Shown: positions 1 to 44,364 of the stretch, piece after piece
Layout: every line of letters starts with the position of its first letter
Position numbering within the stretch: position 1 is the first letter of the stretch
From: an uncultured Pelagibacteraceae bacterium
GTDB taxonomy: Bacteria > Pseudomonadota > Alphaproteobacteria > Pelagibacterales > Pelagibacteraceae
Length of the DNA: 44,364 nucleotides
Reading direction: 5' to 3'
Assembly: GCA_902589505.1 (NCBI GenBank)
Contig: CACITE010000009.1
Span: forward strand, 1-44,364
Notes under the pieces: model-generated
Told to the model about the DNA's origin: nothing
Seen by the model: only the letters and a program-made list of their open reading frames with translations
The model's database searches: none
Made by a program: the position numbers and the translations under genes

Positions 1-1260
1 TTTTTTTTAAACAACACTTCGTTTGCCGATCAATATTATTTTAAAGATTGTAAACTAAGCAACGCTGTTTCAGGTAGTTATATAATTAATTTAGATAAAA
101 AAGTTATTGAGGCAACTTTATTAGGAATAGACGGAACAGTCCAAAAATTTTATGACAAAATAAAACTTGTAGGAAAAGATCAAATTATTAGTGAAAAAAT
201 TGAAAGCGGAAAAGGAGATACAATTTATTTTGAATATTACTTAAATGCTAAATCTAAAACAGTTACTAAATTGCAGTATAAAAAAGAAAGTGGGATCGAT
301 ATGGATATGTTTAGAATCCAATCAAGAAGAAAAAGTGACTGTCTTGACGTTAAAGCTGATTGGGATAAAGATAAAATCGAGAAAGCTGAGGCTAGTAAGG
401 AACAAGAGCAAATTTTAAAAGCTCAAAAAAAATTAAAAAAAGAACAAAGCTCAATAGCCTTGTGTGAAGACGATAATCATGAGAAATGGACAAATTGTAA
501 AGGCTCTTACACAACGGAAGCTGGACATAATTATGATGGATTTTTTAAAGAAGGAAAAATTGTTAAAGGCGTAGCCATATTTTCGGGTGGATCAAAGTAT
601 GTTGGAGATTTTAAAAATTATAAACCTCACGGATATGGAAATTTTGCTTGGGTAAATGGAGACAAATATTATGGAGAATGGAAAAATGGTAAAAGCCATG
701 GAAATGGAACAAAAATTTGGAATGATGGTAGAGAATACTCCGGAACATTTGAAAATGATAAATTGCATGGAAGCGGAACACTTTACTACCCAGATGGAAA
801 AAAATTTGTTGGTGAATTTGTAAATGGAAAACGTCATGGAATAGGAACTTTTAATTATTCTGACGGAACGTCATTTATAGGAGAATTTGTTTTGGGAAAA
901 CAAAAAGGATTAGGAGAATGTGTTAATGTTGATGGTACAAGTGTTCCTTGTGAAAAAAAAATCGAGGCTAAAGCTCAGGATATTTTACAAAAAGATATGC
1001 ATAAAATTTCTCTAGTGGCAAAAAAATGGGTAAGAATTAGTCAGTACGAAAATAATACCAAAAAGGGAAAAAAAGTTATGGATAAATTAAAAGCGGATTT
1101 TGAAGCAAAAGCTTTTGAATTATGTTCGTCAAAGGGCAAGCATAAAGTTTTAAGAAAAACTATAGAAGTATTAGATTACGATGAAACTCCAGCTTATGGT
1201 TTAGAAACTAAACTGAAAATAGGTATTAGTGGTGTTGTTCAATGTAAGGATAATTTATAA
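1..1260 (+). CDS. MORN-repeat protein, 5' end outside the window
   Basis: The frame is open from base 1 to the TAA at 1258-1260, so at least 419 residues are visible and the real start lies to the left. A TTG at 271 in this frame is an internal leucine codon, not a convincing start. Residues about 178-305 of the visible frame hold five to six MORN repeats of the form YxGxFxxGxxHGxGxxxxxDG. In general these repeats form an elongated beta hairpin solenoid that binds proteins or membranes. The part before them (residues 1-175) and the charged C-terminal part (306-419, with a cysteine near each end) match nothing I recognise. Function is unknown; a structural or envelope-associated role is only a guess. 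pseF follows after 53 bases on the same strand. Confidence 0.85.
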   Translation, partial: FFLNNTSFADQYYFKDCKLSNAVSGSYIINLDKKVIEATLLGIDGTVQKFYDKIKLVGKDQIISEKIESGKGDTIYFEYYLNAKSKTVTKLQYKKESGIDMDMFRIQSRRKSDCLDVKADWDKDKIEKAEASKEQEQILKAQKKLKKEQSSIALCEDDNHEKWTNCKGSYTTEAGHNYDGFFKEGKIVKGVAIFSGGSKYVGDFKNYKPHGYGNFAWVNGDKYYGEWKNGKSHGNGTKIWNDGREYSGTFENDKLHGSGTLYYPDGKKFVGEFVNGKRHGIGTFNYSDGTSFIGEFVLGKQKGLGECVNVDGTSVPCEKKIEAKAQDILQKDMHKISLVAKKWVRISQYENNTKKGKKVMDKLKADFEAKAFELCSSKGKHKVLRKTIEVLDYDETPAYGLETKLKIGISGVVQCKDNL

Positions 1261-1313
1261 AAACACTTATATTTTGTTATACTTAGGATAATAATTTAAT
1301 TTCTATTACAATC

Positions 1314-2042
1314 ATGAAGCCAGTTTGTATTATACCAGCTAGAAAAGGAAGCAAAAGAATCAAAAACAAAAATATAAAATTATTTTTAGGAAAACCTTTA
1401 ATAAGCTACACAATAAAAATTGCAAAAAAATCAAAATTATTTAGTAGAATAATTGTTTCAACAGATAGTAAAAAAATTGCAAGAATTGCGAAAAATAATG
1501 GTGCAGATGTTCCATTTATCAGGAATAAAAAAATATCTAACGATTATGCTACATCAATAGAAGTTTTGTTAGATTGTATTCATAAAATTAAATCAAAAAA
1601 TATTAAATATCATTTTCTTCTTTACCCTGGTGCAGTTTTAATAAATAAAAATGATCTAGTTAAGGCTTATCAAATAATCAAGAAAAAAAAAGCTCAACGC
1701 CTTGCGGTAATGACAAATTATAATGTTTCTCCGGAAGGAGCTTGTAAAATAATAAAAAACAATTTTATAAATTTCAATTGGCCAAAACACAATACTATTA
1801 ATTCCAAAAGAAAAAAACGTTTAGTAAAATCTTCTAAAATAATTCACGACACAGGATCATTTTATATATACGAAACAAAAGCGCTATTGACCGCAGAAAA
1901 AAAGAAAGTCGCTAATAGCTATTATTTTATTAGTAAAAAAAAAACTACTTACTATTTGTTGCACAGATTAAAATCGGTTGATATCAACACTATGGAAGAT
2001 TTTAAATTTGCCGAATTTTTGTATAAATTTAATCTTAAATAA
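1314..2042 (+). CDS. pseF: Pseudaminic acid cytidylyltransferase-like (PseF/NeuA family)
   Basis: 242 residues. Enzymes of this family transfer CMP from CTP to a nonulosonic acid, giving the activated sugar for surface glycans. The N terminus shows the nucleotide-binding signature IIPARKGSKRIKNKN and then FLGKPLISY, diagnostic of CMP-nonulosonate synthetases. The DTGSFYIY stretch and the C-terminal VDINTMEDFKFAE resemble PseF more than NeuA. The ATG at 1314 puts the signature at residue 5, as in relatives. It contains an A10 run near 1935-1944. No other pse, leg or neu gene lies in the window, so the sugar could be pseudaminic, legionaminic or another nonulosonic acid. It converges on tRNA-Ser. 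Family is sure; exact substrate is not. Confidence 0.75.
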   Translation: MKPVCIIPARKGSKRIKNKNIKLFLGKPLISYTIKIAKKSKLFSRIIVSTDSKKIARIAKNNGADVPFIRNKKISNDYATSIEVLLDCIHKIKSKNIKYHFLLYPGAVLINKNDLVKAYQIIKKKKAQRLAVMTNYNVSPEGACKIIKNNFINFNWPKHNTINSKRKKRLVKSSKIIHDTGSFYIYETKALLTAEKKKVANSYYFISKKKTTYYLLHRLKSVDINTMEDFKFAEFLYKFNLK

Positions 2043-2055
2043 ATTAACAATTAAA

Positions 2056-2145
2056 TGGCGGAGAGAGTGGGATTCGAACCCACGGTACCTTTGACAGTAC
2101 ACAAGCTTTCCAAGCCTGCGCCTTAAACCGCTCGGCCATCTCTCC
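2056..2145 (-). tRNA. tRNA-Ser(GGA)
   Basis: On the minus strand the acceptor GGAGAGA pairs with TCTCTCC, followed by discriminator G and an encoded CCA (2058-2056). The anticodon loop TTGGAAA gives anticodon GGA, the D-arm box reads GCCGAGCGGTTTAAGGC, the T arm holds GGTTCGAATCC, and there is the long variable arm expected of tRNA-Ser. Its 5' end lies only 2 bases after the lepA stop codon (2148-2150) on the same strand, so it is probably cut out of the lepA transcript. Confidence 0.97.
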
Positions 2146-2147
2146 AT

Positions 2148-3956
2148 CTAAGTTTCTTTATTTATTCTCAAAACTCCGATAAAAGCTTCTTGAGGAATTT
2201 CAACTTTGCCAAATTGTTTTGCTCTGGCTTTTCCTTTTTTTTGTTTATCTAATAATTTTCTTTTTCTATCTCTTGCTCCCCCTCCATGAATTTTGGTAAG
2301 GACGTCTTTTTTAAATCCTTTAATTGTTTCTCTGGCAATAATTTTCCCTCCTATAGCAGCCTGGATAGGAATTTGAAAATTATGTCGTGGAATTAATTCT
2401 TTAAGTTTTTCACAAACTTGTCGACCTTGAGACTGGGCAAAATCTTTATAAATAATCATGGATAAGGCGTCCACAGGCTCCGCGTTAACAAGTATTCCCA
2501 TTTTAACTAAATTTCCTTCTTTATAACCTGTGATTTCATAATCAAAACTAGCATAACCACTCGATAAAGATTTAAGACGATCATAAAAATCAAAAACAAC
2601 TTCGTTTAATGGTAGTTCATAACTTAGGACTGCACGATTTCCTGAATAGGTCAAATTATTTTGAATTCCTCTTTTGTCTTGGCATATTTTAATAATTGAG
2701 CCTAAATATTGATCTGGGGTAATTATTGTGGCTTTTATCCAAGGCTCTTCTATTGATAATATTTGAGTTGGATCCGGCATGTCAGTTGGATTTTGCAATT
2801 CTTTAGTAGATCCATCTCTTTTATTAATTTTATAAATTACACCGGGCGTTGTTGTTATAAGATTGATATCAAATTCTCTCTCTAATCTTTGTGTTACTAT
2901 TTCTAGATGAAGTAGACCTAAAAAACCGCAACGAAAACCTAGCCCCAAAGCACTCGAAGCTTCTGGTTCATATGAAAAACTGGAATCATTAAGTTTTAAT
3001 TTTGCAATTCCATCTTTAAGTTTTTGATACTCAGAATTATCAACCGGAAACAAGCCACAGAAAACCACTGGTTTACTTGGTTTAAATCCTGGTAATGGCT
3101 TATCTATAGGATTTTTTACATCGCATATAGTATCTCCTACTTTGGTATCAGATAAATTTTTTATTCCTGTAATAATAAAACCAATTTCTCCTGATGAAAT
3201 TTTATCTACATCTTTTGGTTTTGGAGTAAAAACTCCAACTTTCTCGATTGTATGTTCAGTATTATTTGACATCATTCTAATTTTCATTCCCTTTTTTAAA
3301 CTTCCGTCAATAGCTCTTACCAAAATTACGACTCCCAAGTAACTGTCATACCAACTATCTACAAGCAAACACTTCAAAGGCTTTTCAAAATTTCCTTTGG
3401 GAGGAGGTAAAATTTTTACTATAGATTCTAAAATATCATCTACCCCTTCGCCTGTTTTTCCAGAGCAATTTATTGTTTTGGTTGTATCTATCCCAATAAC
3501 ATCTTCGATTTGTTTTTTTACCTTTTCAGTGTCTGAAGCTGGTAAATCAATCTTGTTTAGTACAGGAATAATTTCATGGTTATTATCAAGCGCTTGATAT
3601 ACGTTAGCCAAGGTTTGTGCTTCAACCCCTTGTGAGCTGTCAACAATCAAAATAGAGCCTTCGCAAGCTGACAATGATCTGCTAACCTCGTAACTAAAAT
3701 CAACATGACCTGGTGTATCAATAATATTAAGGATGTAATCTTTTCCATCTTTTGCTTTATAGGTTAATCGAACTGTTTGTGCTTTTATTGTAATGCCTCT
3801 TTCTCTCTCTATGTCCATTGAATCTAAAACTTGTTCTTTCATTTCTCTTTCTGTAAGACCTCCGCATTTATGAATTAATCTATCTGCTAAAGTAGATTTT
3901 CCGTGGTCTATGTGCGCAATTATTGAAAAATTGCGAATATTTTCATTACTGGACAT
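2148..3956 (-). CDS. lepA: Elongation factor 4 (LepA), back-translocating GTPase
   Basis: 602 residues, close to the 599 of E. coli LepA. LepA is a ribosome-bound GTPase acting on translocation and on ribosome biogenesis. The G1 motif AHIDHGKS is at residues 14-21, followed by the G3 motif DTPGH and G4 NKID. The C-terminal LepA-specific domain is present, with the basic [19 protein letters not shown] segment near the end. The start ATG shares one base with the pheT stop (TAATG at 3958-3954), so the two are translationally coupled. lepA is the last protein gene of the thrS-infC-rpmI-rplT-pheST run and ends 2 bases before tRNA-Ser. Confidence 0.97.
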
Positions 3957-6358
3957 TAGGATCTTAGAGTAGCGCCTGTTGTTTCTTGAACTATTGATAT
4001 TATTTTTTTACTTACTTCCTCAATATCTTTCTCACTTAAAGTTTTATCTTTAGGTTCTAATGTTACACTAAAGGCTATAGATTTCTTGCCTGATGTAATA
4101 TTTTCTCCTTGATAAACATCAAAAATTTTAACATTTTTTATTAAATTCTTATCAATTTTTTTAACAAAATTTATAATTTCTCCAGAGCTATATTTTTCAT
4201 CAATTACAAAAGCAAAATCTCTGACCACTTTTTGATAATCAGAAACAACAAATTGGGGTTTTGCTTCTCTAATTTTCTTTCTAGACTCAGGCACATTATC
4301 TAAAAAAATTTCAAAACCTAAAATATTATCTGTTTTTAAATCTAATTTTTTAATAATTGATGGATGAATTTCTCCAAAGTATGCTAATTCTGGGCCGCTT
4401 GAAGATCCCAATGACAATAAGCCAGATCTTCCGGGGTGGTACCATTTTTTTGATTTATTGCTGACTGTTATCTTTGAACTATCAATACCAATTTCATTTA
4501 AAATTCTTAAAGCATCATTTTTAATATCAAAAACGTCAAAGTTTCTCTCTTTTTCAATCCAATTTTTTCTTGAGTATTTTCCTGTTTTAATTGCACCAAT
4601 CATAGTTGATTGTTCTCCAGGTTTGTTGCCTTTAAAAATAGGTCCTATCTCGAACATCATTAAATCTTCAAAATTTCTATGAATGTTTTTTTTAGCTCCA
4701 ATAATTAAATTTGAATAAAGTGATGATCTAAGTACATCTAAATCAGTCGAAATAGGATTGGATAATTTTATCTCACTTTTTAAATCTGAAAATAGAATAT
4801 TTGTTTTTGAATCTGTAAATGACCAGGTAACTGCTTCGGTATAACCCTTTGCCGCAACTGATCTTTGAGCAAAATGAAAAATTTTTTGTCTATAATTTAA
4901 TGTATCTTTAACATTTTCCTTTTCAGGACTAATTAAAGGAACTTTATCATAACCTTTAATTCTCGTTAACTCTTCTATAAGATCTATATCTTCTTTAATA
5001 TCTGGCCTCCAAGTTGGTGGCAAAACTTTCATTTTCTTTCCATTCATTTTTAAAGAACAGCCTAGAGATGTCAAAATTTTTTTTATTTCTGCACTAGTAA
5101 TTGTAAATCCAATAACTTTGGAAAATTTTTCTGGTTCTAAATCAATTATTTTTCTTTCATCTTTTAACTTGCCTTCTATTGAAAACTTGCTTGCTTCACC
5201 TCCACACATATCCAATATCATACATATTCCAAGTTCTAGACCTATTTTTATAGAATCAGGATCTATACCTCTTTCAAACCTATATTTTGCATCAGTATCA
5301 ATGTTTAGCATTTTGGAAGTTTTCCTGGTTGAGGTTGGAAAAAAATATGCGGATTCTAATAAAATATTTTTTGTAGACATTTCTGTGCCAGATCTAGTTC
5401 CGCCGATAATTCCTCCAAGACCCAAAACACCTGATTTATCACTTATTGCACACATATTGTTTTCAAGTGTATATTTTTTATTATCCAGAGCTTCAAATGA
5501 CTCACCTTTTTTTGAATTTCTAACAATAATTTCCTGATCAATCTTATCAGCATCATAAGCATGCAAAGGTCGATTTAAATCAAACATTACATAATTAGTA
5601 GCGTCTACAATTGCCGAAACTGGTTTCAAACCTAAAGAAATAATTCGTTTTTTAAGCCAATCAGGACTTTCTTTGTTTTGAACATTTCTAATATAAACAC
5701 TTCCAAAAATAGCACATCCTTGTCCTTTTTCTTTTTTTATTGAAACTTTAATTGGATTTTTAAATTTTTGATTTATTTTAATAGGAGGTTGTTTTTTCAA
5801 GCGCCCAATGCCAGAAGATGCTAAATCCCTGGCAATGCCTCTAACTCCTAAACAATCAGGCCTGTTTGGAGTAATAGCAATATCCATAGTTTTTTCTCCA
5901 GTATTTTTAAAATATTTTTCTCCAATATTTTTTTCTTTTTTATTTAACTCAATAATTCCCTCTTTATCTGAAGATTCATTAAGTTCATATCCCGAACAAA
6001 GCATTCCGTGAGATTCTATTCCTCTTATTTTTGCTATTTTCAATTTCATATTAGTTTTAGGAACAACTGATCCTGGAGGTGCATAAACCGCAAACAAACC
6101 TTCCCTGGCATTTTGAGCCCCACAGACAACTTTAACTAATGTTCCTGAGCCTATATCTATATCGCAAAGTTTTAGTTTATCTGCGTTAGGATGTTTTTGT
6201 AATTTTATAACTTTACAAACAATAAAGTTATCTAGGTTTGCATTTGATGATTTTATATTTTCTACTTCCAACCCAATCTCTGTCAAACGTTCTGCAACTT
6301 GATTTAAGTTTGCTTTAGTTTCTAAATGATTTTTTATCCAAGACAAAGAAGTTATCAT
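3956..6358 (-). CDS. pheT: Phenylalanyl-tRNA synthetase beta subunit
   Basis: 800 residues (E. coli about 795). This is the large subunit of the alpha2-beta2 enzyme that charges tRNA-Phe; it carries the editing site and tRNA-binding modules. In order there are an N-terminal EMAP-like tRNA-binding domain (about residues 40-150, with [14 protein letters not shown]), the B3/B4 editing region, B5, the catalytic-like core and a C-terminal FDX-ACB anticodon-binding domain (from about residue 705, beginning near [13 protein letters not shown]). Its start overlaps the pheS stop by 4 bases (ATGA, 6358-6355), and its stop overlaps the lepA start by one. Confidence 0.97.
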
Positions 6359-7422
6359 CTGCTTAAACCTCTATAATTTGTAGGTACATCAAGTGGATCA
6401 AATCCGTAAAACTCTAACCATCTGATATCGCTTTCAAAAAAAGCTCTAAGATCATTGATTCCATATTTCAACATTGCTAATCGATCTATTCCTACACCGA
6501 AAGCATATCCCTGATATTGTTTTGAATTAACTTTTGCATTTTTTAAGACTTGAGGATGAACCATTCCACAACCAAGTATTTCTAACCACTTGTCACCTTC
6601 TCCAATTTTAATTTTTCCATCTTGAATTTTGTATCCAATATCAACTTCCGCAGAAGGTTCTGTAAAAGGAAAATGACTAGGTCTAAACCTTATTTTCACT
6701 TTTTCAACTTCAAAAAATTTTTTAACAAAATAATATAAACAACCTTTAAGATGTCCCATATTAATATTCCTATCAATATGTAAGCCTTCTAATTGATGAA
6801 ACATCGGTGAATGAGTTTGATCACTATCATGTCTATAAGTTCTTCCAGGAGCAATTATTTTAAAAGGCGGTTTACTTTTTAACATAGTTCTAATTTGTAC
6901 TGGGGATGTGTGTGTTCTTAAAAGCAAATCTTTAGTATTACTTAGATAAAAAGTATCATGCATATCTCTTGCTGGATGATTTTCAGGTGTGTTGAGAGCA
7001 GAAAAATTATAATATTCATTTTCAACATCAGGACCTTCCTCAACTGAAAATCCAATTTCAGAAAATATAGAAGTAACTTCATCTATAACTTGTGAAACTG
7101 GATGAATTTTACCTGTAAAAAAAGTTCTGCCAGGTAAAGTGACATCTATTTTTTCATTTTTAAGCTTTTTGTTTATTTCCGATTGATCAAAATTTTCAAG
7201 TTTTTTTTCTAATATTTCTGTTACTTTTGTTTTTAAAAAATTTAAGTTTGAAGCATAATCTTTTCTTTGTAATTGTTCTAAACTACCAATTTTTTTAAAA
7301 AGTTCAGTTATAATTCCTTTTTTTCCAAAAATTTCGGTTTTAATTGATTCGTATGAGCTACGATCTTTTATGCTTTTTATTTTATTTAAAATTTCCGATT
7401 CGATTTGATTAAAATTTTCCAT
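6355..7422 (-). CDS. pheS: Phenylalanyl-tRNA synthetase alpha subunit
   Basis: 355 residues (E. coli 327). This is the catalytic class II subunit that activates phenylalanine and joins it to tRNA-Phe. An N-terminal coiled coil (about 1-90) is followed by the class II core: [21 protein letters not shown] (motif 2 area), [10 protein letters not shown], and motif 3 as [14 protein letters not shown] near residues 310-323. It lies 55 bases after rplT, the longest gap within this run after thrS, and overlaps pheT by 4 bases. The rplT-pheS-pheT order is the standard bacterial one. Confidence 0.97.
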
Positions 7423-7477
7423 ATCAAAATTTCTCTAATGATTCTCTCTTTTGATTACGATAATAGAAATAAGTCCC

Positions 7478-7834
7478 TTAGTTAAGGGAGGATTGTACTT
7501 TTTTTACAATAGATTTAAATACTTTTGGATTATTATAGGCTATATCAGCTAAAACTTTTCTATCTAGCTTAATTCCTGACTTATTAAGACCATCAATAAA
7601 CTTTGAATAAGTTATTCCTTCTTCTCGCACTCCTGCGTTTATTCTCTGTATCCACAAAGATCTAAATTCTCTTTTTTTTGCTCTTCTATCCCTATAAGCA
7701 TATTGCATTGCTTTTTCTAAGGACTGTTTTGCTACACGAATAGTATTTTTTCTTCTTCCGTACTGGCCCTTGACCTGTTTTAATACTTTTTTGTGGCGTG
7801 CATGACTAGTAACTCCTCTTTTTACTCTCGACAT
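7478..7834 (-). CDS. rplT: 50S ribosomal protein L20
   Basis: 118 residues, the usual length. It starts [19 protein letters not shown] and carries the strongly basic N-terminal extension, then the [19 protein letters not shown] signature. L20 is an early assembly protein of the large subunit that binds 23S rRNA; in some bacteria it represses its own operon. Only one base separates its start from the rpmI stop, so the two are probably coupled. Confidence 0.98.
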
Positions 7835-7835
7835 T

Positions 7836-8042
7836 TTAACCTCTCAAGCTGTAAGGCATATATGACTTAACAATTTTCGAATCTTGTTTAGACATAATTG
7901 TTGTACCTCTTTGTTTTCTTATTTGCGAATTAGTTCTTTTAATCATACCATGTCTTTTGCCAGATTGTGGCATTTTAACTTTTCCACTAGCAGTTAATTT
8001 AAATCTTTTTTTTGCAGAACTCTTAGTTTTCAATTTAGGCAT
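7836..8042 (-). CDS. rpmI: 50S ribosomal protein L35
   Basis: 68 residues, typical for L35. It begins [15 protein letters not shown] and contains [19 protein letters not shown], the family signature of this small basic large-subunit protein. It lies 47 bases after infC and one base before rplT. The 47-base gap (8043-8089) is AT-rich and shows no clear hairpin or terminator. Confidence 0.98.
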
Positions 8043-8089
8043 AAAATTAATGCCGTTTATACAAATTTTATATTTAATTTACAATAAAA

Positions 8090-8635
8090 TTATAATGGCT
8101 GAATTATCATAATGATTTGCTTTCCTTCGAATTTTGGCTCTATCTCGATCTTTCCAAGTTCAGAAGTGTCTTTAATGATACGATCCATAAGTTCATTACC
8201 TAAATGTGTGTGTTGCATTTCTCTTCCTTTAAATTTCACTGTAAATTTTACTTTGTCACCTTTTTCCAAAAACTTTTTAGCATTTTTAATTTTAAAATTA
8301 TAATCGTGAATTTCTGTAACTGGCCTAAGTTTAATTTCTTTTAAATTAATAATTTTTTGTTTTTTCTTAGCTTTGTTTGCTTTTTTTTGTAAATCGTACT
8401 TATATTTTCCTATATCGATAATTTTACAAACTGGAGGATTGGCGTTTGGCGAAATTTCAATTAAATCTAAACCTTCTCGTTTAGCAATGTTTATTGCCTC
8501 TCGAGTGGAAAGCGTTCCAAGATTTGTTCCATCGCTGCTTATAACTTGAACTTCTTGTGAACGAATTTTTTCATTTGCCCTCGGTCCTAAAGGTTTTGTT
8601 CTTTTTTGAAAATAGTTTTTATACTGAAAGGACAC
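8090..8635 (-). CDS. infC: Translation initiation factor IF-3
   Basis: 181 residues (E. coli 180). IF-3 binds the 30S subunit, blocks premature joining with 50S and checks the initiator tRNA and start codon. The N domain has GPRANEKIRSQEVQVI and GTLSTREAINIAKREGLDLIEI; the C domain has KIKNAKKFLEKGDKVKFTVKFKGREMQH. The start I chose is GTG at 8635-8633, directly after the thrS TAA (8638-8636) with no base between. There is no upstream alternative because thrS occupies the sequence, and the next in-frame ATG lies far inside. Many bacteria start infC with a rare codon so that IF-3 limits its own synthesis; GTG here may be a mild version of this. Confidence 0.96.
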   Translation of the reverse strand: MSFQYKNYFQKRTKPLGPRANEKIRSQEVQVISSDGTNLGTLSTREAINIAKREGLDLIEISPNANPPVCKIIDIGKYKYDLQKKANKAKKKQKIINLKEIKLRPVTEIHDYNFKIKNAKKFLEKGDKVKFTVKFKGREMQHTHLGNELMDRIIKDTSELGKIEIEPKFEGKQIIMIIQPL

Positions 8636-10552
8636 TTAATTTATTGGTAGTTTATTTTTTTTTGATATTTGTTTAATTGCTAGATCAAGTGACAAGGTTT
8701 CTTGTTTTTCTGATCCCAATTTTCTTATAGTGACACTTTTATTTTTCTTTTCTTTTTGACCACAAATTAACAAAAGCGGGACTTTTGATAACGAATGCTC
8801 TCTAATCTTATAATTTATTTTTTGATTTTTTAAATCCACCTCGGTGTTTATACCTGCTTTCGTACATTCTTCAAATATTTTTTTTGCATAATTATCAAAT
8901 TCTGAGGCTATCGGAAGAACAACTACCTGTAGTGGGGCTAACCATAATGGTAATTTTCCAGCGTAATGTTCTATTAAAATTCCAATAAATCTTTCTAAAG
9001 AGCCGAATAAAGCTCTATGTAACATAACTGGAATTTTTTTTGTTCCATCGTTGGAAATATAAGATGCTCCAAGTCTTGATGGTAAATTTAAATCAACCTG
9101 TAAAGTGCCACATTGCCAATCTCTTCCAATAGTGTCTCGAAGCACAAAATCTATCTTTGGTCCATAAAACGCACCTTCGCCTTTATTGATTTCATATTTT
9201 AATTTTGATTGTTTTATTGCTTTTAACAATGCAGTTTCTGCTTTATCCCAAATCTTGTCGTCACCAACTCTTTTCTCTGGTCTATCTGAAAATTGCAAAA
9301 GAACATTTGAAAATCCTAAGTCTTTATAAATCTCAAGTATTAATTTTGTTACACTCAAGCACTGTTCAGTAATTTGATCTTCGGTACAAAAAATATGGGC
9401 ATCATCTTGTGTAAAAGCTCTAACTCTTAACAAACCATGTAGTGCTCCAGAAGGTTCATATCTGTGCACTTTACCAAACTCTGATAACTTAAGCGGAAGA
9501 TCTCTATAACTTTTTAACCCTTGATTAAACACTTGTATACAACCAGGGCAATTCATTGGTTTAATTGCAAAAGTTTTTTCATCGGGCGTTTCAGAAGTAA
9601 ACATATTATCACCAAATTTTTCCCAATGCCCAGATTGTTCCCACAAAGTTTTGTCTAACATTTCGGGTGTATTAATTTCTCTATAACCAGCGTTCTTTTG
9701 TTTTGCTCTCATGTAATCAACTAATTTTTGAAATAAAGTCCAACCTTTGTGATGCCAAAATACTGCTCCGGGACTTTCTTCTCTAAAATGAAATAAATCC
9801 ATTTCTTTCCCAAGTTTTCTATGGTCTCTTTTTTCTGCTTCTTCAAGACGCACTAAATATTCATCAAGTTCCTTTTGAGATGGCCAAGATGTTCCGTAAA
9901 TTCTTTGCAACATTTCATTTTTTGAATCTCCTCTCCAATAGGCACCGGAAACTTTTGTAAGTTTAAAATACTTTCCAATCTTTCCCGTTGAATTAAGGTG
10001 AGGACCCCGACATAGATCGTACCATTTTCCATGATAATATATGGAGACCTCCTGGTCTTTTGGAATACTATCAACAAGCTCTACTTTATATTTTTCTCCA
10101 ATATTCTTATAATGGTCTTTGGTCTTTTTTCTTTCCCAAACTTCTCTTTTCGTGGGCTCATCCTTTTCAACAATTTCTTTCATTTTTTTTTCTATTTTTT
10201 CTAGATCTTGAGGAGTAAATGGTTCTTTCCTATAAAAATCATAATAAAAACCATCTTTAATAGCTGGACCAATAGCTATTTTTGTTCCAGGAAACAATTC
10301 TTGAACTGCCATTGCCATAATATGTGTAGCATCATGTCTCATAGCGTCTAATCCTTCCTTGTCTTTAGAAGTAATTATTTTTACTTTAGAATCTTTTTGA
10401 ATTTGATAGCTTAAATCTTTCAGCTCACCGTCAACCTCCATTATTAGTGCAGCTTTTTCTAAACTTTTGCTAATTTTTTTTGCTATTTCAAAACCATTTA
10501 TTGCTTTTGAAAATGGAATTTTTTTACCATCTGGTAGTTTTATATCTGGCAT
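8636..10552 (-). CDS. thrS: Threonyl-tRNA synthetase
   Basis: 638 residues (E. coli 642). It charges tRNA-Thr and hydrolyses mischarged Ser-tRNA. In order: TGS domain (1-62), editing domain with H73 and H77 (HDATH) and C181/H185 (CRGPH), class II core with zinc-binding Cys in MNCPGC and His in HRYEPSGALHG and MLHRALFGSLERF, and a C-terminal anticodon-binding domain. The editing histidines fall at the same numbers as in E. coli, which supports this start. The ATG immediately follows the stop of the upstream glycosyltransferase (TAAATG), so its expression may depend on that gene's transcript. Confidence 0.97.
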   Translation of the reverse strand: MPDIKLPDGKKIPFSKAINGFEIAKKISKSLEKAALIMEVDGELKDLSYQIQKDSKVKIITSKDKEGLDAMRHDATHIMAMAVQELFPGTKIAIGPAIKDGFYYDFYRKEPFTPQDLEKIEKKMKEIVEKDEPTKREVWERKKTKDHYKNIGEKYKVELVDSIPKDQEVSIYYHGKWYDLCRGPHLNSTGKIGKYFKLTKVSGAYWRGDSKNEMLQRIYGTSWPSQKELDEYLVRLEEAEKRDHRKLGKEMDLFHFREESPGAVFWHHKGWTLFQKLVDYMRAKQKNAGYREINTPEMLDKTLWEQSGHWEKFGDNMFTSETPDEKTFAIKPMNCPGCIQVFNQGLKSYRDLPLKLSEFGKVHRYEPSGALHGLLRVRAFTQDDAHIFCTEDQITEQCLSVTKLILEIYKDLGFSNVLLQFSDRPEKRVGDDKIWDKAETALLKAIKQSKLKYEINKGEGAFYGPKIDFVLRDTIGRDWQCGTLQVDLNLPSRLGASYISNDGTKKIPVMLHRALFGSLERFIGILIEHYAGKLPLWLAPLQVVVLPIASEFDNYAKKIFEECTKAGINTEVDLKNQKINYKIREHSLSKVPLLLICGQKEKKNKSVTIRKLGSEKQETLSLDLAIKQISKKNKLPIN

Positions 10553-11719
10553 TTATTGGGACAACTCTATCAATTTTTTATATTCAGTAAAGGTGCTCTG
10601 ACACATTTTATCAACATCAAATTTTTTTAATACATTTTTCCTACCTTCTATACCTAAAGATTTCAATAAATTATAGTTTTGTAGCATTACATTTTCTATT
10701 AAATTGGCTAAGTCTTGTGGATCATTATTTTTAAACAAATAACCTGTTTTATCTCTAATTATAGTTTCTTTTGAACCTCCTATATCACTAGCAATAATTG
10801 GAATTTCCATTGATTGCGCCTCTACAGAAACTCTTCCAAATGCTTCGGGAGAAGTAGAACAAGAGCAAACTAGGTTGCTTATAGCATAAGCAACGGGCAT
10901 TTCTTGACAGTGTTCAATAAATTTTATTACTTTATTCAATCTATGTTGCAGCACTAAATCAATAAGTTGTTTTTTGTAAACTTTTCTTCCTTGATCACTT
11001 CCGAGTATTATAGCTTCGAACGGCGGAATATTATTTTTTTCTGAAATAATTTTAATAGATTCTATAAATATTTTTTGTCCTTTCCAATTCGTTAGTCTTC
11101 CGGGTAACAAAATAATAAATTTGTTTCTGTCTATGTTGTACTGTTTAGAAAATTTATCCAATTTTATTGGTGAGATTTTTTTAGGATTAAAATATCCAGT
11201 ATTTATTCCCCTAAAAATAACTAAAAGTTTTCTTTTTTTTTCTAAAAAAAAATTCCCATAATTCTCGTTAATATGAGAAAAAATAAAATTTGAACCAGCG
11301 ATCACTAGATTTGATCTTACCATAATTGAATTATAAAATTTCTTTAATTTATTAGTAAAATTGTAAGTACCATGAAAAGTTGTTACAAATTTTCTAAAAG
11401 CTAGTCTTGTAGCAAACAAACAGGACCATGCCGGTGCTCGGCTTCTGGCATGAACAATATCAATATTATAAATAAGTATTATAAAAAAAATTATTATAGA
11501 ATTAAATAAAATCAAAATAGGGTTTTTTGATTGGACTGGTAGTTTAAACACTTTTACTTTTTTTTTGTCTATAAATCTAAGTAGTTCACCACCACTAGTA
11601 ATAATAAAAGATTTAGCGTTTTGCTCTGGCAAAAAATGCGCTAAATCATAACATCCTGTTTCGGCTCCCCCATACCCTAGCCTAGGTATTACTTGTAAAA
11701 CTTTGATATTTTTTTTCAT
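10553..11719 (-). CDS. GT4-family glycosyltransferase
   Basis: 388 residues. The N terminus VLQVIPRLGYGGAETGCYDLA is the acceptor-side glycine-rich loop of GT-B enzymes. The C-terminal donor domain has LLPGRLTNWKGQKIFIESI and the GT4 motif EAFGRVSVEAQSMEIPIIASDIGG with the conserved E-x7-E glutamates. It probably adds a sugar from a nucleotide-sugar donor during lipopolysaccharide or other surface glycan synthesis at the inner face of the membrane; donor and acceptor cannot be told. It is the first gene of the minus-strand run into thrS and stands back to back with the hydrolase at 11746, only 26 bases away. Confidence 0.88.
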   Translation of the reverse strand: MKKNIKVLQVIPRLGYGGAETGCYDLAHFLPEQNAKSFIITSGGELLRFIDKKKVKVFKLPVQSKNPILILFNSIIIFFIILIYNIDIVHARSRAPAWSCLFATRLAFRKFVTTFHGTYNFTNKLKKFYNSIMVRSNLVIAGSNFIFSHINENYGNFFLEKKRKLLVIFRGINTGYFNPKKISPIKLDKFSKQYNIDRNKFIILLPGRLTNWKGQKIFIESIKIISEKNNIPPFEAIILGSDQGRKVYKKQLIDLVLQHRLNKVIKFIEHCQEMPVAYAISNLVCSCSTSPEAFGRVSVEAQSMEIPIIASDIGGSKETIIRDKTGYLFKNNDPQDLANLIENVMLQNYNLLKSLGIEGRKNVLKKFDVDKMCQSTFTEYKKLIELSQ

Positions 11720-11733
11720 TATTTTAAAATAAT
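11718..11733. repeat. 16-base perfect palindrome between divergent starts
   Basis: ATTATTTTAAAATAAT is its own reverse complement. It overlaps the ATG of the GT4 gene and fills most of the 26-base gap to the hydrolase start at 11746. It could be an operator, or just chance in AT-rich DNA. Confidence 0.4.
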
Positions 11734-11745
11734 ATAGTATGTCAA

Positions 11746-12522
11746 ATGAATTACAAAAAATCTAAATATTTTACAATTCTAGGTAAAAGAAAAATTAAAT
11801 ATTTATTTATTAAAAAAAATAGCCAAATTACAGTAGTTTTTTTCCATGGTTTTATGTCAGATATGACTGGCTCAAAGCCTAAAATGATTAAAAGATTTTG
11901 TGCAAAACATAAATTTAACTTTTTGACGTTTGAATATTCTGGCCATGGCAAATCTACAGGAAAGTTTACTGAAGGAAATATAAGTCGATGGACGAATGAA
12001 GCAAAAAAATTAATCAAATCAAAAATTAAAAATAATCAAAATTTAATTTTTATCGGATCTAGCATGGGAAGCTGGATAGCATTAAATTTGCTCTTTGTTT
12101 TTAAGAAAAAAATCAAGGGATTTATTGGTATAGCATCTGCTCCTGAATTTTTGGAAAATATTATGTGGAAAAAATTTAATAAAAAAATTAAAAAAGAAAT
12201 AACTACCAAAAAAATCTATCATTTAGAATATGGAAATTATACTTATCCCATTACAAAACAGTTAATTTTTGATGGAAGAAAAAACAAAATTTTTAATAAA
12301 AAAATTAATTTTAAAATACCAATAACACTTTTTCATGGATTAAAAGATGATGTTGTCCCTTTAGTTTTTTCAAAAAAAGTATTAAAAATTTTTACTAAAT
12401 CAAAAAAAAAATTAATAAAAATTAAAACTGGTGACCACAGTTTATCAAGAAAAAGTGATTTAAAAAAAATATATAAGGAATTAAAATATATGATTTATAA
12501 CAACTTAAAAACTAAAGAATAA
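11746..12522 (+). CDS. Alpha/beta hydrolase (serine hydrolase)
   Basis: 258 residues, no signal peptide, so cytosolic. The alpha/beta-hydrolase landmarks are present: oxyanion-hole region FFHGFMSD near residue 33, nucleophile elbow GSSMGS with Ser106, acid Asp201 or Asp202 in HGLKDDVVP, and His231 in GDHSLS. The fold fits the S33/esterase-like group; the substrate (ester, thioester or peptide) cannot be predicted. It sits at the edge of the polysaccharide genes on the opposite strand to its neighbours, diverges from the GT4 gene, and its 3' end overlaps the convergent GT2 gene by 11 bases. It is very lysine- and A-rich, like the other island genes. Confidence 0.85.
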   Translation: MNYKKSKYFTILGKRKIKYLFIKKNSQITVVFFHGFMSDMTGSKPKMIKRFCAKHKFNFLTFEYSGHGKSTGKFTEGNISRWTNEAKKLIKSKIKNNQNLIFIGSSMGSWIALNLLFVFKKKIKGFIGIASAPEFLENIMWKKFNKKIKKEITTKKIYHLEYGNYTYPITKQLIFDGRKNKIFNKKINFKIPITLFHGLKDDVVPLVFSKKVLKIFTKSKKKLIKIKTGDHSLSRKSDLKKIYKELKYMIYNNLKTKE

Positions 12523-13465
12523 TTTCCCGAATCACATAATTTGGTCTGTTCTTAACTTCAAAGTAAATTCTTCCAACATATTCACCAATAATACCTAAAG
12601 CAAACATTACTAATCCTAATGATAAAGTTAAAATTAAATTAGTAAAAGTTATACCTTTTGGTACCTGCATGAAAGCAAAATCAACAATATTAAAAATTTG
12701 AAATATTTTTACTAAAAGTAAAAATGAAAAAAATAAAAAAGATAAAAAAGAAATAATAATACCTGTAACTAATACAAATCTTAAAGGTATTAAGGAAAAC
12801 GAAACAAAGCCATCTAACGCAAGTGCTGTTGCGCCAAAAAAAGAAAAATTAGTTTTTCCTGCGTATCTTTGATCTCTTTCGTACTCTATTCCTATTTGTT
12901 TAAAACCAACCCAGGATCTTAAACCTCTAATGAATAAATTTTTTTCGCCTAGATTGTTTAAATTTTTCACAACCCTCTTATTCATCAAACAAAAGTCACC
13001 TGCTTTTTTGGGAACTTCTATTTCACTTAATTTCGAATAAATTTCATAAAATAAATTATAAAATATTTTATTTATAAAATTTGCCTTTCTTTTACTTCTG
13101 ATGCCATAAACCACATCATAACCTTCTTTTATTTTTTCAACAAATTTTAAAATAATTTCTGGAGGATCTTGTAGATCGCCATCCATTACGCAGACATAAT
13201 CATTTTCTGAATATTTCAAACCAACTGATATTGCAGATTGGTATCCAAAATTTCTTGAAAGTGAAATTATCTTTACAGATTTATCTTGAGAATTAATTTT
13301 TTTAAGCAAATTAAGGCTGTCATCTTTTGAACCATTTTCTACAAATATTATTTCATATTTTTTTAAATTTAATTTTTTTATAACTTCTATAGTTCTTTTG
13401 TAAATTTCATTTATATTTTTTGACTCGTTATATGAAGGTATAACTATTGAAATACTATCAATCAT
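12512..13465 (-). CDS. GtrB-like polyprenyl-phosphate glycosyltransferase (GT2)
   Basis: 317 residues. The GT2 catalytic domain (about 1-220) begins SIVIPSYNESKNI and has the DGDLQDPPE acidic motif (DxD type) for metal and nucleotide-sugar binding. Two transmembrane helices follow (about 228-262 and 273-300), then EYVGRIYFEVKNRP, the layout of GtrB/DPM1-type enzymes that load a sugar onto undecaprenyl phosphate. It lies 9 bases after the SDR gene in the rfbH-cupin-SDR-GT2 unit. A plausible job is making a lipid-linked sugar donor for a GT-C enzyme such as the one at 16241. Which sugar is not visible. Confidence 0.88.
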   Translation of the reverse strand: MIDSISIVIPSYNESKNINEIYKRTIEVIKKLNLKKYEIIFVENGSKDDSLNLLKKINSQDKSVKIISLSRNFGYQSAISVGLKYSENDYVCVMDGDLQDPPEIILKFVEKIKEGYDVVYGIRSKRKANFINKIFYNLFYEIYSKLSEIEVPKKAGDFCLMNKRVVKNLNNLGEKNLFIRGLRSWVGFKQIGIEYERDQRYAGKTNFSFFGATALALDGFVSFSLIPLRFVLVTGIIISFLSFLFFSFLLLVKIFQIFNIVDFAFMQVPKGITFTNLILTLSLGLVMFALGIIGEYVGRIYFEVKNRPNYVIREIIL

Positions 13466-13474
13466 AAAATGTTT

Positions 13475-14401
13475 TTATATAATTGTTTTATAATAGTTTA
13501 TTGTTTTTACAAGTCCTTGGTTTAAATTAGTTTTGGGCTTCCAGCCCAAAAAACTGCGCACTTTGTTAATCGATGGGTAAAGTTTCATATTTTCGTTTTT
13601 TCTAAATGGAATTTTGTTAAATTGCGGTTTTCCCTGTTTCAAAATATTATTAATTTTTTTAATCAAAAATTTAACTGTAATAGGTTTTCCAGATCCTATA
13701 TTAAAAACTTCTCCCAATGCTCTCTTTTTTGTTAAGGACAAAATAATTGCATTAATTACATCATCAACATAGCAAAAATCTCTCAATTGGTTACCTTTGG
13801 AAACAGGGAATTTTTTTTTCTTTAAGCATCCACTAATGACCTGCGGTATCAATCTGTCGGTTTTTTGATATGGTCCATAAACCAAAAATAATCTTAAAGC
13901 AGTAGCTGGAAAATTTTCAGTTTTGCTTAGCATAATTAATAGATTTATGCTTGCAAGTTTTGAAAATGCATATGAAGTTATAGGATCTTCTTTGAAAGTC
14001 TCTTTTATAGGCGAAGTATTTTCTCCATACTCATCACATGTTCCTATGTGTAAATATCTTTTTAATTTATTTCTTTTTATTATTGATAATAAATTTATTG
14101 TAGATATAAAATGATTATCAATTACGGACTTACCTTTATAAAAAAATTTGCTGTGATCTATATAACCTCCTAAATTAACAACATAATCAAATGGTTTGTT
14201 TATTTTCTTTTTTAATAGATTAATTTTTTCATAGTCACAAAAAATATATTTTAAATTTTTATGTTTTAATTTTTTTTTTCTTTTTTTTAATGACAGACAA
14301 GTAACTTTTGAGCCAATTTTAACAAGTTTTTTAATTAGATTTGTGCCTATAAATCCGGTACCACCAACTACAAGAACAGAGCTATTTTTTAATCTAGTCA
14401 T
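13475..14401 (-). CDS. NAD(P)-dependent epimerase/dehydratase (SDR); candidate CDP-dideoxyhexose reductase
   Basis: 308 residues of an extended short-chain dehydrogenase. The Rossmann motif GGTGFIG is at residues 13-19, and the catalytic set is Thr121 (in GTCDEYG), Tyr144 and Lys148 (YAFSK). RDFCYVDDV and FNIGSGKPITV are typical of nucleotide-sugar enzymes. It follows a cupin 5-epimerase-like gene and an E1 3-dehydratase, the gene company of CDP-ascarylose (E1, epimerase, reductase), so reduction of a 4-keto-3,6-dideoxyhexose is my favoured guess; abequose, paratose or other epimerase roles remain open. Its start shares one base with the stop of the cupin gene (TAATG). It contains a T10-C-T8 homopolymer block near 14271-14288. 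Confidence 0.8.
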   Translation of the reverse strand: MTRLKNSSVLVVGGTGFIGTNLIKKLVKIGSKVTCLSLKKRKKKLKHKNLKYIFCDYEKINLLKKKINKPFDYVVNLGGYIDHSKFFYKGKSVIDNHFISTINLLSIIKRNKLKRYLHIGTCDEYGENTSPIKETFKEDPITSYAFSKLASINLLIMLSKTENFPATALRLFLVYGPYQKTDRLIPQVISGCLKKKKFPVSKGNQLRDFCYVDDVINAIILSLTKKRALGEVFNIGSGKPITVKFLIKKINNILKQGKPQFNKIPFRKNENMKLYPSINKVRSFLGWKPKTNLNQGLVKTINYYKTII

Positions 14402-14865
14402 TAATCAAATTGTTTATTAGAAATATTTTTGTCCCAATTATAAGGAATATCTTTATCAAAAGCTGACTTGCGTTTTATTTCAGTATCATCATATGGTAGG
14501 TCGGCGCAATTAGCTACTATTGCCGTTTTGTCACCTATTCCCATAAAGCCATTCCATATTAATGGTGGTACAGAAATTAGTTTGTAATTTTTTTGTGATA
14601 AAAAAAATTCTTGTACTTGTCCTTTAGATTTACTATTTGGTCTTACATCATACAAAACTAATTTTATTTCCCCGAATATAACAGCATAATTTAATGTCAT
14701 TTTCGAATGTAAGTGCCACCCCTTTATTTTATTAGGATGAACAGTTGAAAAATAAATTTCACCAAATTTAGTAAACGTTTTTGAATCTTTTCTAAGCATA
14801 TGCATTACTTTTCCTCTTTCATCTTCAATTTGCTTAAGCGGGGTAATTTTAATTCCTTCAATCAT
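14401..14865 (-). CDS. RmlC-like cupin, nucleotide-sugar epimerase family
   Basis: 154 residues, one cupin barrel. The segment KIKGWHLHSKMTLNYAVIFG corresponds to the RmlC active-site strand with its catalytic histidine (the usual form is RGLHxQ), and the later PPLIWNGFMGIG matches the PxGxxHGF turn but with Asn where RmlC usually has His. It is shorter than typical RmlC (about 180) and ends with YNWD. Known relatives include AscE, the 5-epimerase for CDP-ascarylose, and this is the role I favour from the neighbours: rfbH 5 bases upstream, SDR overlapping by one base downstream. A sugar 3,4-ketoisomerase is less likely because that family's signature is absent. Confidence 0.7.
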   Translation of the reverse strand: MIEGIKITPLKQIEDERGKVMHMLRKDSKTFTKFGEIYFSTVHPNKIKGWHLHSKMTLNYAVIFGEIKLVLYDVRPNSKSKGQVQEFFLSQKNYKLISVPPLIWNGFMGIGDKTAIVANCADLPYDDTEIKRKSAFDKDIPYNWDKNISNKQFD

Positions 14866-14870
14866 AATTA

Positions 14871-16184
14871 TTAATGAACAAAATCCTTTATTTGTTCAAC
14901 TACAAAATCCAATTCTTGGCTTGTTAAACCTGGATACAATCCGATCCAAAAGGTATTTTTCATAATCTCTGAGGTATTTTTTAAATTGCCAGATATTCTA
15001 AATTTTTTTTCTAGCATGTAAGGTTGTTTTGTTACATTGCCAGAAAAAAGTAAACGAAATCCTATTTTTTTTCTATCAAGATGTCTCAGTAATTCTGTAC
15101 GCGTGACTGAAGCATTAGTTCTGAGTGTAATCGGAAAGCCAAACCAAGATGGATCAGAGTTTTTAGTTGCTTCTGGTAAAATTAAAAATTCTTCATGTGA
15201 CTTAAGTTGATTATAAATATATCTAAAATTATTTTTTCTACTCACAATAAATTTTTTAACTCTATTTATTTGAGCTAAACCGCACGCAGCCTGCATATCT
15301 GTAATTTTCATATTATATCCTGCATGAGAGTAGATATATTTGTGATCGTAACCTTCTGGTAACTCCCCTAGTTTCCAGTTAAAACGTTTTCCACATGTGT
15401 TTTCTTTTCCTGGTTCACAAAAACAATCTCTTCCCCAATCTCTAAATGATTGAGCAATCATTTTAAGTCGTATATTATTTGTAAATACCGCTCCACCTTC
15501 ACCCATAGTAATATGATGAGCTGGATAAAAACTTAATGTAGCAATATCTCCAAATGTACCGACCATCTGATTTTCATATGTCGATCCAAGCGCATCACAG
15601 CTGTCCTCGATAAGCCAAAGATTTTTTTTATCACAAATAGATTTTACTTTTTTTAAATTAAAAGGGTTTCCCAAGGTATGGGCAACCATTATGGCTTTAG
15701 TTTTTGGAGTAATTGCTTCTTCAATAGCATTTTCATCTATATTATAAGTAGGAATTTTTACATCAACAAAAACAGGAACTGCTCCAAACTGAACAATTGG
15801 ATTAATGGTTGTAGGAAATCCTGCTGCAACAGTAATTATTTCATCAGACGGTTTGATTGCTCTTTCTTTAAGCTTTGAAGAAGTCAATGTAGAAAAAGCA
15901 ATTAAATTAGCTGAAGAACCTGAGTTAACAGTTATTAGTTGTTTAATACCTATAAATTTGGCAAGTTTTTTTTCAAATTCCTTATTAAATCTTCCTGCTG
16001 TAAGCCATCCATCTAATGAGGCCTCTACCATATTTTGTAACTCTAAATCACCAATAACTTTTCCTGTTGGAGGTATTGTGGTTTTTCCAGGTATAAATTT
16101 CCTTTTTTTAAATTCTAAATTGGAATATTTTTTTACTAAAGCTGAAATTTTATTTCTTATTTTTTTTTTTTGATCAGAACTCAT
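14871..16184 (-). CDS. rfbH: CDP-4-keto-6-deoxy-D-glucose-3-dehydrase (E1), RfbH/DdhC/AscC type
   Basis: 437 residues, aspartate-aminotransferase fold. E1 uses pyridoxamine phosphate and a 2Fe-2S cluster to remove the C3 hydroxyl of CDP-4-keto-6-deoxyglucose, the first step towards 3,6-dideoxyhexoses. Two E1 hallmarks are visible. The PLP lysine is replaced by His223 in SFYPAHHITMGEGG. Cysteines 196, 254, 256 and 264 form the exact Cx57CxCx7C cluster pattern, which the cluster-free ColD enzymes lack. It needs a reductase (E3, ddhD) and ddhA/ddhB for substrate; none is in the window. A run of 12 A falls at codons 5-9. It heads the unit rfbH-cupin-SDR-GT2 and diverges from the membrane protein at 16241. 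Confidence 0.93.
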   Translation of the reverse strand: MSSDQKKKIRNKISALVKKYSNLEFKKRKFIPGKTTIPPTGKVIGDLELQNMVEASLDGWLTAGRFNKEFEKKLAKFIGIKQLITVNSGSSANLIAFSTLTSSKLKERAIKPSDEIITVAAGFPTTINPIVQFGAVPVFVDVKIPTYNIDENAIEEAITPKTKAIMVAHTLGNPFNLKKVKSICDKKNLWLIEDSCDALGSTYENQMVGTFGDIATLSFYPAHHITMGEGGAVFTNNIRLKMIAQSFRDWGRDCFCEPGKENTCGKRFNWKLGELPEGYDHKYIYSHAGYNMKITDMQAACGLAQINRVKKFIVSRKNNFRYIYNQLKSHEEFLILPEATKNSDPSWFGFPITLRTNASVTRTELLRHLDRKKIGFRLLFSGNVTKQPYMLEKKFRISGNLKNTSEIMKNTFWIGLYPGLTSQELDFVVEQIKDFVH

Positions 16185-16214
16185 AAGATAAAATTATTTA
16201 TTACTCTTTACAGA

Positions 16215-16220
16215 TATAAT
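16215..16220 (+). promoter_or_regulatory. Candidate -10 box for the 16241 gene
   Basis: A perfect TATAAT lies 20 bases before the ATG at 16241, in the 56-base divergent gap with rfbH. No good -35 is visible, so support is partial. Confidence 0.4.
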
Positions 16221-16240
16221 GTATTATAAGTTATAAAAAA

Positions 16241-18100
16241 ATGAAATTAAACAATTTTCAGAAAAATTTCTTTATTTTCTTTTCGGTTATTGTCTCTGTT
16301 TTAGTGGCTACCTTGCTTTGGGAAAAGATATCTCTGCCATACGCTAATACAGAAAATGTTAGTGGAGCAATGGCATTAAGAGGTTATAACCCATCCAATG
16401 ATACAATACGGTATATTTTTTTTATATCTCTGCCGCTTTTTGTTTATCTTTTTTCAAATTATTTAATTAAAAATCAAACTATAAGAATAAGAGAACTTAT
16501 TTACGAAGAAGAAAAAATTTTAGAAAAAAATCATCCACTTATTATATTTTTTTTCTTCATATTCATAATTTTTATTTTTTTTGAATTTTTTTCAATTAAT
16601 TTTGATTTTTCCAATTATAAAATAGACCATGCACATGATGGAAATTACTTAGCGCCAGCGCAAAACTATTTAGCCACCAACAATCTTTGGACATCTTCAA
16701 TTCTAGTGCACGGAGCTTCAGATATATTTTACCCGGTGTTGATGTGGAAAATTTTTGGAGTTAAATCAATTGGTGCCATTAGAGTTTTTCCTATCTTTTT
16801 AATTTTATTTTTAAAAATATTGTGTGTCATACTTTCGTATCAGTTTACAAAAATTTTAAATATAAATAAAAACGCAAAAGTATTATTTTTTACAATTTTT
16901 ACTTCAATACTTATTTCAATGAGTCATTATAATTTTTTAGGCGCTGGTTATTATATGTCTCATAAAGATATCTATGTAATTTTATTTTTAGTTTTTTTTA
17001 TTGAATTATTTTATCGATCTAAATTAAGATTTTTATTTATAATTTTAACATGTTTAATTGCCACTATTTCTATCTTTCTTCAAATCGACAGAGGTTCTTA
17101 TATAAATTTGATTCTAATTTTCTATTTTTTATATTTAATTTTTGCAAAAAAGTATAATGATGCCTTTTTAGTTTTTATTTCTTTGGTGGTAGCTTGGGTG
17201 ATAGCTGTTAATTTAATAGGAGTTAATGAATTTAAAGCTTATCTGGAAAATTCTAAAATAATGGCACTTTCTGGTGAATTCATTCATGGCCTAAAATACC
17301 CGGAGCCATTTTTTTCTATAGGAGATAATCCCGATGGTGCCAGAGCTACTCGAGCACTTATACTTCAGCTCGTAGCTGGCCTTCTAACTTTAAATTGTTT
17401 AATTTCGAATAAAAATAAATTATTAAACTCTCAAAAAATATTTATACTTTTTTTGTTTTTTCTAAGTTTGATAATCTTCAAAAATGCATTAGGCAGATCC
17501 GATGGGGCTCATATAAGAGGATCTCATGATATACCTATACTGATAATATGTTTTTTTATCTTAAATTATTTGCTAATTTTTATAGGGGAAAGAAATCTTT
17601 TTAAAAACTTTTTTTCTGATAAAGGTGTTTTAGCTTTATCAATAATTTTTTTACTATTTTATTATGGCGCTAACCATAATAATTATAGGATTAATAATTT
17701 AAAAAATTATCAATATAACTTTATGCGCTTTATAAATCTGAATGATGAAATGTATTTAGATAAAAAAACAATTGAATTAATAGACCATTACAAAAAAATT
17801 TCCGAAATAGATAATTGCGTAGTAAATGTTACCTACGAGGATGCAATTCCTTTTCTCTTAAAAAAACCTTCTTGCACCAAGTATTGGACTGCGTGGTTGG
17901 CAAGCCCGGTATCTCTTCAAAAACACTACATAAATGAAATAAAAAAAATTCAACCAAATTATATTTTGTACTACTCGGATAATATTAAATGGGATGAATT
18001 AGAAATTTATGAAAGAATTGATTTAATTAACAATTATATTTTATCAAATTATGAGAAATTTGATGAGTTAAATGGTTATATTTTTTTAAAAAAAAAATAA
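16241..18100 (+). CDS. Polytopic membrane protein, GT-C glycosyltransferase-like
   Basis: 619 residues with about 13 hydrophobic helices (starting near residues 9, 50, 90 and so on to about 455) and a soluble C-terminal part of about 150 residues. Between helices 3 and 4 an extracytoplasmic loop contains KIDHAHDGNYLAPAQNYL. An acidic motif (DHAHD) in the first large loop is what GT-C enzymes use to take a sugar from a polyprenyl-phosphate donor. No named family was recognised, so it could also be a polymerase or ligase of surface glycan. It neighbours rfbH divergently and the radical SAM gene downstream after 97 bases. An A10 run sits at the last codons (about 18088-18097). Confidence 0.7.
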   Translation: MKLNNFQKNFFIFFSVIVSVLVATLLWEKISLPYANTENVSGAMALRGYNPSNDTIRYIFFISLPLFVYLFSNYLIKNQTIRIRELIYEEEKILEKNHPLIIFFFFIFIIFIFFEFFSINFDFSNYKIDHAHDGNYLAPAQNYLATNNLWTSSILVHGASDIFYPVLMWKIFGVKSIGAIRVFPIFLILFLKILCVILSYQFTKILNINKNAKVLFFTIFTSILISMSHYNFLGAGYYMSHKDIYVILFLVFFIELFYRSKLRFLFIILTCLIATISIFLQIDRGSYINLILIFYFLYLIFAKKYNDAFLVFISLVVAWVIAVNLIGVNEFKAYLENSKIMALSGEFIHGLKYPEPFFSIGDNPDGARATRALILQLVAGLLTLNCLISNKNKLLNSQKIFILFLFFLSLIIFKNALGRSDGAHIRGSHDIPILIICFFILNYLLIFIGERNLFKNFFSDKGVLALSIIFLLFYYGANHNNYRINNLKNYQYNFMRFINLNDEMYLDKKTIELIDHYKKISEIDNCVVNVTYEDAIPFLLKKPSCTKYWTAWLASPVSLQKHYINEIKKIQPNYILYYSDNIKWDELEIYERIDLINNYILSNYEKFDELNGYIFLKKK

Positions 18101-18197
18101 ATTATACTTAACTTAGCTTTTTCAATATTGTTGATAAAAGCTTAATAGATGATACAAATTATTGAGATTATAAAATTAAATTAGTGAATAAATTTAT

Positions 18198-19880
18198 ATG
18201 AAAGATAAAGATACTGTAATTTATGAGCCCTCATACACGCCTAATCAAAATTGGGTAAAGGAATTAGACCCGAGGCAAATGGATTCTTCTTTAAGTTCAT
18301 TTGTGGCCCCGAAAAATGACAGTAGAGTTATAACTTTATGTAGACCTTTTGCTGTCTTGCCGAAAACTTCTTATAGTTCTCCTGTTACGCTGCCCTTAGG
18401 ATTGGCTTATGTAGGTGCCGTTTTAGAAAAGGCTGGATATAAAACGAAAATTATTGATGCCACTGGAGAACAGCAGCCTGTTAAAATCAGAAGATCTGAA
18501 AATAACCTATATAATCTTCAGGGTTTAACATCCGAAGAAATATTAGAAAAAATTGATCCTGAGACATTTATTTTTGGAATCTCTTTAATGTTTTCTTCTG
18601 AGTGGTTTGCACATAGAACTCTCATCGAACAAATAAAAAAAAAATATCCAAATATTATTATAGTAGCTGGTGGAGAACACTCCTCTGCAATTCCAGAATA
18701 TGTTTTAAAAAACTGCAACTCTATTGATTACATAGTCAAAGGAGAAGGGGAACTATCAATGCTCGAGTTCTGTTTTAATATGTTTCATAAAAAAAGTGTA
18801 AAAAATATTCAAGGAATATCTTTTATAAACAAGGATAATAAATTTGTAGATAACGGATTTAGTAAAAGAATTCAGTATATTGATGCAATTCCTAGACCAG
18901 CTTGGCATCTGCTAAAACCTGAAAACTATTTCACTAATTCTTTTACAATAGGATTGGCTAAAGGGAAATTGAGAAATATGCCAATCTTAGCTACAAGAGG
19001 TTGCCCTTATCAATGTACATTTTGCTCGAGCCCAAGTATGTGGACAACGAGATATATAATGCGTGACCCAAAAGAAATAGTCAGCGAAATAGAGTGGTTA
19101 ATAAAAAAATATGATGCAAATGATTTTGAATTTTTTGATTTAACAGCAATAATAAAAAAAAGTTGGATATTAGAATTTTGTGATGAATTGAAAAAAAGAA
19201 ATATAAATAACATTACTTGGCAATTACCAGTGGGAACTAGATCTGAGGCGTTGGATGAAGAAACTTTGAGAGCTATTTATGATTCTGGTTGCGCATATAT
19301 TTGCTACGCACCAGAAAGTGGAAGTGAAAAAAGTCTTAATATAATTAAAAAACGTGTAAAACTTGATAGACTTGCCGAAAGCATAAAAGCTGCTGTGAAA
19401 ATTGGTCATACTGTAAAATTAAATTTTATTATAGGCTTTCCTCACGAAACTTTAGCTGATTGTTTAAAATCCATTTTCTTCGGAATATACTGTTCTATAA
19501 GATTCGGTATTTACGATGTTAATTTTGCTATGTTTTCACCTTATCCCGGGTCCGAGCTATTTGAAAAGCTTAAAAAAGAAAAAAAACTATCACTAGATGA
19601 TGATTATTTTAAAAAATTAATGGCCTACATGGATGTAACACAGCCTTACTCTTATTGTGATAATGTTTCTGGTAGAACTTTATCTATAATAAGATTTGCT
19701 GGTTTTTCACTTTCCTACGCTGCTATTTATTTATCAAGACCGATTAGAATATACAGATTAATAAAAAACTTGTTCAAAAAAGAATTTTTTCCAAGCAATC
19801 TGTTTGAACAAAGAGTTTATGATTTTTATGTAAGATTAAAACTCAATAAAAAGGAAAAAAATGCAGCTGTTAACAGTTAA
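18198..19880 (+). CDS. B12-binding-domain radical SAM protein
   Basis: 560 residues. An N-terminal cobalamin-binding-type Rossmann domain (about 45-210, with LPLGLAYVGAVLEKAGY, then VAGGEHSSAIPE and IVKGEGE) is followed by a radical SAM barrel. Its CxxxCxxC cluster is Cys269, Cys273 and Cys276 in TRGCPYQCTFCSS. Later motifs include APESGS and NFIIGFPHET. Class-B type enzymes of this architecture often methylate unactivated carbon or phosphorus, or rearrange lipids. The substrate is unknown; the setting suggests a sugar, lipid carrier or lipid modification. It ends convergently with gltB: the palindrome TTAA at 19877-19880 supplies the stop codons of both genes. Confidence 0.88.
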   Translation: MKDKDTVIYEPSYTPNQNWVKELDPRQMDSSLSSFVAPKNDSRVITLCRPFAVLPKTSYSSPVTLPLGLAYVGAVLEKAGYKTKIIDATGEQQPVKIRRSENNLYNLQGLTSEEILEKIDPETFIFGISLMFSSEWFAHRTLIEQIKKKYPNIIIVAGGEHSSAIPEYVLKNCNSIDYIVKGEGELSMLEFCFNMFHKKSVKNIQGISFINKDNKFVDNGFSKRIQYIDAIPRPAWHLLKPENYFTNSFTIGLAKGKLRNMPILATRGCPYQCTFCSSPSMWTTRYIMRDPKEIVSEIEWLIKKYDANDFEFFDLTAIIKKSWILEFCDELKKRNINNITWQLPVGTRSEALDEETLRAIYDSGCAYICYAPESGSEKSLNIIKKRVKLDRLAESIKAAVKIGHTVKLNFIIGFPHETLADCLKSIFFGIYCSIRFGIYDVNFAMFSPYPGSELFEKLKKEKKLSLDDDYFKKLMAYMDVTQPYSYCDNVSGRTLSIIRFAGFSLSYAAIYLSRPIRIYRLIKNLFKKEFFPSNLFEQRVYDFYVRLKLNKKEKNAAVNS

Positions 19881-22800
19881 ACAGCTTTCAAAATTTTTGC
19901 TTTTGTAGTTATAGGATTTAATAATTTATCAAGCATTTCTTTAGGGCAAACTTGCTTAAAATTTTTAACTTCATTGGAATATTTTTCTAATATTTTAGAA
20001 GCAATATTAGATTGAGTTTCTTTAAAATGTTCTTCTATTAATTTTTTTAAGTAATTTTTCCAAAAATCAGTTTCAATTTTTTGCCAAATTACTGAACTTG
20101 AATTAACATAATTTTCAAATTCTTCATTTGGATCATAAATAAATGCCATACCTCCGGTCATGCCGGCAGCAAAATTGTCACCAACTTTACCCAATATTAC
20201 AACATATCCTCCAGTCATATACTCACAGCCATTTGAGTCGCAACCCTCAATTACTGCTATCGCACCAGAATTTCTTACTGCAAATCTTTCACCAGATTGT
20301 CCAGCTGCGAAGAGTTTTCCTGATGTGGCTCCATAAAGCACAGTATTTCCTAAAATAGTATTTTCATCGCTAACCAAATTACTTTCAGCTGGTGGCTTTA
20401 CAACTATTGTTGCTCCAGAGAGACCTTTTCCGACATAATCGTTTGCATCTCCAGTTACATTTAACTTTAAACCTCTTATGCTAAAAGCTCCTAGTGATTG
20501 ACCAGCAGAACCCGAAAGATTAACTTCTACCATATTTTCCATTACATTTTTGTTACTAAAATTTTTAAGAATATAATGCGATAATCTTGTTCCAACAGCT
20601 CTGTTTACATTTTCAATTTTATAACTTGAACGAATTTTGTTTTTTTGAAAAAAAGAATTTCTTATATCTTCATAAATTTTTTCATCCAAGCTTGAGGGAA
20701 CTTTATTTATCAAATTAGGAATACAGTATCTTTTGTTTTCTCCGGCATCCGCTGTTACCAATAATGGATTAAGATCTAAATCATCTAAATTTGACATACC
20801 TTTGCTTACCTGTCTTAAAAGATCTGTTCTACCAATAATTTCATTTAAATTTTTGAATCCTAAAGCTGATAAAATTTCTCTAACCTCTTGTGCAATAAAA
20901 TTAAACAAATTAACAACTTTTTCAGGTGTTCCAGTAAATTTTTTTCTTAATGCTATATCTTGAGTACACACACCCACAGGACAAGTATTGGAATGACATT
21001 GGCGTACCATAATGCAACCAATCGAAACTAGAGATGTTGTGCCTATTCCAAATTCCTCAGCTCCCATCATTGCCGCTATTACTACATCTCTTCCTGTTTT
21101 TATTCCTCCATCAGTTTTCAAGGTTACTTGATGTCTGAGACCATTTAAGGTTAAAATTTGGTTTGCTTCTGTAAGACCCATTTCCCATGGAATTCCCACA
21201 TGTTTTATGCTTGTCTGTGGACTGGCACCAGTACCACCTGAATGTCCTGAGATCAAAATAACATCAGCTTTTGCTTTTGCTACACCGGCAGCAATAGTTC
21301 CTACACCAGTTGAAGCTACTAATTTAACACCCACTCTTGCTTTAGGGTTAGTTTGTTTTAAATCATAAATTAATTGAGCTAAATCTTCTATAGAATAAAT
21401 ATCATGATGAGGAGGAGGAGATATTAATGTTACTCCGGGAGTTGAGTGCCTTAATTTTGCGATTTCTTTTGAAACTTTAAAACCAGGCAATTGACCTCCT
21501 TCTCCGGGTTTAGCTCCTTGTGCTATTTTTATTTCAATCTCATTACAATTATTTAAATATTCAATAGTTACTCCAAATCTTGCTGAAGCAATTTGTTTAA
21601 CTTTCGAATTTGAACTATCACCATTTTTCATTTTCAAAAATCTTTTTGAATCTTCTCCGCCTTCACCACTACAAGAAGCACCTCCGATTCTATTCATTGC
21701 AATAGCCAAAGTTTCGTGAGCCTCTGAAGATAAAGCGCCATGCGACATGCTTCCACTTCCAAATCTTTTTCTTAAACTTTCTATTGTTTCAACTTCATTA
21801 ATTTTTATTTTTTTTCTTAAGTATTTAAAATCAAGCAAATCTCTTAAATTTATGGCAGGTAAATTATAAATATTTTGGGTATATTTTTTATAGGTTTCGT
21901 ATGAATTGTTAGTTACTGCTTGTTGCAACATATGAATCGAATTACCTTGGTAATGATGATTTTCTCCACTTTTTCTGTATTTATAAATACCGCCTATTGG
22001 AAGGATTGTAATATTTTTTTGAAAAACTTTTTTATGCAATTCTTTTATCTTTTTTTCAATTCCAAAAATTCCAATACCTGATATTCTGGATATCATGCCA
22101 GGAAAATATTCAGATATAATTGCTCTGCTGATTCCAATAGCTTCAAAATTACACCCACCTCTGTAAGAACTTAAAACAGAAATTCCCATTTTTGACATAA
22201 TTTTTAACAAACCGTTATCTACTGATTTGATGTACCTTTGAACACATTCCTTATAATTGAATTTTCCAAATAATTTTTTTTCATATCTCTGGTATATAGA
22301 ATCAAAAACTAAATATGGATTAATGGTCGTTGCTCCTATTCCCAGTAATACTGCAAAGGAATGGGTGTCAAGAACTTCTGCTGTTTGTACATTAATAGAA
22401 ACAAAACCTCTTATACCTTTTTCAATCAGCTTAGAATTTATAGCCCCAAATGCGAGGATCATTGGAATTGCTGCTTTTTTTTCTGATATTTTTTTATCAC
22501 TTAAAATTAAATGCTTACAACCTTCTCTAACGGCAATTTCGGCTTCAAAACACAATTGGTTTAATCTTTCTTTTAGATTAGTTTTTAAATCGAATGTGCA
22601 GTCAAGAACCTGAAGATTTTTTTTGAAAAACTTAGTAAATTTTTCAAATTGAGAATTTGACAAAATTGGACTTTCCAATACATAAATATTTTCTTTAGTC
22701 AAATTTTCAAAGTCAAGAATATTTCCAAGATTTCCGAAGCGGGTTTTCAAACTCATTACTTCATTTTCTCTTAGTGAATCAATTGGAGGATTTGTAACTT

Positions 22801-24376
22801 GGCTAAAATTTTGTCTAAAAAAATGTGATAAAGGTCTATATTTATCTGATAATACAGCAATAGGAGTATCATCTCCCATAGAACCCACGGCCTCTTTTGC
22901 TTCTTCTACCATTGGATGTAAAATAAGTTCTAAATCTTCAATATTCATGCCAGCTAAGTATTGTCTTCGTCTTAACTCGTCGCCTGAATAGGTAAATTTT
23001 TCTTTTGATGTATTAAATTTTTTATCAAGATCAATAATTTGTTTATTATATTTTTTATAGTCCATGGATATTTTATCTTTGATACTTTTATTATTAAAAA
23101 ATTTTCCTTGATCCAAATTTACAGCAACAATTTGTCCTGGCCCAAGTTTACCTTTGGAAATAATTTTATCATTAGCAATCGGTATCATGCCTGTTTCGGA
23201 TCCTGCGAATAAAAGATTGTCTTTAGATATCGTATATCTTAGTGGACGAAGGCCATTTCTATCTGTAGCAACAATAACCCATTTTCCATCTGTGGCCGCA
23301 ATTGCTGCTGGCCCATCCCATGGTTCTATAGTACTATTTAAAAAATTAAATAAATTTTGATGGTTTTTTGGAATTGTTTTTCTTCTCTTCGACCAAGCAT
23401 CTGGGATTAACATAAGTTTTGCTAATGGAATTGATTTGCCTGATCTGACTAATAGTTCAAATACATTGTCTAGTGCTGCAGAATCTGAGTTGCCTGGTTT
23501 AATAACTGGCTTTAACGATTCAATATCATTAAAAAATTCACTTTTCATATCCTGTTCGTGAATTTTCATCCAATTAATATTTCCTTTGAGAGTATTTATT
23601 TCACCATTATGAGCTAAAGTTCTAAATGGTTGAGCTAAATCCCAGCTTGGAAAAGTATTAGTTGAATATCTTTGATGAAAAATAGCAAATCTTGAAACAA
23701 ATCTTTTATCCACCAGATCGGGATAAAATTCTGATAGGGCTTCCGCTAAAAACATTCCTTTGTAAATAATTGATCGTGAACTAAATGAGCAAATATAAAA
23801 ATCATTCAGCTGCAATAAGTTAGATTTTTTTTCAATCTTTTTTCTTATAGCAAATAAATCTCTCTCGAGATTTTCTCCCAACAATTTTTTATTATTAGAT
23901 TTGAAAATTACTTGTGTTATTTCAGGTCGATTATTCTCAGCCTTAGCACCCAAAACACTGGTATTAATTGGAACTTGCCTCCATCTATAAATATAATAAT
24001 TATTACTTAAAAGCTCTGTCTCAATTAATGTTTTACATTTTTCTTGTGCATTATAATCATTGCGAGGTAAAAAAATCATTCCAACGCATATTGCACCTCC
24101 GTCATATGTCCGCCCATAATTTTCAATTTTTTCCTGAAAAAAATCTTTTGAAATTTCAATATGAATTCCAGCACCATCTCCAGTTTTGCCGTCAGCATCA
24201 ACCGCTCCACGATGCCAAACGGCCTTTAGTGCCTGTATACCGAACTCTACTATTTTTCTTGATTTTTTTCCGTCCGTTGAGGCTACAAGACCTACGCCAC
24301 AAGCATCATGTTCTAGACTGGGATAATAAACGTTTCCTTCAGTTAGTTTTATTAAATTTTTTTTATAAAGATTCAT
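19877..24376 (-). CDS. gltB: Glutamate synthase (NADPH) large subunit
   Basis: 1499 residues (E. coli about 1517 before processing). It makes two glutamates from glutamine and 2-oxoglutarate, the second step of ammonia assimilation. In order: class II glutamine amidotransferase domain with nucleophile Cys26 in HDACGVG (the preceding 25 residues are a likely propeptide), central domain, FMN-binding synthase domain (GEGGEDSKRF, KPGEGGQLPG, SGHSGGTGASP), the 3Fe-4S cysteines in CIMVRQCHSNTC (Cx5Cx4C), and the C-terminal GXGXG beta-helix domain. It follows gltD by 3 bases. The order gltD-gltB is the reverse of the E. coli gltBD operon. Confidence 0.97.
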   Translation of the reverse strand: MNLYKKNLIKLTEGNVYYPSLEHDACGVGLVASTDGKKSRKIVEFGIQALKAVWHRGAVDADGKTGDGAGIHIEISKDFFQEKIENYGRTYDGGAICVGMIFLPRNDYNAQEKCKTLIETELLSNNYYIYRWRQVPINTSVLGAKAENNRPEITQVIFKSNNKKLLGENLERDLFAIRKKIEKKSNLLQLNDFYICSFSSRSIIYKGMFLAEALSEFYPDLVDKRFVSRFAIFHQRYSTNTFPSWDLAQPFRTLAHNGEINTLKGNINWMKIHEQDMKSEFFNDIESLKPVIKPGNSDSAALDNVFELLVRSGKSIPLAKLMLIPDAWSKRRKTIPKNHQNLFNFLNSTIEPWDGPAAIAATDGKWVIVATDRNGLRPLRYTISKDNLLFAGSETGMIPIANDKIISKGKLGPGQIVAVNLDQGKFFNNKSIKDKISMDYKKYNKQIIDLDKKFNTSKEKFTYSGDELRRRQYLAGMNIEDLELILHPMVEEAKEAVGSMGDDTPIAVLSDKYRPLSHFFRQNFSQVTNPPIDSLRENEVMSLKTRFGNLGNILDFENLTKENIYVLESPILSNSQFEKFTKFFKKNLQVLDCTFDLKTNLKERLNQLCFEAEIAVREGCKHLILSDKKISEKKAAIPMILAFGAINSKLIEKGIRGFVSINVQTAEVLDTHSFAVLLGIGATTINPYLVFDSIYQRYEKKLFGKFNYKECVQRYIKSVDNGLLKIMSKMGISVLSSYRGGCNFEAIGISRAIISEYFPGMISRISGIGIFGIEKKIKELHKKVFQKNITILPIGGIYKYRKSGENHHYQGNSIHMLQQAVTNNSYETYKKYTQNIYNLPAINLRDLLDFKYLRKKIKINEVETIESLRKRFGSGSMSHGALSSEAHETLAIAMNRIGGASCSGEGGEDSKRFLKMKNGDSSNSKVKQIASARFGVTIEYLNNCNEIEIKIAQGAKPGEGGQLPGFKVSKEIAKLRHSTPGVTLISPPPHHDIYSIEDLAQLIYDLKQTNPKARVGVKLVASTGVGTIAAGVAKAKADVILISGHSGGTGASPQTSIKHVGIPWEMGLTEANQILTLNGLRHQVTLKTDGGIKTGRDVVIAAMMGAEEFGIGTTSLVSIGCIMVRQCHSNTCPVGVCTQDIALRKKFTGTPEKVVNLFNFIAQEVREILSALGFKNLNEIIGRTDLLRQVSKGMSNLDDLDLNPLLVTADAGENKRYCIPNLINKVPSSLDEKIYEDIRNSFFQKNKIRSSYKIENVNRAVGTRLSHYILKNFSNKNVMENMVEVNLSGSAGQSLGAFSIRGLKLNVTGDANDYVGKGLSGATIVVKPPAESNLVSDENTILGNTVLYGATSGKLFAAGQSGERFAVRNSGAIAVIEGCDSNGCEYMTGGYVVILGKVGDNFAAGMTGGMAFIYDPNEEFENYVNSSSVIWQKIETDFWKNYLKKLIEEHFKETQSNIASKILEKYSNEVKNFKQVCPKEMLDKLLNPITTKAKILKAV

Positions 24377-24379
24377 TTT

Positions 24380-25819
24380 TTATGCCACTTTTTCATTTTT
24401 ATTCAATTTTTGTTCTAAGTAATTTCGAATTGATGTTGCAACATCTCTGCCATCCTTAATCGCCCAAACCACTAGCGATGCACCTCTAACTATATCACCG
24501 GCAGCAAAAATGCCCGGAATATCAGTTTCCATAGTTTTCAAATTAATCTTTATTGTTCCGATTCTTGAAATAGATAGTTCTGGTAAATTGAATAATTTAG
24601 GTAAATTCTCAGGATCAAATCCCAAGGCTTTAATAACCATATCAACTCTTATTTTAAATTCTGAGTTTGGAATGGTTACAGGCATTTGTCTCCCGGATGA
24701 GTCTGGATCACCAAGTTTCATTTTCTCAACCAAGACAGAAGAAACTTTTTTGGTTCCAATAAATTCTTTTGGATTTGATAGCCAAATGAATTCTACCCCT
24801 TCTTCTTCTGCGTTATATACCTCTCTTGCTGAACCGGGCATATTTTCTCTATTTCTTCTATACAAACACTTTACTGATTTAGCATTTTGCCTTACTGCTG
24901 TTCTCACACAGTCCATTCCTGTATCCCCGCCTCCAATTACAATTACATCCTTATTTTCAGAATTTAATATTCCGTTTTCAAAATTTTCTACTTTATCTCC
25001 TAAGCCTTTTTTGTTTGATGCTGTTAAAAATTCCATTGCAGAAAAAATATTTTTTAAATTAGACCCGGGTAAATTTATTTCCCTAGGCTTATACACTCCA
25101 GTCGCAATAAGTATCGCATCATGTCTTTTTCTTAGATCATCAAGTGATATATTTTTTCCAATTTCAGAATTTTGCACAAATTTGATTCCACTTTCTTTCA
25201 ATAAATTTGTTCTTCTTTCAACAGCCATTTTTTCTAATTTAAAATTAGGTATTCCATAAATTAAAAGGCCACCTGGTCGATCGTATCTATCATAAATGGT
25301 TATTTTATATCCAATTTTTCTAAGTTCCTCCGCGCAAGTTAATCCTGAAGGTCCTGCTCCAATAATACCGACCGATTGACTTCTTTCTTTTAAAACTTTA
25401 ATGGGTTTTATCCATCCATTTTCCCAAGCATTATTCGTTATATATTTTTCTATGGATCCGATAGTAACAGTGCCATGCCCAGATTTTTCAATCACACAAT
25501 TTCCTTCACACAGACGATCTTGCGGGCAAATGCTGCCACAAATTTCAGGCATATTGTTTGTGCTATGAACCAGTTCATTTGCATCCTTTAATCTACCTTC
25601 AGCGGTTAATTTTAACCAATCAGGAATGTTATTTTGTAAAGGACAGTGTATTTGGCAAAATGGAACACCACACTGGGAACATCTGCTTGATTGTTCTTTA
25701 GCTTTCTCATGAATGAATTTATTATAAATTTCTTTAAAATCTTTGATTCGTGATTTGCTTTTTCTTTTTGTTGGAGTTTGCATACCCACTTTCACAAATT
25801 GAAGCATTTTTTCAGTCAT
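24380..25819 (-). CDS. gltD: Glutamate synthase (NADPH) small subunit
   Basis: 479 residues (E. coli 472). It oxidises NADPH through FAD and passes electrons to GltB. The N-terminal cluster region has the cysteine sets RCSQCGVPFCQIHCP and CGSICPQDRLCEGNC for 4Fe-4S centres. The FAD-binding GxGxxG follows as GIIGAGPSGLTCAEEL, and the NADPH-binding GGGDTGMDC comes further on. IPGIFAAGDIVRGASLVVWAI closes the FAD site. It is the first gene of gltD-gltB and is back to back with uppP. Confidence 0.96.
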   Translation of the reverse strand: MTEKMLQFVKVGMQTPTKRKSKSRIKDFKEIYNKFIHEKAKEQSSRCSQCGVPFCQIHCPLQNNIPDWLKLTAEGRLKDANELVHSTNNMPEICGSICPQDRLCEGNCVIEKSGHGTVTIGSIEKYITNNAWENGWIKPIKVLKERSQSVGIIGAGPSGLTCAEELRKIGYKITIYDRYDRPGGLLIYGIPNFKLEKMAVERRTNLLKESGIKFVQNSEIGKNISLDDLRKRHDAILIATGVYKPREINLPGSNLKNIFSAMEFLTASNKKGLGDKVENFENGILNSENKDVIVIGGGDTGMDCVRTAVRQNAKSVKCLYRRNRENMPGSAREVYNAEEEGVEFIWLSNPKEFIGTKKVSSVLVEKMKLGDPDSSGRQMPVTIPNSEFKIRVDMVIKALGFDPENLPKLFNLPELSISRIGTIKINLKTMETDIPGIFAAGDIVRGASLVVWAIKDGRDVATSIRNYLEQKLNKNEKVA

Positions 25820-25863
25820 AATTTTCCCTTTTATAAGCTTATAATTATATCAATAGAAACAAG

Positions 25864-25881
25864 CCTAAAAGCATTTTTAGG
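25864..25881. repeat. 7-bp hairpin in the gltD-uppP divergent region
   Basis: CCTAAAA and TTTTAGG flank the loop GCAT. It lies about 45 bases upstream of gltD. It lacks a T run in the uppP direction, so a leader or operator role is as likely as termination. Confidence 0.4.
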
Positions 25882-25931
25882 ACATAATAACTGACCTATT
25901 TTTTATAAAATCCGCTAAATTTGTAATTTAT

Positions 25932-25952
25932 ATTGCATAACAGCTATGCAAT
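25932..25952. repeat. 8-bp perfect inverted repeat just before uppP
   Basis: ATTGCATA and TATGCAAT are separated by ACAGC. The repeat ends 10 bases before the ATG at 25963, where a hairpin would touch the initiation region or an operator could sit. Confidence 0.5.
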
Positions 25953-25962
25953 AATCATCATA

Positions 25963-26733
25963 ATGCTTTCTTCAATTGAAATTTTAATTCTTTCAGCAAT
26001 ACAAGGTATTTTTGAATTTTTGCCGGTTAGCTCTGCTGCACACCTGTTTCTAGTTACAAAATATTATTCTTTCATAAACCAGAACTTGTTAATTGATATA
26101 TGTTTACACCTAGGATCTTTATTAGCAATTATTGTTTACTTTAGATCTGACTTATTTCATTTCATTAAAAATAGAAATTTTTTAATAAAAATACTTGTAG
26201 GTACCATTCCTATTATTCCCGTTGGATATATTCTTTATCAAACATCAATTATTGAACATTTAAGAAACTTAGAAATTATTGGTTGGATGAGTTTAATATT
26301 TGGTATTCTTCTATATATAAGCGATAAATCAAAAGTTACAAAGCAAATAAATAAAGATCAATTTACAAATAAAGCCGCTTTATTCATTGGATTGTTTCAA
26401 GTGTTATCTTTAATACCTGGGGTAAGTAGATCTGGAATTACAATAACGTCGGGAAGAGTTTTGGGTTTTGATAGAATAGATGCAACAAAAATTTCATTTT
26501 TCTTATCTATTCCGACTTTGCTCGCTGCAAGCATAATGGGGGTTTACAAAATATATATTGAAGAAAGCGCTGATCTAAACTTCTTAGCAATTATTGCTAT
26601 AATTTTTTCCTTTATTTTTTCTTATGCTACTATTGCACTTTTTTTTAACTTCATCAAAAAATTTAGTTTAAAAATATTTGTAATTTATAGAATAATTTTT
26701 TCATTATTTATACTGGGAATAGTTTATTTATAA
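25963..26733 (+). CDS. uppP: Undecaprenyl-diphosphatase (UppP/BacA)
   Basis: 256 residues, about 8 membrane helices (E. coli 273). It removes a phosphate from undecaprenyl pyrophosphate at the membrane, recycling the lipid carrier for peptidoglycan and O-antigen units. The family motifs are visible: IQGIFEFLPVSSAAH near the N terminus and PGVSRSGITITSGR in the middle. An in-frame TTG at 25933 would add ten residues, but it falls inside an inverted repeat and relatives start near this ATG, so I use 25963. The 3' end overlaps the convergent eamA gene by 10 bases. Confidence 0.94.
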   Translation: MLSSIEILILSAIQGIFEFLPVSSAAHLFLVTKYYSFINQNLLIDICLHLGSLLAIIVYFRSDLFHFIKNRNFLIKILVGTIPIIPVGYILYQTSIIEHLRNLEIIGWMSLIFGILLYISDKSKVTKQINKDQFTNKAALFIGLFQVLSLIPGVSRSGITITSGRVLGFDRIDATKISFFLSIPTLLAASIMGVYKIYIEESADLNFLAIIAIIFSFIFSYATIALFFNFIKKFSLKIFVIYRIIFSLFILGIVYL

Positions 26734-27620
26734 TTTTTTTCATAAATTGGAGCTAATTGAGATAGTAAAACACCACAAAGAATAAGCAAACATCCAATGA
26801 TATTGTTAATACCTAGTATTTGACTTAAAATTATCCATGCAGAAACAGCGGCCACAACTCCTTCAAGTGACATAACTATTGCTGCTGGAGCAGCAGAAAT
26901 ATTTTTTTGCCCAAAGAGTTGTAGAGCAAATGCAGCGCCGCCTGACAAAATTCCTGCATATAAAATTTCTACTGTTTCTAATTTAATTTTTGAAAAATCA
27001 ACTTCCTCAAATGCTAGAACAAGAATAAAAGATAGAGTTGCCACAATTAGATTTTGAGTTAACGCAATAAAGAAGGGAAGATCAAACTCCTTAATGATTT
27101 TTCCAATATAAATAATATGTAATGCCCAAAACACAGCACCAATTAAAACTAATGTGTCTCCGAATCTAACCTCCACATTATTAATATCACTTAAAAAATA
27201 ACCGCCAACTACACATGCAAACACCGATGGCCATATTGACCAATGTAACTTTTCGGAAAATAAAAAATAAATAATAATAGGAACCATTGGTACATAAAAA
27301 ATTGTAAAAAATGCGGAATTAGCTACGTCTGTATAAAGCAAAGAAACCTGCTGAAAAACACACCCTAAAGTCAAAAATATTCCTACTGGAATTATAAGTT
27401 TTATAAATTTAGATGTTTTGTTACTGATTTGATGTTTTATTTTTTTTTTTTCAAATAAAAAAACAAAAGGTGCAACCGCTAGAAAACCAACATAAAATCT
27501 TACGCTATTAAAAGTAAAAGGGCCTATATTATCCATGCCCGCATCTTGGGCTATAAATGTGGTTCCCCAAATTACCGTACAAATAACTAAACAAATAAAC
27601 GATATAGTTTTTTTCATCAA
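26724..27620 (-). CDS. EamA/DMT-family transporter
   Basis: 298 residues with ten hydrophobic helices arranged as two EamA repeats. The first starts CTVIWGTTFIAQDAG and the second FWALHIIYIGKI; the end is GCLLILCGVLLSQL. Members of the drug/metabolite transporter superfamily move amino acids, sugars or nucleotides, mostly outward; the substrate cannot be read from sequence. It starts 5 bases after the aceF stop and is probably co-transcribed with pyruvate dehydrogenase. It contains a 12-A coding tract (27440-27451, T on the plus strand). Confidence 0.88.
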   Translation of the reverse strand: MMKKTISFICLVICTVIWGTTFIAQDAGMDNIGPFTFNSVRFYVGFLAVAPFVFLFEKKKIKHQISNKTSKFIKLIIPVGIFLTLGCVFQQVSLLYTDVANSAFFTIFYVPMVPIIIYFLFSEKLHWSIWPSVFACVVGGYFLSDINNVEVRFGDTLVLIGAVFWALHIIYIGKIIKEFDLPFFIALTQNLIVATLSFILVLAFEEVDFSKIKLETVEILYAGILSGGAAFALQLFGQKNISAAPAAIVMSLEGVVAAVSAWIILSQILGINNIIGCLLILCGVLLSQLAPIYEKNYK

Positions 27621-27625
27621 TAAAA

Positions 27626-28537
27626 CTATACCGCTAATTTATAGGCAAAATCTTTTCCTAAACTTTCTCTTAGGTGAGCACAAAAACGCGCTCCTTCTGC
27701 ACCATCTATAACTCTATGATCATAAGATAAAGATAAAGGAAGCATTATCTTATTTTCGTACTTACCACCTATAAAAACTTGTTTCCTTTCAGCTCTACCT
27801 ATCCCTAGAATAGCTACCTCTGGCTGGTTAATAATAGGTGTAAAAAAGCTACCTCCTATGCTTCCTAAACTTGAGATCGTCATTGATCCACCAAAAAATT
27901 CTTTTTTATCAATTTTTAGATCTTTACAAAGTTTAGCTATCTTTTTTAGTTCTTGTCCTAGTTCAGTTATATCTTTTTTGTCTGCATTTCTAATCTTTGG
28001 AACCATTAAACCGTGAGGAGTATCCATTGCTATACCTATGTGAAAATATTTTTTATATATCAGTTTTTCTTTTTTTAAATCCAATGAAGAGTTAAAATTT
28101 GGGTAATCTTTTAAGGCTTTTACTAAAGCTCTTATGATAAATGGTAATGGAGTAATTGAAAGTTTTTCACCAGTATAAAGATCTCTCAAAGACTTTCTGA
28201 ACTTTTCCATTTCAGTAATATCTGCTTCGTCATGTTGTGTAACATGTGGAATTTCACTCCAAGATTTTTCTAGGTGAGGACCTGCAATTTTTTTTAATCT
28301 TGGAATAGGCTTTATATCAATTTCACCAAATTCAGAATGTTCATATTGTTCTACTTTTATAGTTTGTTTTTTTTCAGTTTTTTCTGAAATTGATTTTTTA
28401 ATAAAAGATTTTACATCTTCTTTGGAAACTCTTCCTAATCTCTCTGAACCCTGTATTTGATAGATGTCAGCTCCAAACTCTCTTGCCAATTTTCTAACAT
28501 TTGGACTTGCGCTAATTATATTTTTTTTATCACCCAT
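27626..28537 (-). CDS. aceF: Pyruvate dehydrogenase E2 (dihydrolipoamide acetyltransferase) lacking a lipoyl domain
   Basis: 303 residues. It opens directly with the peripheral subunit-binding domain (about 8-48: ASPNVRKLAREFGADIY, then GRVSKEDVKSFI), which docks E1 or E3. A linker (49-75) leads to the acetyltransferase domain, which ends with the active-site motif SYDHRVIDGAEG (His274, Asp278). Normal E2p proteins start with one to three lipoyl domains of about 80 residues; here there is none, and only 2 bases separate this start from the aceE stop, so nothing is hidden upstream. The missing lipoyl domain is found fused to aceE. E2 cores of this family form 24- or 60-mers and transfer the acetyl group to CoA. 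Confidence 0.93.
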   Translation of the reverse strand: MGDKKNIISASPNVRKLAREFGADIYQIQGSERLGRVSKEDVKSFIKKSISEKTEKKQTIKVEQYEHSEFGEIDIKPIPRLKKIAGPHLEKSWSEIPHVTQHDEADITEMEKFRKSLRDLYTGEKLSITPLPFIIRALVKALKDYPNFNSSLDLKKEKLIYKKYFHIGIAMDTPHGLMVPKIRNADKKDITELGQELKKIAKLCKDLKIDKKEFFGGSMTISSLGSIGGSFFTPIINQPEVAILGIGRAERKQVFIGGKYENKIMLPLSLSYDHRVIDGAEGARFCAHLRESLGKDFAYKLAV

Positions 28538-28539
28538 AT

Positions 28540-31500
28540 TTATAATTCTGTAGGAATAGGTTTATTTTTATCAATATTATATTTTTTCATTGCTTTTTCG
28601 GCATATTTTGATGGAATAAGTTGTTCCTTTGCAAGAGCACTTAAAGCATAGGTAACAATATGTTCTTTGTCTACTTCAAAAAAATTCCTTAATTTCTTTC
28701 TTCCATCACTTCTTCCATAGCCATCAGTACCAAACGAATAAAAAGGTTTTGAAAGATAAGGTCTAATCTGATCAGCAAAACCCCTAACATAGTCCGAAGC
28801 AGCGATAATTGGACCATCTCTTTTTTCTAAACATTCCTCCACATAGGATTTCTTCGGCTTTTCTCCAGGATTTAAAAGATTTTTTCTTTCAGTTTCCATA
28901 CCATCTTTTCTCAATTCATTGAAACTTGTAACGCTCCAAACATCACTATCAATATTATATTCATCACTCAAAACCTCTGCCGCTGCTATCATCTCCCTCA
29001 AAATCGTTCCACATCCTAATAGTTGAATTTTAATTTTTCCTTTTTTGTTAAACTCTTTAAACAGATACATACCCTTTAGTATTCCTTTTTCACAATCTTT
29101 TGGGAGCGCTGGATGTTTATAATTCTCATTCATTACTGTTATGTAATAAAAAATATTTTCTTGTTTATCGTGCATTCTTCCTATTCCTTCTCTTAAAATC
29201 ACTGCTAGTTCATATGCGAATGTTGGATCATAGCTAATGCAGTTTGGAATTGTTGATGCTAGTAAATGGCTGTGACCATCCTGGTGTTGCAACCCTTCTC
29301 CTGCCAACGTCGTTCTTCCTGCTGTTGCTCCTATTAAAAAACCTCTTGATTGAGAATCTCCGGCAGCCCAAATTAGATCCATTACTCTTTGAAAACCAAA
29401 CATAGAATAGAATGTGTAAATTGGTATCATTTCTAGATCGTGATTTGTGTATGAAGTACCCGCAGCTATCCACGAAGACATAGCTCCGGATTCTGTTAGC
29501 CCTTCTTCTAATACTTGCCCTTTTTTATCTTCTTTGTAAGAGCTAAGTTGTTCCGAATCTACAGGCTCATATTTTTGACCTTCGTGCGCATATATACCGA
29601 TTTTTTGAAAAAATCCCTCCATACCAAAAGTTCTTGCTTCGTCAGGTATAATTGGAACTAATTTAGGAGCAATATTTTTATCTCTTAATAAACTTGTTAA
29701 CATTCTTACTAAGGCCATGGTGGTCGACATCTCGCGACCTTCGGAAGACCTAAGCATAGTTTCAAAAATTTCTTTTGAAGGTTTTTTGATTGATTTTGCA
29801 AAAGAATTTCTTTCTGGTAAATTTCCCCCCAGCTTCATTCTCATTTCTTTAATATATTTTATCTCTTCTGATTTTTCATTTGGTTTATAAAACTCTATAT
29901 TTTTTACTTGTTTGTCTGTAAGGGGAATATCAAAGCGGTCTCTATAATAGAGCAAATCTTCTTCTCCTAATTTTTTTTGCTGGTGCGTGGTATTTATACT
30001 TTCTCCTGATTTACCCATGCCATAACCCTTGATTGTTTTTGCTAAAATCACAGTAGGTTGTCCTTTGGTTTTCATTGCTTCGTGATAAGCCGCATAAACT
30101 TTATGGGGGTCGTGTCCTCCTCTATTGAGTTTCCAAACATCTCTATCGGTCATTGTTGAAATCAATTCCGTTAACTCAGGATATTTTCCAAAAAAATTCT
30201 TTCTTACATAAGCTCCGTCATTTGCTTTGAACGCTTGATATTCGCCATCAACACACTCGTTCATTCTTTTTATTAATAATCCTGTTTTATCTTTTGCGAG
30301 CAATTGATCCCAATATGACCCCCATATAACTTTAATTACATTCCATCCCGCTCCTCTAAAAATACCTTCCAGCTCCTGTATGATTTTCCCGTTTCCTCTA
30401 ACTGGGCCATCTAATCTTTGTAGATTGCAATTAATAACGAATATTAAATTATCTAATTTTTCTCTTGAAGCTAAACTAATTGCTCCTAAAGACTCAGGTT
30501 CGTCCATTTCTCCATCGCCAAGGAAAGCCCAAATTTTTCTATCTTCATCTTTCAATAAACCTCTATTGATTAAATATTTTGTAAATCTCGCTTGATAAAT
30601 TGATAAAATTGGACCAAGCCCCATTGATACAGTTGGGAATTGCCAAAACTTAGGCATTAGCCATGGGTGAGGATAAGAAGATAATCCATCGACTCCTACT
30701 TCTTGTCTAAAATTTCCTAACTGTTTTGCAGTAAGTCTTCCTTCTAAGAAAGCTCTTGCGTACATTCCTGGTGCGCTATGACCTTGAAAATAAACTAAAT
30801 CACCCCCAAATTTATTATTTTTTGCTCTCCAAAAGTGATTCATTCCTACATCGTAAAGAGTAGCTGCAGAAGCAAATGTTCCTATATGGCCTCCGAGTTC
30901 AGAATTTTTCTTGTTAGCCTTAACTACCATTGCAGCAGCATTCCATCTAATTAAAGACCTAATTCTTCTTTCTATATTTTGATCTCCTGGAGATTTAGTT
31001 TCTGATTCAACGGGTATAGTATTTATATAAGGAGTAATTCTTGTTAAAGGTCTATTAAATCCTTCTTTGTAAGCTTCGTCAATTAGCTTTTTTAGTAAGT
31101 AATGAGCACGATCAGATCCATCTTTTGCAATAACAGCTTCTAATGAATCCAGCCATTCTTTAGTTTCTGTTGGGTCAATATCTGAGCCATTAGATCGTGC
31201 AGGAATTTTTTTTTGGCTCTTCTTTTGTTCAATTTTATTTACCGAAGATTCTGCTTGTTTAATAATTTTTTCAGTTTCTGGCAAAATATCATGTTCTCTT
31301 AATACAAGCGGTTCTGCTTTCTTTGGTTTTATTTTTTGTATATTTTCTTTTTTGTTAATCTTTTCAGTGTTTTCGAACTTATCATCTTCTATGACGGCTA
31401 GAACGCTTCCTTTTGAAACTTTATCTCCTATTTTTACTTCAATCGAAGAAATTTTTCCAGAAAAGGGGGAAGGAACTTCGACACTAGATTTATCACTTTC

Positions 31501-31614
31501 TAGAGTAACAACTGGATCATTTTTTTTTATTACATCTCCAGCTTTAGGTAAAATTTCAATTATTTCTACATTTTCAAAATCACCTATATCTGGAACAGTT
31601 ATTTTTGTGGCCAT
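28540..31614 (-). CDS. aceE: Pyruvate dehydrogenase E1, homodimeric type, with N-terminal lipoyl domain
   Basis: 1024 residues from ATG 31614; E. coli AceE has 887. Residues 1-78 are a complete lipoyl domain: MATKITVPDIGDFENVEIIE, lipoyl-lysine Lys42 in LESDKSSVEVPSPFSG, closing GSVLAVIED. A charged, Lys/Glu/Pro-rich linker (79-142) joins it to a full AceE: DIDPTETKEWLDSLEAV, NTIPVE, GDLVYFQGHSAPG, the thiamine diphosphate motif beginning GDGEMDEPES near residue 370, and the closing GTDGYGRSDGR. E1 decarboxylates pyruvate and reductively acetylates lipoyl groups, so it carries its own substrate arm. A second ATG at 31659 would add 15 residues of no known domain; I prefer 31614 because lipoyl proteins start there. 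E3 (lpd) is not nearby. Confidence 0.95.
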   Translation of the reverse strand: MATKITVPDIGDFENVEIIEILPKAGDVIKKNDPVVTLESDKSSVEVPSPFSGKISSIEVKIGDKVSKGSVLAVIEDDKFENTEKINKKENIQKIKPKKAEPLVLREHDILPETEKIIKQAESSVNKIEQKKSQKKIPARSNGSDIDPTETKEWLDSLEAVIAKDGSDRAHYLLKKLIDEAYKEGFNRPLTRITPYINTIPVESETKSPGDQNIERRIRSLIRWNAAAMVVKANKKNSELGGHIGTFASAATLYDVGMNHFWRAKNNKFGGDLVYFQGHSAPGMYARAFLEGRLTAKQLGNFRQEVGVDGLSSYPHPWLMPKFWQFPTVSMGLGPILSIYQARFTKYLINRGLLKDEDRKIWAFLGDGEMDEPESLGAISLASREKLDNLIFVINCNLQRLDGPVRGNGKIIQELEGIFRGAGWNVIKVIWGSYWDQLLAKDKTGLLIKRMNECVDGEYQAFKANDGAYVRKNFFGKYPELTELISTMTDRDVWKLNRGGHDPHKVYAAYHEAMKTKGQPTVILAKTIKGYGMGKSGESINTTHQQKKLGEEDLLYYRDRFDIPLTDKQVKNIEFYKPNEKSEEIKYIKEMRMKLGGNLPERNSFAKSIKKPSKEIFETMLRSSEGREMSTTMALVRMLTSLLRDKNIAPKLVPIIPDEARTFGMEGFFQKIGIYAHEGQKYEPVDSEQLSSYKEDKKGQVLEEGLTESGAMSSWIAAGTSYTNHDLEMIPIYTFYSMFGFQRVMDLIWAAGDSQSRGFLIGATAGRTTLAGEGLQHQDGHSHLLASTIPNCISYDPTFAYELAVILREGIGRMHDKQENIFYYITVMNENYKHPALPKDCEKGILKGMYLFKEFNKKGKIKIQLLGCGTILREMIAAAEVLSDEYNIDSDVWSVTSFNELRKDGMETERKNLLNPGEKPKKSYVEECLEKRDGPIIAASDYVRGFADQIRPYLSKPFYSFGTDGYGRSDGRKKLRNFFEVDKEHIVTYALSALAKEQLIPSKYAEKAMKKYNIDKNKPIPTEL

Positions 31615-31836
31615 AATTGATGTTTTATTTATACCACAATTTAATCCTTTTTCAGCCATGTAAATATTGTCACTAGGGTAATGACCTTAATTTTAAAAAA
31701 TATAACAAAATTATTTCAACCTAATTACAATAATCTTGATGCTCAATTTTGGGTACAAAAAGTAATTTTGAAAAAGTATTTAAAAAAAAATTAACAATTT
31801 AGTAAAACTATCCAGAAAGAAGCTTTAAATAACACT

Positions 31837-31842
31837 TATACT
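31837..31842 (+). promoter_or_regulatory. Candidate -10 box for tRNA-Arg and the small ORFs
   Basis: TATACT, 18 bases before the mature tRNA 5' end. No convincing -35 hexamer was seen, so support is limited to position and sequence. Confidence 0.4.
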
Positions 31843-31860
31843 TTGATAGAAAACCAGTGA

Positions 31861-31937
31861 GCGCCTGTAGCTCAATTGGATAGAGCGCTTGGCTACGGAC
31901 CAGGAGGTTCTGGGTTCGACTCCTAGCAGGCGCGCCA
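31861..31937 (+). tRNA. tRNA-Arg(ACG)
   Basis: The acceptor GCGCCTG pairs with CAGGCGC, followed by discriminator G and encoded CCA. The D arm has GCTC/GAGC, the anticodon stem CTTGG/CCAGG encloses loop CTACGGA (anticodon ACG, expected to be edited to inosine by TadA), and the T arm carries GGTTCGACTCC. A TATACT at 31837-31842 lies at a suitable distance upstream for a -10 box. The 200-base gap before it (31660-31860) holds nothing else I can support. Confidence 0.97.
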
Positions 31938-31948
31938 GAAAGAATTTT

Positions 31949-32062
31949 ATGTCTAAAAGATATAGTGGAAAATCATTTAAAGACTCAAGTGTAATGAAAA
32001 AACCTAAACTAAGTTTTAAAGAAAAAAGGAAGTTGAAAAGAGAAAAAAGGAATAGAAAATGA
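31949..32062 (+). CDS. Small basic protein, 37 aa, unknown
   Basis: ATG at 31949, stop TGA 32060-32062. It starts 11 bases after the tRNA-Arg CCA. Over half of the residues are Lys or Arg, and it ends KEKRKLKREKRNRK. It begins MSKRYSGKSFKDSSVMKK. Composition suggests nucleic-acid or ribosome contact, but no family was recognised. Its stop overlaps the start of the next tiny ORF (ATGA). It could be non-coding; support comes from its place between tRNA and thioesterase and the overlap arrangement. Confidence 0.45.
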   Translation: MSKRYSGKSFKDSSVMKKPKLSFKEKRKLKREKRNRK

Positions 32063-32136
32063 GCTTAGTAAAGGCTGTTATATTTTTTTTTATTTTAATA
32101 ATAATGTTTGTGCTAACATTAACTATAATATTATAA
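32059..32136 (+). CDS. Single-helix membrane peptide, 25 aa, unknown
   Basis: ATG at 32059 overlaps the preceding stop by 4 bases, and the stop TAA is at 32134-32136, 6 bases before the thioesterase start. An AAGGA at 32047-32051 is at good Shine-Dalgarno distance (7 bases), which is unusual in this window. The peptide has a short MSLVK head and then one unbroken hydrophobic stretch of about 20 residues ending at the stop: a minimal transmembrane peptide. Function unknown. Confidence 0.45.
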   Translation: MSLVKAVIFFFILIIMFVLTLTIIL

Positions 32137-32142
32137 CAATTT

Positions 32143-32562
32143 ATGAGCAAAGATTTTGAACAAATAAGTCTTAAATCAGGTTTCATGAAACATAATGGTG
32201 GGCTATTATTTAGAACTATTTCGGTAAATGAATACGAGTTTAAAACCAAAATAAATGAAAATCATCTTAATGCTGCAGGTATTACTCATGGGGGTTTTAT
32301 TGCTGCATTCGTTGATGCAGGAGGTGGCACAGCAGCACACAAAGCAGCGGATCAAAATCCATGCGTAACTATATCATTAGAAATTAAATTTATTTCTGCA
32401 ATAAAATTAGGTCAAGAGTTATATGGAAAGACAAAAATACAAAAAAAAACTAAATCGATGGTTTTTTTAACATGTGAGTTGACCGCATCAAATAAAATTG
32501 TAGCAACAGCTTCCGGCGTATGGAAAATATTGAAATTATCTGGAGCTGGACCAGGCGGGTAA
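32143..32562 (+). CDS. PaaI-family hotdog thioesterase
   Basis: 139 residues, a single hotdog domain. HLNAAGITHGGFIAAFVDAG holds the HGG turn and the following acidic residue (Asp in FVDAGGG) that PaaI-type acyl-CoA thioesterases use, and the strand VTISLEIKFISAI completes the pattern. It probably hydrolyses an acyl-CoA in the cytosol; which one is unknown. The start ATG lies 6 bases after the 25-aa ORF. The 3' end overlaps the convergent DUF6580-like gene by 27 bases, so the GAGPGG tail is encoded opposite that gene's last codons. Confidence 0.9.
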   Translation: MSKDFEQISLKSGFMKHNGGLLFRTISVNEYEFKTKINENHLNAAGITHGGFIAAFVDAGGGTAAHKAADQNPCVTISLEIKFISAIKLGQELYGKTKIQKKTKSMVFLTCELTASNKIVATASGVWKILKLSGAGPGG

Positions 32563-33072
32563 AGATTTATAAATAAATATTCCTGGGTAAGCAAAAATTA
32601 AAGTTGATAAAAAAGTGTTTCCAAAAAATGGTATTGCTAAAATATAACACTCTATCAAACCATTTAAATTTTTATCATATGGAAGATTATCTAATCCTGG
32701 ACTTCCTAAAATCCACACGCCAAAATTTGAAATAATAAAAAATATAAGCGATCCTGCAAAACCAAAAATAAATAAATTTTTAAAATTTATTTTTTTACTA
32801 ATTTTATGAAAAATAAAAGTAATTAACAGCAATGAAGCATAGACAAAAAATACATTTTCATAAAAACCAATAAATAAGTCCGATATCAACATGGCTATTA
32901 ATAAAATTATGAGTGAAAAATTTAAATTTTTAAAAAAATAACCACTTAGTATTGCTACGGCTATAACAGGTGTAAAATTCGGTGGATGAGGTATTAACCT
33001 TGCAAGTGCCAAGATTAATATTAAACCAATTGGAAATATTTCTTTTCTTGATGCCATTAATAAATTTTGCAT
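32536..33072 (-). CDS. Small membrane protein, DUF6580-like, probably cobalamin-linked
   Basis: 178 residues with five to six hydrophobic helices. The N-terminal LARLIPHPPNFTPVIAVAILSG is the hallmark I associate with DUF6580, a family of ECF S-component-like membrane proteins often placed beside cobalamin receptors. It follows btuB by 4 bases and so shares its B12 riboswitch. This suggests a part in B12 or precursor movement through the inner membrane, but no ECF ATPase or BtuCD gene is nearby. An internal ATG at 33057 is an alternative start. Confidence 0.75.
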   Translation of the reverse strand: MQNLLMASRKEIFPIGLILILALARLIPHPPNFTPVIAVAILSGYFFKNLNFSLIILLIAMLISDLFIGFYENVFFVYASLLLITFIFHKISKKINFKNLFIFGFAGSLIFFIISNFGVWILGSPGLDNLPYDKNLNGLIECYILAIPFFGNTFLSTLIFAYPGIFIYKSLPAWSSSR

Positions 33073-33076
33073 AAAT

Positions 33077-34981
33077 CTAATATACCCTTCTTATTCCAAA
33101 ATTAAAAGATCTATCCATTTGTGAATAATCTCTAGTAGTTTCGTATTTTTCATCTAAAATATTGTTTATATCAAAAAATAGGTTGTAAGTGTTCCATAGG
33201 TTATATTTAATTGACAGATCATTTACTAAGTAATCATCTATCGTTTCATCTCTCCATGTTCTGTTCCCGTTTCCATAATCCCTTGAATTATCAGACCACT
33301 TGGTGCTTAAACTTAAATCTAAATTTTTATAACCAGGAATTTTCATATTTGTTACTAGATTAATAATATTTCTGGGAACTCTAACCATTCTAGCATCATG
33401 ATAACTTTCATTTTTATCTGGATCATCTTGCTCTGCACCATCATAGGTAGAGGTATATGTATAGTTTAAATCAAAATTTAATTTATCACTTTTTTTCCAT
33501 TTGGAAACTAATTCCAATCCCTGAGACTTAACGGTTCCTGGAAGATTTTTTACTAGCCAACTAGATGTATTCCAGGCTTCTAAAGTATCATAGTACTTTA
33601 AATTAAAATAAGTAGCATCAATACTTAAACCTAGATCTGAAAAAGATTTCTCAATTCCAAAATCAAAGCCTTCACTTTTTTCTGCTACAAGATTATGTGT
33701 TCCAGCATCTTGATAAAAAAATTCGTAAAGCGAAGGAAATCGAAATCCTGTAGCATAAGAACTTTTTAATTTTGTAGATTTATCATTAAAAAGATAAGCT
33801 AGTGTTGCTCTATGTGCTTCTTCATCACCAGAGTGTTTATGTTCATCAAATCTTGAACCAAATGTTGCATAAATATTATTAGTAAATCTGCTTTGGTAAT
33901 CAAAATAGCTTGATGTTACATATGCATGATTATCTATACGACCGGTCATATCTTTATTATATCCCATTTGGTCTTCTTCTCTTTCAAATCCGAACACAAT
34001 ACTATTATCAAGGTTAAAATTATAATTACCTGAGTATATAAACGCATATCTATCTCCATAATAATTATCTTGAGCTGCGTTACCGCTATTTGGCGTTGCC
34101 GCAGCGATTCTTTCGATATATGTATTTGCTAATGTCAATTTATTAGTAAATTGATTGTTAGGTTCATAAACCAAAGAAATATTTGATGAAGATTGTAGAG
34201 CATCTAACTCTTCGCTATGATCTGCCGAAGAAGTGTCCACTTCTTTATCATACTGAGAATAAGTTTCAGCAACTCTTAGATTACTTTCAAATTTTATTTT
34301 ATCAGAAAATTTATGAGCATAATTTGCGACTAAAGAGTTATTTCTATATCTATCTTCTTCATCATTATGAGTCATTGCTGACATACCATCAGTTTGAAAT
34401 CTTTCTAAGCCAATATAAAAATTATCATTCTCATCTGCTCCAGAAAGTGAAAGTGATAAATTGTTGGTGCCATGAGAAGCGTTGTTGTATTGTATATTTT
34501 TTTGAAAACCGGGTTGTCCTTTTTTAGTTGTAATATTTATGGTTCCTCCTATAGCTCCACTTCCATAGACAGAACTTTGATTACCTTTTAAAATCTCTAC
34601 TCTAGCTATTTGGCTTGTTAAAAGATGATTAAAATCATAATCATTCGATACGCTCGCTGGATCTGACATTTTAACACCGTCGATATAAACAGTTGAATAT
34701 CTTTTAGGCAAACCTCGTAATTGAATAGCTGAAGTTTGTCCTTGGCCGCCATTTTGAAAGAAATTAATGCTAGTTGAGTTAGTTGCTAAAGCATCTCCTA
34801 AAAAAAGTTCATTTGAATTTTGAAAAAATGTTTCATTAAGTACTGTTACGGATGTTCCTACAGTTGATACGGATTGAGCTTTTTTACTTGGAGCTATAAC
34901 AATTACAGGTACATCTGCAGCAAACAGCTCCTTTGCTGGGAAAATTAATATTATTAAAAGCTTTAATATTTTTTTTAGCAT
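33077..34981 (-). CDS. btuB: TonB-dependent outer-membrane cobalamin receptor
   Basis: 634 residues from ATG 34981; a GTG two codons upstream (34987) is less likely. A signal peptide (about 1-21, ending ELFA) leads to a TonB-box-like DVPVIVIAP. Then comes the plug domain (about 35-150: LRGLPKRYSTVYIDGVKMSDP, RVEILKGNQSSVYGSGAIGGTINI) and a 22-strand-type barrel ending SFNFGIRRVY with the aromatic C-terminal residue used for outer-membrane assembly. BtuB takes up vitamin B12 with energy from TonB-ExbBD, which are not in the window. The B12 riboswitch upstream fixes the ligand as a cobamide with good confidence. Confidence 0.92.
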   Translation of the reverse strand: MLKKILKLLIILIFPAKELFAADVPVIVIAPSKKAQSVSTVGTSVTVLNETFFQNSNELFLGDALATNSTSINFFQNGGQGQTSAIQLRGLPKRYSTVYIDGVKMSDPASVSNDYDFNHLLTSQIARVEILKGNQSSVYGSGAIGGTINITTKKGQPGFQKNIQYNNASHGTNNLSLSLSGADENDNFYIGLERFQTDGMSAMTHNDEEDRYRNNSLVANYAHKFSDKIKFESNLRVAETYSQYDKEVDTSSADHSEELDALQSSSNISLVYEPNNQFTNKLTLANTYIERIAAATPNSGNAAQDNYYGDRYAFIYSGNYNFNLDNSIVFGFEREEDQMGYNKDMTGRIDNHAYVTSSYFDYQSRFTNNIYATFGSRFDEHKHSGDEEAHRATLAYLFNDKSTKLKSSYATGFRFPSLYEFFYQDAGTHNLVAEKSEGFDFGIEKSFSDLGLSIDATYFNLKYYDTLEAWNTSSWLVKNLPGTVKSQGLELVSKWKKSDKLNFDLNYTYTSTYDGAEQDDPDKNESYHDARMVRVPRNIINLVTNMKIPGYKNLDLSLSTKWSDNSRDYGNGNRTWRDETIDDYLVNDLSIKYNLWNTYNLFFDINNILDEKYETTRDYSQMDRSFNFGIRRVY

Positions 34982-35058
34982 AAGCACAATTTTTCATGCC
35001 ACTGCTAATTTTGCATTGCAGAACTAGACTTTTCCTGGCCTTCGTTCAACAGCGGGCT

Positions 35059-35150
35059 ATACCGGGTGGCGCTCGGACTTAAACTTTCGTTTTTACCGTT
35101 GCAGGAACAGTCAATGATTTTCACATTGTTCCCCACCTATACTTCGGTAT
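35059..35150 (-). promoter_or_regulatory. Cobalamin riboswitch aptamer upstream of btuB
   Basis: Read on the minus strand, a nested closing stem pairs ATACCG (35150-35145) with CGGTAT (35064-35059) and GGTGG (35137-35133) with CCACC (35069-35065). Inside, GGAACA (35132-35127) pairs with TGTTCC (35109-35104) around the arm AATG-TGAAAAT-CATT, followed by TGCAACGGTAA, an AAAC-GAAA-GTTT hairpin, and GTCCGAGCGCCACC at the 3' junction. This is the conserved core of cobalamin riboswitches. The compact form and the CCGA-GCCACC end resemble the class II (aquocobalamin/methylcobalamin) type known from marine sequences. The expression platform, 34982-35058, probably controls btuB translation. Confidence 0.88.
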
Positions 35151-35171
35151 TAATTTCTACTTATCAAAATT

Positions 35172-35558
35172 TTACTTTTTGTCAATAACTAAATCTTTAT
35201 CTTGAATATATCTAAAACCATATTTTAAAGATAATTCAGCTTTGTGAAGTTCAATTCCCATATCTGCGGCATGTTGAAGCGAAGAAATATATTTTTGTCT
35301 AATTAGAGTATTAACAATTTCTATTGCTGTTTTACCTTTTATTATTGCCACCATGTCGTTGATAGGTGAATTTCCAAGTCTTGTAAACTTACAATAACCA
35401 ACTTGAATAAAATTTTTTTTCTTATCTACTCCAATTAAAAAATACCCCTTGGGATCCATTTTCCAATCTTTAATTTTATGATATTTTGCGGTTAGTCTTT
35501 TTTTAATTTTTTTATTTATATTGTACCATCTACCTTTTATTACTTGATTTTTACTCAT
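35172..35558 (-). CDS. DUF4346-like protein
   Basis: 128 residues, soluble. The pattern KDWKMDPKGYFLIGVD, then GKTAIEIVNTLIRQKYISSLQHAADMG and KAELSLKYGFRYIQD, agrees with what I recall of the DUF4346 domain (compared by some with a methyltransferase subunit fold); no biochemical role is known to me. It overlaps the 3' end of the TRAP permease gene by 8 bases, so it belongs to that operon, and it lies directly upstream of the cobalamin riboswitch. Confidence 0.65.
   Translation of the reverse strand: MSKNQVIKGRWYNINKKIKKRLTAKYHKIKDWKMDPKGYFLIGVDKKKNFIQVGYCKFTRLGNSPINDMVAIIKGKTAIEIVNTLIRQKYISSLQHAADMGIELHKAELSLKYGFRYIQDKDLVIDKK
35180..35185 (-). promoter_or_regulatory. Candidate -35 box for the btuB riboswitch transcript
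   Basis: A perfect TTGACA on the minus strand, inside the end of the upstream gene, about 30 bases before the aptamer. The matching -10 (around 35158-35165) is poor, so the call rests on the -35 and its position. Confidence 0.35.
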
Positions 35559-37896
35559 GTATTATTTGCTTTCTTCTATAATTTATAAAACCAAAAACAA
35601 GTAAAAAAATTAAAGCAAAAGGATAGACTATTGCTTTATTAGGTCGATCCAAGTTTTCAATTTTAAATTCAGTAATTATATCTCCCATTTCCATTCCGTC
35701 TTTCTTTGCTAAACCTTTCCAATCAAGCGTGTCTATTGTTGTTTTACCTTCTTGCTCAGCTAGTTTGATGCCATAATCTTCTAAAGAATAAGTGCTATCG
35801 AAACTCCCCTTGTTTATTACAAAAAGTTTATATCTTTCACCATAATCGGTATTTCTTGTTACTTTTATATGAACATCACGATCAGACTTTAAGGTAACCA
35901 TTTCTAAGTTATTTATTTGCAAAGTAGAGTATTCAAACTTAGGATAAAATTTATCAAGAATAAAGCCGGGTCTTAAAAATGATAAAGAAATTAATAGAAA
36001 TACGACTATTTCATACCATTTCATTTTATTAATAAACCAAGCTTGGGTGGCCGCGGTAAATACTAGTATACCAATTAAAGAAGTTATAATTATTAAAATA
36101 CCATGCCAAACATTTTCAACACCAATTAAAAGAAGTTCGTGATTAAATAAGAATACAATCGGAAGAATAGCAGTTCTTAAACTATACCAAAAAGCTTGTA
36201 TTCCAGTTCTTAAAGGGTCTCCCCCTGAAATACCTGCTGCGGCATAGGATGCTAAACCCACTGGGGGAGTCACATCTGCCATTAATCCAAAATAAAATAC
36301 AAACAAGTGAACAGCTATAAGTGGAAAAATATATCCAGAAGCGTTACCAACGTCTACTAAAACCATGGACATTAATGATGCTACAACAACATAGTTTGCG
36401 GTTGTAGGAAGTCCCATGCCTAACAACAAACATAAAACTATAGTTAATATTATTAAAATTACGACATTATCTTTAGCAATAGATTCTATTACAATAATTA
36501 AATTTGTGCTTAATCCTGTAGATCCTACTGCCCCCACTATTACTCCTGCAGTTGCAATAGCGATTCCAACCGCAACCATATTTATTGCACCCTTTTCAAA
36601 TCCCACAATAGTTTGATTAAACCAAATTTTTAAAGCATCCTTAAAGTTCGATTCTTTTCTTGATGTAGTTAATTTATTTAGCAAGTTAACCAAAACTAAT
36701 GCAATAGTTGCATAAAAAATTGAATAGGAAGCTGTCAAGCGAAGGACAACTAATAAATATATCAAAACAAAAATTGGAATTAAAAAATGTAAACCAGCTA
36801 AAAAAGTATTTTTTAGGTGTGGCACATCTTTTTCTTCCATTCCTTTAAGATTTAATTTTAATGCCTCAAGATGAGAAATATAAAACAAAGCTATATAAGA
36901 TATAATTGCAGGCAAAAATGCATGTTTAACAACTTCAAAATATGTAACTCCTATAAAGCTTGCCATAACAAAAGCTGCCGCTCCCATAACTGGGGGCATT
37001 ATTTGACCATTAACAGATGATGAAACTTCGATTGCTCCAGCTTTTTCTTTTGAAAATCCTGTTTTTTTCATAATTGGAATAGTAAAAGTTCCGGTAGTAA
37101 CTGTATTTGCGACTGAGGAACCAGATATCATTCCAGTCATACCAGATCCTAAAATAGCTGCTTTAGCAGGACCCCCTCTCATTTTTCCAACCATAGCAAA
37201 AGCTAAATCTAAAAAGTATTTTCCACCACCTGCGGTTTCTAGAAGAGCACCAAACAAAACAAATAAGAAAATAAAATCTACAGAAACTCCTATTGGTATT
37301 CCAAATATAGCTTCTTGATCAAACCATTGAAAACCAACAAGTCTCTTTAATGAAAGTCCTCCGTGAGAAATTATATCTGGAGCATACTGTCCAAAATAAG
37401 AAAATAACAAAAAACATATTGCTATTATTGCTAAAGGTTTTCCTATTACTCTTCGAGTTGCTTCAAGTAAAATTAAAATTCCGCATATTCCAATGATTAA
37501 TTCAATTGGTATATTCTTTCCACCCGCAGTGATATTTAAAAGAACTCCCCCTCTATCTATAAGCTGATCGTAAAAAAAATAAATATATAAACAACAAAAA
37601 GCTGCTACGACGCTTATTAAAATATCAAAAATTGAAATTTTTTTGTTTTTCGAAATAGGGAATATTAAAAATGCTAGTAGCAAAGCAAAACCTAAATGAA
37701 TGGCCCTTGCTGGTAAGCCTTTAAACATCCCAATATTAAATATAAATGGAAATGGTGATGCGTACCAAAGTTGAAATAAAGACCAGATGATCGCTATGGC
37801 AGCAACAATTTTTAAATGTAATCCTGTAAGATTTCTAGTTGGTGACAAATCTTCGTGAATTTTTCTTTCAATCTTTGTATCAATCTCTTGATTCAT
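35551..37896 (-). CDS. TRAP transporter fused permease, TAXI type
   Basis: 781 residues with about 16-18 membrane helices. A small DctQ-like part (about 1-150) is fused to the large DctM-like part (150-660, with SVDFIFLFVLFGALLETAGGG, GMISGSSVANTVTTGTFTIP and MGLPTTANYVVVASL). A periplasmic-looking segment of about 100 residues follows (about 655-755, DUF3394-like) before one last helix. Such permeases import organic acids or similar small anions by a sodium or proton gradient with a TAXI binding protein. That partner lies 76 bases upstream, behind a strong terminator hairpin. Substrate unknown. Confidence 0.93.
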   Translation of the reverse strand: MNQEIDTKIERKIHEDLSPTRNLTGLHLKIVAAIAIIWSLFQLWYASPFPFIFNIGMFKGLPARAIHLGFALLLAFLIFPISKNKKISIFDILISVVAAFCCLYIYFFYDQLIDRGGVLLNITAGGKNIPIELIIGICGILILLEATRRVIGKPLAIIAICFLLFSYFGQYAPDIISHGGLSLKRLVGFQWFDQEAIFGIPIGVSVDFIFLFVLFGALLETAGGGKYFLDLAFAMVGKMRGGPAKAAILGSGMTGMISGSSVANTVTTGTFTIPIMKKTGFSKEKAGAIEVSSSVNGQIMPPVMGAAAFVMASFIGVTYFEVVKHAFLPAIISYIALFYISHLEALKLNLKGMEEKDVPHLKNTFLAGLHFLIPIFVLIYLLVVLRLTASYSIFYATIALVLVNLLNKLTTSRKESNFKDALKIWFNQTIVGFEKGAINMVAVGIAIATAGVIVGAVGSTGLSTNLIIVIESIAKDNVVILIILTIVLCLLLGMGLPTTANYVVVASLMSMVLVDVGNASGYIFPLIAVHLFVFYFGLMADVTPPVGLASYAAAGISGGDPLRTGIQAFWYSLRTAILPIVFLFNHELLLIGVENVWHGILIIITSLIGILVFTAATQAWFINKMKWYEIVVFLLISLSFLRPGFILDKFYPKFEYSTLQINNLEMVTLKSDRDVHIKVTRNTDYGERYKLFVINKGSFDSTYSLEDYGIKLAEQEGKTTIDTLDWKGLAKKDGMEMGDIITEFKIENLDRPNKAIVYPFALIFLLVFGFINYRRKQIIHE

Positions 37897-37920
37897 TTAT
37901 AAACGATACTTTACTACAAA

Positions 37921-37951
37921 AAAAAGGCCCAATAAATATATTGGGCCTTTT
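37921..37951 (-). terminator. Intrinsic terminator or attenuator between TAXI binding protein and permease
   Basis: GGCCCAAT (37926-37933) pairs perfectly with ATTGGGCC (37940-37947) around a 6-base loop, with an eight-base T run on the minus strand (37925-37918) and T's on the plus side as well. It lies between two genes of one operon, so it probably limits read-through and keeps the binding protein in excess over the permease. Confidence 0.85.
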
Positions 37952-37972
37952 TAATTTTAATTAATTTTTAGA

Positions 37973-38977
37973 TTACATTAATCCAGCTTCTTTATAGTAT
38001 TTAATTGCACCAGGATGTAACGGAGCTGACAAACCATCAGCTATCATATTTTTCTTTTCCAGTGGTCCAAAAGCAGGATGTTGTGCTCTGAAAGCATCAA
38101 AGTTTTCAAAAACAGCTTTTGTTACTAAGTAAACTAATTCCTCAGAAACATCAGCGCTAGTTACAACAGTAGCTTTAACACCAAAAGTAGTTACGTCTTT
38201 TTTTTGTCCTGTATAAGTGCCCGCTGGTATCGTAGCTGCTGCATAGTAATCAGCACCATCAATTAAACCTTGTACAGGTCCACCTGTAAGATTAATTGGT
38301 AGAGCTTTTGCTCCACAAGTTGCTGCTTGTTCCATAGCACCATTTGGAAATCCTACTGAATAACCAAATGCATCTATTTTACCATCACATAACGCTTTAA
38401 CTTGTTCTGAAGAAGTCAATTCTGTTACTCCTTTAAAGTAACTATTATCAACTCCCATTGCTTTCATAAGTTCCTCCATAGTTCCTCTTTGTCCTGAACC
38501 GGGGTTACCTATGTTAACTGTTTTTCCTTTAAGACCTTTAAAGTCTTTCACTTTTGCTTTTTTTCTAGCCCAAATTTGGAAAGGTTCATTGTGAACTGAA
38601 AAAACAGCTCTTAAATTACTAAACTGTTTTCCTTCCCATTTACTTGAACCATTGTAAGCATGAAATTGCCAATCAGACTGAGCTACACCAAATTGGAATT
38701 CTCCTTCTTTAATCTGTCCAATGTTGTAGTTAGAACCCCCAGTAGATGGAGCGGTACATCTATATGCTTTGTTTGTACCTTTTTTTCTTCCATGGTCTGC
38801 ACTTATTGCAAACTTATGCATCATTTTACAAATTGCGTTTCCAGTCTGGAAATAAACTCCAGTTGGTCCTCCTGTTCCTATTGTAAAGAACTCTGCTGAT
38901 TTTGCTATCGTAGCCAAAGGCGTTGATAGAGCAAACATCATCAATGCTCCAGCAATAGTGGAAATAAATTTTCTCAT
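37973..38977 (-). CDS. TAXI-family TRAP transporter solute-binding protein
   Basis: 334 residues. A signal peptide (about 1-28, MRKFISTIAGALMMFALSTP onwards, cleavage near AKSA) sends it to the periplasm. The mature start FFTIGTGGPTGVYFQTGNAIC is the TAXI signature, and GKTVNIGNPGSGQRGTMEELM is the second ligand-binding segment. It captures a small organic substrate and delivers it to the fused permease encoded next. A GGGG run lies 8-11 bases before the ATG, a weak Shine-Dalgarno. It has its own upstream gap of 68 bases and a terminator behind it. Confidence 0.94.
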   Translation of the reverse strand: MRKFISTIAGALMMFALSTPLATIAKSAEFFTIGTGGPTGVYFQTGNAICKMMHKFAISADHGRKKGTNKAYRCTAPSTGGSNYNIGQIKEGEFQFGVAQSDWQFHAYNGSSKWEGKQFSNLRAVFSVHNEPFQIWARKKAKVKDFKGLKGKTVNIGNPGSGQRGTMEELMKAMGVDNSYFKGVTELTSSEQVKALCDGKIDAFGYSVGFPNGAMEQAATCGAKALPINLTGGPVQGLIDGADYYAAATIPAGTYTGQKKDVTTFGVKATVVTSADVSEELVYLVTKAVFENFDAFRAQHPAFGPLEKKNMIADGLSAPLHPGAIKYYKEAGLM

Positions 38978-39045
38978 TTTTTTTCCCCTTTTTTAATTGT
39001 TAAAATTAAATTTAATGTTAGAAGGATACCAACTTTAAAATGAAT

Positions 39046-40284
39046 CTAAAGTGAATTTGACCAATCTTTTATTGCAGCAACACCAGCAACTATATTTGGT
39101 GCATATTTTTTTAAATCTTCAGTATCTAGTTTTTTACTACCTAAGGTATTCTTTAAAAAATTAGCTCCATCGAAATCAGTGTAACTTAATCTTGCAATCA
39201 TTTTATTGCTTTCTAATCCAAAATCGCTACCTGGAAGGAGGGCTGCCCCTGTCTTATTTAAAATATCTCTACACATTTCTGGTGATGAAGAAAATTTAGC
39301 ATTATTAAACTCTGGAAATAAATAAAATCCACCTTCAGGCTTTGAAATATTTATCGCATTAGATTTTAGATTTTCGTAAACATAGTTGGCTGTAAAAGAT
39401 AATATTTTTTTTACAGCATTTAAATATTTTGAATGATCTCCTTTGTATGCCTCAACCGCAGCATACTGTATGGGTGCACTTACAGAGGTAAATGATTCGC
39501 TACAAAGTATTTTTAGAGAATTTTTAAAATTTTTAAGCTGTTTTGGTATAGCAAAAAAACCAAGTCTCCAACCTCCCGCGCCACACCATTTACTTAAGCC
39601 AGAGCTAACAATTGTTCCCTGAGGATAAAAATTAGAAATTGATTTGTATTGGTCGTTAAAATTAAGTTGGGAATATATTTCATCAGATAATATAATCATT
39701 TTATATTTTTTAGCCACCTCAGTAATTTCTTGTAAATTATTGCAGACTGTGCCGGAAGGATTATTTGGAGAATTTATAAAAAGCAGCAAATTTTCACTTT
39801 TAATTTTTTTAACTTGATCCTCTATTTGTGAAGCTGTCGGGAACCAATTATTTTTTGATGTAGTTTGAATCCAATAAACTTTATTTTTAGCAATAAGTGC
39901 CTGCGGCTGATATGAAACCCAACTTGGAGCTGGGAGTAAAATATCACCCTTAAATACAATTTGAGTCAAAAGCATTAGTTCTTTTGTGCCTGGTCCAATC
40001 ACAATATCGTCTTGTTCAAAATTATTATTATTATTATTTTTATTTAAATCTTCAGCAATTGCTGCCCTTAATTCTTCTAAACCTTGCATTGGAAGATAAT
40101 TGTGTTTATCAGCATTATTTTTCAAAGACAAAACTACGCTTTCGGGAACTGGAAATGGCGATTGTCCAAAACCAAATTTATAAATTTTTTTCCCTCCTCT
40201 TTTCAATCTATTACATTCTTCATTAATAGCTAAAGTAGCAGAAGGCCTTAGTTGGGCTATTTGTTCTTTGATAATCTTATTCAT
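39046..40284 (-). CDS. Class I/II PLP-dependent aminotransferase
   Basis: 412 residues. The fold-type I landmarks are present: FGFGQSPFPVPESV at the N terminus, NSPNNPSG (residues 171-178), the Asp/Tyr pair in LSDEIYSQL, the PLP lysine Lys232 in SSGLSKWCGAGGWRLGF, and an Arg for the substrate carboxylate near the C terminus (MIARLSY). It looks like an aspartate- or aromatic/branched-chain-type aminotransferase; the amino donor is undetermined. It overlaps the aacS gene by 8 bases and may feed it with a keto-acid product. Six consecutive Asn (83-88), coded by an AAT repeat at 40021-40038, form a surface loop absent from typical relatives. Confidence 0.9.
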   Translation of the reverse strand: MNKIIKEQIAQLRPSATLAINEECNRLKRGGKKIYKFGFGQSPFPVPESVVLSLKNNADKHNYLPMQGLEELRAAIAEDLNKNNNNNNFEQDDIVIGPGTKELMLLTQIVFKGDILLPAPSWVSYQPQALIAKNKVYWIQTTSKNNWFPTASQIEDQVKKIKSENLLLFINSPNNPSGTVCNNLQEITEVAKKYKMIILSDEIYSQLNFNDQYKSISNFYPQGTIVSSGLSKWCGAGGWRLGFFAIPKQLKNFKNSLKILCSESFTSVSAPIQYAAVEAYKGDHSKYLNAVKKILSFTANYVYENLKSNAINISKPEGGFYLFPEFNNAKFSSSPEMCRDILNKTGAALLPGSDFGLESNKMIARLSYTDFDGANFLKNTLGSKKLDTEDLKKYAPNIVAGVAAIKDWSNSL

Positions 40285-42235
40285 TTAATTCAATAATATT
40301 TCTAAACTGTTTTAAACTATCTGGATTAGCTAAAGCTTCCAAGTTTTTTATTTCCTCTCCTTCTACAGTCTGTTTAACCGCCAACTCTACAAGTTTTCCA
40401 TTTTTTGTCTTGGGAATTTCTGAAACAGAGATTATTTTTGAAGGTACATGTCTAGGTGAAGCATTAATTTTTATGGCACTTTTAATTTTATTTTTAATTT
40501 CCTCAGTTAAATTATAATTCCTATTTAGTACTAAAAATAATATTATTCTAATATCATTTTTCCAAGATTGTCCAATAACAATTGATTCTTGTATTTCTTT
40601 AAATTTTTCTACAACACTATATATTTCTGCAGTACCAAGACGTACTCCTCCGGGATTGAGTGTAGTGTCAGATCTCCCAAATATAATGAAACCACCATTA
40701 TTTGTTATTTTAGCAAAGTCACCGTGATGCCAAACATTTTTATAACGTTCAAAATAAGCAGATTTATATTTTCTACCATCAAGATCATTCCAAAACTTAA
40801 CCGGCATTGAAGGAAAAGGTTTCTTGCAAACAAGTTCTCCTTTAGTGTTTTCTATAGAAAAACCCTTTTCATCAAATATATCTACATCCATTCCTAAGCC
40901 TCTATTTTGGATTTCGCCAGAATAAACTGGTTGAAACAAATTTCCTAAAACGAAACACGATACAATGTCAGTGCCGCCTGAAATTGAAGATAGATGAACA
41001 TCTTTTTTAATATTTTTGTAAACATATTCAAATCCATCTTTGGATAGAGGTGAGCCAGTTGAGCAAATTGTTCTTAATCTTGAAAGATCATGTTTTTCTT
41101 TTGGAACGACTCCCTTGTTATTTAATGTATCAATATATTTTGCACTTATGCCAAAAAGAGTAATTTTTTCCTCACTCGCAATTTCAAATAATAAATCATT
41201 TTTTTTATACATGGGAAATCCATCGAAAAGTAAAATTGTTGCGCCCGAAGAAAGGGCTCCAACAAGCCAATTCCACATCATCCATCCGCAGGTTGTAAAA
41301 TAGAATACAAGGTCATTATCTTTTACATCAGAATGTATTTGCAATTCTTTATTATGTTGAAGCAAAACTCCTCCTGTTCCATGACAAATACATTTTGGTT
41401 TGCCTGTAGTACCACTGGAATAAAGAATCACTAATGGTTCACTGAACTTTGACATAACAAATTCAACTTTACTTCTTTTTTTTGGAATAAATAAATCATC
41501 CCAGTAATATCTATCAACTTTAATATTTTCTTTTTTTTCTACTTCTGTTCCTGGATAAGAAATTACCACAACTTTTTTAATTGAAGGTACTTTATTTAGA
41601 ATTTCAGGCAATCTTTCTAGGATATTAATTTTTTTACCATTATAAAAATATTTATCTCCAATAAATAATATTTTTGGATTAATTTGTGAAAATCTATCTA
41701 TAACACCCAATGTTCCAAAATCTGGAGAACAAGATGACCATACGGCCCCTAGTACAGAAGAACTAATGTATGCAATTACGGCTTCTGGTATATTTGGTAA
41801 ATATGCTGCAACTCTATCTCCTTTCTTTATTCCATTTGACTTCATCCAAGATGAAATTTGAGCTACATTTAAATTTAAATCTTTCCAGGACAAAACTGTT
41901 TTGTATCCATTTTCACTTCTGAATATTATTGCCTTTTCTGAATTATTTTTTTTTAAAATATTTTCAGCGTAATTAAGTTCAGCTTCAGGGAAAAATTTAT
42001 TTTCTATAAATATATCAGATTCTTTTAATATAACACTTCCTAATTTTCCTTTTACTTCAGTAAATTCCCAAATAGATTTCCAAAATTCTTTGTTGTTTTT
42101 AATTGACCAATTCCAAATTTTATTAAAATCGGTTCCCAAATCAATTTTATAATTCTTCTTAATGAAGTTTGAATAAGCAGTTAAATTTGTTTTTTTTAAC
42201 TTCTCATTGCTAATTTTCCAAAGATAGCTTTCCAT
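40277..42235 (-). CDS. aacS: Acetoacetyl-CoA synthetase (acetoacetate-CoA ligase)
   Basis: 652 residues, the length of AacS. It makes acetoacetyl-CoA from acetoacetate, ATP and CoA through an adenylate. There is an N-terminal ACAS-type domain (about 30-90), the AMP-binding P-loop YSSGTTGKPKCICHG (about 270-284) followed by the AacS-like GGVLLQHNKELQIHSD, TTCGWMMWNW, and the C-terminal domain with GRSDTTLNPGGVRLGTAEIY and the catalytic lysine in PKTKNGKLVE. The stretch after the P-loop separates it from acetyl- and propionyl-CoA synthetases. The stop overlaps the aminotransferase start. It diverges from the helicase across 176 bases. Confidence 0.93.
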   Translation of the reverse strand: MESYLWKISNEKLKKTNLTAYSNFIKKNYKIDLGTDFNKIWNWSIKNNKEFWKSIWEFTEVKGKLGSVILKESDIFIENKFFPEAELNYAENILKKNNSEKAIIFRSENGYKTVLSWKDLNLNVAQISSWMKSNGIKKGDRVAAYLPNIPEAVIAYISSSVLGAVWSSCSPDFGTLGVIDRFSQINPKILFIGDKYFYNGKKINILERLPEILNKVPSIKKVVVISYPGTEVEKKENIKVDRYYWDDLFIPKKRSKVEFVMSKFSEPLVILYSSGTTGKPKCICHGTGGVLLQHNKELQIHSDVKDNDLVFYFTTCGWMMWNWLVGALSSGATILLFDGFPMYKKNDLLFEIASEEKITLFGISAKYIDTLNNKGVVPKEKHDLSRLRTICSTGSPLSKDGFEYVYKNIKKDVHLSSISGGTDIVSCFVLGNLFQPVYSGEIQNRGLGMDVDIFDEKGFSIENTKGELVCKKPFPSMPVKFWNDLDGRKYKSAYFERYKNVWHHGDFAKITNNGGFIIFGRSDTTLNPGGVRLGTAEIYSVVEKFKEIQESIVIGQSWKNDIRIILFLVLNRNYNLTEEIKNKIKSAIKINASPRHVPSKIISVSEIPKTKNGKLVELAVKQTVEGEEIKNLEALANPDSLKQFRNIIELNE

Positions 42236-42299
42236 TGCTCTATTATTACGTCAAAAAAATTTAATATTGAATTCTTTAATATTATGCTAAACTTAATTT

Positions 42300-42411
42300 T
42301 AAATTACTTAAAAGGAGAACTTTTATCACGGTGATTCGGTCACGTTTTAATCATCTTTTGTTCCTGATGAAAATCAAAATATAGTGTGCCAATAAAAATG
42401 TAACACAATTT
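42300..42411 (+). promoter_or_regulatory. Possible structured leader before the helicase gene
   Basis: Several small stems are visible: AAAAG-GAGAA-CTTTT (42310-42324), GGTGATTCGGTCACG (stem GTGA/TCAC with a TTCGG loop), TGAT-GAAA-ATCA (42365-42376, GAAA tetraloop), and GTGT/ACAC just before the ATG. The segment is less AT-rich than neighbouring gaps. A candidate extended -10 (TGCTAAACT, 42285-42293) precedes it. It matches no riboswitch class I know; it may be a leader RNA, a tiny upstream ORF (GTG 42331 to TAG 42384) or chance. Confidence 0.3.
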
Positions 42412-44364
42412 ATGGAAAACAATTTAAAAAAAATTACTGCAGTCTTGGGACCCACAAATACGGGTAAGACACATTTAGCGGTTGAAACCATGTTGAGTTA
42501 CGAAAGTGGAATAATGGGTTTTCCTTTACGGTTACTCGCAAGAGAAATCTTTGACAAATGTGTAAAAAAAATTGGAGTAGAAAAAGTAGCTTTAATTACT
42601 GGAGAAGAAAAAATAATTCCTAAACAACCAAAATATTATATTTGTACGGTAGAATCTATGCCTCAAGATATAAGCGTAGATTTTGTTGCAGTAGACGAAA
42701 TACAAATGTGCACAGACCATGAGAGAGGCCACATTTTCACAGATAGACTATTTAATTCGCGTGGAGATAAACTCACCATGTTTCTTGGCTCTCATACAAT
42801 GAAATCTGTAATAAAATCATTAATCAATGATGTTGAATTTGTTGGTAGAGAAAGATACTCACGATTAACTTACAGTGGCTACAAAAAAATATCGAGACTT
42901 AATCCAAAAACCGCATTAATTGCTTTTTCAATAGATGAAGTTTATGCAATAGCTGAATTAGTAAGAAGACAAAAAGGTGGAGCTGCCGTAATTATGGGTT
43001 CTCTGAGTCCAAAAACTAGAAATTCTCAAGTACAGTTATATCAGTCTGGTGACGCCAACTTTCTTGTAGCCACTGATGCTATTGGAATGGGTATAAATAT
43101 GGATATTGATAATGTAAGTTTTAGCAGCTTAAAAAAATTTGATGGAAAAAAAACTAGAAAACTAAATTTAAGTGAAATTTCTCAAATTGCTGGTAGAGCT
43201 GGTAGACACATTAATGATGGAACTTTTGGGATAACTGGGGAGTGTAAACAATTAACTTCTGATGAAATAGAAAAATTGGAAAATCATGAATTGAATAGTA
43301 TACAAAATCTATATTGGAGAAATTCCCAAATTAATTTTGATAGTTTGGATAATTTACTCTCATCACTTGAAAAAAAAACAGATAATGAATTTTTAAGAAG
43401 AATTAATGATTGTGAAGACGAAAAAGTTTTAAAATTTTTATTAAAAGATAAAAAAAATCACAATATAAAAGAGACAAAAGATTATATAAAAACTCTCTGG
43501 GAATGTTGTCAAATACCCGATTTTTCGAAAAAAACTTATGGAAATCATATAGAAGTGGTAAAAAAAGTTTATGAATTTTTAACTTCTAAATCTGGCAAAG
43601 TTACTAATGATTATATGAAAAAGGAACTTCAATATTTAGATAGATACGATGGAAATATTGATACTTTGGCTAATAGAATATCAAGTGTAAGAACGTGGTC
43701 ATATGTTGCTAACAAAAAAGGTTGGGCTAATAATTCTGATTATTGGATAGAAAGAACAAAAGATATTGAAGATAAACTATCTGACAAACTTCACGAAGAA
43801 CTTACAAAAAGTTTTGTGGATAAAAGAATAAGTGTTTTATCTAGAAATTTAAACCAGGACATTAGTCTTGCAACAGAAATTAAAAATGAAAATGATGTTA
43901 TTATTGATGGTCAGTATATGGGTAAATTAAATGGAATGAAATTGGATCTGGATTTACGATCAAGTTCATTAAAAACTGATATTAAATCTTTAAAAAAAGC
44001 TGCTAGACAGGCTATAGAACCCGAATTAATGAGAAGAGTGGGAAAAATAATAAAAAGTGAAACTTTTGATTTAAGTGATGATCACAAAATATACTGGATG
44101 GATAATCCAATTGCTTACATTTCAAAAGGAAAAAATTATTTAAATCCAAAGTTAGAATTGCTTGTAGATGAAGCTATTGATGATGAATCTAGAGAAAAAC
44201 TAAAAAATTATTTAGAAAAAAAATTATACGAATTAATTTCTGCAGAACTGTCAGATCTCGTCAACTTAAGTAAAGGAAAATTTAAAAATAATTATGTTAG
44301 AGCTCTCTGCTATCAATTATTTGAAAATAATGGAATAATAAAAAGAGATGCAATTCATCAAATG
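42412..44364 (+). CDS. SUV3-like DExH-family RNA helicase, 3' end outside the window
   Basis: 651 codons are open to the right edge with no stop. Walker A is LGPTNTGKT (residues 12-20) and motif II is VAVDEIQM, the DEIQ variant typical of mitochondrial SUV3. SAT-like LGSHTMK follows, then a helicase C domain with LVATDAIGMGINMDID and motif VI QIAGRAGRH. Mitochondrial SUV3 unwinds RNA for degradation with a 3' exonuclease, and alphaproteobacteria carry close relatives; the role here is inferred as RNA turnover. The C-terminal third (from about 330) is unlike DEAD-box proteins. No Shine-Dalgarno is visible; the ATG at 42412 places Walker A at the usual distance from the N terminus. Confidence 0.9.
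   Translation, partial: MENNLKKITAVLGPTNTGKTHLAVETMLSYESGIMGFPLRLLAREIFDKCVKKIGVEKVALITGEEKIIPKQPKYYICTVESMPQDISVDFVAVDEIQMCTDHERGHIFTDRLFNSRGDKLTMFLGSHTMKSVIKSLINDVEFVGRERYSRLTYSGYKKISRLNPKTALIAFSIDEVYAIAELVRRQKGGAAVIMGSLSPKTRNSQVQLYQSGDANFLVATDAIGMGINMDIDNVSFSSLKKFDGKKTRKLNLSEISQIAGRAGRHINDGTFGITGECKQLTSDEIEKLENHELNSIQNLYWRNSQINFDSLDNLLSSLEKKTDNEFLRRINDCEDEKVLKFLLKDKKNHNIKETKDYIKTLWECCQIPDFSKKTYGNHIEVVKKVYEFLTSKSGKVTNDYMKKELQYLDRYDGNIDTLANRISSVRTWSYVANKKGWANNSDYWIERTKDIEDKLSDKLHEELTKSFVDKRISVLSRNLNQDISLATEIKNENDVIIDGQYMGKLNGMKLDLDLRSSSLKTDIKSLKKAARQAIEPELMRRVGKIIKSETFDLSDDHKIYWMDNPIAYISKGKNYLNPKLELLVDEAIDDESREKLKNYLEKKLYELISAELSDLVNLSKGKFKNNYVRALCYQLFENNGIIKRDAIHQM

Follow-up and report, generated by a model that had tools for sequence, protein, structure and literature searches.

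Two very small open reading frames, ORF1 and ORF2, separate a tRNA-Arg(ACG) gene from a thioesterase gene in an uncultured Pelagibacteraceae genome. Judging from comparative sequence analysis, both are very probably (with a probability of about 0.88) real protein-coding genes belonging to two unrelated families of the Pelagibacteraceae (SAR11), with ORF2 and the thioesterase gene forming the older arrangement and ORF1 being a later arrival. SAR11 genomes serve as showcases of streamlining in which little unknown is left. The two apparently undescribed, family-wide micro-proteins have no match among the Pfam or NCBIfam models and are so short that annotation pipelines could skip them; ordinary in kind, they are of interest for SAR11 biology and for small-protein annotation. 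ORF1 unites an extreme constancy of its N-terminus with a strong positional mobility. The window, that is the whole stretch of 44,364 nucleotides analyzed here, is contig C9 of a genome (G000) of 924,649 bases.

A literature search, which included three ORF1 peptide strings, found no description of either family. Both genes are also carried by G069, which we take to be 'Ca. P. ubique' HTCC1062, and ORF1 is located there in the gap after groEL, at about 166,322. The available part of an intergenic screen of HTCC1062 (PMC2704228) mentions several misannotated coding sequences in conserved gaps, and the ORF1 and ORF2 families could be among those of its supplement. In the same available part, Table 1 does not contain the groEL-ORF1 gap of G069, the GC content of which is 25.65% as compared with a table minimum of 26.4%. 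Small-protein catalogues such as GMSC (PMC11364881) may hold ORF1 and ORF2 sequences as unnamed clusters.

Gene arrangement

The tRNA-Arg(ACG) gene (31861-31937, plus strand) was identified by ARAGORN, with its CCA encoded, and by Rfam RF00005 at 31861-31934 with 62.7 bits. ORF1 (31949-32062, plus strand) begins 11 nt after the end of the tRNA (31937) and encodes a strongly basic protein of 37 amino acids, MSKRYSGKSFKDSSVMKKPKLSFKEKRKLKREKRNRK, with a net charge of about +13.5 and a pI of 11.2. ORF2 (32059-32136, plus strand) encodes a putative one-span membrane peptide of 25 amino acids, MSLVKAVIFFFILIIMFVLTLTIIL, with a GRAVY value of 2.77. The start of ORF2 and the stop of ORF1 overlap in an ATGA (32059-32062, plus strand), and an earlier in-frame start of ORF2 is impossible, as a TAG lies two codons ahead of the ATG. 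Six nucleotides separate the stop of ORF2 from the start (32143) of a gene for a 4HBT (hotdog) thioesterase (32143-32562, plus strand), which was assigned by PF03061 (E=2.3e-13) and by synteny and whose position downstream of ORF2 is conserved among some of the Pelagibacteraceae.

The preliminary description of this DNA had reported a basic 37-residue frame and a 25-residue frame with one hydrophobic segment, joined by an ATGA and filling the space between tRNA and thioesterase, and all of this was recovered. The use of the filled spacing (gaps of 11 nt and 6 nt, and a 4-nt overlap) as evidence for genes fared less well: the spacing itself is correct, but the argument is weak when taken alone, as ORF1 is missing at this site in 12 of 17 genomes of the genus that have the thioesterase. 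The Shine-Dalgarno sequence of ORF2 had been called one of the few good ones. Indeed AAGGA (32047-32051, plus strand), which lies within the 3' end of ORF1, is a 5-nt match, a length reached at just three of the 31 starts in a hand-made list that included ORF1 and ORF2. This site is kept in three of the five loci with the tRNA-side ORF1-ORF2-4HBT arrangement (the window, G022 and G014) and is missing in G016 and G005.

Conservation and selection

Thirty-four open reading frames of at least 20 amino acids, real genes included, overlap the 3-kb stretch between 30500 and 33500. The length of a frame is therefore no evidence for a gene, since small frames are common in this stretch. Such abundance speaks for the idea that neither ORF1 nor ORF2 is a gene and that both are accidents of AT-rich sequence. 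We consider this scarcely credible, as both frames are conserved as proteins across genera and the substitution patterns in both families, given below, refute it.

Of 147 family genomes searched with the single ORF1 sequence of the window, 85 gave a relative at E<=1e-3 and 95 at E<=1, usually in single copy. With profile A1, built from 21 members of which some came from the searched genomes, matches were obtained in 126/197 genomes of the order and in 120/149 near-complete ones. ORF1 was not found in the other 29 of these 149 near-complete genomes, some of which belong to the Pelagibacteraceae and some to the sister family f2. The conserved part of the protein is an extended arm with a near-invariant N-terminus, in which Y5, G7 and D12 are invariant, and the tail varies in length and sequence; forms from deep genera have 28-36 residues. 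In 41 of 52 distinct genes the first 14 residues are the same, MSKRYSGKSFKDSS, and are encoded there by 36 different DNA strings, so that conservation goes beyond the DNA level, a point on which the preliminary description had made its proposal depend.

ORF2 belongs to a second widespread family: profile A2 (18 members, taken from the searched genomes) matched in 153 of 197 family genomes and in 73 of the 77 that are near-complete. Its hydrophobic pattern is conserved, and replacements are constrained, largely among hydrophobic residues. Matches in genera g5, g9 and g12 were weak, mostly 22-31 bits, and in genus g5 the relatives were found as open frames lacking an ATG.

A comparison of synonymous and nonsynonymous changes, which the preliminary description had proposed, pointed to selection on both proteins. 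For the five ORF1 genes at the tRNA-Arg site, pN/pS was 0.128, as compared with a mean of 0.68 after column shuffling, and none of 300 shuffles gave a value as low. For ORF2, a random 15 of 40 genes gave 0.39 against a shuffle mean of 0.90 (0/200 shuffles as low). In larger sets, which were picked partly by protein motif so that pN is biased downwards, pN/pS was 0.207 over 51 ORF1 genes (1.22 and 2.65 in the shifted frames) and 0.406 over 40 ORF2 genes (0.73 and 3.4 in the shifted frames). Frame-breaking indels, which had been named as a possible refutation, were absent from the compared genes; for ORF1 this is partly by construction, as the 52 genes compared were chosen as open frames carrying the motif. 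Stops inside a few ORF1 profile matches (G033, G067, G081, G082) correspond to members that end earlier, and G169 holds an intact ORF1 copy together with a broken-looking fragment. The claim that both frames are genes was thus borne out by conservation at the protein level in the two families.

Relatives appeared to be limited to the Pelagibacteraceae as far as the sampled genomes go. All of the best 80 of 413 confirmed ORF1 loci in named genomes carried the label Pelagibacteraceae or Pelagibacterales. In 289 genomes of the class, profile A1 matched three family members and eight others (E 0.017-0.096), and profile A3 three family members and three others (E 0.017-0.027); the other matches cover part of the profile only and are read as chance. 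Likewise, profile A4 of ORF2 matched two family members in 190 class genomes, together with one weak match in G365 (E=4e-4), which lies in a 95-aa frame and is taken as chance. In 24 genomes of sister family f2, no match fell below E=0.19 for ORF1 or below E=0.08 for ORF2. On these sequence searches, there appears to be no credible relative of either protein outside the Pelagibacteraceae in the genomes sampled.

Two genomes showed apparent duplications of ORF1. In G005, a second, diverged copy (MSTRYSGKAFKDSSQMK...) lies on the minus strand of contig C57 (locus L154) near 9212-9102, 3 kb upstream of the first and within cargo. Two copies in G002 were rejected, as 1977-2087 is the mirror image of 11240-11350 in the 13,326-base contig. 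This locus (L096, contig C19) shows mirror symmetry about its midpoint, at least where ORF1 is located, apparently as an artefact of single-cell amplification, and the copies were counted as one.

History of the site

We compared loci fetched by thioesterase alone at 64% identity or more (L001-L022 and L061). ORF2 was directly ahead of the 4HBT gene in 22 of these 23 loci; the exception, L061, is a second thioesterase copy in G016, where neither ORF2 nor ORF1 is found. When loci fetched with the ORF2 profile were added, the count became 43 of 44 distinct loci, at thioesterase identities of at least 55.7%, but about half of the 44 were obtained with that profile and 22/23 is the fair figure. 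In 36 of the 44, the upstream flank that was fetched includes a tRNA-Arg(ACG) gene. At identities of 55.0% or less, ORF2 was missing ahead of the thioesterase in eight loci from other genera (L023-L030). ORF1 lies between the tRNA side and ORF2-4HBT in only five of the 44 loci, all from the genus of the window (G000, G022, G014, G016 and G005). In this genus, 17 of 23 genomes have the thioesterase; ORF1 is missing at the site in 12 of the 17, and ORF2 comes directly after tRNA-Arg in nine of these 12. The contrast between 22/23 (or 43/44) loci for ORF2 and 5/44 for ORF1 suggests that tRNA-Arg - ORF2 - 4HBT is older and ORF1 the newcomer. In the history that we propose, tRNA-Arg(ACG) - ORF2 - 4HBT would be the order that this part of the family conserves, with ORF2 as the older resident, and in a few genomes of the genus ORF1, a usually single-copy and positionally mobile gene, would have come to stand between the two. 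The earlier idea of ORF1 and ORF2 as a conserved pair beside tRNA-Arg was therefore not upheld: the conserved linkage is that of ORF2 and 4HBT, and ORF1 is mostly found elsewhere.

The ATGA overlap is present in all five loci that bear ORF1 at this site. ORF2 has 25 residues, starting from the overlap, in four of them, and 33 in G005. A 25-residue ORF2 also occurs in L013, L110, L112, L117 and L120, which lack ORF1, and the idea that ORF1 had trimmed the N-terminus of ORF2 was dropped for this reason.

Elsewhere, the surroundings of ORF1 are highly diverse. After removal of duplicates and of loci with short flanks, and taking the longest frames as neighbours, 118 distinct ORF1 loci showed 48 neighbour combinations, with 41 upstream and 26 downstream gene clusters, some of which are artefacts (the upstream frame of L205 looks like the reverse strand of groEL). 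In a stricter set with both neighbours of at least 100 amino acids, 34 combinations remained in 102 loci. ORF1 was beside ORF2-4HBT in five of the 118. The commonest downstream genes, named by eye, were typA (45 loci) and a SRAP-like gene (35). The upstream gene was on the strand of ORF1 in 96 of 117 loci, and no more than 20 nt away in 60 of these 96. ORF1 directly follows a yajQ-like gene in two g9 and two g12 loci, and is convergent with such a gene in two g5 loci. ORF2 also changes its company: it is ahead of 4HBT in genera g1, g3, g6, g8, g13 and g14, convergent with a uppP-like gene (named by eye) in the g2 and g4 loci examined, and immediately behind DoxX in those examined from g5, g9 and g12.

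Insertion hot spots

The region downstream of tRNA-Arg(ACG) looks like an insertion hot spot. VTC-domain and pyrophosphatase-domain proteins are encoded between tRNA-Arg and ORF1/ORF2 in L153 (G014), metallo-beta-lactamase/rhodanese and radical SAM genes in L154 (G005), and shorter inserts follow tRNA-Arg in L107, L102 and L151. In L152 (contig C4 of G022), the 3' end of tRNA-Arg recurs as a copy of 45 nt (93%) at 12390-12434, directly ahead of ORF1, and is preceded from about 1000 to 12400 by genes resembling those of type IV pili (T2SSE ATPase, a PilY1-domain protein and pilin-like proteins). This contig carries an apparent island at tRNA-Arg(ACG); within the 14 kb that was fetched, neither the intact tRNA nor an integrase was seen. 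An integrase suspected by eye at its start is not claimed, as Pfam gave no match and all PHROGs matches were to families of unknown function. Viral contigs yielded no match to the thioesterase.

A second hot spot was observed between groEL and ORF1, where varied genes occur that could be traced back to groEL in L251 (G160) and L253 (G227). Of the 45 typA-linked ORF1 loci, 17 lack groEL directly upstream, and the distance from ORF1 to typA is 84-86 nt in 36.

Possible function of ORF1

AlphaFold2, run on the single ORF1 sequence, gave residues 1-22 without helix and a helix at 23-35 (mean pLDDT 83.8, pTM 0.35). ORF1 would thus combine a conserved, extended arm (SKRYSGKSxKDxS..KKPK) with a basic helix behind it. 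No convincing match was found in Pfam, NCBIfam or the PDB chain sequences; the best PHROGs match had E=0.023 and concerned one of 21 members, and no relatives were found in viral contigs or phage records. Neighbours of ORF1, as named by eye, include typA, groEL, yajQ, tsaD, DEAD-box helicases and tRNA genes, and also transporters, glycosyltransferase-like or surface-sugar-like genes and a FAA-hydrolase-like gene. We tentatively predict that ORF1 is an accessory protein binding RNA or the ribosome, at somewhat less than even odds, because its neighbours mix translation and folding genes with transporters and surface-sugar-like genes. The apparent link to translation may simply reflect where the gene happened to settle. 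ORF1 would persist despite many gene moves, often right behind other genes or tRNAs, whose transcription it would use.

That ORF1 is a lineage-specific structural ribosomal protein or a ribosome-bound factor of the Pelagibacteraceae is a possibility that we hold with more reserve. Its size, its charge and the arm-plus-helix model fit a ribosomal protein, as do the usual single copy and the near-invariant N-terminus of a gene whose location wanders, but it matches no curated ribosomal family or solved ribosomal chain and was not found in some near-complete genomes. A role in place of bS21 was rejected, bS21 having been found in 49 of 60 family genomes. The basic character of ORF1, and its position at the edge of variable DNA in the two hot spots (tRNA-Arg - insert - ORF1, and groEL - insert - ORF1 - typA), could instead indicate a peptide of the nucleoid or one that binds DNA, or else a gene carried as a passenger by integrating islands. 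This seems unlikely, given the lack of relatives in the viral contigs and phage records and the presence of ORF1 in most of the family, unlike that expected of a passenger; in G022, moreover, ORF1 is beyond the partial tRNA copy, which is read as the host side.

Small basic ribosomal or ribosome-associated proteins are exemplified by bS21, bL36 and bTHX. ORF1 resembles these in being tiny, very basic, conserved, usually present in one copy and variable in location. It differs from them in showing no sequence relation in Pfam, NCBIfam or the PDB chains, and in being restricted, as far as the sampled genomes show, to a single bacterial family, where it coexists with bS21. The general proposal that ORF1 is a ribosome- or RNA-bound protein specific to the Pelagibacteraceae lineage, and as such an undescribed and widely kept component of translation, is put forward as a rather doubtful one. 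If true, some of the most abundant marine bacteria would have an undescribed component in their translation machinery.

Possible function of ORF2

The single hydrophobic segment of ORF2 reaches the C-terminus and its few charges lie near the N-terminus, and this distribution suggests a one-span peptide with the N-terminus inside. CydX, AcrZ and KdpF are one-span small membrane subunits, which ORF2 resembles in its 25-33 residues, one predicted hydrophobic helix and short N-terminus. It differs from them in having no convincing match in Pfam (best E=0.034), NCBIfam or the PDB chains, and no constant large partner gene across the loci examined. Our speculative prediction for ORF2, offered with considerable doubt, is that it assists a membrane protein as a one-span accessory peptide in the N-in orientation.

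Three other readings of ORF2 seem less probable. It begins right after DoxX in the loci examined from the deeper genera g5, g9 and g12, and could be a dedicated partner subunit of that protein. We find this improbable, and its obligate form was rejected, since DoxX (PF07681) was not detected in five single-contig g3 genomes (G024, G061, G077, G084 and G114), all with an ORF2 match; an ancestral partnership with DoxX is possible. The short distance between ORF2 and the 4HBT start, 2-9 nt in most loci with a one-base overlap in L148 and L150, would suit a leader peptide or a regulatory upstream frame for the thioesterase, with no job of its own. This is more improbable still, as the relatives next to the uppP-like gene (g2, g4) or DoxX (g5, g9, g12) have no adjoining 4HBT and the replacements are constrained, mainly hydrophobic for hydrophobic. 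Finally, the ATGA overlap in 5/5 loci with both frames, together with the Shine-Dalgarno sequence in the window, might indicate that ORF1 and ORF2 form one functional unit, such as a toxin-antitoxin pair or a basic/hydrophobic two-peptide system. The chances of this appear very remote: the two are inherited separately, with ORF1 beside ORF2-4HBT in 5/118 loci, which departs from the obligate linkage of a toxin-antitoxin pair, and ORF2 precedes 4HBT without ORF1 in 38 of 44 loci.

Expression and flanking sequences

The upstream tRNA-Arg(ACG) gene may be a source of transcription for ORF1 and ORF2. The distance of just 11 nt between the tRNA and ORF1 makes it probable that the tRNA promoter serves these genes as well, in which case ORF1, ORF2 and the 4HBT gene would be carried on the tRNA precursor. 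The ATGA makes translational coupling possible, and ORF2 would probably be translated in part by re-initiation after ORF1. A scan for consensus promoters was uninformative, with eight promoter-like sites as compared with 4.3 expected (sd 2.5). It found one site on the plus strand at the end of ORF1 (32033-32060), and none on this strand at 31732-32032, a range that includes the sequence just ahead of the tRNA. A search of 31660-32600 found no plus-strand terminator.

A block like CTTTAAATA...TTTGATA recurs on the 5' side of tRNA-Arg in the window (about 31820-31860) and in L002, L003, L007 and L010. It was recognized by eye and left unflagged by the consensus scan, and may be the promoter of tRNA-Arg. 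Further upstream, the minus strand of the window encodes a pyruvate-dehydrogenase-E1-like protein of 1039 amino acids (28540-31659), with an apparent lipoyl-like domain at its N-terminus, and an adjoining E2-like protein of 303 amino acids (27626-28537) that seemingly has no such domain, both as judged by eye.
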